Assembly (NCBI GenBank): GCA_011525845.1
Contig: WYBP01000020.1
Coordinates: 186,001-250,000 of the forward strand
Length of the DNA stretch: 64,000 bases
Direction: 5' to 3'
From: Gemmatimonadaceae bacterium
GTDB lineage: Bacteria; Gemmatimonadota; Gemmatimonadetes; Gemmatimonadales; Gemmatimonadaceae
Part shown: positions 1 to 64,000 of the stretch, piece after piece
Position numbering within the stretch: the stretch's first letter is position 1
Layout: each line of letters starts with the position of its first letter
The notes under the pieces: generated by a model
The model's input: only the letters and a program-made list of their open reading frames with translations
Database searches by the model: none
Told to the model about the DNA's origin: nothing
Position numbers and translations under genes: made by a program

Positions 1-1
1 A

Positions 2-1132
2 TCAGCGGGTCTCCTGCTTGGATGCGTCCCAGGTGCCCCATCCCTCGGCGCGCTCGCGGCCGAGCCCGGAGACATCGGCGCCCTCGCGGTACCAGAGCGG
101 TCGCTCGGCGGGCGGGTCCGCGTAGACGCCGAGGAGCGCATCGTGCGGGTGCGGCATCGGGGACGCCTCGGCGGCGTCGGTGGCCGCGTCCACCTCGCGC
201 ACCACGCGCGCGTCGATCGCATCGAGGGCGGACTGCTCCACCTTCTCGCGGTCGAGGAGCACGCGCACGTAGCGGTCGATCGGGTCGTTCTCCGCGGCCC
301 AGCGCTCGATCTCCGCGGGGGGCTGGTACGACTGGTTGTCGTGCTCGGCGTGCCCCTTCCGGCGGTAGGTCATGAACTCGAGGAGCGAGACGCCCTCGCC
401 GGCGCGCGCGCGGTCCACCGCGCGCTTGGTGCAATCGTAGACCGCGAGCACGTCGTTCCCGTCCACCTGCTCGCCGTAGACGCCATAGCCGATCGCCTTG
501 TCCACGAACTGCGCGGCGGCGGTCTGCTTGGAGGTCGGCGTGGAGTACGCCCACCCGTTGTTCTCGACGATGACGACGAGCGGGAGCCCCTGCACCGCCG
601 CGAAGTTGATCCCCTCGTGGAAGGCGCCGGTGCTGGTCGCACCGTCCCCTACATACACGAGCCCCACGCGGTCCTCGCCGCGCATCTTGAACGTCATCGT
701 GACCCCCGCCATCACGGGCACCATGTCGCCGAGCGGGGAGATCTGGCCGATGAATCCGCGGTCGGTGTCGCCGAAGTGGATGTTGAGCTCGCGGCCGCGC
801 GTGGGGGAGTCGCCGCGGGCCATGTACTGCTTGAGGATCTCCAGCGGCGTCGCGCCCTTCACGAGCATCGAGCCGAGGTTCCGGATGAGCGGGGAGAGGA
901 TGTCGCGGCGCTCGAGCGCGAAGGCGGAGCCGACCGCGTCGGCCTCCTGCCCGAGGGAGCGGAAGAGCCCGCCCACGACCTTGGTCTGCCGGTAGAGCGC
1001 GACGAGCCGCTCCTCGAGGGTGCGCGTGAGGCGCATCCAGTAGTAGAGGCCGAGCTTCCGTTCGAGGTCGAGCAACTCCCCCAGGTGTGGACTGCCCGGG
1101 CCTTCAGCGGCCCGGCGACGGCGTGGGGGCAT
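2..1132 (-). CDS. 2-oxoacid dehydrogenase E1 component, alpha subunit
   Basis: Thiamine-diphosphate enzyme that decarboxylates pyruvate or branched-chain 2-oxoacids as the E1 alpha half of an alpha2beta2 E1 (376 aa, complete; stop TGA at 2-4). The TPP-binding motif is clear: GDGATSTGAFHEG, then ENNGWAYSTP about 25 residues on. The YRRKGHAEHD stretch is the usual phosphorylation-loop region. Its start overlaps the stop of the upstream small gene by one base (TGATG). It is the last gene of the minus-strand run seen here; an E1 beta gene would be expected just beyond the left edge. Pyruvate versus branched-chain substrate cannot be settled from the sequence alone. Confidence 0.9.
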   Translation of the reverse strand: MPPRRRRAAEGPGSPHLGELLDLERKLGLYYWMRLTRTLEERLVALYRQTKVVGGLFRSLGQEADAVGSAFALERRDILSPLIRNLGSMLVKGATPLEILKQYMARGDSPTRGRELNIHFGDTDRGFIGQISPLGDMVPVMAGVTMTFKMRGEDRVGLVYVGDGATSTGAFHEGINFAAVQGLPLVVIVENNGWAYSTPTSKQTAAAQFVDKAIGYGVYGEQVDGNDVLAVYDCTKRAVDRARAGEGVSLLEFMTYRRKGHAEHDNQSYQPPAEIERWAAENDPIDRYVRVLLDREKVEQSALDAIDARVVREVDAATDAAEASPMPHPHDALLGVYADPPAERPLWYREGADVSGLGRERAEGWGTWDASKQETR

Positions 1133-1443
1133 CAGTAGGATGGCGCGAACGTGTGCGCGGGATCGACCTGGGTGTGGAGCTGCACGAAGAACTTCTTGAT
1201 GTTCCGGTCGAGGCGGCTCTCCCCCGGCTGGTCCGAGGCGGCCTCGACGAAGGTGTAGTGCCCGCCCTCCATCCGCACCGTGACCTCGAGCGTCGCGGTC
1301 ACGTCCGGGGTGCCGACGACGCCCTGGTAGGTGCGCGTGCGCGCGCCCTCACCGGTGGGGCGGAGGCCGATGGTCGGGAAGAAGGCGTCCGCCGTCGCGA
1401 GGACGGCGTCGGGGTGGAGGGAGGTGCGGTGGAAGTGGCGCAT
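1132..1443 (-). CDS. conserved small protein of unknown function (103 aa)
   Basis: I do not recognise this gene. It encodes a soluble-looking 103-residue protein with alternating hydrophobic and charged residues, no signal peptide and no membrane segment. I chose the ATG at 1443; a TTG lies directly upstream at 1446. There is no strong Shine-Dalgarno, but the gene is sandwiched in an overlapping operon (39 bases after the lipoprotein gene, one-base overlap with E1 alpha), so translational coupling is plausible. Residues such as GVVGTPDVTATLEVTVRMEGG suggest an antiparallel beta sheet, possibly an SRPBCC-like fold; that is only a guess. Confidence 0.65.
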   Translation of the reverse strand: MRHFHRTSLHPDAVLATADAFFPTIGLRPTGEGARTRTYQGVVGTPDVTATLEVTVRMEGGHYTFVEAASDQPGESRLDRNIKKFFVQLHTQVDPAHTFAPSY

Positions 1444-1482
1444 CAAGGGGGCTCGAGTGGGGGATCGGTCGTGCGCGCCGGC

Positions 1483-1911
1483 TCAGTCGCCGGGCGGGGC
1501 TTCGTTGCGGACGGTCTGCCGCCAGTCCAGCGTGCGCTGCAGCGCCTGCGTGGAATCGCGGCGGAACTGGATGCCCATCGCCCAGTCGCCGGCGGTCACG
1601 AAGGTGAGCGTCGCGCGGTAGGTGCCGACCTCGGGCCCGTAGGTGAAGCCGTTCCACGAGGTCTTGCGGTCGGCGTTGGTGGCGAAGATGCGCCCCTCGC
1701 CGTGCGCGATCGGCTCCTGCGTCTTCTTGTCACGCACCACGACCGTGTAGGTGATCCGCTCGAGCGCGCGCGGCGGCATCACGTCCGCCGTGACGCGCAG
1801 CTCGAAGTCGTCCGTCCAGAGCCGGACCACCCCTTCGTCCGGGGGCGGACCGCAGCTCACGCCGGCGACGAACAGCATCGCGAGCGCGAGGAGGTGCCGG
1901 CGAGTGGTCAT
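1483..1911 (-). CDS. FixH/YtkA-like lipoprotein
   Basis: A 142-residue secreted lipoprotein. The N terminus MTTRRHLLALAMLFVAGVSC is a lipoprotein signal with the acylated Cys at residue 20. The rest is a single Ig-like beta domain of the FixH/YtkA kind (pattern VTADVMPPRALERITYTV, GTYRATLTF, GDWAMGIQFRR). Such domains usually accompany copper or cytochrome-oxidase handling proteins; here the neighbours are an inositol-phosphate synthase and E1 alpha, so the role is open. The start overlaps the stop of the preceding gene (TGATG at 1909-1913), which fixes it. Confidence 0.75.
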   Translation of the reverse strand: MTTRRHLLALAMLFVAGVSCGPPPDEGVVRLWTDDFELRVTADVMPPRALERITYTVVVRDKKTQEPIAHGEGRIFATNADRKTSWNGFTYGPEVGTYRATLTFVTAGDWAMGIQFRRDSTQALQRTLDWRQTVRNEAPPGD

Positions 1912-3209
1912 CAGCGATCGTCCTCGACTTCGTGGTGGGTGACCGGCGCCTCGCCCATCAGGTGCCGCAGCGTGTTCTTGAGCTTGGTCTGCTGGATGAA
2001 CAGGTCGTGCTCCGGCTGCAGGCCGGGCGCGGCCATCGGGCTCTTGTAGTAGAAAGATAGCCACTCCTGCATCCCCTTCAGCCCGGCGCGGTGGGCGAAG
2101 TCGCTGAACAGCGCCAGGTCGAGCACGATCGGCGCCGCGAGGATCGAGTCGCGGCAGAGGAAGTTCACCTTGATCTGCATCGGGTACCCCATCCACCCGA
2201 CGATGTCGATGTTGTCCCACCCCTCCTTGTTGTCCCCGCGCGGCGGATAGTAGTTGATCCGCACCACGTGGCTGAACCCGTCGTACAGCTCCGGGTAGGT
2301 CTCCGGCTGCAGGATGGTGTGCAGCACCGAGAGCTTGGACTCCTCCTTCGTCTTGAACGAGGCGGGGTCGTCGAGCACCTCGCCGTCCCGGTTGCCCAGG
2401 ATGTTCGTCGAGTACCACCCCTCGAGCCCGAGCATCCGCGCCTTGATGCCGGGCGCGAGCACGGTCTTCATCCAGGTCTGCCCGGTCTTGAAGTCCTTGC
2501 CGGAGATCGGCACCCCCTGCGCGTTGGCCAGCGCGATCAGCGCCGGGGTGTCCACCGCGAGGTTCGGCGCGCCGTTGCAGTACGGCACCCCCTCCATGAT
2601 GCAGGCCCAGGCGTAGAGCATCGACGGCGCGATGTCCGGGTGGTCCTGCTCCATCGCGGCCTCGAACGCCTTCACGCTCTCGTGCACGGCCGACGGCTTG
2701 ATGAAGATCTCGGTGGAGCCGCACCAGACCGCGACCACGCGCTCGACGCCGCTCGCCTGCTTGAAGCCCCTGATGTCCGCCCGGAGCTGCTCGGCGAGGT
2801 CCCGCTTGTTCTTCCCCTGCTTGACGTTCGTGCCCGTCAGCCGCGTGACGTAGCGCTGGTCGAACACCGCCGGCATGGGCTTGATGGCCGAGAGGAAGTC
2901 CTTGAGCGGCTCGAGGTCCTGCGGGGTGAGCACGCCCGCCTTCTGCGCGGCCGTGTACGCGTCGTCCGGGATCGGGTCCCACGCGCCGAAGACGATGTCC
3001 TCGAGCGGCGTGAGGGGGACGAACTCGCGGATCAGCGGCGACCGGTTGTCGCTCCGCTTGCCGAGCCGGATGGTGGCCATCTGCGTCAGCGAACCGATGG
3101 GGAGCGAGGCGCCGCGGCGCACGCCCTCCACGCCGGCCATGAAGGTGGTGGCGACGGCGCCGAGGCCGGGGGTCAGGATGCCGAGCTTGCCGGTGGCGGG
3201 GCGGATCAT
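1911..3209 (-). CDS. ino1: myo-inositol-1-phosphate synthase
   Basis: NAD-dependent isomerase turning glucose-6-phosphate into inositol-3-phosphate (432 aa, family-typical length). Recognisable blocks are the N-terminal dinucleotide-binding GILTPGLGAVATT (a GxGxxxT-type loop), WYSTNILGNRDG, DNIDIVGWMG and the KVNFLCRDSILAAPIVLDL block that lines the active site. It follows the CDP-alcohol phosphotransferase gene by 28 bases and overlaps the lipoprotein gene by one base. The pairing strongly suggests that the inositol phosphate feeds inositol-lipid synthesis. Start ATG at 3209. Confidence 0.93.
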   Translation of the reverse strand: MIRPATGKLGILTPGLGAVATTFMAGVEGVRRGASLPIGSLTQMATIRLGKRSDNRSPLIREFVPLTPLEDIVFGAWDPIPDDAYTAAQKAGVLTPQDLEPLKDFLSAIKPMPAVFDQRYVTRLTGTNVKQGKNKRDLAEQLRADIRGFKQASGVERVVAVWCGSTEIFIKPSAVHESVKAFEAAMEQDHPDIAPSMLYAWACIMEGVPYCNGAPNLAVDTPALIALANAQGVPISGKDFKTGQTWMKTVLAPGIKARMLGLEGWYSTNILGNRDGEVLDDPASFKTKEESKLSVLHTILQPETYPELYDGFSHVVRINYYPPRGDNKEGWDNIDIVGWMGYPMQIKVNFLCRDSILAAPIVLDLALFSDFAHRAGLKGMQEWLSFYYKSPMAAPGLQPEHDLFIQQTKLKNTLRHLMGEAPVTHHEVEDDR

Positions 3210-3237
3210 GCGAGGGGGTCGATTGGGATGAGTGAGG

Positions 3238-3870
3238 TCAGACCGTCACGCGCGGCACGACGGTGCTGCGCGCCACGTGTCGCACGCGCTGGACGAACGT
3301 CAGTACGGCGGCCGCCGCCAACAGTGTCACCACCGAGGTGAGGATCCAGCCGTCGAGCGCGAGGCCGAAGAACGCCTGCGGCGCGGCGAGCAGCGTCACG
3401 CGCTCCGGCCGCTCGAGCGCGCCGACCCCCTTCATGTCCACGCCGAGCGCCTCGGCGCGCGCCCGCGTGTACGAGGTGAGGAAGGTCGCGATGAGCCCCG
3501 TGATGGCGATGGTCACCATCGTCATCGAGTGGTGGGGCGTCGCGCTCGCGTAGAAGTAGGTGAGCCCCGCGAAGAGCGCACCATCGGAGACCCGGTCGAG
3601 CGTCGAGTCGTAGAAGGCGCCGAACACCGAGGAACGCCCGGTGCGCCGCGCCACGATCCCGTCCACCACGTCGAAGAACGCGGTGAGGCCAAGCGTCCAT
3701 CCGGCCGTGGAGATGTGCCCGGTGGCGAAGAAGAGCGCGGCGAGGCACGCGAAGCCGGTGCCGACGGTCGTGATGACGTTCGGCGAGACGCGTCGGCTGA
3801 CGAACCACTCGATGATGGGTTCGATCAGGCGGAGGTAGCCCGCCTGGATCCAACCCCAGAGGCTGCGCAT
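3238..3870 (-). CDS. CDP-alcohol phosphatidyltransferase (probable phosphatidylinositol-phosphate synthase type)
   Basis: Integral membrane enzyme that transfers a phosphatidyl group from CDP-diacylglycerol to an alcohol (210 aa). The full family signature D-x2-DG-x2-AR-x8-G-x3-D-x3-D is present (DVVDGIVAR, then GAFYDSTLD). About six hydrophobic segments are visible. Because the next gene makes inositol phosphate, the likely product is phosphatidylinositol phosphate (or a related inositol lipid) rather than phosphatidylglycerol phosphate; that assignment rests on context. It is the first gene of the operon; the 153 bases upstream (3871-4023) hold no gene and presumably the promoter. Confidence 0.88.
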   Translation of the reverse strand: MRSLWGWIQAGYLRLIEPIIEWFVSRRVSPNVITTVGTGFACLAALFFATGHISTAGWTLGLTAFFDVVDGIVARRTGRSSVFGAFYDSTLDRVSDGALFAGLTYFYASATPHHSMTMVTIAITGLIATFLTSYTRARAEALGVDMKGVGALERPERVTLLAAPQAFFGLALDGWILTSVVTLLAAAAVLTFVQRVRHVARSTVVPRVTV

Positions 3871-4023
3871 GCTGTCCGTTCCGTTGCAGGCGGCGTAACT
3901 GCTTGCGGCGACCAGACCTACGGGTCACGACCTCCGACCCGTCCGCGACGAGACAAACCTATGAGCGCAACGCGCCGGTAGCAACGCCCGCCGAGGGCCC
4001 CGGATCCGACCCTCGCGCCGGGA

Positions 4024-5334
4024 TCAGTAGAGCAGATACGGCCTGACGCGCCGCTGGAACGCGACCACCTCGCCCTGCATGCGGTCGATGATCTCGTCCG
4101 GATCGTCGCCCCGCATGAGCGCCTCGCGCGCGGCGGGACTGCCGAAGCGCAGGTCCCAGGTCCGCGCCGTCACCCGCAGCGAGTCGGGGGAGGTGCGCGC
4201 CAGCGCCCAGAGGATCGCCGCACCCACACGACCCGCCTGGAAGCGGTCCCGCTCCTCCACCACGATCCGGACACCCGGGATCGAGCGCCCCCCGTACTTG
4301 TTGTCCCCCGGATTCGTCGGCGTGAAGCGTTCGGCCTCGAACCGGACGCCGCTGAGCGTGCGGTCGCGCAGGAGGTCCACCACGCGTTCGGCGTCCATCC
4401 AGGGCGCGCCGAAGCGCTGGAAGGGGAGGTCCGTCCCGCGCCCGACACTCACGTTCGTCCCCTCGAACGCCACGAGCGCCGGATAGACCAGTGCGCTCCG
4501 GGGCGAGATCATCGACGGCGACGGCACCACCCAGGGGAGGCCCGTGTCCTCCCAGCTCATCGAGCGGCGCCACCCCCGCATCTGCACGACCTTGAGCTCC
4601 ACCGGGATCTTGAGCTCCGCCGCGAAGAGCCGGGCCAGCTCCCCCATCGTCATCCCGTGCCGGAGGGGCGTGGGGTAGAGTGCGTATGCCTGGCCCCGCC
4701 GCTCCGGCGTCGGATCCTCCGGGTTGGCGAGCGCCGCGTCGAGGATCGGCGCCTCGGCGCGCCCGCCGAGCGGGTTCGGGCGGTCCAGCACGATGAGCGG
4801 GATGCCGGCACGTGCCGCCGCGCGCATCGAGTAGATCATCACGCCGACATAGGTCCAAGTGCGGGTCCCGATGTCCTGGAGGTCGAACACGAGGGCGTCG
4901 AGGTCGCGCAGCAGGCTGTCCGGCGGGGGAACGGTCTCGCGCGTGTACAGCGAGTGCACCACGAGGCCCGAGCGCGCGTCCACCTCGTCGGGGAGATTGG
5001 TGCGGTCCTCGCCGCCGCGGATCCCGTGCTCCGGGGAGAAGAGCCGGACCAGCTGCACGCCGGCGCGCACCGCGCGCGGGTCACGCTGAAGCAACTCGAC
5101 CCCGGAGTTCCCGCGCGCGTCCACACCGGTCTGGTTCGTGACCAGCGCGATGCGCCTCCCCGCCACGAGACCGAGCGAATCCTCCATGAGGACCGTGAGC
5201 CCCGGCTGGACATCCGGGCGTTCAGGGCGATTGCTTTGAGCAGCGGGTGCCGCCGCACAGGCGACACTCGTCCAGAGCAGGACCGCCGCCACCAGCCCTT
5301 CGCGACCCAGGACCCGTCCCTCGTGATGCGTCAC
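4024..5334 (-). CDS. namZ: DUF1343 exo-beta-N-acetylmuramidase (NamZ family)
   Basis: Secreted hydrolase of the DUF1343/NamZ family, which removes N-acetylmuramic acid from the non-reducing end of murein fragments. Family blocks visible include ALVTNQTGVD, LFSPEHGIRG, DLQDIGTRTWTY, PLIVLDRPNPLGG, GRGTDLPFQ and FTPTNPGDNKYGG. A hydrophobic export signal (LVAAVLLWTSVACAAAP) is near the N terminus. I placed the start at GTG 5334, which has GGAGGAG three bases upstream; that makes it overlap the divergent NagZ gene by 9 bases. A GTG at 5292 is an alternative that removes the overlap. Pairing with NagZ and an AmiE-like domain matches the Bacillus subtilis murein-salvage set. Confidence 0.88.
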   Translation of the reverse strand: MTHHEGRVLGREGLVAAVLLWTSVACAAAPAAQSNRPERPDVQPGLTVLMEDSLGLVAGRRIALVTNQTGVDARGNSGVELLQRDPRAVRAGVQLVRLFSPEHGIRGGEDRTNLPDEVDARSGLVVHSLYTRETVPPPDSLLRDLDALVFDLQDIGTRTWTYVGVMIYSMRAAARAGIPLIVLDRPNPLGGRAEAPILDAALANPEDPTPERRGQAYALYPTPLRHGMTMGELARLFAAELKIPVELKVVQMRGWRRSMSWEDTGLPWVVPSPSMISPRSALVYPALVAFEGTNVSVGRGTDLPFQRFGAPWMDAERVVDLLRDRTLSGVRFEAERFTPTNPGDNKYGGRSIPGVRIVVEERDRFQAGRVGAAILWALARTSPDSLRVTARTWDLRFGSPAAREALMRGDDPDEIIDRMQGEVVAFQRRVRPYLLY

Positions 5335-8226
5335 GCACTCCTCCGTACCGGCGTCATCGCCGGAAGCATTGTCCTCGGCGCCTGCGCCCCGCGCGCCACG
5401 CCGGGCGGCACCGCGCCGGTCGGCGCGGCCCTCCGGCACGTCCCCGCCTCCCTCACCACGCCCCTCCCCGCCGAGGCCACGCGCTGGATCGACGCGACGG
5501 TGCGCGCGATGCCGCTGCGGGACCAGGTGGCCCAGATGGTCATGATCTGGGTGCTCGGGGATTATACCAGCACGGCGGACTCCTCGTTCGCCTGGACGCT
5601 GGACCGGATCGAGATCGACCGCGTGGGCGGGGTGGTGATGTCGCTGGGCTCGCCGATCGAGGTGGCCGAGAAGATCAATGCGATGCAGCGCCGCTCGCGG
5701 ATCCCGCTGCTGGTCGCGAGCGACGTGGAGCCCGGGCTCGGGCGTCTCGAGGGGGGCGTGTTCACGCCGGGCCTGCTCGCCGGGGGCAGTGCGACCGTCC
5801 TCCCGAGCAACATGGCGATGGGCGCCACCGGGAGCGAGGCGCACGCGCGTGAGGCGGGGCGCATCACGGGAGCCGAGTCGCGCGCGATCGGCATCCACCT
5901 CGCGTTCGCCCCCACGGTGGACGTGAACAACAACCCCGCGAACCCGGTGATCAACGTCCGGTCGTTCGGCGAGGACCCGCACGCCGTCGCGCGGCTCAGC
6001 GCCGCCTTCGTCGCGGGACTGCAGGGCACCGGCGTCGCCGCCACGGTGAAGCACTTCCCGGGGCATGGCGACACCGACACCGACTCGCACCTCGCGCTCC
6101 CCGTCGTGCGCGCGGACCGGACGCGGCTCGACTCGCTGGAACTCCTCCCCTTCCGCGCGACGATCGGCGGGGGCGCGGCGGCGGTGATGAGCGCGCACAT
6201 CGCGCTCCCGGCGGTGTCGGGCGACTCGACGCCGGCCACGCTCGTCCCCGCGATCTTCCGCGACCTCCTGCGCGACACCCTCGGCTTCCGCGGCCTCACC
6301 GTGACGGACGCGATGGACATGCGCGGCGTGGGAGCCGGCTACGGCGTGGAGGAGAGTTCGATCCGCGCCGTGCAGGCCGGCACCGACATCCTGCTCATGC
6401 CCCCCGACATCCCGACGGCGATCGCGGCGGTGGTGGCCGCCGTGGAGCGCGGCGACATCCCGGCCGAGCGGATCGCGGCCTCGGTGCGCCGGATCCTCGA
6501 GCTCAAGATCCGCACCGGCGCGATCCAGCGGCCGGTGGTCTCGCTCGACTCGCTCCGGCGCGTGGTGGGGAGCGCCCCGCACCGGCGCTACGCGCAGGCC
6601 ATCGCGGAGGACGCGATCACGCTCCTGCGGAACGACGACCGGCAGCTCCCGCTCGCCGCGGCCGGACGCACGGCCGTCCTCACCTTCGCCAGCGAGTCGG
6701 ACGTGGCCGCGGGGCGGGCGTTCGCGGCCGAGCTCCGCGGGCTGATCCCCGAGTCGCGCGCGCTGCGGGTCTCGCCCGCCACGCCCCGCACGCGGCTCGA
6801 CTCCCTCCTCCGCCCGGGTGAGCGCGTGGTGCTCGCCACCTTCGTGCGCACGATCGAGGGCGAGGGCCGGTTCGCGGTGGGGGAGCACATCGCGCGCTGG
6901 GTGGACTCGGTCGCGATCGACCGGCCGGTGACCGTGGTGGCGTTCTCGAATCCGTACGTCCTGCGCGAGTTCCCCTGGGTCTCGGGGTACGTCGCGACCT
7001 TCGGTCGTGGCGAGGCGATGGAGCGCGCCGCGGCGCGCGCCATCGCCGGCCGCATCCCGTTCCGCGGCCAGGCGCCGATCACCCTCCCCGGGTTCTTCGA
7101 GGCCGGCGCCGGGGTGCCGCGCGAGGAACGCCCCGCCCCGGTCTCACTCCCCGACTCGCTCTCGCATCTGCTCCTGGCCGCGGTGCGCGATTCCGTCTTC
7201 CCCGGCGCCATCGCCGTGGTCGGGAATCGCGCGGGGATCCTCGCGCAGGTGAGCGCGGGGCATATCGACTGGGCCGCGGACGCACCCGGGCCCGACCTGC
7301 ACACGGTCTGGGACCTCGCATCGCTCACGAAGGTCGTCGGCATGACCACGGCGATGATGCAGCTCGTCGAGCGTGGGCGGGTCTCGCTCGACGCGCCCGT
7401 GCAGCGCTACGTCCCCGAGTGGCGCGGCCCCGGCAAGGAGCGGGTCACGGTGCGGCACCTCCTCACCCACTCCTCCGGCCTGCCCGCGTGGCGCGAACTC
7501 TGGAAGGAGACCGATTCCCCCGCCGCCGCGCGCCAGCTGGTGCTCGACACGCCGCTCGACACGGTGCCCGGGGTCCGGATGGTGTACTCCGACCTCGGCG
7601 CGATCCTCGCCGGGTTGATCATCGAGCGCGTGAGCGGCGAGTCGCTCGACGCCTACCTCGCCCGCCACGTCTTCGGCCCGCTCGGGATGCGTGAGACGCG
7701 ATACCGGCCCCCGGCCGACTGGTCACCGCGCACGGCCCCGACCGAGGTGGACCCCTGGCGCGGCCGCCACCTCCGCGGCGAGGTGCACGACGAGAACGCT
7801 TCGCGCTTGGGGGGCGTCTCGGCGCACGCGGGACTCTTCAGCACGGCGGCGGACCTGAGCCGCTTCGCGCGCGCGCTGCTGGCCGGCGGCGCGCTCGACG
7901 GCACGCGGATCGTGCAGGCGGCGACCCTCCGCGACTTCACCCGCGTGCAGAATGTGCTCCTCTCGCACCGGGCCCTCGGCTGGGAGACGCCCAACGGCAC
8001 CAACTCCGCCGGCCGCGAGATGCGGCGCCCCGCGTACGGGCACACGGGCTTCACCGGGACGTCGATCTGGATCGATCCCGCGAACGACCGCTTCGTGATC
8101 CTCCTGACCAACCGGGTGAATCCGTCGCGGGCGAACTCGCGCATCGGCCCCGTGCGCACGGCGGTGGCGGACCTCGTGTCGAGTGCCGCCGCGCTGAGTG
8201 CCGGGGCGTCGCGCGGTTCGCCGTAG
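5326..8226 (+). CDS. fusion: GH3 beta-N-acetylglucosaminidase (NagZ-like) + class C beta-lactamase/AmiE-like hydrolase
   Basis: A 966-residue lipoprotein (lipobox LGAC, Cys20) with two catalytic units. Residues about 40-400 are GH3: KHFPGHGDTDTDSH at 242-255 carries the NagZ Asp253-His255 acid/base dyad, and the nucleophile is Asp328 in VTDAMDM. A GH3 C-terminal region follows. Residues about 615-950 are a serine hydrolase of the beta-lactamase/PBP4* fold: SLTK 666-669 (Ser666), YSD 754-756 and HTG 906-908 as the KTG equivalent. In B. subtilis NagZ and AmiE (same fold) are separate proteins acting in sequence on muropeptides; here they are one chain. The start ATG is fixed by the lipoprotein signal. 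Confidence 0.9.
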   Translation: MRHALLRTGVIAGSIVLGACAPRATPGGTAPVGAALRHVPASLTTPLPAEATRWIDATVRAMPLRDQVAQMVMIWVLGDYTSTADSSFAWTLDRIEIDRVGGVVMSLGSPIEVAEKINAMQRRSRIPLLVASDVEPGLGRLEGGVFTPGLLAGGSATVLPSNMAMGATGSEAHAREAGRITGAESRAIGIHLAFAPTVDVNNNPANPVINVRSFGEDPHAVARLSAAFVAGLQGTGVAATVKHFPGHGDTDTDSHLALPVVRADRTRLDSLELLPFRATIGGGAAAVMSAHIALPAVSGDSTPATLVPAIFRDLLRDTLGFRGLTVTDAMDMRGVGAGYGVEESSIRAVQAGTDILLMPPDIPTAIAAVVAAVERGDIPAERIAASVRRILELKIRTGAIQRPVVSLDSLRRVVGSAPHRRYAQAIAEDAITLLRNDDRQLPLAAAGRTAVLTFASESDVAAGRAFAAELRGLIPESRALRVSPATPRTRLDSLLRPGERVVLATFVRTIEGEGRFAVGEHIARWVDSVAIDRPVTVVAFSNPYVLREFPWVSGYVATFGRGEAMERAAARAIAGRIPFRGQAPITLPGFFEAGAGVPREERPAPVSLPDSLSHLLLAAVRDSVFPGAIAVVGNRAGILAQVSAGHIDWAADAPGPDLHTVWDLASLTKVVGMTTAMMQLVERGRVSLDAPVQRYVPEWRGPGKERVTVRHLLTHSSGLPAWRELWKETDSPAAARQLVLDTPLDTVPGVRMVYSDLGAILAGLIIERVSGESLDAYLARHVFGPLGMRETRYRPPADWSPRTAPTEVDPWRGRHLRGEVHDENASRLGGVSAHAGLFSTAADLSRFARALLAGGALDGTRIVQAATLRDFTRVQNVLLSHRALGWETPNGTNSAGREMRRPAYGHTGFTGTSIWIDPANDRFVILLTNRVNPSRANSRIGPVRTAVADLVSSAAALSAGASRGSP

Positions 8227-8245
8227 CCCGCGCCGCGCGTCCGGC

Positions 8246-9358
8246 GTGACGGTGCACGACCCGCGGGAGCACGTCCGGCCGCTCACCTCGCTCCGCTTCC
8301 TCGCGGCGCTCTGGGTGCTCATGCACCACGCGCTCCCCAGGGGCCCGGAGGGGTCGCTCACGGCGGCCTTGGGCGAGAGCGGGTGGCTCGGCGTCTCCCT
8401 CTTCTTCGTGCTCTCGGGTTTCCTCCTCACCATCCGCTATGCGCCGGCGGGCGTGCTCCTCCGGCCGCGGCGCGACTTCTGGCTCGAGCGCGTCGCGCGC
8501 CTCGGGCCGACCTACCTGCTGGCGATGGCATTCGCGATCCCGCTCTTCGTGCGGGACGCGGCGGTGGAGGCGCTCTCGGCCGGCCGGATCGCGGCGGTCG
8601 TCGCGAGCGCGCTCTCGCTCCAGCAGGCGTGGCGCCCCGAGCTCGCGTGCGAGTGGAACTGCCCAGCCTGGTCGCTCTCGGTGGAGGCCTGGTTCTACCT
8701 CGCCTTCCCGCTCGTCATCCTCGCCATCGGCCCCTGGCTGATGCGCCGGCCCCTGCGCGGGATGTCCGTCGCGGTCGCGAGCCTCGCGGCCTCGGCGCTG
8801 ATCTTCCCCGGGCTGGTGCGCGTGGGCGGCGACTGGCCCCTGCCCCTCTTCGCGCTCTCCCCGCTCGCGCGCTGGCCCGAGTTCCTCGCCGGGATCGGGC
8901 TCGCCGCACTGCTCAAGGACTGGCGCCCGAGCGGACCGGTGCCGGGGGCGGCCCTCGTGCTGGCGGGACTCGGCTGGCTCGCGCTCGCGGTCGCGCTGCG
9001 AGGCGCGGTCGCGGCGCAGGGCCTCGACCTGCTCCCGGTCGCGGTTCCGGGCTTCATGGCGCTCGTCGCGGGGTGCTGGGCGCTGCGAGGCCTTCCGGCG
9101 GGAGGGCTCGGCACGGCCTGGCTCGTGCTCCTCGGGGAGGCGAGCTACGCGCTCTACCTCTTCCACGCCCCGATGCACGGATACGTCCTGGCGCTCACGA
9201 ACCGGCTCGTCGGGCGCGGGCACGACCTCTCCTGGGTGCTCTTCGCGGTGTACCTCCTGCTCGCCCTCGGCTCCACCCTGCTGATCCACCGCGCCTTCGA
9301 GCGCCCCTGGCGCACGAGGCTGCGGGCCCGGTTCGGCCTCGTCCGGGCGGCCACCTGA
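8246..9358 (+). CDS. acyltransferase family 3 (OafA/YrhL-type) membrane protein
   Basis: A 370-residue multispanning O-acyltransferase. Near the N terminus are RPLTSLRFLAALWVLMHH (with the family His pair) and SLFFVLSGFLLT, and further on WSLSVEAWFYL and GEASYALYLFHAP; these are the hallmark blocks of the family. About ten hydrophobic helices can be seen. The start is uncertain: GTG 8246 gives a normal N terminus, while GTG 8198 would overlap the preceding gene by 29 bases. The neighbours suggest a role in cell-wall or glycan O-acylation, but the substrate is unknown. Confidence 0.85.
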   Translation: MTVHDPREHVRPLTSLRFLAALWVLMHHALPRGPEGSLTAALGESGWLGVSLFFVLSGFLLTIRYAPAGVLLRPRRDFWLERVARLGPTYLLAMAFAIPLFVRDAAVEALSAGRIAAVVASALSLQQAWRPELACEWNCPAWSLSVEAWFYLAFPLVILAIGPWLMRRPLRGMSVAVASLAASALIFPGLVRVGGDWPLPLFALSPLARWPEFLAGIGLAALLKDWRPSGPVPGAALVLAGLGWLALAVALRGAVAAQGLDLLPVAVPGFMALVAGCWALRGLPAGGLGTAWLVLLGEASYALYLFHAPMHGYVLALTNRLVGRGHDLSWVLFAVYLLLALGSTLLIHRAFERPWRTRLRARFGLVRAAT

Positions 9359-9369
9359 CACCCCGGCGC

Positions 9370-9397
9370 TTGTCGATGGAACCCCACGCCCTATATT
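9370..9397 (+). promoter_or_regulatory. sigma-70-type promoter for erpA
   Basis: TTGTCG at 9370-9375, a 16-base spacer, then TATATT at 9392-9397. This is an A/T-rich -10 in an otherwise GC-rich gap, 59 bases before the erpA ATG. It is a visual match to consensus only. Confidence 0.55.
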
Positions 9398-9455
9398 CCG
9401 CTATGTACTGGAGTGTGGCGACCCCGCCATGCCCGGCCCCGTTCGGAGGGTAGCA

Positions 9456-9812
9456 ATGAGCACCATGAATGCCCCAGAGGTCGCGGTCACCATCACGTCG
9501 GCCGCGGCAGTCGAAGTCCAGAAGTTCATGTCGGCCGAGAACGTCGCCCCCGAGGTCGGCGGGCTCCGCGTGAGCGTGCAGCCCGGTGGCTGCTCCGGCT
9601 TCAAGTACAGCCTCCTCATCGAGGACAAGCCCGCCGAGGATGATTCCATCATCTCGCAGGGGAGCTTCAACGTCTTCGTGGACCCCTTCTCGATGCAGTA
9701 CCTGAACGGCGTCACGATCGACTACGTGACCTCGATGCAGGGTTCCGGATTCACGTTCAAGAACCCGAACGCCACCGGCGGATGCGGGTGCGGCAGCAGC
9801 TTCAACGCATAG
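9456..9812 (+). CDS. erpA: iron-sulfur cluster insertion protein (ErpA/IscA, HesB family)
   Basis: A-type carrier that passes Fe-S clusters to target enzymes (118 aa). The three conserved cysteines are in place: GGCSGFKY and the C-terminal GGCGCGSSF. The ATG at 9456 is preceded by CGGAGGG five bases upstream, so I prefer it to an in-frame ATG at 9429. It sits alone with its own promoter and a downstream hairpin. Likely clients in this window include ActB and the GMC dehydrogenase with its cysteine cluster. Confidence 0.93.
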   Translation: MSTMNAPEVAVTITSAAAVEVQKFMSAENVAPEVGGLRVSVQPGGCSGFKYSLLIEDKPAEDDSIISQGSFNVFVDPFSMQYLNGVTIDYVTSMQGSGFTFKNPNATGGCGCGSSFNA

Positions 9813-9834
9813 GCTGATCGCAGTGGCAGCACCA

Positions 9835-9866
9835 ACGGGCGTCCGCAGGGGCGCCCGTCGTGTTTT
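9835..9866 (+). terminator. rho-independent terminator after erpA
   Basis: ACGGGCG (9835-9841) pairs with CGCCCGT (9852-9858); the stem is followed closely by TTTT at 9863-9866. It lies 22 bases after the erpA stop. Confidence 0.7.
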
Positions 9867-9872
9867 CCCCCC

Positions 9873-11420
9873 TTGCCAACTCCGGTGACTCCCTCGGCGA
9901 ACGCCTTCACCGCCATCGACTGGGCGGTCCTCCTCCTCTACCTCGCCGGCACCACGGCGCTCGGCGTCTGGCTCGGCCGCGGGCAGAAGGATGCGCGCGA
10001 CTACTTCGTGGCGGGGGGCCGGATCCCCTGGTGGGCGGTGCTCTTCTCCATCGTCGCGACGGAGACCAGCGCCCTCACCTTCATCTCGATCCCCGGGCTC
10101 GCGTACATCGGCGACCTCTCCTTCCTGCAGATCGCCACCGGCTACCTGCTCGGGCGCATCGTGGTGGCGTACACGCTCCTCCCGCGGTACGTGGGGGGCG
10201 AGCTCGTGACGGCGTACGCGCTGCTCGAGCAGCGCTTCGGCGGGCTCACGCGCCGCTTCGCGTCGGTGACGTTCATGGTGACGCGCGCCTTCGGCGACTC
10301 CGTGCGCGTCTTCGCCACGGCGATCCCGGTGGCCCTCATCCTCGGGCCGGTGGTGCCGGCCGAGTACACCACGCCCGCCGCGATCCTCGCGCTCGGCGCC
10401 ACCACGCTCCTCTACACGTACCACGGCGGCATGCGCGCCGTCGTCTGGACCGACGTGATCCAGACCTTCGTCTACATCGGGGGTGGCCTGGGGGCGATGT
10501 ACCTGATCGGCGCGGGCGTGGAGGGCGGATGGACGGCCATCCTGGACCGCGCGGGGGAGGCCGGGAAGCTGCGCATCTTCGACCCCTACCTCGGCATGGA
10601 CCGCCCGCACACGATCCTCGCGGGCCTCTTCGGCGGCGCCTTCCTCTCGATGGCATCGCACGGGGCCGACCAGATCATCGTGCAGCGGCTCCTCACCTCG
10701 GGCTCGCTCCCGGAGGCGCGGCGCGCCCTGATCGGCAGCGGCGTGGCGGTCATCGCCCAGTTCGCGCTCTTCCTCCTGATCGGCATCGGGCTCTGGGCGT
10801 TCTACGACGCGCAGGCGTTCTCGGCGCCGGACCGCATCTTCCCGACCTTCATCATCCAGGAGATGCCGCCGGTGATGACCGGGATCGTGATCGCGGCCAT
10901 CCTCGCGGCCGCGATGAGCACGGTGTCGGGATCGCTCAACTCGCTGGCGGCGGCCACCACGCACGACCTCTGGGTGCCCTTCCGCGGCGGGATCGCCGAC
11001 GGCCCCCGGCTCCTCAGGGTCTCGAAGATCTTCACGCTCTGCTGGGCCGCGGTGCTCATCGGCGGAGCCCTCCTGTACAGCGCCGAGGGAACGCCCGTGG
11101 TGGTGATCGCGCTCTCGATCGCGTCGTTCACCTATGGCGGGCTCCTCGGCGGGTTCTTCCTCGCGATGCTCTGGCCCCGCGCGCTCCAGCGGGACGCGAT
11201 CACCGGCATGGCGGTCGGGATCGCCGTGATGAGTGTCGTGGTCTTCGCCGGGCGGTTGGCGGCGGCGTTCCCCGCCCTCGCGGGTCCGCTCTCCCCGGTG
11301 GTCGGGATCGCCTGGCCCTGGTTCGTGCTCATCGGCACCACGATCACGATGTCGGTGGGTATCTTGTCCTCATTCACGCACGCCGCGCCGGCCCCGCCGG
11401 CCGCGGCGCGCCAGCCCTGA
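9873..11420 (+). CDS. sodium:solute symporter (SSS family)
   Basis: A 515-residue transporter with about 13 membrane helices. SSS features include the N-terminal AIDWAVLLLYLAGTTALGVWLGRGQKDARDYFVAGGRIPWW, written here only by its key parts DWAVLLLY, DYFVAGG and IPWW, then ATETSALTF and ILAAAMSTVSGSLNSLAAATTHD (AAAMST...SLNS sodium-site region). I use the TTG at 9873; GTG 9885 is an alternative and neither has a clear ribosome site. It is 28 bases upstream of a BadF-type sugar kinase and near NamZ/NagZ, so an amino-sugar substrate (GlcNAc or MurNAc) is a reasonable inference. Confidence 0.85.
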   Translation: MPTPVTPSANAFTAIDWAVLLLYLAGTTALGVWLGRGQKDARDYFVAGGRIPWWAVLFSIVATETSALTFISIPGLAYIGDLSFLQIATGYLLGRIVVAYTLLPRYVGGELVTAYALLEQRFGGLTRRFASVTFMVTRAFGDSVRVFATAIPVALILGPVVPAEYTTPAAILALGATTLLYTYHGGMRAVVWTDVIQTFVYIGGGLGAMYLIGAGVEGGWTAILDRAGEAGKLRIFDPYLGMDRPHTILAGLFGGAFLSMASHGADQIIVQRLLTSGSLPEARRALIGSGVAVIAQFALFLLIGIGLWAFYDAQAFSAPDRIFPTFIIQEMPPVMTGIVIAAILAAAMSTVSGSLNSLAAATTHDLWVPFRGGIADGPRLLRVSKIFTLCWAAVLIGGALLYSAEGTPVVVIALSIASFTYGGLLGGFFLAMLWPRALQRDAITGMAVGIAVMSVVVFAGRLAAAFPALAGPLSPVVGIAWPWFVLIGTTITMSVGILSSFTHAAPAPPAAARQP

Positions 11421-11448
11421 CCGGACCCCCAAGGAACGACCTCGCGCA

Positions 11449-12375
11449 ATGGCACATCTCGTCGTCGGAGTGGATGGTGGAGGGAGCAAGACCCACGTGA
11501 TCGTCGCGAACGAGCGCGGCAAGGAGCTCGCGACGCTCACCGGCGCCGCCAGCGCCGTGCGTCCGGGCGAGGCGCTGCACTCCGCCGAGGTCATCGGCGC
11601 GCTGGTGCGCGATGCGATCGCGATGGCGGAGCGCGAGGGGGAGCGGCCGCGGGTGCTCGTCGTGGGCGTGGCGGGGATCGGGCGCGAGAAGGAGCGGAAG
11701 GCGCTCGTCCGCGCGCTCGAGGGCGAGGCGCTCGCGGAGGAGCTGGTGGTGGTGCCCGATGCGGAGATCGCCATGACCGACGCCTTCGGCGACGGCCCCG
11801 GCGTGCTCCTGATCTCCGGCACCGGCTCGGTGGCGTTCGGCCGGGGCCCCACGGGAGAGTTCCGGCGCTGCGGCGGCTGGGGTCCGGACTGCGGCGACGA
11901 GGGGAGCGGGGCCTGGATCGGCCGTCGGGCGCTGAGCGTGGTGACCTCCTCGCATGACCAGCGCGAGCCCGACACGCGGCTCGTGGGGGCGGTGCTCACG
12001 GCGCTGGAACTCGACGAGGTGGATGGCCTGGTCGCCTGGGCCGCGCAGGCCACGCCGCGGGACCTCGCGGCACTCGCGGTGCCCGTGGTGACGCTCGCGT
12101 CGGAGCGGGACCTGCGCGCCAACTCGATCTGCACGATCGCGGCCGAGGAGCTGGTGCTCCACGTGCGGACGCTGGCCCGCCAGCTGTTCGTGGACGAGCG
12201 CGCGACGGTGCCGGTGGCGCTGGCGGGTGGGATGCTCCGGCGGGGCTCGTTCCTGCGCCGGCTGGTGGAGCACCGCCTGAAGAGCGCGGTGCCCGGCTCG
12301 CACCTGCACGGCGAGGAGGTGGTGGCGGCCCGCGGCGCCGTGAAGATGGCGCAGCGGGCGCTCACCGCCGTCTAG
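11449..12375 (+). CDS. BadF/BadG-type kinase, probable N-acetylglucosamine/murein-sugar kinase
   Basis: ASKHA-fold ATPase of 308 aa. The phosphate-1 loop is VGVDGGGSKTHV at the N terminus; phosphate-2 is LLISGTGSVAFGR; the adenosine region is ALAGGMLRRG. This family includes GlcNAc kinase and the Clostridium MurK that phosphorylates both MurNAc and GlcNAc. Being 28 bases after the symporter and close to NamZ and NagZ, it most likely phosphorylates amino sugars released from murein. ATG 11449 follows AAGGAACG. Its stop is only 17 bases from the stop of the convergent transporter gene. Confidence 0.85.
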   Translation: MAHLVVGVDGGGSKTHVIVANERGKELATLTGAASAVRPGEALHSAEVIGALVRDAIAMAEREGERPRVLVVGVAGIGREKERKALVRALEGEALAEELVVVPDAEIAMTDAFGDGPGVLLISGTGSVAFGRGPTGEFRRCGGWGPDCGDEGSGAWIGRRALSVVTSSHDQREPDTRLVGAVLTALELDEVDGLVAWAAQATPRDLAALAVPVVTLASERDLRANSICTIAAEELVLHVRTLARQLFVDERATVPVALAGGMLRRGSFLRRLVEHRLKSAVPGSHLHGEEVVAARGAVKMAQRALTAV

Positions 12376-12392
12376 GGGTCCTGCGGCGCCCG

Positions 12393-13721
12393 CTAGAGCG
12401 TCGCAGCGCTCTTCGCGGGCACCATCGACGCATCCCAGACGCGCTCGGACCGCGCGACGAACGCCGTGGCCGAGAGGTCGGAGCAGACGTTCACCGTCGT
12501 GCGCGTCATGTCGAGGATCCGGTCCACGCCGAGGACGATCGCGATCCCTTCGCCCGGCACGCCGATCATCGCCAGGATGCCCACGAGCAGCGGGATGGAG
12601 CCGCCGGGCACGCCCGCGGCCCCGATGGCGGTGATCACGGACATCACGACCACGATGATCATGCCCCCGAGCGAGAGGTCCACGCCGAACACCTGGGCGA
12701 GGAAGATCACGGTGATCCCCTCGAAGATCGACGTGCCGTTCATGCACATCGTGGAGCCGAGCGGGAGGACGAACCCGGCGACCTTCGGCGGGATGCCGAG
12801 GTCCTCCGTCGCGACGGCGATCGCCGTGGGGAGCGTGGCGCTGCTCGAGCTGGTGGAGAAGGCCGTGATGAGCGCTGAGCGGATGCGCGAGTAGAAGACG
12901 AACGGGTTGATCCCGATGACGAACTTCAGGATGAGCGAGAGATTGATCAGGACGTGCAGGAGGAGGGCCCCGAGCACCACGGCCACGTAGCCGGCGAGGG
13001 GCTCGAGCAGGGCGAAGCCGAAGCGTGAGGTCACGCCGAAGATCAGGCCCGTCACGCCGGCCGGGGCGAGCTTCATGGCCATCCCCACGATCTCGATCAC
13101 GACGTCGTTCAGTGCCTGCAGCACGTCGATCATCGGCTTGGCCGTCTCCGGCCTGAGCTGCGTGAGCGCGGCCCCGAACATCAGGCCGAAGAAGATCACG
13201 CCGAGCATGTCGCCGTCCGCCGCGGACTTGACCGGGTTGCGTGTGACGATGTTCACGAACGTGTTGATGCCGAACCCACCGGTCTCCTGCGCCGTGATCT
13301 TGGACGAGGCGTCGTCCGCGTAGGTCGTCATCAGCTCCGTCTTGATCTCGTCGGGCAGCCCGGCGCCCGGCTTCACCGCGGCGACGATGACGAGGCCGAA
13401 GGTCGCGGCGAGCAGCGTGGTGCCGAAGAAGTAGCCGATCGCCTTCCCGCCCACCTGTCCGACCTTCCGCAGGTCCCCGAGGCCGGCCACGCCAAGCGCG
13501 ATGGACGCGAAGACGAGCGGCATCACGATCATGAAGAGCAGCCGCAGGAAGATCTGCCCGATCGGGCCTGCCAGGTACTTGTTGACCCAGATCACGAGCG
13601 GTGCGTCGCCACCGAGCTGCGTGTTGGCCAGGATCCCCGCCGCGGCGCCGATGAGGAGCGCGAGGAGGATCTTGGTGTGCAGCTTCATGCCCGTGCCGGT
13701 GTTGCCGATCGATTCAGCCAT
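12393..13721 (-). CDS. dicarboxylate/amino acid:cation symporter (DAACS, GltP/DctA family)
   Basis: Sodium- or proton-coupled importer of dicarboxylates or acidic amino acids (442 aa). Typical motifs are the serine-rich hairpin AFSTSSSSATLP, the substrate region LPLGSTMCMNGTSIFEG, and the C-terminal DRILDMTRTTVNVCSD. Eight or so helices are visible. The ATG at 13721 directly abuts the stop of the preceding permease gene (13722), so the three transporters from 16705 to 12393 form one operon. Confidence 0.92.
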   Translation of the reverse strand: MAESIGNTGTGMKLHTKILLALLIGAAAGILANTQLGGDAPLVIWVNKYLAGPIGQIFLRLLFMIVMPLVFASIALGVAGLGDLRKVGQVGGKAIGYFFGTTLLAATFGLVIVAAVKPGAGLPDEIKTELMTTYADDASSKITAQETGGFGINTFVNIVTRNPVKSAADGDMLGVIFFGLMFGAALTQLRPETAKPMIDVLQALNDVVIEIVGMAMKLAPAGVTGLIFGVTSRFGFALLEPLAGYVAVVLGALLLHVLINLSLILKFVIGINPFVFYSRIRSALITAFSTSSSSATLPTAIAVATEDLGIPPKVAGFVLPLGSTMCMNGTSIFEGITVIFLAQVFGVDLSLGGMIIVVVMSVITAIGAAGVPGGSIPLLVGILAMIGVPGEGIAIVLGVDRILDMTRTTVNVCSDLSATAFVARSERVWDASMVPAKSAATL

Positions 13722-15227
13722 CTAGTCCTCGTGTGGGAGCGGGTCGAGCCCGCGGCGGAGCTTCGAGTTGCGGTAGCCGTACAGTGCGTAGATGACGAGC
13801 CCGATGACGAGCCAGATCCCGAAGCCCTTCCAGGCGCGCAGCGGGAGGCCCTTCATCACGAAGAAACACGCGGAAGCGCCGCCGAGCGTCACGAACCAGA
13901 AGGCGGGCACCCGGAACGGCCGGGGCCGGTCGGGCTCGGTGATGCGGAGCACCAGCACCCCGAGGCAGACCACCACGAACGCGAAGAGCGTCCCGATGTT
14001 CGTGAGGTCGTAGGTGGCCGCGTCGTCCGCCACGAGCGCGGCGGAGGCCACCACCACGCCCGTGATGATGGTCGTGACGTGCGGCGTGCGGTACTTGGGG
14101 TGCAGCTTCGCGGCGGCCTTCGGGAGGAGGCCGTCGCGGGCCATGGCGTAGAAGATCCGGGGCTGGCCGTACTGGAACACGAGGAGCACCGCGGACATGG
14201 AGACCACCGCGCCGAGCGCGATGATCCAGGAGAACTGCGTGAGCCCGGCGACCTCGAACGCGTGCGCCAGCGGGTCGGAGGACTTGAGCTGCTCGTAGGG
14301 CACGAGCCCGGTGGCCACCGCGCCAACGATCACGTAGATGAGCGTGCAGATCCCGAGCCCCCAGAGGATCCCGCGCGGCAGCGTCCGCTGCGGGTCCTTC
14401 GTCTCCTCCGCCGCCGTGGAGATCGCGTCGAAGCCGATGTAGGCGAAGAAGACGATCGCCGCCCCCTGGTGCACCCCGGTGAACCCGTTCGGCGCGAAGG
14501 GCGTGTAGTTCGCCGGGTCGATGTGGATGGTGCCGACCACCACGAAGAGCGTCAGCACCGCGAGCTTGATGAGCACCATGATGTTGTTCGCCCGCGCGCT
14601 CTCCCGCACGCCGATCACGAGCAGCCAGGTGATCGCGGCCACGATCAGGAAGGCCGGCAGGTTGATCAGCACCGGGAGGCCCATGAGGCGCGGCGCACTC
14701 TCGAGCAGGCCGAGGATCTCCGGACTCGAGCTCGCCTTCACCTGGAAGTACCCGTGCGTGAGCCACCCCGGGATGTCGAACCAGGGCGAGACGAGGGACT
14801 CGAAGTACCCGCCCCACGCGATCGCGACCGCCACGTTGCCGACGGCGTACTCGAGGATGAGGTCCCAGCCGATGATCCAGGCGATCAGCTCACCGAGCGA
14901 GGCATAGCTGTAGGCGTATGCCGACCCCGCCTGCGGGATCATGCTCGCGAGCTCGGCATAGCAGAGGGCCGCGAGCGAGCAGACCGCGCCGAGGAGCACG
15001 AAGGAGAGGATGAGCGCGGGACCGGCGCCGTACCGGATCACCTCGCCGGTGGAGCTCACCTCGCCCGCGGCGGCCGTGCCCAGGGTGGAGAAGATGCCCG
15101 CCCCGATCACGGCCCCGATCGAGAGGGCGATCAGGTCGCGCGTGCCGAGGGTGCGCTTCATCCCCGTGCCGTCCGGCGAGTCGGGGACGAGTGCCGCGAT
15201 CGGCTTGCGTGCCCAGAGTGACTTCAT
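13722..15227 (-). CDS. APC-family amino acid permease (CAT-like)
   Basis: Membrane permease of 501 aa. It begins TRDLIALSIGAVIGAGIFSTLG, the APC helix-1 unwound segment with GAGIF, and has YAELASMIPQAGSAY and FFAYIGFDAISTAAEETKDPQRTLP, which is the helix 6-8 region of cationic amino acid transporters. About 12 to 13 helices are present. The ATG (15225-15227) overlaps the stop of the upstream permease by four bases (ATGA). The substrate is probably a neutral or cationic amino acid; specificity cannot be read. Confidence 0.9.
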   Translation of the reverse strand: MKSLWARKPIAALVPDSPDGTGMKRTLGTRDLIALSIGAVIGAGIFSTLGTAAAGEVSSTGEVIRYGAGPALILSFVLLGAVCSLAALCYAELASMIPQAGSAYAYSYASLGELIAWIIGWDLILEYAVGNVAVAIAWGGYFESLVSPWFDIPGWLTHGYFQVKASSSPEILGLLESAPRLMGLPVLINLPAFLIVAAITWLLVIGVRESARANNIMVLIKLAVLTLFVVVGTIHIDPANYTPFAPNGFTGVHQGAAIVFFAYIGFDAISTAAEETKDPQRTLPRGILWGLGICTLIYVIVGAVATGLVPYEQLKSSDPLAHAFEVAGLTQFSWIIALGAVVSMSAVLLVFQYGQPRIFYAMARDGLLPKAAAKLHPKYRTPHVTTIITGVVVASAALVADDAATYDLTNIGTLFAFVVVCLGVLVLRITEPDRPRPFRVPAFWFVTLGGASACFFVMKGLPLRAWKGFGIWLVIGLVIYALYGYRNSKLRRGLDPLPHED

Positions 15228-16705
15228 GTCGTCGCCTCGGCCGCCACCGCGTGGCGGGTCAGGAAGTAGACGGGCACGCCGACCAGCACCACGACGAGCC
15301 CCGAGAGGGCCTGCGGACGGGTCTTGTCCGCGACCAGGAGGATGATGGCGACGGCCGCCGCCATCACGATGTAGAGCGCCGGCAGCACCGGATAGCCGAT
15401 CGCCCGGTAGGGCCGGTGCACGTCCGGGCGCTTCGCCCGGAGGATGAAGAGCCCGATGGTCGTGAGCACGTAGAAGATGAGGGCGGCGAAGATCACGTAG
15501 TCGAGCAACTGGGTGTAGGTGCCCGTCAGGCAGAGCACGCTGGTCCAGGCCGCCTGCGCGACGAGCGCCCAGGCCGGCACGCCCGCGCGGTTGAGCGCCG
15601 CCGCCGGCCGGAAGAAGAGCCCGTCCTTCGCCATCGCCCAGTAGACGCGTGCGCCCGAGAGGATCAAGCCGTTGTTGCAGCCGAAGGTGGAGACGAGGAT
15701 CGCGAGCGCCATCAGCGTGGAGCCCACGGTGCCGAAGATCGCCTCGGCCGCCGCCGTCCCGACGCGGTCGAGGCTCGCATGCTGTACGCCCTCGAAGGGC
15801 AGCACGCTGAGATACGCGACGTTCACCAGGAAGTAGAGGAGCATCACGAGCCCGGCACCGAGCACCAGCGAGCGCGGGAGGTTGCGCGTGGGGTCCTGCA
15901 CCTCCGCCGCCGCCGAGGTCACGCCATGCCAGGCGTCGGCGGCGAAGAGGGAGCCCACCATCGCGGCGCCGAACACCACCACGAACGCCCCGGAGAACCC
16001 GTCCGCGCCAAAGACCCCGGGGCCGAAGAACCCGGTCCCGAAGTTCACGGCGATCACGTCGGCCTTCCGTCCGATCGTCACCGCGAGGATGATCAGCACC
16101 GCGATGGCGGCGGTCTTCACCACCGTGAGCGTGGTCTGGACGAACTTCCCCTCCTTCACGCCCCGCAGGTTGATCCAGGTGAGCACCCAGATCGAGAGGA
16201 GCGCGACGAGGCGCTGGGGGGAGAGGCCGAGCTCCAGCAGGGCGCCCGAGGTGCGCACCTCGGCGTGCGGCAGCCAGGTGAAGAGGTCGGGTCCGATCAC
16301 CGGGACGAGGAGGCCGAGGAACTTCCCGAAGGCGACGCCGACCGCGGCGATGGTCCCCGTCTGGATCACGACGAAGAGGGTCCACCCGTAGAGGAAGCCC
16401 ACGAGCGGGCCCATCGCCTCGCGCAGGAAGACGTAGAGGCCGCCGGCCCGCGGGTACATCGCCGCCATCTCGCCGTAGGCCAGCGCCCCGAGGAGCGTCA
16501 TGACGGCGGTGAGGAACCAGGCGAGCAGGAGGAGGAAGGGGGACCCGAGGAGCCGCGCCATGTCGGCGGAGACGATGAAGATCCCGGAGCCGATCATCGT
16601 GCCGGCGACGAGCATCGTCGCATCCGTCAGGGACATCGCTTTGACGAACCCAGGGCCGGCCGTGCCCTGTACACCCGCCGCCGGTGCGGCGCTGCCGGAA
16701 GTCAT
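15224..16705 (-). CDS. APC-family amino acid permease (LAT-like)
   Basis: A second APC permease of 493 aa, about 12 helices. Key segments are DATMLVAGTMIGSGIFIVSAD, shortened here to GTMIGSGIF, AYGEMAAMYPRAGGLYVFLREA and GSLFAADAWHGVTSAAAEVQDPTRNLPRSL (given by its W...AAEVQDPTRNLP core). It is the first gene of the three-transporter operon. It differs clearly from its neighbour, so this is not a recent tandem duplication. Confidence 0.9.
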   Translation of the reverse strand: MTSGSAAPAAGVQGTAGPGFVKAMSLTDATMLVAGTMIGSGIFIVSADMARLLGSPFLLLLAWFLTAVMTLLGALAYGEMAAMYPRAGGLYVFLREAMGPLVGFLYGWTLFVVIQTGTIAAVGVAFGKFLGLLVPVIGPDLFTWLPHAEVRTSGALLELGLSPQRLVALLSIWVLTWINLRGVKEGKFVQTTLTVVKTAAIAVLIILAVTIGRKADVIAVNFGTGFFGPGVFGADGFSGAFVVVFGAAMVGSLFAADAWHGVTSAAAEVQDPTRNLPRSLVLGAGLVMLLYFLVNVAYLSVLPFEGVQHASLDRVGTAAAEAIFGTVGSTLMALAILVSTFGCNNGLILSGARVYWAMAKDGLFFRPAAALNRAGVPAWALVAQAAWTSVLCLTGTYTQLLDYVIFAALIFYVLTTIGLFILRAKRPDVHRPYRAIGYPVLPALYIVMAAAVAIILLVADKTRPQALSGLVVVLVGVPVYFLTRHAVAAEATT

Positions 16706-16782
16706 CAGGTCCAGTTCACTGAGGGGGACTGCGCCAGCGGGCGGACCGGGAGAACCTACAGGTCATGGCCCCAGAGGGCCAG

Positions 16783-17670
16783 TCAGAGCGGGGCTTCGGC
16801 GATGACCGGGACCGTGTCGCGCACGGGGGTGCCGTCGGCGCGGACGGCGGGACGGAAGCGGATCTCGGCGAGCATGTCGCGGATCTTCTTGTTGTAGCTG
16901 CCGTCGCGAGAGGGGTTGAACGAGATCAGGGTCGCCTTGCCGCGCTCGTCGACGTCGAACCAGGCGATCATCTTGTACGGGCGGACCTTGCCGGGCACCG
17001 GGATCGGGAGGAGCGCGAGGTTCGTCACCTGCGCCGGGTAGATGTCTCCGGGCCCGCCCCCCGTTCCCGGCCCCACGCCCGAGCCCCGCCCGGTCCCCAC
17101 CCCCGACCCGACGCCCCCGCCGCGTCCCGGCCCGTTCCCCCCGGTGCCGTCGTTCCCGGAGCCCCCACCGACACCGGGCGTCGGGATCGTGGTGCCGGCC
17201 GCCTCGGGTACCACGGCGCTCTCCGTCGGCGCCGGGGGCGTGATCAGGGTCTTCTCGGGCTCCGGCACCGGCTTCGGCGGCTCGACCTTCGGGGGCGTGA
17301 CCACGGGCGTGGCAGCAGGCGGGGGCGCGGCCACCTGGAGGTACCGGAGCTTCTCGGGGCGCACGACCTCGCCCCCCGTGCCGCCCGTGCCGCCGCCACC
17401 ACCGCCCGCAGGCCCCTCGCCTCCCCCGCCGGTGCTCAGCTCGCGGTCCAGCTGGTGGGCCACGATGGGCGGCAGGAGGAGGGCGACCAGGATCGCGAGG
17501 TGCACGAGCGTGGAGACCAGGAGGCCCGTCGGTCCGCGCGGATCCCGCTCCGGGATCCCGTGGAGGGGTCGGAGGGGGCGCTTGGTCCTTGGCGGAGGGG
17601 CGAGTTCTTCCGGAGTCACGGCTCTGTCGGGGTGGGACTGGGGAGGGTCGCGGCCGGGCGGCCCGGGCAT
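16783..17670 (-). CDS. TonB-like energy transducer with glycine-rich linker
   Basis: A 295-residue inner-membrane anchored periplasmic protein. One hydrophobic segment (LLVSTLVHLAILVALLLPPI, near residues 49-68) follows a basic N terminus. Then come a Pro-rich stretch (PPKVEPPKPVPEPEK) and a long Gly/Gly-Ser region, and finally a TonB-type C-terminal domain (VRPYKMIAWFDVDERGKATLI ... MLAEIRFRPA). It lacks the classic YP motif of TonB. It lies downstream of ExbB-ExbD-ExbD on the same strand but beyond a strong hairpin. The start is uncertain (ATG 17670 or an internal GTG). Confidence 0.75.
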   Translation of the reverse strand: MPGPPGRDPPQSHPDRAVTPEELAPPPRTKRPLRPLHGIPERDPRGPTGLLVSTLVHLAILVALLLPPIVAHQLDRELSTGGGGEGPAGGGGGGTGGTGGEVVRPEKLRYLQVAAPPPAATPVVTPPKVEPPKPVPEPEKTLITPPAPTESAVVPEAAGTTIPTPGVGGGSGNDGTGGNGPGRGGGVGSGVGTGRGSGVGPGTGGGPGDIYPAQVTNLALLPIPVPGKVRPYKMIAWFDVDERGKATLISFNPSRDGSYNKKIRDMLAEIRFRPAVRADGTPVRDTVPVIAEAPL

Positions 17671-17688
17671 CCACTACCATAACTAATA

Positions 17689-17720
17689 CGGCGGACGAAC
17701 CGTGAAAGGTTCGTCCGCCG
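17689..17720. terminator. strong hairpin between exbD and the TonB-like gene
   Basis: A perfect 13-bp inverted repeat (CGGCGGACGAACC at 17689-17701, complement at 17708-17720) with a 6-base loop. No long T run follows on either strand; the minus side reads TATTAGTTAT. It probably terminates or attenuates the ExbBD transcript. Confidence 0.6.
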
Positions 17721-17752
17721 CATCATCCGCCGAGCTGCGGCGGGGACTCTGC

Positions 17753-18169
17753 CTACTTCGTGTCCTTGGGCGGCACGCCGATGACCTTCACTCCGGCACC
17801 TCGCGCCACGTCCATGGCGTAGATGACGTCCTGGTAGATCACCGTCGGGTCACCCTTCACGAACATGATCTTGTCCGGCCGCGGGTCGTAGATCGCCTTG
17901 AGCCGGTCGGCGAGGTTCGCCTTGGTGATCGGCTCCTTGTTCACGGCGAACATCCCCTCGGGCAGGACCTCCAGCACGATCTGGTCCGACGCCTGGTTGG
18001 CCGTCACGACCGCCGGCTGCGGGTCCGGCAACTGCAGGTCGATCGCCTTCCGCATCATCGGCTGCATGATCATGAAGATGATCAGCAGCACGAGCATGAT
18101 GTCGATCATCGGAACGACGTTCGGCTCGTTGTTCAGGTTGGAGCTGCCTCCACCTACGCTCATTCCCAT
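17753..18169 (-). CDS. exbD: ExbD/TolR family biopolymer transport protein (second copy)
   Basis: A 138-residue proton-channel partner with one transmembrane helix. The block NEPNVVPMIDIMLVLLIIFMIM contains the essential membrane Asp (PMID). A periplasmic ExbD domain follows. It works with the upstream ExbB-type protein to energise a TonB. It is 11 bases downstream of the first ExbD gene. The conserved MGMSV start is shared with the first copy, pointing to an old duplication. Confidence 0.93.
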   Translation of the reverse strand: MGMSVGGGSSNLNNEPNVVPMIDIMLVLLIIFMIMQPMMRKAIDLQLPDPQPAVVTANQASDQIVLEVLPEGMFAVNKEPITKANLADRLKAIYDPRPDKIMFVKGDPTVIYQDVIYAMDVARGAGVKVIGVPPKDTK

Positions 18170-18180
18170 GGTGCGTTCTC

Positions 18181-18645
18181 CTAGTTCGAGCCGGGGGGCT
18201 TCACTTCGTCGCCGGCGACCGTGGACTCCGTCCCCGGCTGCTGGTCGGTGATGGCGCCCACGACGCGCACCCCGTTCCGCGACGCGATGTCCATCGCGTC
18301 GAGGATCTTGCCGTACTCGAGGTTCTTGTCCGCCTTCACGTAGAGGATCTGGTCGACCGTGCGCACCGAGTAGATGTTGGTGAGCAGTTCGCCCAGCTTC
18401 TCGTTCGGGATCTGCACCTTGTTCAGGAAGTAGTTCCCGTACTTGTCGATGCCCAGCACCTGGTCCTCATCGGCCTCCGGGTGCCCCTTCAGGTTGATGC
18501 CCGAAGGGGGCTCCGCGGTGAAGCCGGCCGCGATCGCCGGCGTCACCACCATGAAGATGATGAGGAGCACCAGCATCACGTCGATCATGGGGACGACGTT
18601 CGGCTCCGCCTTGACGCCTGCCCCCGTGCTTACCGACATACCCAT
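18181..18645 (-). CDS. exbD: ExbD/TolR family biopolymer transport protein (first copy)
   Basis: A 154-residue paralogue of the following gene, with the same AEPNVVPMIDVMLVLLIIFM helix and its Asp. Its periplasmic domain is longer and has a Pro/Ser tail. I chose ATG 18645 because AGGAGG lies seven bases before it; an upstream TTG (18651) would put the ribosome site too close. Two unlike ExbD subunits behind one ExbB suggests a heteromeric channel. Confidence 0.92.
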   Translation of the reverse strand: MGMSVSTGAGVKAEPNVVPMIDVMLVLLIIFMVVTPAIAAGFTAEPPSGINLKGHPEADEDQVLGIDKYGNYFLNKVQIPNEKLGELLTNIYSVRTVDQILYVKADKNLEYGKILDAMDIASRNGVRVVGAITDQQPGTESTVAGDEVKPPGSN

Positions 18646-18684
18646 CGTCAAACCCTCCTGGGGTCGTGGTGCGAGTCGGTGCGC

Positions 18685-19425
18685 TTACTGCGAGATCGGC
18701 GAGGAACCGGCCTGCGCCTTCGTGCTGAACTCGCGGGTGAAGCGCGACCGGCCGAACTCGCCCGAGACGCCCTTGATCAGGTAATCGATCATCTCCTTGG
18801 AGACGTACGTCATCTCGGCGGTGAGATTGTCGATCTTGGTCTGGAAGTAGTTGAAGAACCACACGGCCGGGATGGCGACCATGAGGCCGAAGCCCGTCGC
18901 GATGAGCGCCTCGGCGATGCCGACCGTGATGGCGGCGATGCCGGTGGAGCCCGACGAGCCCATGGCGGCGAAGGCGTTGATGATGCCGAACACCGTGCCG
19001 AGGAGGCCGACGAAGGGCGCCGTGGAGCCCACGGTCGCGAGCACGGCGAGGCCGCGCTTCAGCGAGACGATCTCGACGAGCATGTTGCGCTCGACCGCAC
19101 GCTCGGCCGAGTTGATGTCGGACACCGTGACCGAGCCGTCCATGATCAGCGGCTTGACCTCATCGAGCGCGCCGCCGAGGACGCGGGCGACGTGCGACTT
19201 CTTGTAGCCCTGCGCGAGGTTGATCGCCTCGGTGAGGTTGTCCTCCTCGAGGAACTGCGAGAACTCGGGGGCGAACTTGAGCGTCTCGGCCTGCGCCTTG
19301 CGCAGGTTCCACCACTTGCCGAACGCCACCGTCAGCGACCAGAGGGACATGATCGCGAGGATGAGCCAGATGCCCTTGGCGAAGACCGGGCTGTGCTCCC
19401 AGATGTAACCGATGGACAGGTTCAT
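18685..19425 (-). CDS. exbB: ExbB/TolQ/MotA proton-channel protein
   Basis: A 246-residue membrane protein with three helices (about residues 17-37, 130-155 and 165-190). The MotA/TolQ signature is LATVGSTAPFVGLLGTVFGI followed by GIAEALIATGFGLMVAIPAV. It forms the pentameric stator that couples proton flow to TonB. ATG 19425 has CAGGAGAACC upstream. It is the second gene of the TonB operon. Confidence 0.94.
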   Translation of the reverse strand: MNLSIGYIWEHSPVFAKGIWLILAIMSLWSLTVAFGKWWNLRKAQAETLKFAPEFSQFLEEDNLTEAINLAQGYKKSHVARVLGGALDEVKPLIMDGSVTVSDINSAERAVERNMLVEIVSLKRGLAVLATVGSTAPFVGLLGTVFGIINAFAAMGSSGSTGIAAITVGIAEALIATGFGLMVAIPAVWFFNYFQTKIDNLTAEMTYVSKEMIDYLIKGVSGEFGRSRFTREFSTKAQAGSSPISQ

Positions 19426-19475
19426 GGAACGGTTCTCCTGACGGAACGTGTGAAGAGTTTCGAGTTGCTGTCGTG

Positions 19476-20189
19476 TTACTTCTGGAGCGCGAAGACGAAC
19501 GGCTGCTGCACCAGCTGCCTCACCTTGCGGCCACCGATCTCCGCGGGGAGGAACCGCATGTTGGGCAGCGCGCTGCGCACCGCCGTCTCGAACAGGTCAT
19601 GCGACTTCCGGAGCACCTTGAAGGACGCGATGTTCACGCGCCCGAGCGTGTCCACCTCGAACTGCGCGAGCACCTCGCCCTCGACGCCCGCCGACCGGAG
19701 GATGTCCGGGTAGCGCGGCGCGGCGGAGCCGGGCGCGGTCGCCACGGGCTTCTCCACCTGGAAGTCGAAGTAGGTCTGCTCGTTGTTCACCGGCGCCGTC
19801 CCGCCCACCACGCCCGAGGCGACACCACCCGCGACGCCACGTCCCGAGAAGTCATCCTCGTTGGTGAGCTTCTTGGAGAGGTCGATCTCCGGGATCACGT
19901 CGGGGATGTTCACCGGCGCGGTGAGCACCTGGAACCCCTTCGGCGGCGGCGGCGCGGCCACCATGTCCGGCGGCGGCGGGGGCGGCTCGTCCTTCGGCGG
20001 AGGCGGCTCGTCCTTCTTGATCTCGACGAAATCCACCTTCTGGACGATCGGCCCGTCGTCTTCCTGCACGGCGCCCGCGGTCGCGTAGACCGAGAGCACG
20101 ATCACCGCGCCATGGAAGATCGTGGAGATGACCGTCGCGCCGAACGACTTCTGCTTCGTCTTCTTCGACTCGATCAGGTTATTGAACAC
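19476..20189 (-). CDS. tonB: TonB energy transducer
   Basis: A 237-residue TonB: one N-terminal anchor helix (GATVISTIFHGAVIVLSVYA), a rigid Pro/Lys/Glu linker (PPPPKDEPPPPPPD), and the C-terminal domain with RYPDILRSAGVEGEVLAQFEVD and ALPNMRFLPAEI. It spans the periplasm and transmits energy to outer-membrane receptors. It starts with GTG at 20189, preceded by TTGGAGA. It is the first gene of the operon, with the operator-like array at 20296-20328 upstream. Confidence 0.93.
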   Translation of the reverse strand: MFNNLIESKKTKQKSFGATVISTIFHGAVIVLSVYATAGAVQEDDGPIVQKVDFVEIKKDEPPPPKDEPPPPPPDMVAAPPPPKGFQVLTAPVNIPDVIPEIDLSKKLTNEDDFSGRGVAGGVASGVVGGTAPVNNEQTYFDFQVEKPVATAPGSAAPRYPDILRSAGVEGEVLAQFEVDTLGRVNIASFKVLRKSHDLFETAVRSALPNMRFLPAEIGGRKVRQLVQQPFVFALQK

Positions 20190-20295
20190 GCGTACGTCTC
20201 CAATCGTGAAAAGTCGCGTGACGATGCGTCAGCGGATCCGCATCGACCGTACCCCGAACCTACCGCACCCGGCTCCGACCGCTACCTCCGGTAAC

Positions 20296-20328
20296 ATTAA
20301 GATTCCCTTAAGGAACCGTTCAGGAACC
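20296..20328. promoter_or_regulatory. three tandem 11-bp direct repeats (OmpR/PhoB-type operator candidate)
   Basis: On the plus strand the units are ATTAAGATTCC (20296-20306), CTTAAGGAACC (20307-20317) and GTTCAGGAACC (20318-20328). The 11-base period is the spacing bound head-to-tail by OmpR/PhoB winged-helix regulators. The array lies 107 bases upstream of tonB and just past the end of a two-component operon that encodes such a regulator. A/T-rich repeats in this GC-rich gap are unlikely to be codon-driven. Confidence 0.6.
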
Positions 20329-20377
20329 GCGCGCACCGTGTCCGGCGCCTGCACGATCATACCCACGCCGCATTACG

Positions 20378-21856
20378 TCAGCCGGTGGGTTCCGATGAGG
20401 ATTCGATGACGTTCGGGGACGGCATCACGGGGAGCGAGACCGTGAAGGTGCTCCCCCGCCCGAGGCGTGACGCCACGTTGATGTTGCCGCCGTGCGCGTG
20501 CGCGATCCACTGCGCGATCGCGAGCCCCAGGCCGAACCCGCCGCGCTCCCCGCCCCGCGAGCGCGCCCGGTCCGCGCGCCAGAACCGGTCGAAGATGAAC
20601 GGGAGGTCCGCGGCGGCGATCCCGAGCCCGGTGTCCTGCACCGAGAAGGCGACCCGCTCCCCCCGCAGCTCGAGCGCGAGCGTCACCTTGCCGCCGCGCG
20701 AGGTGTACTTGAGCGCGTTCGTCACGAGGTTCAGGAGGAGCTGGCGCAGCCGCACCGGGTCGCCGCTCACGGTCGCGGGGTCGAGGCGCCGGAGCTCCAC
20801 CCGCGCGCCGCTCGACTCGGCGAGCATCGCCGCGGTCTCGTACACGTCCTCCACGAGCGGCGCGAGCGCCACCACCTCCCGATGGATGTCGAACCGTCCC
20901 TCGTCGGCGCGCGCCAGCGTCAGGAGCGACTCCACGAGGTCCGCCATCCGCGTCGTCTCGGCCAGCGCCTCCTCCAGCGCGGGCAGCTGGTCCATCGAGA
21001 CCTGCGGCGACTGCATCGCACGCTCGATGTCCGCGCGCAGCACCGTGAGCGGCGTCTTGAGCTCGTGGCTCGCGTCCGCCGTGAAGCGCCGGAGCGCCGC
21101 GAACGAGCCCTCGAGGCGCGCGATCATCGCGTTGATGGTGCCCGCGAGCCGGTCGAGCTCGTTCTCGTCCGTCTCCACCGGCAGCCGCCGGTGCAGCGAG
21201 CGCCCGTCCTGGATCGCCTCGAGCTCGCCGATCAGCCGGTCGATCGGGCGGAGGCTCGCGCCCGCGAGCACCCAGGCCACGAGCACCGAGAGGAGGAGGA
21301 GCACCGGGAACGCCACCGTCACGGAGGCGAAGATGTCGAGCCGCGAGAGGTCCAGGGACTGCGCCGGCTCCCCCGCCACCACGCGGTAGATGGGGACGCG
21401 CGCCGAGGGGGTCTCGAAGTGCGCGAGCACGAAGAGCCGGGCCGAGTCGAGTGCGACGATGCCCCCCGGCTGGTCGGGCGTGAGTTCGCGGAAGACCGCG
21501 CGGGTCAGCGCGCCGCGGTCCTTCGTCGTCAGGCGCTCCACGGCCGCGCTCGCATAGAGCACCCGGGCCGTGTCGGTGACGATGATGTACCCGGGGAGCC
21601 CGGAGAGCAGGCGCCGCACGCCCGCCGAGAGCTCCTGGCCGATCACCGAGTCGGTGGTCGCCACGACGGGGAGCGCTGCGGTGCCCGCCTGCTGCAACAG
21701 CACGGAGGCCAGCTCGGCCACGTCCTCGACGCGCGACTTGATCGCCCGCTCCGCCGCGCCCCGGCTCGCACTCAGCAGCACCGCCGAGAACATCGCGAGC
21801 GTGAGCGCCAGCACGATGGCGTAGGCGAGCGTCAGCCGGCCGCGGATGGAGTTCAT
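20378..21856 (-). CDS. membrane sensor histidine kinase (HAMP, HisKA, HATPase)
   Basis: A 492-residue kinase. A first helix (about residues 8-28) and a second (about 183-205) flank a periplasmic sensor domain of roughly 150 residues. HAMP follows (ASLRPIDRLIGELEAI). The phospho-acceptor is in FTADASHELKTPLTVL; N and G boxes are LVTNALKY, DTGLGIAAADLP and GFGLGLAIAQW. It lies 10 bases after the response-regulator stop, so it is the third gene of the operon and the likely cognate kinase of the OmpR-type regulator. Confidence 0.93.
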   Translation of the reverse strand: MNSIRGRLTLAYAIVLALTLAMFSAVLLSASRGAAERAIKSRVEDVAELASVLLQQAGTAALPVVATTDSVIGQELSAGVRRLLSGLPGYIIVTDTARVLYASAAVERLTTKDRGALTRAVFRELTPDQPGGIVALDSARLFVLAHFETPSARVPIYRVVAGEPAQSLDLSRLDIFASVTVAFPVLLLLSVLVAWVLAGASLRPIDRLIGELEAIQDGRSLHRRLPVETDENELDRLAGTINAMIARLEGSFAALRRFTADASHELKTPLTVLRADIERAMQSPQVSMDQLPALEEALAETTRMADLVESLLTLARADEGRFDIHREVVALAPLVEDVYETAAMLAESSGARVELRRLDPATVSGDPVRLRQLLLNLVTNALKYTSRGGKVTLALELRGERVAFSVQDTGLGIAAADLPFIFDRFWRADRARSRGGERGGFGLGLAIAQWIAHAHGGNINVASRLGRGSTFTVSLPVMPSPNVIESSSEPTG

Positions 21857-21866
21857 CGCCCGGCCG

Positions 21867-22535
21867 TCAGCCCTTCAGCACGTAACCCACGCCGCGCACG
21901 GTGGTGATGAGCTTCTTCTTGAACGGCGCGTCCACCTTCTTCCGCAGGTGGTTGATCACGACGTCCACGATGTTCGTGCCCGGGTCGAAGTGGTACCCCC
22001 AGGCGTACTCGGTGATGAGCGTGCGGCTCAGCACCCGCCCCGCGTGCCGCGCGAGGTACCCGAGCACCATGAACTCCTTGGGCGTGAGCTCGATCGGCTT
22101 CCCCGCGCGCGAGACCTCGCGCGCATCGAGGTCCACCACGAGGTCGGCGACGGTGATCTTGGGGCTGACGATCGACCGCGGCCGGCGCGCGAGCGCCTCG
22201 ACGCGCGCCAGGAGCTCCTCGAACGCGAAGGGCTTGGTGACGTAGTCGTCCGCGCCGGCGCGAAGGGTCTCGACCTTCGCGTCCACCGCATCCTGCGCGG
22301 TGAGCACGAGCACGGGCTTCTCGAACCCGCGCGCACGGAGGTTCCGCAGCACTTGCTCGCCCGAGCGCCCCGGGAGGCGGAGGTCGAGCACCACGAGGTC
22401 GTAGGGCTGCGAGCGCGCCAGCGCCTCCCCCTCCTCGCCGTCCGTCACGAGGTCCACGGACCAGCGCTGCTCCTCGAGCCCGCGCTTCACGAACTGCCCG
22501 ACCGTCGGGTCGTCCTCGATCACGAGCAGCTTCAT
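21867..22535 (-). CDS. OmpR/PhoB-family response regulator
   Basis: A 222-residue regulator with a receiver domain (acidic pocket Glu7-Asp8-Asp9, phospho-acceptor Asp51 in VVLDLRLPG, Lys in DDYVTKPF) and a winged-helix DNA-binding domain (ELTPKEFMVLGYLARHAGRVLSR ... VVINHLRKKV, TTVRGVGYVL). Such proteins bind direct repeats of about 11-bp period, as seen at 20296-20328. Its ATG overlaps the stop of the upstream PAS kinase (ATGA), giving translational coupling. Confidence 0.95.
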   Translation of the reverse strand: MKLLVIEDDPTVGQFVKRGLEEQRWSVDLVTDGEEGEALARSQPYDLVVLDLRLPGRSGEQVLRNLRARGFEKPVLVLTAQDAVDAKVETLRAGADDYVTKPFAFEELLARVEALARRPRSIVSPKITVADLVVDLDAREVSRAGKPIELTPKEFMVLGYLARHAGRVLSRTLITEYAWGYHFDPGTNIVDVVINHLRKKVDAPFKKKLITTVRGVGYVLKG

Positions 22536-24100
22536 GATTCCACCACCGGGAGGATGACGCGGAAGGTGCTCCCCTGCCCCAGCACGCTCTCGACCTCGAC
22601 GCGCCCGCCATGCTCCTGCACGATGCCGTAGCAGATCGAGAGTCCCAGCCCGGTGCCCTTCCCGGGCCCCTTCGTCGTGTAGAAGGGCTCGAAGATCTTG
22701 CCGATCTCGCTGCGGGCGATCCCGTGCCCCATGTCGATCACCTCCACGACCGCCCCCTCGGCCGGCGTCGCCCCCACGCGCGAGACGATGCGCACCAGGC
22801 CGCGGTCCCCCATGGCGTCCATCGCGTTCAGGAGGAGCGCCATGAAGACCTGCACGAGCTGTTCGGCGTTCGCGTGGGGCACGCGCCCCATCAACGGGTC
22901 GAGGGAGGTCTCGACCGTGAGCTTCTTGAACCGCACGTGGTGCTTGAGCAGGAAGAGCGTGCGCTCGACGACCTCGTTGACGTTCACGCGCTCCTTGCGC
23001 GGCTGCTTGGGCCGGCTGAACTCCAGCAGCCCGTCCACGATCTGCTTGCAGCGCACCACCTCGTTGTCGATGATGCCGAGGAAGTCATGCGTCTCCGGCG
23101 CGAGCGTGACCCCCGACCGCTCGAGGTCCTCGATCCGGTACCCGAGCGACTCGGCGCAGGCCGCGATGGTCGCCAGCGGGTTGTTGATCTCGTGCATCAC
23201 GCCCGCAGCGAGCTGGCCGATGGCGGCGAGCTTCTCCGCCTGCGAGAAGCGCTCCTGCGCCTCCCGCCAGTCGGTGACGTCCTCGCCGATGGTGATCACG
23301 TGGGTCACCGGCCCGTCGCCGAGCCGCATCGGGATCTTGGTGATGCGGTAGGTGCGCGCCTCGCCGGAGGAGATGCTCTCCATCTGGTACTCCTGCATCC
23401 GCCCCGTGGAGAAGACGTCCTCGAACTCGCGCCGCAGCATCTCGGAGGGCTGCCGGTGGAGGATCTCGAAGATCGTCCGGCCGATCGCCTCCTCGCGCTG
23501 CACGCCCTGCATCCCCGTCTCGCGCTTCCGGTTCCAGCTCTGGATCCGGAACTCGCGGTCGATCACGTAGAGGCCGAGGGGGAGCGAGTCGATGATCTTC
23601 TCCGTGAAGCGGCGCCCGCGCTCGATCTCCATCGTCCGGCTCGCCACCTCGACCTCGAGCTGGCGTGAGCGCTCGGCGTGCGCCAGCTCGGGCGCGAGCA
23701 CGTTCGCGAGCGCCTGGAGGAGCAGTTCCTCCTCCGGCTCCGGCACCCGCTCGAGCCGGAGGGCGAGTGCCCCGAGCCGCCGCGGCCCGAGCACGATCGG
23801 CACCACGCGGAGCTCGGCGGGCGCCCCGGCGTCGTCGGCGCTCGTGAGCGCCGCGCGCACCTGCGCCTCGGTGAAGTGCCCGAGCCCGCTCCCCCACGCC
23901 CGGCGCAGCCCCTGGGGTGTGTGCATCCAGAGCGCGCACTCCTGGCTCTCGAGGGTCGTGCGGAGCGTCTCCAGGATCCGCTCGATGCTCGTCTCGAGTG
24001 AGCGCGCGGACGAGAGCTCGGCGCTCAGGCCAGCGAGCGTGGCGAGGGCGCGGCCGGCCCGGCCATCGGAGGCCGGTGTCGTCGGGGAGAGGGGAGTCAC
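22532..24100 (-). CDS. soluble PAS histidine kinase (NtrB-like, with GAF-type N-terminal region)
   Basis: A 522-residue kinase with no membrane helix. A GAF-like region (about residues 20-160) is followed by a coiled segment, PAS (ENIIDSLPLGLYVIDREFRIQSWN, cited by its LGLYVID core), HisKA (AAGVMHEINNPLATIAA) and HATPase (DMGHGI, KGTGLGLSICYGI). The HEINNPL phospho-acceptor type is normally found in kinases feeding NtrC-like regulators, yet the linked regulator is OmpR-type. The start is uncertain; I use GTG 24100, since frames further upstream run into the hsp20 promoter region. Confidence 0.88.
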   Translation of the reverse strand: MTPLSPTTPASDGRAGRALATLAGLSAELSSARSLETSIERILETLRTTLESQECALWMHTPQGLRRAWGSGLGHFTEAQVRAALTSADDAGAPAELRVVPIVLGPRRLGALALRLERVPEPEEELLLQALANVLAPELAHAERSRQLEVEVASRTMEIERGRRFTEKIIDSLPLGLYVIDREFRIQSWNRKRETGMQGVQREEAIGRTIFEILHRQPSEMLRREFEDVFSTGRMQEYQMESISSGEARTYRITKIPMRLGDGPVTHVITIGEDVTDWREAQERFSQAEKLAAIGQLAAGVMHEINNPLATIAACAESLGYRIEDLERSGVTLAPETHDFLGIIDNEVVRCKQIVDGLLEFSRPKQPRKERVNVNEVVERTLFLLKHHVRFKKLTVETSLDPLMGRVPHANAEQLVQVFMALLLNAMDAMGDRGLVRIVSRVGATPAEGAVVEVIDMGHGIARSEIGKIFEPFYTTKGPGKGTGLGLSICYGIVQEHGGRVEVESVLGQGSTFRVILPVVES

Positions 24101-24324
24101 GGGCTGTGGGGAGGGGCGATGCGGGAAGGTACGGACCCCCCGGAGGGGGGACAAGGTGAGTCCGGGTCCGGGCTTGCCACCCTGACAGCGCCGGCGGTCG
24201 AGTCGGCAGCGCGAACGGCCAGCGCGGCACCTCTGGGCGGGCACGCGCGTTGCGCCCTCAGCGGGCAGCTGGGCGCGGCAGATCACCGCGGCCCCTGACA
24301 CCCAACCGACTGAAGGAGGATCCC

Positions 24325-24759
24325 ATGGTGTACCGCACGACGCTGACCCCCATGTTCACCCTGCGCCGCGAGATGGACCGCCTCTTCGAGGATGCGTTCG
24401 GCCGCGCCTCGGCTGCGCCCACGAGCTGGACCCCCGCGGTGGACGTGCGCGAGGAGAACGACGCCTTCGTGTTCGAGCTGGAGCTCCCCGGCGTGGCGCC
24501 GGAAGGGGTGGAGGTGAGCTCCGACAACGGCGTGCTCACGGTGAGCGGCTCCAAGCGCACCGAGCGCAACACCGCCGACGAGGGCGGGCGCTGGCACATC
24601 GTGGAGCGCGTGACGGGCGAGTTCCGGCGCACCTTCCAGCTGCCGCAGAACGTCAAGGAGGACGGGATCGACGCGACCTTCGCGCACGGGCTCCTGACCG
24701 TCCGCGTGCCGAAGGCCGAGGTTCCGAAGCCGAAGAAGATCGCCGTCCGGTCGGCGTAG
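24325..24759 (+). CDS. small heat shock protein Hsp20
   Basis: A 144-residue alpha-crystallin chaperone that holds unfolded proteins. The alpha-crystallin domain covers about residues 38-130, with AFVFELELPGVAPEGVEV and the A-x-x-x-n-GLLTVRVPK end motif (FAHGLLTVRVPK). ATG 24325 has AAGGAGGA four bases upstream. It is divergent from the PAS kinase; the 224-base gap (24101-24324) shows no obvious CIRCE element. Confidence 0.94.
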   Translation: MVYRTTLTPMFTLRREMDRLFEDAFGRASAAPTSWTPAVDVREENDAFVFELELPGVAPEGVEVSSDNGVLTVSGSKRTERNTADEGGRWHIVERVTGEFRRTFQLPQNVKEDGIDATFAHGLLTVRVPKAEVPKPKKIAVRSA

Positions 24760-24772
24760 GGAAGCGAGGGTC

Positions 24773-24806
24773 GGGGGGAGGAGGGCTGGTCTGGCCTCCT
24801 TCCCCC
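24773..24806 (+). terminator. hairpin after hsp20
   Basis: A 12-bp stem (GGGGGGAGGAGG against CCTCCTTCCCCC, one G-T pair) with a 10-base loop, 14 bases after the hsp20 stop. It sits between convergent genes and may serve both. The rest of this gap, to 24905, holds only imperfect GC-rich repeats of the form CCGCCGCGCC. Confidence 0.55.
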
Positions 24807-24905
24807 GTCGGCACACGCGGCCGGCGCGCGCGGCCGCCGCGAACCGGCGCATCGGGCCGCCGCGCCGGACCGCCGCGCCCGGCTGCCGCGCCGGGCTGCG
24901 CGCCG

Positions 24906-25388
24906 TCAGGCCCGCAGCTTCGCGATCTCGGCGAGGAGCTCCGCGTTCTCGCGGCGGTGTCCGCCATGCTCCTCGACGAACGACCAGCGCAGGATCCCCG
25001 CCTTGTCCACGAGGAAGTACGAGCGGCGGGCGAGGAAGCGCTCCTCGTTCAGCACCCCGTAGGCGCGCGAGACCTCGCGCTTGAAGTCGGAGGCGAGCTG
25101 CACGCCCATGTTGTACTTGGCCTTGTACTCCTTCAGGGAGGCCACCGAGTCCACGCTGATCGGGATCACGACCACGTCCTCGGCGGCGAACGCCGCATAG
25201 TCGTCGCTGAACGCGCACATCTCCGCCGTGCAGGTGGAGGTGAAGGCGAGCGGGAAGAAGGCCAGCAGGACGTGCTTTGTGCCCCGGAACTCGGCGAGGG
25301 AGACCTTCGAGCCGGTGGTCGAGTCGAGGACGAAGCCCGGGGCTTCGGCGCCGACGGTCGGGAGGGGAGCGGTCGCCAGGGTGGTCAT
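24906..25388 (-). CDS. peroxiredoxin (AhpC/TSA family, AhpE-like)
   Basis: Thiol peroxidase of 160 aa reducing peroxides. The active-site motif P-x3-T-x2-C is PLAFTSTC, with a second cysteine four residues on (CTAEMC). A thioredoxin fold is implied by VLLAFFP and VVVIPISVDS. The real start is ATG 25388; the frame upstream runs into the tRNA and is not coding. It neighbours Hsp20, another stress protein, but is transcribed convergently. Confidence 0.92.
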   Translation of the reverse strand: MTTLATAPLPTVGAEAPGFVLDSTTGSKVSLAEFRGTKHVLLAFFPLAFTSTCTAEMCAFSDDYAAFAAEDVVVIPISVDSVASLKEYKAKYNMGVQLASDFKREVSRAYGVLNEERFLARRSYFLVDKAGILRWSFVEEHGGHRRENAELLAEIAKLRA

Positions 25389-25441
25389 CGGGTCCTCGCG
25401 GGTGGGGGCACGCCCGGGCGGACGCGCGGGAAGGCGCCGAA

Positions 25442-25514
25442 TGGAGCGTGCCGGGATCGAACCGGCGACCCCCTGCTTGCAAAGCAGGTGCTCTCCCAGC
25501 TGAGCTAACGCCCC
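25442..25514 (-). tRNA. tRNA-Ala (anticodon TGC)
   Basis: A full cloverleaf on the minus strand: acceptor GGGGCGT pairs with ACGCTCC (one G-T pair), the D-arm is AGCTCAGCTGGGAGAGC, the anticodon loop is CTTTGCAAG with TGC, and the T-arm is GTTCGATCC. The discriminator base is A at 25442. The CCA end is not encoded. Confidence 0.97.
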
Positions 25515-25577
25515 GAAGTGGTGCGCCGGAAAGATAACCGGGGAGAGCGGGACGGTGGTAGCGGCCCGACGCACGAA

Positions 25578-25635
25578 GGGTGGCGCGGGGTCCGAGCCCC
25601 ACGCCACCCCTGGCCGCACACCGTGACGGTGTGCG
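25578..25635 (-). terminator. two consecutive hairpins downstream of the act operon
   Basis: The first stem (25578-25609) pairs GGGTGGCG and GGGG with CCCC and CGCCACCC around one mismatch. The second (25615-25635) pairs GCACACCG with CGGTGTGC around a 3-base loop. Both follow the actF stop at 25651 on the minus strand and precede the tRNA. Confidence 0.6.
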
Positions 25636-25650
25636 CGCGCTGCGCCCGTG

Positions 25651-26994
25651 CTACTCGTGCGCGGGCAGCGGCTCCATCGTGCGCGGATCCACCGGCACCT
25701 GCACCTCGTCCCGGTAGGGCGACGTCATGAGCAGCACGCGCGCCTTGGGGAAGGCGTCCATGAAGTGCGCGTAGCTCCAGGCGAAGATGCCGAGGAAGCC
25801 CAGCGTGATCCCCGCCTCCCACAGCCCGAGCGGGGCGTGCTCCACGCGCGTGCCGTAGATCGAGGGGTAGATCTCCGTGTAGCGCGTGAACCAGAGCCCC
25901 ACGATCGAGCAGAGCGCGAAGAGGACCATCGTCGGCGAGTAGAGCTTCGCCTTCACCGAGAGCAGCCCGAAGAACGGGATGAGGAAGGTGAGCACGGCCG
26001 CGATCGTGGTGGTCGTCGTCCACGCCCCCGTGAGCCGCAGCGTGAAGAAGTGCGTCTCCTCGGCGAGGTTGCCGTACCAGATGATCAGGAACTGCGAGAA
26101 GGTGATGTAGCCCCAGAACGCCGTGAAGGCGAAGCCGAGCTTGCCGACATCATGGTAATGCTTGTCGGTCACCATGCCGGGGAGCTCCGGGAACTGCGCC
26201 TTCCACCAGCGGAGGAGGATCGCCCAGACCATCAGGGCCACCAGCCAGCCGCCCATGAAGACCTGCCACCCGTACATCGTGCTGAAGAAGTGGAAGTCGA
26301 GCGACATCGAGTGGTCCCAGGCGAGCACGCACCAGCCGAAGCCGAAGACGATCGCCATGAGCACGGCGAGCTTCCCCTGGAGCGAGTGCGTGCTGTGCAG
26401 CTCCCGACGCTCGTCGCCGAAGCCCGCGCGCATCCGCGCGCGCATCCCGGCCGCCCACGAGGCCCCGTGCTCGGGCGTCACGCCCACGTCGAGCCGCACC
26501 GAGGTCCAGGTGAACCAGAGCTGGAGGACGAGGAGCGCGCCGAAGACGACGATGGAGCGCAGCCAGAAGAAGGTGTGGTTGAACCAGACCTCCTTCTCAT
26601 GGATCAGCTCCCCCGTCCCGACGAGGTCCCACCACGGATAGATGTGGGACTTGCCGCCGAAGATGATGACCAGCAGGCCGATCGCGGCGAAGGGGAGGAA
26701 CGCCACGAACCCCTCGAGGAAGCGCACGATGCTGCGCGACCAGCGCGCGGTGACGATGCGCTGCACCGCGGCGAACATGACGCCCGCCGACGCGATGGTG
26801 GTGAAGAAGAGCCAGTTGACGAGGAACGCCTGCCAGGCGCGCGCCTCGCCGGTGGCCGCGCCGACGGCGAAGAGGATCATCCCGAGCACGCCGAGCGCGA
26901 GCCCGCCGGTCTTGACGCTCGCCGGCATCGACTTCGTCTGCAGGACGCTGACGAGCTGGTCGCGCGGCGGCGCGTAATGCTGCGTGGCACTCAT
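25651..26994 (-). CDS. actF: alternative complex III subunit ActF (NrfD-like quinol-binding membrane subunit)
   Basis: A 447-residue integral protein with about ten helices, homologous to ActC and PsrC/NrfD. Family segments include VNWLFFTTIASAGVMFAAVQ, HTFFWLRSIVVFG, WDHSMSLDFHFFSTMYGWQVF (core WDHSMSLDFHFFS) and FWGYITFSQFLIIWYGN. In structures of ACIII, ActF contributes to the proton path while ActC binds quinol. It is the last gene of actABCDEF and overlaps the actE stop by four bases (ATGA). Confidence 0.93.
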   Translation of the reverse strand: MSATQHYAPPRDQLVSVLQTKSMPASVKTGGLALGVLGMILFAVGAATGEARAWQAFLVNWLFFTTIASAGVMFAAVQRIVTARWSRSIVRFLEGFVAFLPFAAIGLLVIIFGGKSHIYPWWDLVGTGELIHEKEVWFNHTFFWLRSIVVFGALLVLQLWFTWTSVRLDVGVTPEHGASWAAGMRARMRAGFGDERRELHSTHSLQGKLAVLMAIVFGFGWCVLAWDHSMSLDFHFFSTMYGWQVFMGGWLVALMVWAILLRWWKAQFPELPGMVTDKHYHDVGKLGFAFTAFWGYITFSQFLIIWYGNLAEETHFFTLRLTGAWTTTTTIAAVLTFLIPFFGLLSVKAKLYSPTMVLFALCSIVGLWFTRYTEIYPSIYGTRVEHAPLGLWEAGITLGFLGIFAWSYAHFMDAFPKARVLLMTSPYRDEVQVPVDPRTMEPLPAHE

Positions 26995-27737
26995 TCGTGG
27001 CCTCCCGGAGCGCGCGCGCCCTCGGTCTTGGGCTGCTCCACCTTCAGGGTCAGGCCGGCCATGCTCGGCTTCACGAACGCCGCCGGCATGGTGGGGCCGA
27101 TCGCGGAGTAGCCGGGGAGCGCTTCACCCGTCTGCCCCGGGAACCCGACGGGCCCCGTGGCGACCGTGTAGCGCCCCTGCAGCCCGCGCATGTAGTTGAC
27201 CACGTCCCAGCGGTCCCGCTCCGGGATGCGGTTCTGCGGCGGCATCAGGCCGCGGCCGTTGCGCATCATGCCGAAGAGGTAGCCGTCGGTCCGCGACATC
27301 GTGATCTCGGTGACCAGGCTCGGCGCGAACCCGTACATCGGGTTCAGCTGTCGCATGCCGCCGTTGCCGTCCCCGAGGTCGCCGTGGCAGACGGCGCAGT
27401 TGATCGCGTACACCTTGTGGCCGTTCTCGAGCGAGCGCGCGTCGGCCGCCACGGGGTTCTGGAGCCCCGAGAGCGAGTCGACGGTGCCCGGCATCGCGTC
27501 GTAGCCGACCTGCCAGGCCGCGACCGCGACGCCCGTCACGGGCACGGAGCCCTGCGGGTTGCCGCGGAAGGGCGTGACCTCGCCGAGCGAGTCGGTGCGG
27601 AACTTCTGCCAGGTGCCCACCGAGGGCTGCTGCTTGAAGTCGGTCAGCCAGTCCTCGCAGCCGGCCAGCGCCAGCAGGAGGGGGGCGACGAGCAGGGCGC
27701 GGCGCGCCCCGCGCAGGGTCGGGCGATCAGCGCTCAC
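26991..27737 (-). CDS. actE: alternative complex III subunit ActE (monoheme cytochrome c lipoprotein)
   Basis: A 248-residue periplasmic cytochrome. The lipoprotein signal is LLALAGC near residue 26; lipidation of ActE is known in characterised ACIII. One heme c site, CAVCHG, is followed by a Met-rich region (MRNGRGLMPPQNRIPERDRWDVVNYMRGLQG) whose GLMPP methionine is the usual axial ligand. It hands electrons out of the complex. Its start overlaps the end of actD by 11 bases. Confidence 0.93.
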   Translation of the reverse strand: MSADRPTLRGARRALLVAPLLLALAGCEDWLTDFKQQPSVGTWQKFRTDSLGEVTPFRGNPQGSVPVTGVAVAAWQVGYDAMPGTVDSLSGLQNPVAADARSLENGHKVYAINCAVCHGDLGDGNGGMRQLNPMYGFAPSLVTEITMSRTDGYLFGMMRNGRGLMPPQNRIPERDRWDVVNYMRGLQGRYTVATGPVGFPGQTGEALPGYSAIGPTMPAAFVKPSMAGLTLKVEQPKTEGARAPGGHE

Positions 27738-28230
27738 CGCGCACCTCCACCGCCCCGTGCCGCTTCAGGATCGCTTCCGCCTCGGCGAGCTTGTCCGGCG
27801 CGCACTCGCACCAGATGCCGTAGCTCCCGTGGCTGAACCGTTCGTCGTACCCGACCGTCATCGTCAATCGCGGGATCCCCTGCAGGTAGAACATGCCGAA
27901 CACCGTGGAGAGTGCGCCCACCATCACCATCACCTCGAAGCCGAAGACGGTGTAGGGGAGCCAGGTGGAGATCGCCTTGCCGCCGACCACGAGGGGCCAG
28001 TACTCCGAGCCCCAGATCGCGATCCAGTAGCCGAAGGCCGCGCCGCTCAGCGCGCCCACCAGCGTGAACACCCGCACCTTGCTCCGCGGCGGCTCCACCG
28101 CGTGCTCGAGCTCGTGCCGCGGCGTCGGCGTGTAGACCGTGAGGTCGCCGACCTTCTTCTGCTTCAGTTCCTCGATCGCTTCCACCGTGGAGTCGAGCTC
28201 CTGGAAGACGCCCAGCATGCCGCGCATCAT
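27727..28230 (-). CDS. actD: alternative complex III subunit ActD (DUF3341)
   Basis: A 167-residue membrane subunit with two helices (about residues 54-78 and 92-117) between soluble ends. DUF3341 features are GVFQELDSTVEAIEEL at the N terminus, and RLTMTVGYDERFSHGSYGIWCECAPD near the C terminus. It has no cofactor. It begins one base before the actC stop and overlaps actE, as in other act operons. Confidence 0.92.
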   Translation of the reverse strand: MMRGMLGVFQELDSTVEAIEELKQKKVGDLTVYTPTPRHELEHAVEPPRSKVRVFTLVGALSGAAFGYWIAIWGSEYWPLVVGGKAISTWLPYTVFGFEVMVMVGALSTVFGMFYLQGIPRLTMTVGYDERFSHGSYGIWCECAPDKLAEAEAILKRHGAVEVRGER

Positions 28231-28231
28231 C

Positions 28232-29644
<1,413 letters not shown>

Positions 29645-29657
29645 GGTCCGCGCCCCC

Positions 29658-32705
<3,048 letters not shown>

Positions 32706-32713
32706 CAGCGTTC

Positions 32714-33445
32714 CTAGTAGTGGCAGGTGGCGCAGTCGTACTTCGCCTTCTTGCGCGGGAGCGCGAGCGTCGCGGAGTCCGGCTCGAGTCCCGCCGCGCG
32801 CACACCCTCGGCGGGGGAGTAGCCGTTCACGTGACAGCTGACGCACCACCCCATGTTCAGCGACTGCACCTGGAAGACCTGCTGCATGTTGTTCACCTGG
32901 CCATGGCAGGTCTGGCAGGTGACGCCGGCGTTCACGTGGCGCATGTGCGGGAAGTGCACGTACTCGGGCACCTTGTGCACGCGCACCCACGGGATCGGCT
33001 CCTTCTTGTTCCAGTACTCGCTGAGCTTGGCGATCTCAGGCCGCCCGGCGCCGGCGATCAGGTGGCACCCCATGCAGGTGCCGACCGCGGGGAGCCCGGG
33101 GTCCGGCGACTGGTTCGCCGCATTGTGACAGAACGCGCAGTTCATCTTGAGCGAGTTCACGTGCACGGGATGCGGGAACTTGATCGGCTGTTCCGGGGAG
33201 CGGCCGATGCCGCCGCCGATGTAGTTGGTGTAGCCCGAGGCGCCGCTGTACGCCCAGGGGCCGGGCTTGGCCTTGCCGAAGGCCTCGCGATTGGCCGAGT
33301 CGGTCGCCGTCTCGGGGACCGCTTCCGGTGCCGGGTCCTGCGCGGCGTCGGCCGCCTGGGAGCCCGCGTAGGCGGACATCATGGTCGCCGCGAGCGCGAT
33401 GGCGACCAACCCTGGGATCACGATCCATTTCCTGCGACCTGTCAT
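32714..33445 (-). CDS. actA: alternative complex III subunit ActA (pentaheme cytochrome c)
   Basis: A 243-residue membrane-anchored cytochrome with five CXXCH sites (CAFCH, CMGCH, CQTCH, CVSCH, CATCH), the usual count for ActA. One N-terminal helix (WIVIPGLVAIALAATMMSAYA) anchors it. It opens the actABCDEF operon. I use ATG 33445; a longer GTG start at 33517 would place coding sequence over the perfect palindrome at 33489-33506, so the shorter start is more likely. Confidence 0.94.
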   Translation of the reverse strand: MTGRRKWIVIPGLVAIALAATMMSAYAGSQAADAAQDPAPEAVPETATDSANREAFGKAKPGPWAYSGASGYTNYIGGGIGRSPEQPIKFPHPVHVNSLKMNCAFCHNAANQSPDPGLPAVGTCMGCHLIAGAGRPEIAKLSEYWNKKEPIPWVRVHKVPEYVHFPHMRHVNAGVTCQTCHGQVNNMQQVFQVQSLNMGWCVSCHVNGYSPAEGVRAAGLEPDSATLALPRKKAKYDCATCHY

Positions 33446-33488
33446 GCGCAAGACTCGGCGATGGGGAAACCCGAATGTTCCACTCGGC

Positions 33489-33506
33489 TTGTGAACGATT
33501 TCACAA
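33489..33506. promoter_or_regulatory. CRP/FNR-family operator candidate upstream of actA
   Basis: A perfect 18-bp dyad, TTGTGAA-CGAT-TTCACAA, which contains TGTGA-N6-TCACA, the exact CRP consensus geometry. It is centred about 52 bases before the actA ATG. The other flanking gene (RNA methyltransferase) ends at 33587 on the same strand, so only the act operon can be its downstream target. The octamer AATGTTCC occurs on both sides, at 33474-33481 and near 33526. Confidence 0.7.
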
Positions 33507-33586
33507 GCGTACGGCACACGGAAAAATGTTCCGCGCCCCCACGCATCGCAAGTGCAGGCGCGCGAGTCGCGTAGCTGCTCCGCTCA

Positions 33587-34333
33587 CTACTCCAGCCCCC
33601 GCTTCACCCGGTCGATCGTGCGGAGCACCTCGATCGCCATGGCGCGCACGAGGGTGAGCTCGCGCGAGTCGGGCCCGGCGCGATTGAGCAGCGAGCGCAC
33701 CGACCGCAGGATGTGCTCGGCGTTCCGCGTGCGGTAGAACGCGATCGCGGCGAGCGCGCGGTCGATGTCGCCGAGGGCGCGCTCCCACTCGTCGTGCCTG
33801 GGGAGCGGCGCGTGGTGCTTGTGCCGCGCGACCGTGCGCGTGGCGTCCCCCGCCCCGAGGTGCAGCTCGTACGCCGCGATCAGCACCGCCTGCGCGAGGT
33901 TGAGCGACGCGTGCTCCGTGGTGGGGATCGCGACGAGGACCTGCGCGAGGTCGATCGCGTCGTTCGGCAGGCCATGGTCCTCCTGTCCGAAGAGGAGCGC
34001 GACCTTCCCCTCGCGCGCCTTCTCGAGCGCGACCGGCGCGAGGGCACGCGGCGAGGTGGTGGGCCAGCGGTGCGCGCGCCGTTTCGCGCCGAAGGCCGCG
34101 ACGTAGACGCAGTCCGCCAGCGCCGCGGGGAGCGTCTCGAAGTGGCGGATGCCCTCGACCAGGTCGCGGGTGCCGTGCGCCACACCCTCGATGCGCCAGG
34201 GGTCGTAGGGCATGGGCTCGACAAGCCGCAGGTCGGAGAGCCCCATGTTCTTCATCACCCGCACGGTCGCGGCGAGGTTGACCGGATCCTGGGGGCGGTG
34301 GAGGACGATCGCGACGGCGTCGAGGGCGGACAC
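33587..34333 (-). CDS. tRNA/rRNA 2'-O-methyltransferase (SpoU/TrmJ-like)
   Basis: SPOUT-fold methyltransferase of 248 aa using S-adenosylmethionine. The trefoil-knot signatures are VLHRPQDPVNLAATVRVMKNMGLSDLRLVEP (core NLAATVRVMKNMGL), VALLFGQEDHGLPNDAI and IPTTEHASLNLAQAVLIAAYEL (core ASLNLAQAV). A helical C-terminal extension, typical of TrmJ, follows. Start GTG 34333 is chosen because the frame upstream is low-complexity Gly/Pro/Arg. It is divergent from the PopT-like gene. Confidence 0.88.
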   Translation of the reverse strand: MSALDAVAIVLHRPQDPVNLAATVRVMKNMGLSDLRLVEPMPYDPWRIEGVAHGTRDLVEGIRHFETLPAALADCVYVAAFGAKRRAHRWPTTSPRALAPVALEKAREGKVALLFGQEDHGLPNDAIDLAQVLVAIPTTEHASLNLAQAVLIAAYELHLGAGDATRTVARHKHHAPLPRHDEWERALGDIDRALAAIAFYRTRNAEHILRSVRSLLNRAGPDSRELTLVRAMAIEVLRTIDRVKRGLE

Positions 34334-34488
34334 AGCGCGGAAGCTAGTCGCGCTAGATTTCGCGCGCTGGCCCTCGTGCTGCTCCTCCGCTGGCGGTCCC
34401 GCTGGTGCTGCCCCTGGTCCTCCCGCGGGTCCGCGGCCGCCCCGCGCCGGACCCACGCATCCCACCCTTCCCCAGACAGGCCCGACCG

Positions 34489-35421
34489 TTGAGCTACCTC
34501 ACCACCGCCCCGCGGCGGACCCTCAAGCAGTACCTCGGCGTCACGTGGCGCGGCTTCGTGATGGGCGCCGCGGACGTGATCCCCGGCGTCTCGGGGGGCA
34601 CGATGGCGTTCATCCTCGGCATCTATGACGAGTTGATCGATGCCATCCGCGCCGCGATCCCCTTCCTCGGCCTGGCGGTCCGCCTCCGGTTCCGCGAGGC
34701 CTTCGCGGTGCTCCCCTGGCGCTTCCTCCTCGCGCTCCTGGTGGGCATCGGGACGGCGATCCTGAGCCTCGCGAAGTTCCTCGGGTGGGCGCTCGAGACG
34801 CACCCCTCGCTCGTGTTCGCGCTCTTCTTCGGCCTCATCGTGGCGTCGGTGCACGTCGTGCGGAACCACGTGCGGAAGTGGACGGCGCTCACGGTGGGGG
34901 TCGTCGCCGTGGCCGCGGTGCTCACCTACGTCTTCGTCGGGCTCACCCCCACGGAGACGCCGAACGGACTCTGGTTCATCTTCCTGAGCGCGGCGATCGC
35001 GATCTGCGCGATGATCCTGCCGGGCATCTCCGGTGCGTTCGTCCTCGTGCTGCTCGGCAAGTACGAGTACGTGCTCGGCGCGCTCGTCGCCTTCGACGTC
35101 CCGGTGATCGCGGTGTTCATCGCGGGCGCCGCCACGGGGATCATCGCGTTCTCGAACGTGCTGCGCTGGCTGCTCGACCACTACCACGACATCACGGTCG
35201 CCGTGCTGGTCGGCTTCATGATCGGCGCGCTCCGCAAGGTGTGGCCGTGGAAGGAGGCGCCGGGCGCCGACGGGATCGTCGTGGGCGACCCGAACATCCT
35301 GCCGGCCGCCTTCACCACCGACGTGGCGCTCGCCCTGGTCCTCGCCGTGGTGGGCGCGGTGGCGGTGCTGCTGCTGGAGTGGGCCGGCGCACGCCGCGGC
35401 GACGAGGCCCCGCGGGCGTAG
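34489..35421 (+). CDS. popT: DUF368 protein, PopT-type polyprenyl-phosphate transporter
   Basis: A 310-residue membrane protein with about eight helices and the two inverted DUF368 halves: [20 protein letters not shown] and [26 protein letters not shown] (core [10 protein letters not shown]). Members move undecaprenyl phosphate from the outer to the inner leaflet so that the lipid carrier for cell-wall synthesis is recycled. The start is TTG 34489; upstream sequence in frame is low-complexity. It has no evident operon partner; sodA follows after 92 bases with its own promoter. Confidence 0.85.
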
Positions 35422-35475
35422 GGGAGTGTGCCCGCGCAGCCGCGCGGCGCGGTCGCACGGCGCGCGCACGCGCCC

Positions 35476-35486
35476 CATATTGGAAG
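35476..35486 (+). promoter_or_regulatory. candidate -10 region for sodA
   Basis: CATATTGGAAG, an A/T-rich -10-like element 28 bases before the sodA ATG. The decamer ATATTGGAAG recurs in the HPPD promoter region (62243-62252, minus strand). No good -35 is visible. Confidence 0.4.
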
Positions 35487-35513
35487 CATACCTCGCATTC
35501 AAGGAGTCGACAC

Positions 35514-36122
35514 ATGCCACATACCCTGCCCGCGCTGTCCTACAAGCACGAAGCGCTCGAGCCGCACATCGACGCGCAGACCATGCAGATCCACCATGGC
35601 AAGCACCACCAGGGCTACGTCAACAACCTGAACGCCGCAATCGAGAAGGCGCCGGACCTCGCGAAGTGGTCGCTCGACCAGCTCTGCCGCGACCTCGCGA
35701 AGGTGCCCGAGAGCGTGCGCGGCGCCGTCCGGAACAACGGCGGCGGGCACTGGAACCATTCGCTCTTCTGGGCGGCGATGGTGCCGAAGTCCGGGGGCGA
35801 GCCCACCGGGAACGTCGCCGGCGCGATCACCAAGGCGTTCGGCGACTTCGCGAAGTTCCGTGAGGCCTTCCAGGCCGCCGCGATGGGCCGCTTCGGCTCG
35901 GGCTGGGCGTGGCTGGTGGCGGCGAAGGACGGCACGGTCAGCATCGAGTCCACGCCGAACCAGGACAACCCCCTCATGGAGGGGCGCCACGCGATCCTCG
36001 GCCTCGACGTCTGGGAGCACGCGTACTACCTCAAGTACCAGAACCGCCGCGCCGACTACGTGGGCGCCTGGTGGAACGTGGTGCACTGGGGGGAGGTCGC
36101 GAAGCGCTACGACGCGCGCTGA
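35514..36122 (+). CDS. sodA: superoxide dismutase (Mn/Fe type)
   Basis: Cytoplasmic superoxide dismutase of 202 aa. Metal ligands are His27, His82 (NHSLFW), Asp165 and His169 (DVWEHAYY). The STPNQDNPL segment resembles manganese-type enzymes, though Mn versus Fe cannot be certain. ATG 35514 follows AAGGAG by seven bases. A bidirectional hairpin separates it from the antiporter gene. Confidence 0.95.
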
Positions 36123-36133
36123 GGCGCGCGACG

Positions 36134-36172
36134 CCGGATGACCCGCGCTCCCGCGCGCGGGTCCTTATCCGG
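36134..36172. terminator. bidirectional hairpin between sodA and the antiporter gene
   Basis: GACCCGCG (36140-36147) pairs with CGCGGGTC (36156-36163), extended by CCGGAT with ATCCGG across a 3-base bulge. It lies between convergent stops at 36122 and 36200. Confidence 0.6.
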
Positions 36173-36199
36173 ACCGACGCGGCGGAGCGGCCATGCCCC

Positions 36200-37510
36200 C
36201 TAGTGGGGCGTGGCCGCTTTCGACTTCCGGCGGTGACCGCCGGAGACGAGGTCGTCGATCCCGCTCGCGTCGGGCGCGGCGTCCGGTCCCGGCGGCCGGC
36301 GCGTCGCGAGCGCCACGAGGAGCGGGGGCGTCACGAAGGTCGTGACGACGACCATGAGCATCAGCGCTCCGAAGAGCTCGCCCGTGAGCACGCCGGAGAC
36401 GAGTCCCATCTGTGCGAAGATGAGCCCCACCTCGCCGCGGGGCACCATCGCCACGCCCACCAGCAGCCGGTGCCCCTTGAACCACCAGGGGGAGAAGCCG
36501 GCGAGGATCTTGCCGAGCAGGCCGACGACGATCAGCGTGCCCCCCACCGAGAGCGCGGTCGGCGAGATGAGCGCCCGGAGGTCCACGGCCGCACCGACCG
36601 AGGCGAAGAAGATCGGGACGAAGAGGAACCCGACCTGCGTCACGCTCCGCTCGATCTCCTTGCGCTGCGGCGTGGGGTGCAGGATCAGGCCGGCGGCGAA
36701 GGCCCCGATGATCATCGCCGAGCCACCCTGGGTCGCGAGGTAGGCGAGGAGCAGGGCGAAGCCGAGGGCCAGGATCCCGAGGGCCCCGCGCACGCGCGCG
36801 CCCTCGAGCAGGTGGAAGAGGGGCGGGATCGCGATGCTCCCGAGCGTGATGGCGAGGACCACGAACCCGACCGCCGTGATGGTGGTGCTGGCGACCCCGC
36901 CGACGCTCACCGCGGCGCCGCCGACGCTCGCCGCGACGATCGAGAGGATGATCAGGCCCACCACGTCGTCGAGCACCGCGGCGCCGATGACGACCTGTCC
37001 CTCCGGCGTCCGCAGCTGCCCGAGGTCGGAGAGGACGCGCGCCGAGATGCCGATGGAGGTGGCGGTGAGGGCCGCGCCGATCACCACGGCCTGCATCACC
37101 GTCACGCCGAACGCCAGCGCCGCGACGTAACCGCCGAAGAAGGGGAGGACGACCCCGACGATGCCCACGGTGATCGCGGTCGGGCCGACCTTCGCGAGCG
37201 AGCGCAGGTTGGTGTGCAGGCCGATCTCGAAGAGCAGGATCAGCACGCCGAGCTCGGCGAACGCGTGGATGACCGCGTCCGTGGGGTCGAGGTACCCGAG
37301 CACGCTCCCGCCGAGCACGACCCCGGCGAGGAGCTCACCGAGCACCGCCGGCTGGCCGATGCGCTGCGCGATCTCGCCGAAGAGCTTCGTCCCGGCGATG
37401 ACCACGACGAGGACGAAGAGCACCTCCTGGAACCCGCTCGCGCCCGCGGCGGCGAGGAAGGCGGGGGGGAAGCCCGCGGTGAGCGCGGGGAACAGGGTCG
37501 CGTCGATCAC
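36200..37510 (-). CDS. CPA2 cation:proton antiporter (KefB/Kha-like)
   Basis: A 436-residue antiporter with about 12 helices. It has the CPA2 double-Asp core GAAVLDDVVGLIILS and the segments GQPAVLGELLAGVVLGG, LFEIGLHTNL, ALTATSIGISARVL and MVPRGEVGLIFAQMG. No C-terminal TrkA-N domain is present. It begins with GTG 37510 overlapping the arginine decarboxylase stop, so the two are co-transcribed. Arginine decarboxylation consumes protons; a linked antiporter would suit pH or osmotic homeostasis, which is an inference. Confidence 0.9.
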   Translation of the reverse strand: MIDATLFPALTAGFPPAFLAAAGASGFQEVLFVLVVVIAGTKLFGEIAQRIGQPAVLGELLAGVVLGGSVLGYLDPTDAVIHAFAELGVLILLFEIGLHTNLRSLAKVGPTAITVGIVGVVLPFFGGYVAALAFGVTVMQAVVIGAALTATSIGISARVLSDLGQLRTPEGQVVIGAAVLDDVVGLIILSIVAASVGGAAVSVGGVASTTITAVGFVVLAITLGSIAIPPLFHLLEGARVRGALGILALGFALLLAYLATQGGSAMIIGAFAAGLILHPTPQRKEIERSVTQVGFLFVPIFFASVGAAVDLRALISPTALSVGGTLIVVGLLGKILAGFSPWWFKGHRLLVGVAMVPRGEVGLIFAQMGLVSGVLTGELFGALMLMVVVTTFVTPPLLVALATRRPPGPDAAPDASGIDDLVSGGHRRKSKAATPH

Positions 37511-39504
37511 CGGGCGGCCTCGCCTTCGAGGTAGGTGTATCCCTCCAGTCCCGCGACGTACTCGGCGATGAACATGTTGGCCTCCTCGCGCGAGATCTCC
37601 CTGGCGGCCTGCACCTTCCGCCGGAACACCGTGAGGAGGTCGGACGCGCGGAACTGGACGTAGTTGAGCACCTCCGTCACGGTGTCGCCGTGCACGAGGT
37701 GCGTGATCTCATGGGCGTCACCCATCAGCCGGATGTGCACGGCGTTGGTGTCGCCGAAGAGGTTGTGCAGGTCGCCGAGGATCTCCTGGTAGGCACCGGT
37801 GAGGAAGATGCCGAGGATGTACGCCTCGCCGTCCCGGAAGACGTGCAGCGGCATCGACGGCGATCCGTCGCGGCCGCCGATGAAGCGGTCGATCTTCCCG
37901 TCGGAGTCGCAGGTGACGTCCTGGATCGTCCCGCGCCGCGTGGGCTCCTCGTCGAGCCGGTGGATCGGCACGATCGGGAAGAGCTGGTCGATCGCCCAGC
38001 TGTCGGGGAGGGACTGGAAGACCGAGAAGTTGGCGAAGTAGCGGTCCACCAGCGCCGCATCCATGTCGCGGATGATGTCGTCGAAGTGGTTCCGCTTCCC
38101 TGCCGCGAGGCGGGCGACGACGTTGAGCGTGCAGAGGTAGAACTGCTCCGCCATCGCGCGCTCGCGCAGCGAGAGGACGCCGGTGGAGAAGAGCTGCTGG
38201 GCGCGCTCCTTGTCGAACTGTGCGTCGTGGAAGATCTCCCGCACCCGGCGCATCGAGACGTTCTTGCGCGAGACCGTCTTCAAGTCGTCGGCCATCTCGT
38301 GCAGCAGGGCGTGGTCGTCCTCGGAGAGGGTCGGCACGGCCGGCTCGGCGTGCGATTCCACGTCGATCACGCTCAGCAGGAGGAGCGCGTGGTGCGCGGT
38401 GAGCGCCCGCCCGGACTCGGAGATGATGTCGGGCATCGGCAGCGACTCCTCGCGGCAGGTCTCGGCGAGGGTGTAGACGATGTCGTTCGCGTACTCCTGG
38501 GCGGAGTAGTTCATCGACGCCTGTGCGGTGGACTGCGTGCCGTCGTAGTCGACGCCGAGCCCGCCGCCGACGTCCACCCACTTGATGTCGAGCCCGAGCC
38601 GCCGGAGCTCGACGTAGAACCGGCTCACCTCCTGCAGCCCCTGCTTGATGAACCGGATGTCGGTGATCTGCGAGCCGAGGTGGAAGTGGATCAGCTGGAT
38701 GAAGTCCTGCTTCCCGGCCGCGGTGAGGCGGTCGATCACCTGCATCAGCTGCGCGGAGTTGAGCCCGAACTTCGACTTCTCGCCTCCCGACTGCGCCCAG
38801 CGCCCCGACCCCTCGCTCGAGAGCTTGATCCGCACGCCGAGGCGGGGCGTCACCCCCATCGCCTCGGCCACGGGGAGGAGGACGTCGAGCTCGCTCACCT
38901 GCTCGATCACGATGATCACCGTGTGGCCGAGCTTCTGGCCCATCAGGGCGAGGCGCATGAACTCCTCGTCCTTGTAGCCGTTGCAGACGATCAGGTGGTC
39001 GGTGCGCTCGGAGAGCGCGAGCACCGCCTGCAGCTCCGGCTTGCTCCCGCACTCGAGGCCGACGCCGGTGGGCTCGCCGAACTCGACGATCTCCTCCACC
39101 ACGTGCCGCTGCTGGTTGACCTTGATCGGGAAGACGGTCGTGTACTTCCCCTCGTACTGGAACTCCGCGATGGCCGACGCGAAGCGCGCGTGGAGCATCT
39201 CGATGCGCGACTTGAGGATGTCGGAGAACCGGAGGAGCACGGGGAGGCCCACGCCCTGGGCCTCGAGGTCGTGGGCGAGCTCGAAGAGGTCGAGCGTCTG
39301 GTCGGGGCGGTCCTTGTTCGGCCGCACCACCATGCGCCCCTTCTCGTTCACGTCGAAGTAGCCGTCCCCCCACCCGTCGATGTTGTAGAGCGCGCGCGCC
39401 GATTCCGTCGTCCAGGCGGACGTCGGTGCGGCGGCGGGAGGCACGGGGGGAGTCGCGGGCGGCGCGGACGCCGGCCCGGTCTCGCTGGTCGGGGTCGCGG
39501 ACAT
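37507..39504 (-). CDS. speA: biosynthetic arginine decarboxylase
   Basis: PLP enzyme of 665 aa converting arginine to agmatine, the first step to polyamines. The PLP lysine is in TVFPIKVNQQRHV; other blocks are GLECGSKPEL, IQLIHFHLGSQITDIRFIKQG (core HFHLGSQI), WVDVGGGLGVDYDGT and the C-terminal FLTGAYQEILGDLHNLFGD (core GAYQEILGDLHNLF). Its length matches SpeA. ATG 39504 is chosen; the frame upstream runs through a tandem-repeat region and is not coding. The N-terminal 30 residues are Ala/Pro-rich. Confidence 0.95.
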   Translation of the reverse strand: MSATPTSETGPASAPPATPPVPPAAAPTSAWTTESARALYNIDGWGDGYFDVNEKGRMVVRPNKDRPDQTLDLFELAHDLEAQGVGLPVLLRFSDILKSRIEMLHARFASAIAEFQYEGKYTTVFPIKVNQQRHVVEEIVEFGEPTGVGLECGSKPELQAVLALSERTDHLIVCNGYKDEEFMRLALMGQKLGHTVIIVIEQVSELDVLLPVAEAMGVTPRLGVRIKLSSEGSGRWAQSGGEKSKFGLNSAQLMQVIDRLTAAGKQDFIQLIHFHLGSQITDIRFIKQGLQEVSRFYVELRRLGLDIKWVDVGGGLGVDYDGTQSTAQASMNYSAQEYANDIVYTLAETCREESLPMPDIISESGRALTAHHALLLLSVIDVESHAEPAVPTLSEDDHALLHEMADDLKTVSRKNVSMRRVREIFHDAQFDKERAQQLFSTGVLSLRERAMAEQFYLCTLNVVARLAAGKRNHFDDIIRDMDAALVDRYFANFSVFQSLPDSWAIDQLFPIVPIHRLDEEPTRRGTIQDVTCDSDGKIDRFIGGRDGSPSMPLHVFRDGEAYILGIFLTGAYQEILGDLHNLFGDTNAVHIRLMGDAHEITHLVHGDTVTEVLNYVQFRASDLLTVFRRKVQAAREISREEANMFIAEYVAGLEGYTYLEGEAAR

Positions 39505-39603
39505 GCGAGAATAGTAGGGCGTGGCGAGGCCGGATGGAATGCATCGGGACCGACTCCGCTTCCCACGCGCGGACACGCGCGCCGAATGCGCGCTGAGCGC
39601 GAG

Positions 39604-39647
39604 GTGAGACCGCGGTGAAACCGCGGTGAAGCCGCGGTGAAACCGCG
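39604..39647. repeat. four tandem 11-bp repeats, GTGARRCCGCG
   Basis: Units are GTGAGACCGCG (39604), GTGAAACCGCG (39615), GTGAAGCCGCG (39626) and GTGAAACCGCG (39637), head to tail without spacers. They occupy the divergent gap between speA and the diheme cytochrome gene. The period is one helical turn; whether they bind a regulator or are a simple expansion is unknown. Confidence 0.85.
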
Positions 39648-39715
39648 GCCGCTTGCGGTCCGTATCGCACGGCGCCACAATCGGTGCTGGCGATCAACCG
39701 CAGGAGGAGACGAGG

Positions 39716-40618
39716 ATGCTACGGGTCTTGAAGGTGCTGGGGATCACGGTCGGGGCGCTGCTCCTGATCGGCGCGGCGGGTGCCGCGGGGGTGTACGCCT
39801 ACGCCGGATCGAAGATGGGCGAGCGCGTGCCGGTCCCGGCGCACGCGTTCACCGCACCCACGGGGGTCGAGAGCGTCGCGCGCGGCGAGCACGTGGTGCG
39901 CGCGCTGGTGAAGTGCGCCGACTGCCACGGGCAGGACCTGGGCGGCATGGTCGTCGTGGACGATCCGGCGCTCGGGACGATCGTCGCGCCCAACCTCACG
40001 GCCGGAAAGGGGGGCGTGGGCGCCGGGTACAGCGACCAGGACTTCGAACTGGCGATCCGGCACGGCATCGCGCGGGACGGCCGGAAGCTGGTCTTCATGC
40101 CGTCGAGCGAGTACCAGCACATGTCGGACGAGGACCTCGGTTCCGCGATCGCGTACCTGCGCAGCCTCCCGGCGGTCGATCGCGAGGTCGCGCCCACCAG
40201 GATCCGGATGCTCGGCCGCGCGCTGTACGTCGCGGGGCAGCTGCCGCTGTTCGAGTACCCGCGCGTCACGCACCGGGAGGATCCCGTGCCCAGCGTGCCC
40301 GTGGACTCGACCGTGGAGTACGGCCGGTACATCGGGAACGTCGGCTGCGCGGGATGCCACGGCGCCGGCTACGGCGGAGGCCCGATCCCCGGCGTTCCCC
40401 CCGACTGGCCGAAGGCCGCGAACCTGACGCCGCAGGGGATCGGGCACTACACCCGGGAGCAGTTCACGCACGTCCTCCGCACGGGGGAGCGCCCGGACGG
40501 CACCAAGCTGCACGAGCTGATGCCGATCGGCGCGACCAAGCGGATGACGGAGATCGAGATCGCCGCCGTGCACCGGTACCTCGCGTCGCTGCCGTCCAAG
40601 CCGTTCGGGACGCGCTGA
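39716..40618 (+). CDS. diheme cytochrome c
   Basis: A 300-residue membrane-anchored periplasmic cytochrome with an N-terminal helix (residues 6-28) and two class I heme domains: CADCH at 67-71 and CAGCH at 211-215. The pattern resembles the small cytochrome subunits that accept electrons from periplasmic alcohol, aldehyde or gluconate dehydrogenases, which usually carry three hemes. ATG 39716 has AGGAGGAGACGAGG upstream. It may serve the dehydrogenases at 51-57 kb, but it is not linked to them. Confidence 0.9.
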   Translation: MLRVLKVLGITVGALLLIGAAGAAGVYAYAGSKMGERVPVPAHAFTAPTGVESVARGEHVVRALVKCADCHGQDLGGMVVVDDPALGTIVAPNLTAGKGGVGAGYSDQDFELAIRHGIARDGRKLVFMPSSEYQHMSDEDLGSAIAYLRSLPAVDREVAPTRIRMLGRALYVAGQLPLFEYPRVTHREDPVPSVPVDSTVEYGRYIGNVGCAGCHGAGYGGGPIPGVPPDWPKAANLTPQGIGHYTREQFTHVLRTGERPDGTKLHELMPIGATKRMTEIEIAAVHRYLASLPSKPFGTR

Positions 40619-40639
40619 GCACGGGGAGCTCCAGCAACG

Positions 40640-40673
40640 ACGACGGCGCGCCGGGATACCGGCGCGCCGTCGT
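40640..40673. terminator. bidirectional hairpin between cytochrome c and S9 peptidase genes
   Basis: A perfect 15-bp stem (ACGACGGCGCGCCGG at 40640-40654, complement at 40659-40673) with a GATA loop, lying between convergent stops at 40618 and 40694. Confidence 0.75.
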
Positions 40674-40693
40674 GCGTTCCCCCCCTCGCGGCC

Positions 40694-43624
40694 TCAGGGC
40701 ACGATCGCCGGTGCCACCTGGTCACGCCCCTTCTCGAGGAAGGGGATGCCGCGCTTCATCCACTCCGGCTCGGGCGCGCCGAGGAGCTTGACGGCGAAGA
40801 ACTCCTGCATCCGCCGGTCGATGTCCTTCTGGTTCGCGTACTTCCTCGGATTGTGCTCGTCGCCGTTGTAGTTGACCATGTACGCCTCCTTCCCGAGGCG
40901 CCGCATCGCGACGAAGAACTCGATCCCCTGGTACCAGGGCACCGCCCCGTCGTTGTCGTTCGCCATGAAGAGCACGGGAGTGGTCACGCGGTCCAGGTAG
41001 AAGAGCGGCGAGTTCTCGATGTAGCGCTCCGGGTACTCCCAGAGCGACCCGCCGATGCGGCTCTGGCCGCGTTCGTAGTTCACGATCGCCCGCTCGACCC
41101 CCGACGCCCAGCGGATCCCGCCGTACGCCGAGGTCATGTTCACCACCGTCGCGTTGGGCACGGCGGCCGCGAACATCTGCGTCTGCGTGATGATGTACGC
41201 CGACTGGTATCCGCCCCACGACTGGCCCGTGATCCCGACCTTCTTCGGGTCCACGATCCCGCGCGCGATGAGCGACTGCACGCCGGGCACGATCGCCTTC
41301 ACGGCGCTCGGGCCGGGGTAGCCGGGGGTGTAGTGGATGTTGGGCATGAAGACGAGGTAGCCCAGCGAGGTGTAGACGGGGGCGTTCACCACATTGCGCC
41401 CGGCCGGGCGCACGTAGTTGTAGAGCCCGTCCGAGAGCTGCTCGTAGAAGTAGACGACCATCGGGTACTTCTTCGCGGGGTCGAACCCTTCGGGCTTGTA
41501 GAGGAGCCCCTCGAGCTCGACGCCGTCACTGTTGAGCCACTTCACGAGCTCGACGTCGCCCCAGGAGTACCGCGCCTGCTCCGGCATCGCGTCGCTGATG
41601 CGCGTGAGGCGGTCGAACGAGGGACCGGTCCAGAGATCCGGGTATTCGCGATAGTCGGCGCGCGTGGCCAGGTACTGCTCCGCGTTCCGCGCCTTCTGCA
41701 GCAGGGGCCAGGACTTCGGCGCCATCATGATGCGCTCCGGCGCGGCGGAACCACCCACGCGGTCGCGGTAGAGGCCGGCGTGCTTGGTGGTGTTGTCGAA
41801 GGTGCGGAGGTTCAGCGGCTTCGCCGGGTCGTACGCGCGCTCCTCCGGCTCCAGGTCGATCAGGCGGAAGGTGAGGTTGCGCTGGCGTCCCACCCCGTCG
41901 GTGAGGTTGCGGGCCGGCGCCGCACCCGAAGGGTCGACCTCCCAGATGTCGTAGCGGTCGTAGATCAGGACGCGCGCGTCGTCGCGGGTCCACCCCCCGA
42001 CGCCCCAGGGCGACGGGTCACTCGGCGTGTCGTGGGTCTCCTGCGCGAACGAGACTCCGGGGATCGCCGCGGTGAGGTTCCGGGTGCGGTTCGCGGCCAC
42101 GTCGTGCGCCTGCCAGGCGCCCCCCTCCCACCAGACCACGTACCTGGCCGCCGGCGAGAGCTGGCCCGCGCCCCGGATGTGGCGTGCCACGAGGCGGGAG
42201 GCACCGGTCACCGTGTTCATCACGTGGACGTCGTTCCCACCCTCCCCCGCGAGCGCCTCCATCTGGTAGGGCACGTTCGTCACGAGCACCGCGGTGCGGC
42301 CGTCCTCGGAGAGCTGGGCATTGGGCATCGAGTCGTTCGCGACGCGGCGCACCTGCCGCGTGGCGACGTGGAAGACCGCGGTGTACGCGCGGTTCCGGTC
42401 GGCGGCGGCCTGCAGGCGCTGCATCGGCTGCGGGCGCGCATCGCGCCAGTGCCAGAGGTCCACCACCGCCTTGTCCGCGAGCGAGTCGGCCGGGATGGAG
42501 TCGAGGGGCACCGGCTGCACGCCGAACTGCAGGACCGCGCCGGTCTTCACGAACTCCACGCGTCCGCGCTCCGCGATGCGCTGCCCCGCCCCGACCGCCC
42601 CGGCGGCGACGGCCACGGTCGCGGCCGGTGGTGCGCCACGCGTCCGCGCGCCGCTGCCGGGGAGCGTCGCGTGATAGAGCGTCACACGCGGCTTCTCCTC
42701 CTTCCATTCGTCCGCATCGGTCACGAACGCCACCTGCGTTCCCGCCTCGTCGATCGCGAGCGAGCGGTAGTTCCCCGTGGCGACCTTGAGGGGCGTGACG
42801 GTGCCCGTCGCGAGGTCTCGCACGTACACGCCGTCCACGCCGAGCGAGTCGGCCCCTGTCACCGAGTAGACGAGCCACCGCTCCCCGTCGTCGATGGTGT
42901 AGTTCGTCACGCCCTCGACCCGAACCTCGGTGCCGGTCGCGATCTCGCGGAGCACGAGGGGGGCACCCGAGTCCTTGCGGCGCGGGGCGGGGCGCGCGGA
43001 GTCGGGCCGTGCGGCGGCCGCACCGCGCGCGGCGCCGTTCGCAGCACCCCCGGTGGCGGCCGTGGTGTCCACATCCACCTGGTAGGCGACGAAGCGCGTC
43101 CCCTCGCGCGCGACCTGGAATCCGCGCACGCGATCCACCGTGGTCACCGCACCGGTGGCGAGCGAGAGGATCGCGAGCTGGTTCCGCGGCTGGTCCGCCG
43201 GGCGTGCGCGGCGCGCGCGCGCGGAGTCCATCGCCGCCTTCGGGGGATACTTGAGGAAGAGCACGTGCCGGGAGTCCGCCGTCACGTGGGGCGCCTGCGC
43301 CGAGAAGGGCGCGCCGGAGACCGTGGTCCGCGGCCGGCCGGTCCAGCCCCGCGCCACGCGGTGCTCCGTGGAGCCGGACGTCGATCGCGCCACCAGTTCC
43401 CCGTCGCCCAGCGTGGGCGAGAGCGTGTAGACCGCCCACGCACCGTCCGGCGAGAGCCGCGGCTGGAGGATCGACCGCCAGAGGTCGTAGGTGTCCTGCG
43501 TGAGCGGGAGCTTGGCCGACTGCGCGCCGATCGGCACGGGCGCCAAGAGGACGGAGAGCAGCGTCGCCATGCAGAGCACGGCGAAGGGGGCGAGGAGACG
43601 GGAGCGACGCGCGCGGATCTTCAT
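40694..43624 (-). CDS. secreted S9-family prolyl oligopeptidase/dipeptidyl peptidase (large)
   Basis: A 976-residue exported serine peptidase. The signal peptide is residues 1-34 (LLAPFAVLCMATLLSVLLAP ... IGAQ). A long beta-propeller region follows, then the alpha/beta-hydrolase domain with the nucleophile in VGITGQSWGGYQSAY, the acid in MANDNDGAVPW and the base in NGDEHNPRK. It trims peptides in the periplasm. Residues about 175-205 are an Ala/Arg-rich insertion. ATG 43624 is chosen for its clean signal peptide. Confidence 0.92.
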   Translation of the reverse strand: MKIRARRSRLLAPFAVLCMATLLSVLLAPVPIGAQSAKLPLTQDTYDLWRSILQPRLSPDGAWAVYTLSPTLGDGELVARSTSGSTEHRVARGWTGRPRTTVSGAPFSAQAPHVTADSRHVLFLKYPPKAAMDSARARRARPADQPRNQLAILSLATGAVTTVDRVRGFQVAREGTRFVAYQVDVDTTAATGGAANGAARGAAAARPDSARPAPRRKDSGAPLVLREIATGTEVRVEGVTNYTIDDGERWLVYSVTGADSLGVDGVYVRDLATGTVTPLKVATGNYRSLAIDEAGTQVAFVTDADEWKEEKPRVTLYHATLPGSGARTRGAPPAATVAVAAGAVGAGQRIAERGRVEFVKTGAVLQFGVQPVPLDSIPADSLADKAVVDLWHWRDARPQPMQRLQAAADRNRAYTAVFHVATRQVRRVANDSMPNAQLSEDGRTAVLVTNVPYQMEALAGEGGNDVHVMNTVTGASRLVARHIRGAGQLSPAARYVVWWEGGAWQAHDVAANRTRNLTAAIPGVSFAQETHDTPSDPSPWGVGGWTRDDARVLIYDRYDIWEVDPSGAAPARNLTDGVGRQRNLTFRLIDLEPEERAYDPAKPLNLRTFDNTTKHAGLYRDRVGGSAAPERIMMAPKSWPLLQKARNAEQYLATRADYREYPDLWTGPSFDRLTRISDAMPEQARYSWGDVELVKWLNSDGVELEGLLYKPEGFDPAKKYPMVVYFYEQLSDGLYNYVRPAGRNVVNAPVYTSLGYLVFMPNIHYTPGYPGPSAVKAIVPGVQSLIARGIVDPKKVGITGQSWGGYQSAYIITQTQMFAAAVPNATVVNMTSAYGGIRWASGVERAIVNYERGQSRIGGSLWEYPERYIENSPLFYLDRVTTPVLFMANDNDGAVPWYQGIEFFVAMRRLGKEAYMVNYNGDEHNPRKYANQKDIDRRMQEFFAVKLLGAPEPEWMKRGIPFLEKGRDQVAPAIVP

Positions 43625-43705
43625 CGGACTCGACGGTTCAGGGTTATCTTCTCGGCTCGGCGTCCAAAGTACGCACCTCCCCCCGCCCCCGTTGCGCCCC
43701 CTGCC

Positions 43706-44263
43706 ATGAATCGCGCCTTCACGTACTTCCTCCGCGGCCTCGTCCTCACCGTCCCGCTCGTCCTCACGGTGGCGGTGTGCTGGATCGTCTTCACCCGCAT
43801 CGACGGCTGGCTCGGCCTCCCGATCCCGGGCGTGGGGTTCGTGGTCACGATCGTGGCGATCACCATCGTCGGGTTCGTGGGCTCGACCTTCATCTGGGGC
43901 CAGGTGGAGCGGCAGATGGACGACCTGCTCAACCGGCTCCCCTTCGTGCGGCTGCTCTACTCGTCGACGAAGGACCTGCTCAACGCGTTCGTCGGCGAGA
44001 AGCGCCGGTTCGACGCGCCGGTGCTCGTCGCGCTCTCGGCGGACGGCGCGGTGCGGACCTTCGGCTTCATCACGCAGCCCTCGCTCGAGCTGCTCGGGCT
44101 CCCGGGGGACGTGGCCGTCTACTTCCCGCAGTCGTACAACTTCGCCGGCCAGCTCGTCGTCGTGCCGCGCGATCGCGTCACGCGGCTCGAGGCGGTGAGC
44201 TCGGACGTGCTCGCATTCGTCGTCTCCGGCGGCGTGACGGACGTGCCGGTGGCCAGGACCTGA
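43706..44263 (+). CDS. DUF502 membrane protein
   Basis: A 185-residue protein with two N-terminal helices (residues 8-30 and 43-65) and a soluble C-terminal domain. DUF502 features are FLRGLVLTVPLVLTVAVCW, RLPFVRLLYSSTKDLLNAF and VAVYFPQSYNFAGQLVVVPRD (core FPQSYNFAGQ). Its function is unknown. It is followed after 10 bases by the amidohydrolase gene and is probably co-transcribed with it. Confidence 0.88.
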   Translation: MNRAFTYFLRGLVLTVPLVLTVAVCWIVFTRIDGWLGLPIPGVGFVVTIVAITIVGFVGSTFIWGQVERQMDDLLNRLPFVRLLYSSTKDLLNAFVGEKRRFDAPVLVALSADGAVRTFGFITQPSLELLGLPGDVAVYFPQSYNFAGQLVVVPRDRVTRLEAVSSDVLAFVVSGGVTDVPVART

Positions 44264-44273
44264 GGAGCGACCC

Positions 44274-45641
44274 ATGAGCCCGCACCCTGACACTCGCCCG
44301 TGCGCTTCGCGCGTGCGCGCCGACCGCGGTCGGGCGCGCGTCAAGCGCGGCGCGGCCCGCACCCTGGGCGCCGCGACCGCGGCGCTCCTCCTCGCGGCCG
44401 GCGCCCTCGCCGCACAGCCGGGGGCACCCGCGGAGTCGAGCGTGCTGCTCGTGCCGGACCGGGTCTTCACCGGGCTCGACGACACGGCGCGCGCGGGCTG
44501 GGTGGTCCTGGTGCGTGGCGACCGGATCGCGGCCGTGGGCCCGCGCTCGCGGATCACCGCGCCGCCAGGCACGCGCGCCATCGCCCTGCCGGGCACCACG
44601 CTGCTCCCCGGATTCATCGAGGGGCACACGCATCTCTTCCTGCACCCCTACGACGAGACCAGCTGGAACGACCAGGTGCTGAAGGAGTCGCTCAGCCTGC
44701 GCACCGCGCGCGCGGTGAATCACGCGGCCGCCACGCTGCGCGCCGGGTTCACCACGGCGCGTGACCTGGGGACGGAGGGGGCCGGGTACGCCGACGCCGG
44801 ACTCAAGCAGGCGATCGAGCAGGGCATCATCCCGGGGCCGCGGCTCCTGATCACGTCCAAGGCGATCGTCGCCACGGGGAGCTACGGCCCGCGGGGGTTC
44901 GCGAGCGAGTGGGCGGTGCCCCAGGGTGCCGAGGAGGCGGACGGCGTGGAGGGGCTGACGCGCGTCGCGCGCGACCAGATCGGCCACGGCGCCGACTGGA
45001 TCAAGGTGTACGCCGACTACCGATGGGGCCCCGAGGGCGAGGCGCGCCCCACCTTCAGCGAACTCGAGCTGCGCACGCTCGTGGAGGTCGCGGCATCGAG
45101 CGGCCGCAGGGTGGTGGCGCACGCGGCGACGGCCGAGGGGATGCGGCGCGCGATCGCCGCCGGCGTGGCGACGATCGAGCATGGCGACGGCGGGACGGCG
45201 GAGACTTGGCGCCTGATGGCTGAGCGTGGCGTCGGCTACTGCCCGACGCTCGCGGCCGTGGAGGCGACGGCGCGGTACGCCGGCTGGAAGGAGGGCACGC
45301 CGCCGACGCCCCGCATGGCGCAGAAGCGCGCCGGGTTCGCGGCCGCGCTCGCGGCGGGCGTCCCGCTCTGCGTGGGAGGGGACGCGGGCGTCTATTCGCA
45401 CGGGACGAACGCGTGGGAGATCGAGCTGATGGTGGCGGCCGGGATGCCGGCGCCGGCCGCGCTGCGGGCGGCGACGAGCGGGAACGCGCGGCTCCTCGGG
45501 CTGGACGCGCGCCTCGGCACGGTGCGCGAGGGGCTCCTGGCGGACCTCGTCGCGGTGGGCGGGGACCCGACGCAGCAGGTCGCGCGCACGCGTGATGTGC
45601 GGTTCGTGATGCAGGGGGGGCGGGTGGTGGTTGCACCCTAG
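44274..45641 (+). CDS. secreted metal-dependent amidohydrolase (imidazolonepropionase-like)
   Basis: A 455-residue exported amidohydrolase. An N-terminal hydrophobic signal (LGAATAALLLAAGALAAQPG) follows a basic leader. Metal ligands are visible in GFIEGHTHLF (HxH), DWIKVYADY (likely carbamylated Lys), VVAHAATAEG, IEHGDGG and CVGGDAGVYSHG (Asp). This clade often hydrolyses Xaa-Pro or arginine-containing dipeptides or carbamoyl compounds. The ATG follows GAGGAG by six bases. It sits among peptidase and amino-acid transporter genes, fitting a peptide-processing role. Confidence 0.9.
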   Translation: MSPHPDTRPCASRVRADRGRARVKRGAARTLGAATAALLLAAGALAAQPGAPAESSVLLVPDRVFTGLDDTARAGWVVLVRGDRIAAVGPRSRITAPPGTRAIALPGTTLLPGFIEGHTHLFLHPYDETSWNDQVLKESLSLRTARAVNHAAATLRAGFTTARDLGTEGAGYADAGLKQAIEQGIIPGPRLLITSKAIVATGSYGPRGFASEWAVPQGAEEADGVEGLTRVARDQIGHGADWIKVYADYRWGPEGEARPTFSELELRTLVEVAASSGRRVVAHAATAEGMRRAIAAGVATIEHGDGGTAETWRLMAERGVGYCPTLAAVEATARYAGWKEGTPPTPRMAQKRAGFAAALAAGVPLCVGGDAGVYSHGTNAWEIELMVAAGMPAPAALRAATSGNARLLGLDARLGTVREGLLADLVAVGGDPTQQVARTRDVRFVMQGGRVVVAP

Positions 45642-45670
45642 GATGGGAGATGGGAGATGGGAGATGTGAG
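45642..45670. repeat. tandem heptamer repeat (AGATGGG)n
   Basis: GATG recurs every 7 bases (ATG at 45643, 45650, 45657, 45664) directly after the amidohydrolase stop. The same 7-base period, with a related purine-rich unit, recurs at 59850-59891. Confidence 0.75.
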
Positions 45671-45680
45671 GAAGAAGCGA

Positions 45681-45714
45681 CGAGCCCCGTCCGGAGATCT
45701 CCGGACGGGGCTCG
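45681..45714. terminator. bidirectional hairpin after the amidohydrolase gene
   Basis: A perfect 34-base palindrome with arms beginning CGAGCCCCGTCCGG and its complement, GAGATCTC at the centre. It lies between convergent stops at 45641 and 45739. Confidence 0.7.
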
Positions 45715-45738
45715 CCTCGTTGCGTGGGGCCGTGGGGA

Positions 45739-47301
45739 CTAGGTGTAGACCTTGAACTCCCCGGCCTTGTACTTCTGCCAGTACTCGTCGAGCGCCTTCC
45801 GGACCTTCCCGCTCAGGAAGTACAACCCGATCATGTTCGGGAACGCCATCCCGAGGATCATCAGGTCGCCGAAGTTCAGCACGTTCACCGACGTGATGAT
45901 CGACCCGAGGAAGACGAAGAGAAGGAAGAGCGCCTTGTAGTAGTTCGAGGACGCGTCGCCGAACATCCAGACCCAGCAGCGCTCGCCGTAGTACGACCAC
46001 GAGATCATCGTGGAGTAGGCGAAGAGGAAGACCGCCGCGGAGAGCACGTAGGGGAAGAAGCTGATGTGCTCGCCGAAGGCCCGCGAGGTCAGCGCGGCGC
46101 CCGCGCTGCGTGCGATGAGGTCGGAGTACGCCGGATTGTTGTAGGCGCCGCTCACGACGATCACGAGCGCGGTCATGGTGCAGATCACGACGGTGTCGAT
46201 GAACGGCTCGAGGAGGGCCACGACGCCCTCACGCACCGGGTAGGCGGACTTCGCCGCGGAGTGCGCGATGGCCGCCGAGCCGGCGCCGGCCTCGTTGGAG
46301 AAGGCCGCGCGCTGGAAGCCGACGACGAGGGTGCCGATGAAGCCGCCGTAGATCGCGTCCGGGGCGAACGCCTCGGTGAAGATCGACGCGAAGGCCGCCG
46401 GGATGTGCGCGAAGTTCGTGAAGATCACGAAGAGGCAGGCGACGACGTACACGAGCGTCATGGCCGGCGCGATCTTGTCCGCCACGTTCGCGATGCGCTT
46501 GATGCCGCCCACGATCACGATGCCGACGAGGAAGGTCATCAGGAGGCCGTACGCCCAGGGCATCTGGGCCAGCACGGGGAAGGTCTCCTGCATCGCGTTC
46601 ATCGACTGATTCACCTGGAACGCGTTCCCGCCCCCCACCGAGCCACCGACGCAGAGCAGCGCGAACATCACGGCGAGCACCTTCCCCGGGCCGGCGAGTC
46701 CCTTCTCCGCCAGTCCCTTGGAGAGGTACTGCATGCCGCCGCCGAGCACATGCCCGTCGGAGCGGACCTCGCGGTACATCTGGCCGAGCGTGCATTCGGT
46801 GAACTTGGCCGTCATGCCGATCAGGCCGGCGCAGATCATCCAGAACGTGGCGCCGGGACCGCCGAGGCTGACCGCGATGGCGACGCCGGCGATGTTCCCG
46901 AGCCCGACCGTCGCGGAGAGCGCGGTGGCGAGTGCCGAGAAGTGCGAGACCTCGCCGGGGTCGGAAGGATCAGTGTACTTCCCCCGCGTGACGTTCACCG
47001 CGTGGGTGAAGGCGCGGATGTTGATGAACCCCATCCGGATGGTGAGGAAGATCGACCCCACCACGAGCCAGACGACGATGAAGGGCAGCGTCACCGTCTG
47101 GTCCCAGAACATCACGTCGTAGAAGAGGAAGGCGCCGATGAAGCCGTTCCACGCGCCCATCGCGCGGTCCGCGAGGCCCATGATGCCCGGGGAGGACGCC
47201 GCGACATTGGTCTGGGCGGCCAGCGGGGCGGCGACGAGCAGCGCCGCAGCGGCCGTCGCGACCGACCGGCAGGCGGTCGAGAGAAGGGGGACGAGTCTCA
47301 C
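45739..47301 (-). CDS. sodium:alanine/glycine symporter (AGCS family) with N-terminal signal sequence
   Basis: A 520-residue importer with about 11 helices. AGCS markers are ATALSATVGLGNIAGVAIAV (core GLGNIAGVA), GGPGATFWMICAGLIGM, GGGMQYLSKGL, FSNEAGAGSAAIAHSAA and YSTMISWSYYGERCW. Unusually, the first 33 residues read as a cleavable signal peptide (STACRSVATAAAALLVAAPLAAQ, core AALLVAAPLAAQ) before the usual first helix. Start GTG 47301 is inferred from this. It is divergent from the NSS transporter across a 198-base gap with no other gene. Confidence 0.9.
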   Translation of the reverse strand: MRLVPLLSTACRSVATAAAALLVAAPLAAQTNVAASSPGIMGLADRAMGAWNGFIGAFLFYDVMFWDQTVTLPFIVVWLVVGSIFLTIRMGFINIRAFTHAVNVTRGKYTDPSDPGEVSHFSALATALSATVGLGNIAGVAIAVSLGGPGATFWMICAGLIGMTAKFTECTLGQMYREVRSDGHVLGGGMQYLSKGLAEKGLAGPGKVLAVMFALLCVGGSVGGGNAFQVNQSMNAMQETFPVLAQMPWAYGLLMTFLVGIVIVGGIKRIANVADKIAPAMTLVYVVACLFVIFTNFAHIPAAFASIFTEAFAPDAIYGGFIGTLVVGFQRAAFSNEAGAGSAAIAHSAAKSAYPVREGVVALLEPFIDTVVICTMTALVIVVSGAYNNPAYSDLIARSAGAALTSRAFGEHISFFPYVLSAAVFLFAYSTMISWSYYGERCWVWMFGDASSNYYKALFLLFVFLGSIITSVNVLNFGDLMILGMAFPNMIGLYFLSGKVRKALDEYWQKYKAGEFKVYT

Positions 47302-47499
47302 GATGTGTGGGAAGAGGGTGGACGAGGGACCGGCCCGTGCGGGTTCCGCTCCAGAACGCGTCGGGCAAGCATACCGTTCACGGGACCATCGCGACAGGTG
47401 CGGGGTCACATTCGGGCGCGGTGCACCGGGGCTCCACTGGCCGCCCCGACCCGCACGCTCCAGTATTCACGGCTTCAACCTCCACATTGGAGTGCACCC

Positions 47500-49113
47500 T
47501 TGGCGTCCAGCGGCTCGAACGAGGCGTGGGGCAGTAGGATCGGATTGATCCTCGCGATGGCGGGGAATGCGGTGGGGCTCGGCAACTTCCTGCGCTTCCC
47601 GCGCCAGGCCGCCGCGAACGGCGGCGGCTCGTACATGATCACGTACTTCATCGCCCTGCTCCTCCTGGGCATCCCGCTCATGTGGATCGAGTGGGGGATC
47701 GGCCGCAACGGCGGCAAGTATCGCAAGGGGCACCTCCCCGGCATGCTCGCGGCGATCTGGAAGCATCCCGCCGCCAAGTACCTCGGCGTGGTGGGGATGA
47801 TCGTCCCGCTCTGCGTGATGATCTACTACACGTACATCGAGAGCTGGACCGCAGCCTTCGCCTGGTTCTCGCTGACGCAGGACTACTGGGGGCACACGAC
47901 CCAGGAAGGGATGATCGGGTACCTCCGCTCGTTCCAGGGCGTGCCGGTGGAGGGGATGACGCCCGTGCACTCGTCGTACACGCCCTACGCCTTCTTCGCG
48001 GGCACGCTCGCCCTGAACATCTGGGTGCTCTCCAAGGGGATCTCGGGCGGGATCGAGAAGCTGGCGAAGATCGGCATGCCGATCCTCTTCTTCCTCGCGA
48101 TCATCCTCGCGGTGGTGGTGCTCACCCTCCCGTCGCAGCCGGGGATCGGCACCACCCCCTGGCAGGGCCTCGAGTTCATCTACAACCCCGACTTCTCGCG
48201 ACTCGATGAGCCCAGCGTCTGGCTCGCCTCGGCCGGCCAGATCTTCTTCACGCTCTCGGTCGGCATGGGGTCGCTGGCGGCGTACGCGTCCTACCTCAAG
48301 AAGACGGACGACATCGCGCTGAGCGGCATCGCCACGGCCTCGACGAACGAGGCGGTCGAGGTGGTGCTCGGCGGGACCATCGCCATCCCGGCGGCGGTCA
48401 CCTTCTTCGGCGTCGCCGGCGCGATGGCGATCGCCCAAGGCGGCTCGTTCGACCTCGGTTTCGCGACCATGCCGGTGGTCTTCCAGCAGATCCCCGGCGG
48501 CCAGTTCCTCGGCGTCGCCTGGTTCAGCCTGCTCTTCTTCGCCGGCGTGACCTCGTCGGTGGCGATGCTCACGCCGATCGTCGCGTTCTTCCGCGAGGAG
48601 TTCGGGTTCAAGCGCGAGCACGTGGCGTGGACCCTCGGTGCCGTCTGCTTCGCGTTCGGGATGATGCACGTGCACTGGCTGCAGCACGGCTTCCTGGACG
48701 AGTGGGACTACTGGGCCGGGACCTTCGGGCTCGTGCTCGTCGCCGTGCTCGAGGTGATCGTGTTCGTCTGGATCTTCAAGCCCGAGAAGGCGTGGGCGGC
48801 GATCCACGAGGGGGCGGACATCACGATCTGGCCCGTCTTCAAGTTCATCATGACGTACGTGACGCCCGTGTACCTGCTCATCATCCTCGGCTGGTGGGGG
48901 TGGACGGACGCGATCCCGATCCTGCTCAACGAGAAGACCGCGGGAGGCGGCGTGGTGACGCCCGAGGCGGTGCCGTACATCACGCTCTCGCGCGCCGCGA
49001 TCCTCTTCATCGCGGTCACCTTCCTCGTGCTGATCCGCGCGGCGTGGAAGCGCAACAAGTACGATGACCGCCAGGGATTCGTGGAAGTCCCGCAGACCGG
49101 GGAGGCCGCCTGA
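47500..49113 (+). CDS. sodium-dependent NSS/SNF-family amino acid transporter (MetP-like)
   Basis: A 537-residue symporter with about 12 helices. The NSS first helix is RIGLILAMAGNAVGLGNFLRFP (core AGNAVGLGNFLRFP, sodium and substrate site); others are AANGGGSYMITYFIALLLLGIP (core NGGGSYMITY) and GQIFFTLSVGMGSLAAYASYL (core FFTLSVGMGSLAAYAS). It starts with TTG 47500, seven bases after TGGAG. It is translationally coupled to a 33-residue membrane peptide resembling MetS, which supports a methionine/alanine importer. Confidence 0.92.
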   Translation: MASSGSNEAWGSRIGLILAMAGNAVGLGNFLRFPRQAAANGGGSYMITYFIALLLLGIPLMWIEWGIGRNGGKYRKGHLPGMLAAIWKHPAAKYLGVVGMIVPLCVMIYYTYIESWTAAFAWFSLTQDYWGHTTQEGMIGYLRSFQGVPVEGMTPVHSSYTPYAFFAGTLALNIWVLSKGISGGIEKLAKIGMPILFFLAIILAVVVLTLPSQPGIGTTPWQGLEFIYNPDFSRLDEPSVWLASAGQIFFTLSVGMGSLAAYASYLKKTDDIALSGIATASTNEAVEVVLGGTIAIPAAVTFFGVAGAMAIAQGGSFDLGFATMPVVFQQIPGGQFLGVAWFSLLFFAGVTSSVAMLTPIVAFFREEFGFKREHVAWTLGAVCFAFGMMHVHWLQHGFLDEWDYWAGTFGLVLVAVLEVIVFVWIFKPEKAWAAIHEGADITIWPVFKFIMTYVTPVYLLIILGWWGWTDAIPILLNEKTAGGGVVTPEAVPYITLSRAAILFIAVTFLVLIRAAWKRNKYDDRQGFVEVPQTGEAA

Positions 49114-49214
49114 TGTCCGGACCATCGATCATCTTCATGGCGCTCAGCTGGGCGGGCGTGCTCGGACTCGTCGGGTGGGCGTATTACCGGCTCCTCACCG
49201 ACAAGAAGAAGTAG
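49113..49214 (+). CDS. metS: MetS-like small subunit of the NSS transporter (33 aa)
   Basis: A 33-residue single-helix protein beginning MSGPSIIFMALSWAGVLGLV, ending YRLLTDKKK. The ATG overlaps the transporter stop (TGATG), so it is translated right after it. Corynebacterial MetP needs a comparable tiny partner, MetS, with one helix and a basic C-terminal tail. Size, topology, position and tail all match, although a peptide this short cannot be assigned by similarity alone. Confidence 0.78.
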   Translation: MSGPSIIFMALSWAGVLGLVGWAYYRLLTDKKK

Positions 49215-49264
49215 CGGTGCGGCACCTCGCGTCACGGCGCGAGGCCTGAGGGACAGGGAACGAG

Positions 49265-49300
49265 AACGGGGAGGGCGCCGATCGAGGCGCCCTCCCCGTT
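49265..49300. terminator. bidirectional hairpin after metS
   Basis: A perfect 15-bp stem (AACGGGGAGGGCGCC at 49265-49279, complement at 49286-49300) with a 6-base loop, between convergent stops at 49214 and 49321. It is flanked by AA and TT, giving a short U run on both sides. Confidence 0.75.
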
Positions 49301-49320
49301 CCGCATCCGTCGCGGAGCGC

Positions 49321-51471
49321 TCAGTCCATCGCGGGATCCGTCTTGAGCCAGTACCCGAACCAGTCGCGGAGCCGTCCGAGGCGGTCCACGAGGAGCCAGG
49401 GTTCCCCGGTCCGCGAGAGGTCGTGCGTGGAGCGCGGGTAGCGCACGAACTCCACGGGCGTGCCCTGCTTCTTCAGGGCGATGAACCACTGCTCCGCATC
49501 GGTCATCGGCGTGCGGTGGTCCTCCTCCGACTGCAGGATGAAGGTCGGCGTCCGCACGTTGCGCACGTACCGGATCGGCGAGAGCGAGTCGTACATCGCC
49601 GGATTGTCCCAGGGCTTGCCGAAGAACTCGAACTCGGTGAGCCCCTGCGCGTCGGAGGTGCCGTACCAGGACCACCAGTTCGAGATCATGCGGTCGGCCT
49701 GCGCCGCCTTGAACCGATGGGTCTTCGCGGTGATCCAGGCCGTCATCACGCCGCCGTAGGAGCCACCCGTGACGCCCATCCGCGTGGAATCCACGTCCGG
49801 TCGCGCGGCGGCGACGTCCACCGCCTTCATCAGGTCCTCATAGTCCTCGGCGAACCAGCGCCCGCGCGTGGAGAAGGTGAAGTCCGCCCCGTAGCCGCTC
49901 GAGCCGCGCGGGTTGGTGTAGAGCACCATGAACCCCGCGGCCGCGAGGTTCTGCGTCTCGTCGAACCACTGCTCGCCGTACTGGCTGTGCGGGCCGCCGT
50001 GCACGTAGAGCACGAGCGGGTAGCGCGTGCCGGCCGTGTAGCCGAAGGGCTTCATGAGCCACCCCTCGATCTCCAGCCCGCCGACGCTCGTGAAGGTCAG
50101 CCGCTCCGCATCCGACCACGCGACCTCGGCGTTGAGCTTGTCGTTGAACGACGTGAGCCGCCGCTCGCCGCTGCCGTCCACGCCGGCGACGTGCAGCTCG
50201 GTGGGCCTGTTCACGCTCGTGGCGACGAAGGCCACCTGCCGTCCCTGCGCGTCGAACGAGTAGCCGTTCATCTTGCGACGCCCGCCGAGCGCCTCCTTCA
50301 TCCGCCCGTCCCGCGCATTCACGAGGAAGAGCCCGCTCGAGCCGCCGATGTCCGCCCACATGGCGATGTCGCCCCCCGGCAGCCAGGCGATGCCGTTCGG
50401 CTCATAGCGCCAGGTGGGGGTGAGGTTCGTCGGCCGGCCACCAGCGACGTCGATGACCATCAGGCGCGCGTTCTTCGTGCGCGCCGGCTGGTCGATGAAG
50501 GCGATCCGCCGGCTGTCGGGGGACCAGGCCAGGTCTCCCTCGGAGCCGGGCAGCTCCGCGACCTTCCTCGGCGTCCCCCCGGCCACGGGGATGACGTAGA
50601 TGTCGGAGTCGTTCCGCTCCGCCTCGTCCCGGGCGCGGTCGTACGGCAGCAGCGCGATGGAGTCCGCGATCGCGCTCACCACCGAATCGGGCCGCAACGA
50701 GACGTCGGCGACGAAGGCGATCCACTTCCCGTCCGGCGACACGACCGGGTTGCGGTGCGAGTACGCCGTGCTCGTGAGCTGCACGCGCTTGGCGCCCGGG
50801 ACCTGCGTGAAGAGCTGCTGCGGTCGGATCACGCGGGCCTCACGAGGCCCGGGGATGAATCCCTGCCCGTTCGCCTTGTAGCGCATCTCGGTGATCTGGC
50901 GGCCGTCGAAGCGCGCCGGGTCCACCGGCTTGGTGATCGCGCCGAAGGGGGGACGCGCCATCGGCTGCATGCGCGCGTACGGGTCGGCCGGGCGAGCGGC
51001 GGCGGGGGTCGAGTCCGGCGTGACGGTGGACGCGAAGACGGCGAACTTCCCGTCCCGGGGCCAGGAGCCGCTCGGATAGTCGGTGAGCTGCATGGCCTCG
51101 CCCGAGGGCGCATCCATGCGGATGGCCCACACCGGCCCGCTCCCGCCCGTGCGCTGCGAGTTGAAGAACAGGTACTTGCCGTCCGGTGAGAAGCGCGGGG
51201 ACGAGCTCTCGGTGCTCGGACTCGTATACCGCACCGGCTCGCCGCCGGCCGTCGGCACCACCCAGACCTCCTGGTGCCGCTTGTTCTCGCTCTCCGCCAC
51301 CGTGGTGACGGTGAAGGCGACGAGTCGCCCGTCCGGGGACATCGCCGGCTGGGAGAGGGTCGTGAGGCGGTGCCAGTCGTTGGGCTGCATGGCGCGCTGC
51401 GCGTCCAGCACGGACGGCACGACGAGCAGGAGGGCGAGCGACGCCACGAGGCGCGTGAGGGGAGGATGCAT
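49321..51471 (-). CDS. secreted S9C-type prolyl oligopeptidase
   Basis: A 716-residue exported serine peptidase. The signal peptide is residues 1-24 (LVASLALLLVVPSVLDAQ). WD-like propeller repeats (SPDGRLVAF, SPDGKYLFF, SPDGKWIAF, SPDSRRIAF) cover residues 40-420. The hydrolase domain has YVHGGPHSQYG, TNPRGSSGYG, nucleophile GVTGGSYGGVM, acid SEEDHRTP and base RSTHDLSR. It probably cleaves short peptides or acylated residues in the periplasm. It is unrelated in detail to the larger S9 enzyme at 40.7-43.6 kb. Confidence 0.93.
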   Translation of the reverse strand: MHPPLTRLVASLALLLVVPSVLDAQRAMQPNDWHRLTTLSQPAMSPDGRLVAFTVTTVAESENKRHQEVWVVPTAGGEPVRYTSPSTESSSPRFSPDGKYLFFNSQRTGGSGPVWAIRMDAPSGEAMQLTDYPSGSWPRDGKFAVFASTVTPDSTPAAARPADPYARMQPMARPPFGAITKPVDPARFDGRQITEMRYKANGQGFIPGPREARVIRPQQLFTQVPGAKRVQLTSTAYSHRNPVVSPDGKWIAFVADVSLRPDSVVSAIADSIALLPYDRARDEAERNDSDIYVIPVAGGTPRKVAELPGSEGDLAWSPDSRRIAFIDQPARTKNARLMVIDVAGGRPTNLTPTWRYEPNGIAWLPGGDIAMWADIGGSSGLFLVNARDGRMKEALGGRRKMNGYSFDAQGRQVAFVATSVNRPTELHVAGVDGSGERRLTSFNDKLNAEVAWSDAERLTFTSVGGLEIEGWLMKPFGYTAGTRYPLVLYVHGGPHSQYGEQWFDETQNLAAAGFMVLYTNPRGSSGYGADFTFSTRGRWFAEDYEDLMKAVDVAAARPDVDSTRMGVTGGSYGGVMTAWITAKTHRFKAAQADRMISNWWSWYGTSDAQGLTEFEFFGKPWDNPAMYDSLSPIRYVRNVRTPTFILQSEEDHRTPMTDAEQWFIALKKQGTPVEFVRYPRSTHDLSRTGEPWLLVDRLGRLRDWFGYWLKTDPAMD

Positions 51472-51531
51472 CAGCTGGGATACTCCGGTTGAGGGCGATT
51501 CACTCGAAAGGTAGCGCGGCGGATCCCGCGC

Positions 51532-53151
51532 TCAGGCGCGCGCGGGAAAGTCGCGTCCGACGCGCGCGGCGGTCATGAGGCCGAGGGCGCCGAAGGTGAG
51601 CGTCCCGTTGCAGCAACTCGCCGTGACCATCGTCGGCGCGCCGGCGATGAAGAGGTTCTCATGATCGTGCGCACGTCCGTCGCGGTCCACCACGCTCGTG
51701 GCGCCATCGGTGCCCATGCGGCACCCACCGCCGGGATGCTCCTGCCCGATGTCCCCCGCCGCGCTGGCCGAGGAGACGATCGTCCCATCCCCGGCGCGCG
51801 CCATGCGCGCGAAGAGCTCGCGGATGGCCTGTTCCGTCGGCCCGCGCAACTCCACCGACTCCGGCGCGTCGCGGAAGGCGAGCCGCGGCATCGGGTCGCC
51901 CCACGCGTTCCGCACCGTCGGGTCGAGACGCAGCTCGCTCTCGCGGGCCGGGAGCACGTCGTAGTACGCGCGCACGCGGGCCACGCCGCGCCGCGCCCGC
52001 GAGCGCCACTCGGCGAGCATCGCATCCCCGAGGAGCACGCCTCCCGACGCGTCCTTGAATCGCGGCTCCTGCCCGAACGACGATTCCCATACGCGCAGGT
52101 CGTGCCGCATGTAGCGCGCCAGCGCTCCGGGGCGCATGAACTGCTTGGTCACGAGCGAGTGCTGCGCGTTCACGCCCGGGAAGAGCGGAAGCGGAAGCTG
52201 GATCTGTGCGGCCACGTTGCGATGGCCGCAGAGGTACTTCCCCACCAGCCCCGAGCGGTTGGCGACGCCGTCCGGGAAGCGCGCGTCGCTAGAGAGCAGC
52301 AGGAGGTGCGGGGTCCAGGTGAACCCGGCGGCGAGCACGTAGCTCCGCGCCCGGAACTCGACCGTCTCGCCGGGGCGCCGGGTCGAGTTCGCGCTCAGGT
52401 GGGTGATGCGCCCCGTGCGCGCGTCCGCGTGGATGCGCCGCACGAGCGTCTCCGTCTCCAGCCGCACGCGGCCGGCGCGCACGAGCGCGTCGAAGGAGAA
52501 GTCGGGGGAGTACTTGGCGCCGGTCGGGCAGATCGGATAGCAGGTGTCGCAGCGCTGGCACGAGGCGCGCCCCGCGTAGGGGACGGAGTTCTTCGCGCTC
52601 GGCTGGCCCCACATCGTGACCCCGGCCTTCCCCGCCCACTCGCGGAGCAGCTGCAGGTTCTGCGAGAGCGGGAGCGCGGGCATCGGGAAGGGCTGGCCGC
52701 GCGGGTCCATCTCCGGCGGCCCCTGTTCCCCCGCGATCCCCATCCGTTCCTCCGCCTCCTGGTAGAAGGGGTCGAGCTCCTCGTAGCTGATGGGCCAGTC
52801 GTCGCCCACGCCGTAGAGGGTGCGCAGCCGGAAATCCTCGGGGGAGAAGCGCGGGGTGACACCGCCCCAGTGCATCGCGAGCCCGCCCACGTTCATGCTC
52901 GGCGAGAACCCGTACGCGGTGCCGAGGGCGTTCTGGTCGTCCACGTGGTCGTTCGGCCAGGGCGTCTCGCCATACTGCTGCCAGCGCGCACGGCGCAGCG
53001 CGCGCTCGCGGAGCGGCGTGGTGTGCCCTCCCGCCTCCACCACGGTGATCGTCACGTCGCGCTCGGCGGCGAGCTTCTCGGCCATCAGCGCGGCGGTGAT
53101 CCCCGAGCCGACGATGCAGATGTCGCTCTCGATCTCGCGTGCCGCGCTCAT
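51532..53151 (-). CDS. GMC oxidoreductase with Fe-S type cysteine cluster (gluconate/FAD-glucose dehydrogenase-like large subunit)
   Basis: A 539-residue FAD enzyme. The FAD-binding GxGxxA motif is CIVGSGITAALMAEKLA (residues 12-28), and the C-terminal GMC region has GGGCRMGTDGATSVVDRDGR and the active-site-proximal NGTLTFGALGLM. Mid-protein CQRCDTCYPICPTGAKY has four closely spaced cysteines, like those holding the 3Fe-4S cluster in bacterial FAD-glucose dehydrogenase. It has no export signal of its own. It overlaps the Tat-signal subunit gene by four bases (ATGA), so it should be exported by hitch-hiking. Confidence 0.85.
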   Translation of the reverse strand: MSAAREIESDICIVGSGITAALMAEKLAAERDVTITVVEAGGHTTPLRERALRRARWQQYGETPWPNDHVDDQNALGTAYGFSPSMNVGGLAMHWGGVTPRFSPEDFRLRTLYGVGDDWPISYEELDPFYQEAEERMGIAGEQGPPEMDPRGQPFPMPALPLSQNLQLLREWAGKAGVTMWGQPSAKNSVPYAGRASCQRCDTCYPICPTGAKYSPDFSFDALVRAGRVRLETETLVRRIHADARTGRITHLSANSTRRPGETVEFRARSYVLAAGFTWTPHLLLLSSDARFPDGVANRSGLVGKYLCGHRNVAAQIQLPLPLFPGVNAQHSLVTKQFMRPGALARYMRHDLRVWESSFGQEPRFKDASGGVLLGDAMLAEWRSRARRGVARVRAYYDVLPARESELRLDPTVRNAWGDPMPRLAFRDAPESVELRGPTEQAIRELFARMARAGDGTIVSSASAAGDIGQEHPGGGCRMGTDGATSVVDRDGRAHDHENLFIAGAPTMVTASCCNGTLTFGALGLMTAARVGRDFPARA

Positions 53152-53783
53152 GGAGAATCTCCGGGCGCCAGCGGGAGCGGAGGCCGCGTCACCTCGGCGA
53201 GCACGCGGCAGTTCCCTGCCCCGATCCTCGCCTCGTAGGCGAGGTCGATGGCCGCGCTCGTCGCGGCCCAGTGCGCCATCAGGGCGAGCGCGACGTGCGG
53301 CGCTGTGATGGGGTTCGCCGGCAGCCGGTTGCCCGGGAGGCGCGAGAGTTGAGCGGTGAGGAGCGCGCGCCGGCGCGCGAGGTCCAACGCGGCGATCCCC
53401 GTGCGATGCTTCGCGCGCGACAGGAGGTCGAGCGCGGCGAGCTGCGCGTTCCATCCGGGGGCGGGATCCGCGGGCGTATAGGTGATCTCGGCATCGCCGT
53501 AGCCATGCATCTCCTCGCTCACCGGCCGGTAGTCCCCGATCCATGCCAGGAACGCGGCGACGGCGGCCGAGCGAGCGGGCGCGCCGATCGACTCGGGGAG
53601 GACGGCCTCGCCGACCGCCATCGCGAGTGCCGGATCCAGCGTGGTCCGCTGCGCCGCTGACGCATCGGGAGCGACGCGCGGGGCTGCAGCACCCGCCGAG
53701 CCGGTCGCGCCGGCCGTGCCTGCGGCCGCGGCCGCTGCGCCGAGTGCGGCGCGCTTGATGAAGCTCCGACGGTCAGGGGCCAT
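53148..53783 (-). CDS. Tat-exported small subunit of GMC dehydrogenase (gluconate 2-dehydrogenase subunit 3-like)
   Basis: A 211-residue hitch-hiker subunit. The Tat signal is at the N terminus: DRRSFIKRAALGAAAAAAG. The rest is helical, with the subunit-3 pattern (AVGEAVLPESIG, AAFLAWIGDY, LSRAKHRTGIAALDLARRRAL ...). In gluconate and FAD-glucose dehydrogenases this subunit is needed for folding and export of the flavoprotein. Its start is 97 bases from the divergent amidohydrolase-PQQ gene. The third, cytochrome subunit is missing here. Confidence 0.82.
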   Translation of the reverse strand: MAPDRRSFIKRAALGAAAAAAGTAGATGSAGAAAPRVAPDASAAQRTTLDPALAMAVGEAVLPESIGAPARSAAVAAFLAWIGDYRPVSEEMHGYGDAEITYTPADPAPGWNAQLAALDLLSRAKHRTGIAALDLARRRALLTAQLSRLPGNRLPANPITAPHVALALMAHWAATSAAIDLAYEARIGAGNCRVLAEVTRPPLPLAPGDSP

Positions 53784-53879
53784 GGGGGGATTCTACGCCC
53801 GCACCGGGAGAGTGGCGAGCGCTGGCCGTGGCGCGCGGCGGCGGCCACATTCCCGCCCGTCCGTCCCACCGAGGCCACG

Positions 53880-56800
53880 ATGCCGCATCGCCGCACCCGC
53901 CGACCGCACCCGCGCACGATCCGCGGCCGCGCCCTCCTGCTCGCCGGCGCGCTCGCCACCGTGTCCGCCGCCCACGCCACGAGCGAACTCCCCCGCGAGG
54001 ACGCGATGGCGCTCGCACGCACCGCGACGCAGCCCGGCTCCCGCGTGACGATCCGCGCCGGAACGCTCCTGGACGGCCGCGGCGGCGCGCAGCGCGACGT
54101 GGTCGTCACGGTCGAGGGGTCGCGCATCGTGGCTGTCGCGCCCTGGCGCGCCGGTGGCCCTGTCACGTGGGACCTCTCCGCGATGACGCTGATGCCGGGC
54201 CTGATTGACACCCACGTGCACATCGATGCGCACTTCGGCGCGGACGGCCGCGCCTCGAACCGGGGAGAGACGGCGGCCGAGCGGATGATCGCCGCCGCGG
54301 CGAACGCGCAGCGCACGCTCCTGGCGGGCTTCACCACGGTGCAGAGCCTCGGGTCGCCGCAGGACGTCGAGCTCCGCCGGCACATCGCCGCCGGCACCTA
54401 CGCGGGGCCGCGACTGATCACCTCGGCCGGGCAGTTCTCCGACACGTCGCGCACTCCGGACGAGATCCGGCAGTGGGTGCGCGAGACCAGGGCGCGTGGC
54501 GCGGACGTGATCAAGATCTTCGCGTCCCGCAGCATCCGGGACGGCGGCGGCCAGACGCTGACCGACCTGCAGATCGCGGCGGCGTGCGGCGAGGCGCGCG
54601 CACAGGGCGTGCGCTCCTGGGTGCACGCGCACGCCGCCTCCGCCATCCGTGCGGCCGCGATGGCGGGGTGCACGGGCGTGACGCATGGCACGCGCGCCAC
54701 GTCCGCGGAGCTCGCGCTGATGGCCGAGCGCGGCACCTACTTCGAGCCGAACATCGGGCTCGTGATCCAGAACTACCTCGAGAACAAGGCGCGCTTCCTC
54801 GGCATCGGCAACTACACGGAGGAGGGGTTCCGGTTCATGGAGGAGATCGTGCCGGTGAACCGCACGCTCTTCCGCGAGGCGATCCGGACGCCGGGGCTCA
54901 AGGTGGTGATGGGGACCGACGCCGTGGCCGGCGGCCATGGGCAGAACGCGCGGGAGATCATCTTCCGCGTGCGGGAGGCGGGGCAGCCCGCGGGCGACGC
55001 GATCATCGCCGCCACGTCATTGGCGGCCGAGGCACTCGGCATCGGCGACAGCGTGGGCACCATCGCCGTGGGCCACGTGGCCGACCTCGTCGCGGTGGAG
55101 GGCGACCCGCTCGCGGACATCACCGCCCTGCAGCGCATCGGCTTCGTGATGGCGCGCGGCGAGCCCGTGAGGGCGCCGCCCGGCGAGCGGCCATCCGGTG
55201 CCGCGGCAGGCGAGGCGGCAGGCGCCGCCTCGCTGCGGAACGACTGGCCCACCTACGGGGGCGACGCGGGCGGCCTCAAGTACTCGAGCGCCGCGGAAGT
55301 CGACCGCACGAACGTCCACCGGCTCGAGGTCGCGTTCAGCTGGGAGGCGAACGAGCGCCCGATCCCGGCCGGTCCGGACCAGAAGCCCGCGCGCCCCGGG
55401 CTCTTCCAGGCCACCCCACTCGCGATCGGCGACACGCTCTTCTTCCCCACGCCCTACAACCGCGTGATCGCGCTCGACGCCGCGACGGGGCGCGAGCTCT
55501 GGGCGTACGACCCGCAGGTGTGGAAGACCTACGGCCAGCCCAGCAACGGCACTGGCTTCGTGCATCGCGGCGTGGCCACGTGGACCGACGGCACCTCGCG
55601 CCGGATCTTCCTCAACTCGCGCTGGCGTCTGATCGCGCTGGACGCGTCCACGGGGCGGCCGATCGCGGGGTTCGGCAGCGGCGGGGAGATCGACCTCACC
55701 ACCGGACTCTCGCGCCCCGTGCGCCGCGAGCACTACACGAACACCTCACCGCCCGTCGTCTGGGGCGACCTCGTGATCGTCGGCAACGGCGTGGGCGACC
55801 GGCTCATGTACCGCGGCGACCCGCCCGGCGACGTGCAGGCGTTCGACGTGCGCACGGGACGCCGCGTCTGGCGCTTCAAGACGGTGCCCGAGCCCGGCGA
55901 GTTCGGGAACGAGACCTGGGGGGACAGCTCGTGGGCGTTCAAGGGGCACACGAACGTCTGGGCTCCCTTCACCGTGGACAGCGCGCGCGGCCTCGTCTAC
56001 CTGCCGGTCGGCACGCCGAGCGACGACTGGTACGGCGGTGAACGCCCGGGCGCGAACCTCTTCGCGGAGTCGCTGGTCTGCCTCGACGCGCGCACGGGTC
56101 GGCGCGTCTGGCACTTCCAGGTCGCGCACCACGGCCTCTGGGATTACGACCTCCCTGCGCCGCCGAACCTCCTCACGGTGCAGCACGAGGGGCGCGCGAC
56201 GGACATCGTGGTCGCGCCCACCAAGCAGGGGTTCCTCTTCGCCTTCGAGCGCGCGACGGGGCGTCCGCTCTGGCCGATCGAGGAGCGCGCGGTGCCCGCG
56301 AGCGACGTCCCCGGCGAGCGCGCGTGGCCCACGCAGCCCTTCCCCACGCGCCCGGCCCCCTTCTCCGCGCAGGGCTTCACGCGCGACGACGTGACCTCGT
56401 TCACGCCCGCGCTCCGGCAGGCCGCACTCGACGAGATCGCCACCTACCGCACGGGACCGCTCTACACGCCCCCCTCGCTCGAGGGCACGGTGACGATGCC
56501 GGGGGTGATCGGCGGGGCGGGCTGGGGCGGTGCCGCGGTGGATCCGGCGACCGGCTGGCTCTTCGTGAAGGCGTCGAACTCCCCCGCCCTCTTCACGCTC
56601 CGCAAGCACGAGCAGAAGAGCGACACGATCGACACTCCCTACCTCGTCGACCTCCCGCGCTCCACGCTCGGCGTCTCCCAGCGGGACAACGCCGAGGGCG
56701 CCGTGCGCGCCTCCGCCCGGCTGCCGATCAACAAGCCGCCGTACGGCACGCTCACGGCCGTCGACATGAACACCGGCGAGACCAGGTGGACGGTGCCGCT

Positions 56801-57110
56801 CGGTGACACCCCCGAGGTGCGCGACCATCCGGCGCTTCGCGGCGCCGTGCTCCCCGAGCGCCTCGGCGTCGCGGGTTCACCGGGAGCGCTCGTCACCGGC
56901 GGCGGCCTCGTGTTCGTCTCCGGCGGCGGGCGCGTGCTCCACGCGATCGACACGCGGAGCGGAGTCACGCTCTGGGAGCATGACGTGGGCCAGGTGATCT
57001 ACGCGAACCCGATGACCTACCGCACGCGAGATGGGCGCCAGTTCATCGCCGTCGCGACGGGCGGGGGCGCCACGTCGCGCCTCGTGGTGTTCAGCCTGCC
57101 GCGCCGCTGA
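53880..57110 (+). CDS. fusion: exported amidohydrolase + PQQ-dependent (quinoprotein) dehydrogenase
   Basis: A single 1076-residue chain. Residues 1-33 are a basic signal peptide (RALLLAGALATVSAAHA). Residues about 54-432 are an imidazolonepropionase-like amidohydrolase with ligands H112/H114 (DTHVHID), K212 (VIKIFAS), H249/H251, H269 (THGT) and D347 (MGTDAVAGG). A linker rich in Pro, Ala and Gly (432-451) leads to an eight-bladed quinoprotein domain (about 452-1076): NDWPTYGGDAGGLKYS, repeated W-motifs (ALDAATGRELWAYDP, CLDARTGRRVWHFQ, AIDTRSGVTLWEHD) and HHGLWDYDLPAPPNL, as in PQQ glucose dehydrogenases. No CXXCH is present. The reading frame is uninterrupted. Confidence 0.88.
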   Translation: MPHRRTRRPHPRTIRGRALLLAGALATVSAAHATSELPREDAMALARTATQPGSRVTIRAGTLLDGRGGAQRDVVVTVEGSRIVAVAPWRAGGPVTWDLSAMTLMPGLIDTHVHIDAHFGADGRASNRGETAAERMIAAAANAQRTLLAGFTTVQSLGSPQDVELRRHIAAGTYAGPRLITSAGQFSDTSRTPDEIRQWVRETRARGADVIKIFASRSIRDGGGQTLTDLQIAAACGEARAQGVRSWVHAHAASAIRAAAMAGCTGVTHGTRATSAELALMAERGTYFEPNIGLVIQNYLENKARFLGIGNYTEEGFRFMEEIVPVNRTLFREAIRTPGLKVVMGTDAVAGGHGQNAREIIFRVREAGQPAGDAIIAATSLAAEALGIGDSVGTIAVGHVADLVAVEGDPLADITALQRIGFVMARGEPVRAPPGERPSGAAAGEAAGAASLRNDWPTYGGDAGGLKYSSAAEVDRTNVHRLEVAFSWEANERPIPAGPDQKPARPGLFQATPLAIGDTLFFPTPYNRVIALDAATGRELWAYDPQVWKTYGQPSNGTGFVHRGVATWTDGTSRRIFLNSRWRLIALDASTGRPIAGFGSGGEIDLTTGLSRPVRREHYTNTSPPVVWGDLVIVGNGVGDRLMYRGDPPGDVQAFDVRTGRRVWRFKTVPEPGEFGNETWGDSSWAFKGHTNVWAPFTVDSARGLVYLPVGTPSDDWYGGERPGANLFAESLVCLDARTGRRVWHFQVAHHGLWDYDLPAPPNLLTVQHEGRATDIVVAPTKQGFLFAFERATGRPLWPIEERAVPASDVPGERAWPTQPFPTRPAPFSAQGFTRDDVTSFTPALRQAALDEIATYRTGPLYTPPSLEGTVTMPGVIGGAGWGGAAVDPATGWLFVKASNSPALFTLRKHEQKSDTIDTPYLVDLPRSTLGVSQRDNAEGAVRASARLPINKPPYGTLTAVDMNTGETRWTVPLGDTPEVRDHPALRGAVLPERLGVAGSPGALVTGGGLVFVSGGGRVLHAIDTRSGVTLWEHDVGQVIYANPMTYRTRDGRQFIAVATGGGATSRLVVFSLPRR

Positions 57111-58278
57111 CCATCCGCCGCAGCACGCGTCCCGCGCGCACCGCCGCCTCGGTGATGCGCGCGGGGCTCGTGATGAAGGAGATCCGGAAGAACCCCTTCC
57201 CCCCCGCGCCGAGCGCGGCGCCCGCGAGCACGATCACGCCCTCCTCCTCCATCAGGCGTTCGTGGAAGTCGATCGACTGCACGCCCTCGGGGAGCGGCAC
57301 CCAGAGGTACATCGACGCCTTCGGCACCTCGGGCACGCTGAAGCCGTTGGCGCGGAACGCCGCGACGGCCGCGTCGCGCCGCTCGCGGAAGACGGCCACG
57401 TTCCCCGGCACCCAGCTCTCCCAGGACTCGAGCGCCGCGATCCCCGCCTTCTGCACCGCCATGAACTGCCCCGTGTCCACGAAGCTCTTGGTCTTGGCGA
57501 GGGCGGCCACGATCCCGGCGTTCCCGGCGGCCCACCCGCAGCGCCACCCGGTCATGTTGTACGTCTTGGAGAGCGAGTGGAACTCGATCGCCACGTCGCG
57601 CGCGCCCGGCACGTCGAAGATGCTGGGCGCTACGTAGCCGTCGAAGGTCAACTCCGAGTACGCATTGTCATAGACGAGTACGATCGATCGCTCGCGGCAG
57701 GTCCTGACCACCCGCTCGAGGTAGTCGAGGGGCGCGACCGCCGCCGTCGGATTGTTCGGGTAGTTCAGGTAGAGGAGCCGGGTGCGCGCCATCACGCTCT
57801 CGGGGATCTCGTCGAGGTCCACGAGGAAGTCGGTCCGCGGCGTGATCGGATAGAGGTGGGGCTCCGCATCGCTGAGCAGCGTGCCGCCGAGGTAGGAGAG
57901 GTACCCCGGGTCCGGGATGATCGCGACGTCCCCCTGCTGGAGGTACGCGAGGGCGAGGTGGGCGATCCCCTCCTTGCTCCCGATGAGCGGGACGGTCTCC
58001 TTGAGCGGGTCGAACCGGTGCCCGAAGCGCTTCTCCATCCACGCGGTCGTCGCGTCGCGGAAGGCGGGGAGTCCGAGGCCGAATCCGTAGCGGCTCATCG
58101 CGGGTTCGCGCGCGGCGGCGGCGAGCGCCTCCACGGCGGCCGGCGGCGGCGCGAGGTCGGCATCGCCTGCGCCGAGGTCGATCACGTCGACCCCGCGGGC
58201 GATCAGGTCACGCTTCTTCTGGGGGATGGTCGCCAGCAGGTAGACCGGCAGCGAGTCGAATCGGCGAGTGGTGCGCAC
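57091..58278 (-). CDS. class I/II PLP aminotransferase (LL-diaminopimelate aminotransferase-like)
   Basis: Fold-type I transaminase of 395 aa. The PLP lysine is in FHSLSKTYNMTGWRCGW; supporting motifs are VDVIDLGAGDADL, YLNYPNNPTAAVAP and LVYDNAYSELTFDG. The N-terminal block (ATIPQKKRDLIARGVDVIDLG, core KKRDLIARGVDVI) resembles DapL-type and related transaminases. Whether it makes LL-diaminopimelate or handles aromatic amino acids for the tyrosine route nearby is not decided. It overlaps the convergent quinoprotein gene by 20 bases. Confidence 0.88.
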   Translation of the reverse strand: MRTTRRFDSLPVYLLATIPQKKRDLIARGVDVIDLGAGDADLAPPPAAVEALAAAAREPAMSRYGFGLGLPAFRDATTAWMEKRFGHRFDPLKETVPLIGSKEGIAHLALAYLQQGDVAIIPDPGYLSYLGGTLLSDAEPHLYPITPRTDFLVDLDEIPESVMARTRLLYLNYPNNPTAAVAPLDYLERVVRTCRERSIVLVYDNAYSELTFDGYVAPSIFDVPGARDVAIEFHSLSKTYNMTGWRCGWAAGNAGIVAALAKTKSFVDTGQFMAVQKAGIAALESWESWVPGNVAVFRERRDAAVAAFRANGFSVPEVPKASMYLWVPLPEGVQSIDFHERLMEEEGVIVLAGAALGAGGKGFFRISFITSPARITEAAVRAGRVLRRMVSGAAG

Positions 58279-58338
58279 GTCGGGGAATGTGGGGGGCGGA
58301 TGATGACGGTGCCGCGCCCCGAAAACTACTCGACGCGT

Positions 58339-59094
58339 TCAGGCCGGTGGGCGCTTGCCGGGCGTGGGGGCCGGCGGCGGCACCTTCGTCGCACTGTCCA
58401 CCGCCTTGATCTCGAAGCGGAACATCTGCTCGGCGAGCTGGCGCACCGCCGTCGCGCCGCGCCGGGCCGGGTAGAAGCGCATCTTCGGGAGCGCCGCGCG
58501 CACCGCCTCCCAGAACTCCTCATGGCTCGCGTCGAGCCGCTGCGCCGAGGCCAGGTCGATCATGCCGTTCGTGTCGACGACGAAGCGCACCGCCGCGAAC
58601 CCCGAGATCCCCTTGCGCATCAGCTCCGGCGGGTAGGCCGGCGCGGCGCTCTCGGGATGCCGTGAGGCGGCGGAGTCCACGTCGATCTCCATGTAGGCAT
58701 CGGCGAAGACCGATGGCGCCGCATCCTCCATCGCGGACGGCGCGACGGCCGCCGCGAGCGAGGCGCGCTCCCGATCGAGCGAATCCTGGATGCCGCGGCG
58801 CCGCGCGAGCTCGGCCAGCTGGGCGAGGCGCGCCTCCTCGGCCTCGTCCATGGTCTCGCCGCTCCCCACGGACGGGTCCCGATACCCGAGCGTCTGCATC
58901 GGCTGCTCCGGGCTCGCGCTGGGGGGGACGAGGAAGCGGAGCCCCTCGGGGAGCGTCTCCTCGATGGGTTCCGACCGCACGACGCCGGACGTCCCGAGGT
59001 TGTACGCGACCACGATGGCGAGGTGTAGCGCGACGCTCAGCACCAGGCCGGCGGTGCCGCCCACGGTCCCGGAGGTCGTGCTGATGAACTTCAT
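58339..59094 (-). CDS. TonB-family energy transducer (third TonB-like protein)
   Basis: A 251-residue periplasmic protein with one N-terminal helix (GLVLSVALHLAIVVAYNLG, residues 16-34), a charged helical middle (EEARLAQLAELARRRGIQDSLDRERASL, core AQLAELARRRG) and a C-terminal TonB domain with PAYPPELMRKGISGFAAVRFVVD and ALPKMRFYPARR. The YPPELM motif is the classic TonB-C signature. No ExbB/ExbD lie nearby, so it may share the set at 17.7-19.4 kb. It is 60 bases upstream of the aminotransferase gene. Confidence 0.87.
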   Translation of the reverse strand: MKFISTTSGTVGGTAGLVLSVALHLAIVVAYNLGTSGVVRSEPIEETLPEGLRFLVPPSASPEQPMQTLGYRDPSVGSGETMDEAEEARLAQLAELARRRGIQDSLDRERASLAAAVAPSAMEDAAPSVFADAYMEIDVDSAASRHPESAAPAYPPELMRKGISGFAAVRFVVDTNGMIDLASAQRLDASHEEFWEAVRAALPKMRFYPARRGATAVRQLAEQMFRFEIKAVDSATKVPPPAPTPGKRPPA

Positions 59095-59205
59095 GCGCGC
59101 GCCCCGGGCGCGCCGCGGTGTCGATCGCGCGATCGCATGGGCAACACCTCCCCTTGTGTTACCCCGTGGAACGCGGAATTGCGCACGCGGGGCCTGGGCA
59201 CTCCC

Positions 59206-59844
59206 TCAGGGCGTCCGCGTCGTGGCGACGGTCGGCCGCTCGAGCGCGAACATGTTCGCCGCCGTCACGTGCGCCCACTCCTGCCGTCCCATGCGGGCCG
59301 CCGGGTTCACCTTCGCCGTGTCGGGCAGCCCGTCGTCCCCGAGGACCGCGGTGTCCACGTGGAGCACCAGCACCTCGCCGATGACCCAGTTGGAGTGCTG
59401 CGGTCCGCTGCCGTGCGTCACGATCTCGAACACCTTGCACTCGAGCTGCGCCGGGCTCTCCAGCACGCGCGGCGGGCGCACGACGGTCGATGCGATCCGC
59501 GTGAACCCCGTCATGTCGAACTCGTCGACGTCGGGCGCGAAGGGCGCCGACGCCGCGTTCACCCGTTCCGCCATCGCGCGCGAGACGATGTTGATCACGA
59601 ACTCCCCGGTCGCCCGCACGTTCCGGAGGGTGTCCTTGGGATTCCCCTCCCGGTCCGCGACGGGGCAGAACGCCACCGACTGCGGATTCCCACCGCCCAT
59701 CGCGAAGAAGCTGAATGGCGCCAGGTTCCCCGCACCCTCGGCACTCAGCGAGCTCACGAGCGCGATCGGCCGTGGCGCGATGAGCGGCGTGAGCCAGGCG
59801 TGGCGCTCGCGGGGGGCGAGGTCGGCGAGGCGGAGGAGCCTCAC
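59206..59844 (-). CDS. flavin reductase-like domain protein (FMN-binding)
   Basis: A 212-residue protein of the DIM6/NTAB flavin-reductase family. Typical segments are LIAPRPIALVSSLSAEGAGNLAPFSFF (core APRPIALVSS), NPKDTLRNVRATGEFVINI (core KDTLRNVRATGEFVINI) and HSNWVIGEVLVLHVD. It may supply reduced flavin to a monooxygenase or have its own oxidoreductase role. I chose GTG 59844 because the frame upstream is only heptamer repeat. It lies 45 bases after the homogentisate dioxygenase stop, so it is likely in the tyrosine operon. Confidence 0.85.
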   Translation of the reverse strand: MRLLRLADLAPRERHAWLTPLIAPRPIALVSSLSAEGAGNLAPFSFFAMGGGNPQSVAFCPVADREGNPKDTLRNVRATGEFVINIVSRAMAERVNAASAPFAPDVDEFDMTGFTRIASTVVRPPRVLESPAQLECKVFEIVTHGSGPQHSNWVIGEVLVLHVDTAVLGDDGLPDTAKVNPAARMGRQEWAHVTAANMFALERPTVATTRTP

Positions 59845-59849
59845 TCCAC

Positions 59850-59891
59850 CCACCTCTGACCTTTGACCTCCCACCTCACACCTGCCACCTC
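59850..59891. repeat. tandem heptamer repeat (consensus NNACCTN)
   Basis: ACCT recurs exactly every seven bases (59852, 59859, 59866, 59873, 59880, 59887), six copies. It spans the end of the homogentisate dioxygenase gene and the gap before the flavin-reductase gene. It resembles in period and purine bias the array at 45642-45670. Confidence 0.8.
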
Positions 59892-61071
59892 AAGAAGTCG
59901 GCGGCGAGAACCCGCCCCCGCCCTCGACCCAGCTGTACTGGTACTTCGGGTCCTCGTAGGGCAGGATCGCCTTCGCCACCTTGAGCGGGCGGAAGGAATC
60001 CATCATCACGGCCAGCTCGTTCGTGTACTTCTGCCCGATGCTCGCCTCGGCGCGCCCCGGATGGGGGCCGTGCGGGATGCCGTCGGGATGGTGCGTGATC
60101 GACCCGTACTCGATCCCCTTCCGGCTCATGAACTCGCTCGAGGCGTAGAAGAGCACCTCGTCGGAGTCCACGTTGCTGTGGTTGTAGGGCGCGGGGATCG
60201 CCTCGGGATGGAAGTCGTACGGCCGCGGGCAGAAGGAGCAGATGACGAACCCGTCCCCCTGGAAGGTCTGGTGCACCGGGGGCGGCTGGTGCACGCGCCC
60301 CACGATCGGCTCGAAGTCGTGGATGTTGAACGCCCAGGGATAGAACATCCCGTCCCAGCCGACGACGTCGAGCGGGTGGTGGTCGATGACGATCTCGTTG
60401 AAGCCGTCGTACTGCTTCACGATGATCGGGAACTCCCCCTTCTCGTCGAAGGTGCGGAGCTCGCGCGGGATCCGGAAATCCCGCTCGCTGTAGGGCGCGC
60501 CCTCGAGCACCTGGCCATAGTGGTTCAGGTAGCGCGACGGGGGGCGCACGTAGCCGCGGCTCTCCATCACCAGGAGCTTCGCCGGCTTGGTGAAGCGGTA
60601 GCGGTGCAGGATGCCGCGGTGGATCACCAGGTAGTCGCCGGGGATGAACGGGAGGTCGCCATACTGCGTCTCGAGCGTCCCCTCCCCCTCGGCGACATAC
60701 ACCACCTCGTCGCCCTGGGCGTTGCGGTAGAAGTGCTCGTCCTCCTTGTCCGGCGCCACGTAGAGCATCGCGATGTCGCTGTTGAAGAGCATCGGGACGC
60801 GGTCGAGCGTGGGGCTGCCCCCGCGCGCGATGGGCGCGGTGCGGAAGTGCCGGTGCTTGAGCGTGGCGTCGGGATCGGCCTCGTACTTCGTCTCGCGCAC
60901 GCGACGCGCCGAGGTCACCATCGTCGGCGGGTGGATGTGGTAGAGGAGCGCGGCCGGCCCCGTGAAGCCCTCGATGCCGACGAGGTGCTCCGAGTAGAGG
61001 CCGCCGTCCGGCCGGCGGAAGACGATGTGGCGCTTGCGCGGGATCTTCCCGAGCGTGTGGTACACCGGCAT
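59890..61071 (-). CDS. hmgA: homogentisate 1,2-dioxygenase
   Basis: Ring-cleaving Fe(II) dioxygenase of 393 aa, turning homogentisate into maleylacetoacetate. The cupin fold and family blocks are clear: GDEVVYVAEGEGTLET, YLVIHRGILHRYRF, WDGMFYPWAFNIHDFEP (core WAFNIHDFEP), PAPYNHSNVDSDEV (His298 with an acidic ligand about residue 304-305) and HGPHPGR (His334). It overlaps the HPPD stop by one base (TGATG) and is translated after it, so the two steps are coupled. Confidence 0.93.
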   Translation of the reverse strand: MPVYHTLGKIPRKRHIVFRRPDGGLYSEHLVGIEGFTGPAALLYHIHPPTMVTSARRVRETKYEADPDATLKHRHFRTAPIARGGSPTLDRVPMLFNSDIAMLYVAPDKEDEHFYRNAQGDEVVYVAEGEGTLETQYGDLPFIPGDYLVIHRGILHRYRFTKPAKLLVMESRGYVRPPSRYLNHYGQVLEGAPYSERDFRIPRELRTFDEKGEFPIIVKQYDGFNEIVIDHHPLDVVGWDGMFYPWAFNIHDFEPIVGRVHQPPPVHQTFQGDGFVICSFCPRPYDFHPEAIPAPYNHSNVDSDEVLFYASSEFMSRKGIEYGSITHHPDGIPHGPHPGRAEASIGQKYTNELAVMMDSFRPLKVAKAILPYEDPKYQYSWVEGGGGFSPPTS

Positions 61072-62195
61072 CAGAGGTTCCCCCGCAGGGCCTGCTCGCG
61101 CTCGATGCTCTCGAAGAGCGCCTTGAAGTTCCCGGCACCGAAGCTCTTCGCGCCCTTGCGCTGGATGATCTCGAAGAAGAGGGTGGGCCGGTCCTGCACC
61201 GGCTTGGTGAAGATCTGCAGCAGATACCCCTCGTCGTCCCGGTCCACGAGGATCCCGAGCTCGGCGAGCGGGGCGATCTCCTCGTCGATCTTCCCGACGC
61301 GGTCGAGCACCGTCTCGTAGTAGGTGCGCGGGATGCTGAGGAACTCCACGCCGCGCGACCGGAGCTCGCGCACGGTCGTGATGATGTCGTCGGTGGCCAC
61401 GGCGATGTGCTGCACCCCGGGGCCCCGGTAGAAGTCGAGGTACTCCTCGATCTGCGACTTCTTCTTCCCCTTGGCCGGCTCGTTGATCGGGAACTTGATC
61501 CGGCCGTTCCCGTTCGACATCACCTTCGACATCAGCGCCGAGTACTCGGTGGAGATGGTCTTGTCGTCGAAGGAGAGGAGGTTGAAGAAGCCGAGGACGT
61601 TCGAGTAGAACTCGACCCAGTGGTTCATCCGGCCGAGCTCGACGTTGCCGACGCAGTGGTCGACGTACTTGAGGCCGACGCCCTTCGGCGCGAAGGGCGA
61701 CGTCGCGGGGACGAAGCCGGGGAGGAAGAGCCCCCGGTAGTTCCGCCGCTCCACGATCGAGTGGATCGTGTCGCCATAGGTGCGGATGCCGGCCATCACC
61801 ACCTCGCCCTGCTCGTCCTTGAGCACCGTGGGCTCCTGCACCGAGACGGCGCCGCGCTCCACGGCCTTCCGGTGGGCATCGCGCGCGTCGTCCACCCAGA
61901 ACGCCATGTCGCGCACGCCGTCGCCATGCTTCGCGACGTGCGCGGCGATCTCCCCCTCGGGCCCGAGCGCCGTGGTGAGCACGAGCCGGATCTTCCCCTG
62001 CTCCAGCAGGTAGCTCGCGCGGTCGCGGACGCCCGTCTCCGGGCCCCGGTAGGCCTTGAGCGTGAAGCCGAAGGCCGCGCGATAGAAGAGCATGGACTGC
62101 TTGGCGTTGCCGACCCAGAACTCGATGTAGTCGGTGCCGTTGATCGGGAAGGTGTCGACGTGGGTGGCGTCGGCCGGCGCGGTGCTGGTGGCCAT
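61071..62195 (-). CDS. hpd: 4-hydroxyphenylpyruvate dioxygenase
   Basis: Fe(II) dioxygenase of 374 aa converting 4-hydroxyphenylpyruvate to homogentisate. It has the two-fold vicinal-oxygen-chelate architecture; iron ligands are His180 (YVDHCVGNV), His263 (VQHIAVATDD) and Glu342 (FFEIIQR). The C-terminal helix FGAGNFKALFESIEREQ (core GAGNFKALFESIE) that gates the active site is present. ATG 62195 is fixed by family length; the longer frame runs back into the synthetase gene in a wrong frame. Confidence 0.95.
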   Translation of the reverse strand: MATSTAPADATHVDTFPINGTDYIEFWVGNAKQSMLFYRAAFGFTLKAYRGPETGVRDRASYLLEQGKIRLVLTTALGPEGEIAAHVAKHGDGVRDMAFWVDDARDAHRKAVERGAVSVQEPTVLKDEQGEVVMAGIRTYGDTIHSIVERRNYRGLFLPGFVPATSPFAPKGVGLKYVDHCVGNVELGRMNHWVEFYSNVLGFFNLLSFDDKTISTEYSALMSKVMSNGNGRIKFPINEPAKGKKKSQIEEYLDFYRGPGVQHIAVATDDIITTVRELRSRGVEFLSIPRTYYETVLDRVGKIDEEIAPLAELGILVDRDDEGYLLQIFTKPVQDRPTLFFEIIQRKGAKSFGAGNFKALFESIEREQALRGNL

Positions 62196-62218
62196 GACAA
62201 TGTCCTCGGTGATGATGC

Positions 62219-62239
62219 GCGCGGGAGACCGTCCCGCGC
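62219..62239 (-). promoter_or_regulatory. hairpin in the hpd leader
   Basis: GCGCGGGA (62219-62226) pairs with TCCCGCGC (62232-62239), 5-base loop, between the -10-like element and the hpd start 24 bases away. It could be a leader regulatory structure or a weak terminator for the synthetase gene; there is no T run. Confidence 0.35.
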
Positions 62240-62247
62240 TCCCTTCC

Positions 62248-62253
62248 AATATA
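62248..62253 (-). promoter_or_regulatory. candidate -10 element for hpd-hmgA
   Basis: Minus strand TATATT, followed by GGAAGG, 53 bases before the hpd ATG and 22 bases past the synthetase stop. ATATTGGAAG also occurs before sodA. No clear -35 is visible. Confidence 0.4.
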
Positions 62254-62275
62254 CCGTGGCTTCCCCGCCGGGGGC

Positions 62276-64000
62276 CTACGGCCGCGCGTGCACCCGGCGG
62301 GCGAGCGCGCGGAACTCCTCGAGCGCTCCGGGATTCGCGAGGGCGTCGGTGTTGGCCACCTCCCGCCCGTGCAGCGCGTGCCGCACTGCGATCTCGGTGA
62401 CCTTGCCGCTCAGCGTGCGGGGGATGTCCCGCACCGCCTCGATCACCTTCGGCACGTGGTGCGGGCTCGCCGCGGTGCGCACCGCGCGCCGGATCCGGTC
62501 GCGCAGCGCGTCGTCCAGCGTCGCGCCATCGCGGAGGCGCACGAAGAGCGCGATCCGCACGTCCGCGTCGTCGGCGCCCTCGAGCCCCACGACGACGCTG
62601 TCCATCACCTCGGGAAAGGTCTCGACCACCCGGTAGATCTCCGCCGTCCCGATGCGCACCCCTCCGGGGTTCAGCGTCGCGTCGCTCCGCCCGCGGATGA
62701 CCAGGCCGTCGTGCGCGGTGATCTCGGCCCAGTCGCCGTGGCGCCACGCGCCCGGGAAGTGCTCGAAGTACGCCGCGCGGTATCGTGCGCCGTCCGGGTC
62801 GTCCCAGAACGCCACCGGCATCGACGGGAAGGGACGGGTGCAGACGAGCTCCCCCGCCCGGCCCCGCACCGGCCGCCCCTCGTCGTCCCAGACGTCCACC
62901 GCCATCCCCAGCCCGCGCGACTGGAGCTCCCCGCGCCAGACGGGCAGGAGCGGATTCCCGAGCGCGAAGCAGGAGAGGAGGTCGGTGCCACCGGAGATGC
63001 TCGCGAGGTGCACGCCGGGCCGCACGTCGCGGTAGACGTAGTCGTAGCTGTGCTCCGCGAGCGGGCTCCCGGTGGAGAGGATCGCCCGCATCCCCTGGAG
63101 GTCGTGCGTGCGTGCCGGCGCGAGCTGCAGCTTCTCCGACATCGCGAGGTACTTCGCACTGGTCCCGAAGACGGCGACGCGCTCCTCGGCCGCGAGGTCC
63201 CAGAGGATGCCGGGGTTGGCGTCCGGCAGCGGCGCGCCGTCGTAGAGCACGATCGTCGCCTCCGACGCGAGCGCACTCACGAGCCAGTTCCACATCATCC
63301 ACCCACAGGTGGTGAAGTAGAAGAGGCGGTCCCCCGGCCGGAGGTCGGTGTGGAGGCGGTGCTCCTTGAGGTGCTGCAGGAGCGTCCCGCCGGCGCCGTG
63401 CACCATGCACTTGGGGAGGCCGGTGGTGCCGGAGCTGTACATCACGTAGAGCGGATGGTCGAACCGTAGCCGCTCGAACGTGAGCGGGGCCTCCGCCCCC
63501 CGCGCCGCGAACGCCGACCACTCCACGGCGTCCGGCAGGCGCGCGGCGATGGCGGAGCGGGCGGCCGCATCGCCAAGGAAGGGCACCATGATGACCTGCC
63601 GCACGCTCGGGAGCGCGGCCGCGATCTCGCGCACGCGCTCCACGAGGTCGATGCGCTTGCCGTCGTACTGGTAGCCGTCGGCGGCGACCAGCACCGTGGG
63701 CGTGACCTGGCCGAACCGATCCAGCACGCCGGCATGGCCGAAGTCCGGGGAGCAGGAGGACCAGATCGCGCCGATCGCCGAGGCCGCGAGCGCGGCGACC
63801 ACCGCCTCCGGGATGTTCGGCAGGAAGCCGACCACGCGGTCCCCCGGCGCGATCCCGAGCGAGCGCAGCGCGCCCGCGACCTTCCGCACCTCGTCCGCGA
63901 GGTCCGCGAAGCCGATCTCGCGCCGTCGCCCCCGTTCGTCACGCGCGATGATCGCGGGCGCCGCGTCGCGCCGGCGGAGCATGTTCTCCGCGAAGTTGAG
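62276..64000 (-). CDS. aacS: acetoacetyl-CoA synthetase (partial, N terminus beyond right edge)
   Basis: ATP-dependent ligase activating acetoacetate to acetoacetyl-CoA; 574 codons are visible and the frame is open to the right edge, where it reads LNFAENMLRRR, so about 80-90 residues are missing. Adenylate-forming motifs are YVMYSSGTTGLPKCMVHG (P-loop), FYFTTCGWMMWNW (typical of acetoacetyl-CoA synthetases), HGDWAEI and RTLSGKVTEIAV with the catalytic lysine. Acetoacetate is an end product of the homogentisate route encoded next to it, so this gene completes carbon recovery from tyrosine. Confidence 0.92.
   Translation of the reverse strand, partial: LNFAENMLRRRDAAPAIIARDERGRRREIGFADLADEVRKVAGALRSLGIAPGDRVVGFLPNIPEAVVAALAASAIGAIWSSCSPDFGHAGVLDRFGQVTPTVLVAADGYQYDGKRIDLVERVREIAAALPSVRQVIMVPFLGDAAARSAIAARLPDAVEWSAFAARGAEAPLTFERLRFDHPLYVMYSSGTTGLPKCMVHGAGGTLLQHLKEHRLHTDLRPGDRLFYFTTCGWMMWNWLVSALASEATIVLYDGAPLPDANPGILWDLAAEERVAVFGTSAKYLAMSEKLQLAPARTHDLQGMRAILSTGSPLAEHSYDYVYRDVRPGVHLASISGGTDLLSCFALGNPLLPVWRGELQSRGLGMAVDVWDDEGRPVRGRAGELVCTRPFPSMPVAFWDDPDGARYRAAYFEHFPGAWRHGDWAEITAHDGLVIRGRSDATLNPGGVRIGTAEIYRVVETFPEVMDSVVVGLEGADDADVRIALFVRLRDGATLDDALRDRIRRAVRTAASPHHVPKVIEAVRDIPRTLSGKVTEIAVRHALHGREVANTDALANPGALEEFRALARRVHARP

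Follow-up and report, generated by a model that had tools for sequence, protein, structure and literature searches.

Amidohydrolases related to the L-Arg/Lys carboxypeptidase Cc2672 (structure 3mtw) and to the ADH3/ochratoxinase-type enzymes (8ihq, 4c5y) remove C-terminal amino acids or cleave N-acyl amino acids, and the ochratoxinase of A. niger is a homo-octamer (PMC11342369). Described quinoproteins include the quinohemoprotein alcohol dehydrogenases (1kv9, 1yiq), which have a cytochrome domain with a CxxCH motif, and the membrane quinoprotein glucose dehydrogenase of E. coli (gcd; TIGR03074). Periplasmic direct-oxidation sets combine a PQQ glucose dehydrogenase with an FAD gluconate 2-dehydrogenase. 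In the stretch of Gemmatimonadaceae DNA analysed here (64,000 nt, hereafter the window), one gene encodes an amidohydrolase followed by a PQQ-type dehydrogenase (Table 1), that is, two known enzyme families in a new domain combination and not a new kind of enzyme. The initial annotation knew of no enzyme with this pairing, and none was found in the literature and solved structures searched.

Layout of the fusion protein and its two active sites

The gene consists of one uninterrupted frame, as had been reported, and the junction, placed initially around codon 440 near position 55200, was located at residues 431-453 (about nt 55170-55238). The N-terminus has the features of a putative signal peptide, read from the sequence as a basic n-region, a ALLLAGALATVSA core and an AHA cleavage motif, so that the export originally proposed is likely. 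The AlphaFold model (mean pLDDT 84.3, pTM 0.65) contains two well-ordered domains, with residues 1-52 and 431-453 predicted to be disordered (pLDDT <50 over 431-453); since the pTM is moderate, the placement of the domains is not to be read from it. A disordered linker is therefore present, but the Pro/Ala/Gly composition attributed to it holds for the window only (APPGERPSGAAAGEAAGAASLRND), the linkers of the five other fusions described below being ~10 residues shorter and Arg/Gly-rich in the alignment.

Table 1. Location of the fusion gene, its parts and associated genes (window positions unless stated otherwise)
Feature	Location	Strand	Basis
Fusion gene, amidohydrolase + PQQ-type dehydrogenase (1076 aa; ATG at 53880, stop at 57110)	53880..57110	+	Open frame, Pfam, five full-length homologues
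Putative signal peptide, residues 1-33	53880..53978	+	Read from sequence
Amidohydrolase domain, residues 55-432	54042..55175	+	PF01979, 3mtw superposition, motifs
Interdomain linker, residues 433-453, variable length	55176..55238	+	pLDDT, alignment
PQQ-type propeller, residues 454-1076	55239..57107	+	PF01011, gcd alignment, 1yiq superposition
Small subunit like gluconate 2-dehydrogenase subunit 3	53148..53783	-	Divergent from fusion; homology to G021 copy
GMC flavin oxidoreductase, pyranose-oxidase-like	51532..53151	-	Overlaps small-subunit gene; PF05199, PF00732
PqqU-type PQQ importer	G000:C3:54793-56736 (locus L119, same genome, outside window)		31% identity, F/R/R signature

The amidohydrolase half is complete, with a PF01979 (Amidohydro_1) match at residues 103-429 that covers positions 1-344 of the 345 in the profile. 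All metal-ligand motifs claimed for it are kept, according to the motif reading and the 3mtw alignment (H112xH114, K212, HAH at 249-251, H269 and D347), and the modelled domain superposes on 3mtw with a Z of 51.7 and an rmsd of 1.9 Å (371/403 residues aligned, 37% identity). Judged by these motifs and by its predicted fold, the N-terminal half is a member of the Cc2672/ADH3 carboxypeptidase branch of the amidohydrolase superfamily, sharing the fold and all metal-ligand motifs with 3mtw, 8ihq and 4c5y; however, the solved members found match only the hydrolase half, whereas the window protein adds a quinoprotein. Several solved relatives contain eight chains per entry. Given the octameric state of related amidohydrolases, the hydrolase halves of the fusion may likewise assemble into an octameric core, with the propellers around it.

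The quinoprotein propeller is likewise complete (PF01011, residues 456-1056, profile positions 1-595 of 595, E 5.6e-194). Its model superposes on the quinohemoprotein alcohol dehydrogenase 1yiq with a Z of 37.0 and an rmsd of 2.8 over 505 aligned residues. The propeller fold is thus common to the fusion and to 1kv9 and 1yiq (Z about 37), but, unlike these enzymes, the fusion protein contains no CxxCH heme c motif anywhere. In the alignment with E. coli gcd, D755, K782, W694 and D640, all kept in 6/6 fusions, correspond to D466, K493, W404 and D354, which we take to be the catalytic base, the catalytic Lys, the stacking Trp and a Ca ligand, respectively. Furthermore, H562 is the equivalent of gcd H262, and S714 occupies the position of T424. 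The fusion differs from gcd in carrying a hydrolase, in lacking the N-terminal membrane anchor and in having R641 and K897 in place of N355 and N607, whose equivalents vary across the wider family and bear on specificity, not on membership. The best quinoprotein model match, to TIGR03074, lies below cut-off (433.6 bits vs 832.65) and begins at profile position 138, the amidohydrolase standing in place of the anchor. Apart from R641 and K897, both active sites are largely retained, as had been anticipated. Since the base and the cofactor-contacting positions are kept, the propeller can be argued to be an active dehydrogenase with altered specificity. Electrons would have to exit via some separate carrier, given that the protein has neither a CxxCH motif nor a membrane domain; neither a quinone-binding membrane domain in the fusion nor a partner cytochrome was identified. 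From such a carrier they could, hypothetically, enter the respiratory chain.

Spread and origin of the fusion

The same uninterrupted junction occurs in five other assemblies (G001, G010, G014, G109 and G132), which encode the full-length fusion at 74-79% identity, and it is therefore not an assembly error. The carriers, 6 of the 179 genomes of the family, represent three genera of one Gemmatimonadota family (the window, G001, G010 and G014 from one genus, G132 and G109 from one genus each), and four of the fusion-bearing assemblies are Gemmatimonadetes/Gemmatimonadaceae MAGs from different sample sets, at least two of which are lakes to judge by the isolate names in public records. No fusion was detected elsewhere among 288 genomes of the order or 395 genomes across the phylum at the thresholds used, in searches that listed very strong matches only and could miss more diverged fusions; such fusions could also escape the scan of genome contigs, which used exact peptide patterns. 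A candidate seventh fusion, in G331, was rejected because a TGA stop lies between the two genes. Estimates of dN/dS range from 0.07 to 0.42 in the amidohydrolase half and from 0.07 to 0.23 in the PQQ half (Nei-Gojobori; rough values, with dS often near 1), and identity among the six fusions is higher in the PQQ half (76-91%) than in the amidohydrolase half (70-88%). On these estimates both halves are under purifying selection. Because long spurious frames are numerous in this high-GC genome, chance read-through, an assembly error or a gene-calling artefact could be invoked, but with a junction common to six assemblies and purifying selection on either side of it we reject this explanation as vanishingly improbable. 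Nor are the two halves invariably separate genes that adjoin merely by chance, which the initial annotation had named as an outcome that would count against it: six homologues are fused, and the unfused ones are repeatedly neighbours (see below).

Trees of the two halves contain an identical six-member fusion clade with identical internal branching (the window; G001 with G109; G132 with G014 and G010), which means that the fusion formed once and was inherited as a unit. Genera fail to group inside this clade in both trees, suggesting either that the gene has moved between genera or that MAG binning or taxonomy is noisy. In its tree the PQQ half falls among quinoproteins that stand alone, for the most part from genus g20. 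The amidohydrolase half groups (100/100) with amidohydrolases most of which are joined to an FG-GAP/UnbV_ASPIC propeller, and apart from the operonic ones of Gemmatimonadaceae, so that the partner propeller differs between sister proteins. Moreover, since the fused amidohydrolase lies on a different branch from the unfused neighbours, the association of amidohydrolase and quinoprotein arose more than once. For the same reason, fusion in place of a Gemmatimonadaceae operonic pair is not favoured.

The FG-GAP/UnbV_ASPIC-type fusions of this amidohydrolase branch were seen in eight Gemmatimonadaceae genomes (L049:2061-4721 in G021:C54, recognised with Pfam, and L084-L087 and L089-L091, recognised by sequence reading). 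They represent the closest amidohydrolase lineage, and their propeller is likewise C-terminal, but it is of the FG-GAP type, whereas that of the window fusion is a quinoprotein propeller. One further protein, L088 (G157:C188), has a 59% identical amidohydrolase with a different, shorter C-terminal extension.

Gene neighbourhood, unfused homologues and PQQ supply

Genes for a GMC flavin oxidoreductase and a small subunit are divergently oriented beside the fusion in the window, G001, G010, G014 and G132; this pair was not found beside the fusion in G109. The small subunit of the window carries a twin-arginine signal (RRSFIKR) and has no Pfam match, but is ~44% identical to the G021 copy, which matches PF13618. 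The GMC protein scores below the cut-off of TIGR02462. A PQQ dehydrogenase adjoining a GMC dehydrogenase with a subunit-3-like partner presumably resembles the periplasmic direct-oxidation sets, from which the present arrangement differs in that it includes an amidohydrolase and that a cytochrome subunit could not be recognised.

Unfused homologues of both halves are adjacent, in several gene orders, in 14 other Gemmatimonadota (G021, G063, G067, G176, G177 at a contig end, G178, G179, G180, G182, G183, G184 and G199, plus G331 and G439 of family f2) and in two Acidobacteria, G458 and G459, where they form a divergent pair. GMC and subunit-3-like genes accompany the unfused pair before the amidohydrolase in G021, after the quinoprotein in G331 and G439, and a few kb off in G458. 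Elsewhere (G030, G157, G160, G162 and G163) a GMC gene adjoins the quinoprotein with no amidohydrolase within the stretch read, and in the vicinity of many quinoprotein orthologues both genes are missing. The partner distances in the 14 unfused pairs correlate (Mantel r 0.92, 0/2000 permutations), a value to which shared species history contributes. That the association is retained despite varied gene order argues for a functional link between the halves, and the sequence data provide strong evidence that the pairing is functional and not due to chance. In two acidobacterial loci (L168:2-7785 and L169:2997-8610) the quinoprotein of the divergent orthologue pair is followed by a TonB-dependent receptor; L168 also has GMC and small-subunit genes close by. 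This receptor was considered as a possible PqqU and rejected, as it is not PqqU-like.

PqqC is absent from twelve genomes tested by profile search, all six fusion hosts among them. The search is able to detect the gene in these organisms, since 44 of the 395 phylum genomes, 11 of them in the fusion family, score above cut-off; none of these 11 (0/11) is among the family genomes strongly matching the fusion protein, a suggestive count that ignores relatedness. PqqB exceeds its cut-off in G033, G074 and G150 but in none of the fusion hosts, and a scan for PqqE returned only weak radical-SAM matches, the same in all 14 control genomes. All six fusion hosts encode a full-length TonB-dependent transporter ~31% identical to E. 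coli PqqU, which keeps F99, R304 and R365 (and R536). The signature of PqqU consists of Y/F/W99, R304 and R365 of the E. coli protein, and Gemmatimonadetes have been reported to be rich in PqqU (PMC12124388). With neither PqqB nor PqqC detected and an importer bearing the PQQ-binding signature, the simplest reading is that fusion hosts probably scavenge PQQ. The importer is not exclusive to organisms that do not make PQQ, as several of the genomes that have PqqC encode a PqqU-like protein too. G180, which has a split amidohydrolase/PQQ operon, is not among the PqqC matches and shows no PqqU-like gene at E 1e-30.

Proposed function and alternatives

The explanation that we favour, with a probability of about 0.55, is that of an exported bifunctional enzyme which would couple amide hydrolysis to PQQ-dependent oxidation and act with the GMC pair on one class of compounds. 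That is, the gene product would leave the cytoplasm as a two-enzyme protein, whose N-terminal half, a metal-dependent amidohydrolase, would cleave an amide bond (of a C-terminal amino acid or an N-acyl group) and whose C-terminal half, a soluble PQQ dehydrogenase of the glucose/quinate type, would oxidise a hydroxyl group, using PQQ supplied through the PqqU-like outer-membrane transporter. The fusion, the GMC flavin dehydrogenase and its small subunit would then attack one compound class in which an amide bond occurs together with oxidisable hydroxyls. Hypothetically, the hydrolysis product could be handed directly to the dehydrogenase, as the initial annotation assumed. The many quinoprotein orthologues with neither partner gene nearby speak against the bifunctional reading, as they suggest that the quinoprotein can work alone. 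The replacement of gcd N355 and N607 and the missing GMC pair next to the G109 fusion also count against it.

Because FG-GAP propellers are fused to members of this amidohydrolase branch too, at the same end of the protein, the PQQ propeller could instead mainly serve to hold or target the amidohydrolase, its redox role being minor or lost as in an 'empty quinoprotein'. The failure to find PqqB and PqqC in fusion hosts and a weak match to TIGR04528 ('acido-empty-quinoprotein' group A; 224 bits, below its cut-off of 650) would fit such a protein. However, the positions of the catalytic Asp, Lys, Trp and His and of the Ca-ligand Asp are kept in 6/6 fusions, conservation is higher in the PQQ half, and the hosts encode a PqqU-type importer that bears the PQQ-binding signature, so that a mere attachment role seems unlikely. 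It is possible, though well short of even odds, that the fusion only ties two enzymes of the same pathway together for joint expression and export, with no direct passing of a shared substrate and with oxidation perhaps preceding hydrolysis. Split, reordered and divergent arrangements elsewhere, together with a flexible linker of unconserved length, would agree with this; nothing decisive stands against it, since it departs from the bifunctional enzyme favoured above only in the order of the steps and the tightness of coupling. Rather doubtful is a bolder version of the bifunctional enzyme, in which a protein with perhaps an octameric core ringed by propellers would release and at once oxidise an amide-linked compound outside the inner membrane with scavenged PQQ, as the heart of an undescribed amidohydrolase/PQQ/GMC degradation system in Gemmatimonadota and Acidobacteria.

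Fusions and repeated neighbourhoods are among the few sequence clues to the roles of orphan enzymes. Here they link an unassigned branch of the amidohydrolases, a large group of equally unassigned Gemmatimonadota and Acidobacteria quinoproteins and a GMC dehydrogenase into a unit of four genes whose substrate can be sought by experiment, and they point to specific enzymes as the likely users of scavenged PQQ in Gemmatimonadota. In genus g1 the fusion sits among S9 peptidase, amino-acid symporter, aminotransferase, HPPD-like and homogentisate-dioxygenase-like genes; this context names no substrate, as it is absent in G132 and G109. In the window it belongs to a block of peptide and tyrosine breakdown genes (44313-64000) that holds an amidohydrolase, a Na/alanine symporter, a sodium-dependent transporter, an S9 peptidase, an aminotransferase and homogentisate-dioxygenase-like and HPPD-like genes. 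A further amidohydrolase-quinoprotein pairing is seen at two loci, L042 (G014:C7) and L048 (G007:C310), where a different amidohydrolase paralogue lies beside or close to a quinoprotein into which a CxxCH segment is inserted.
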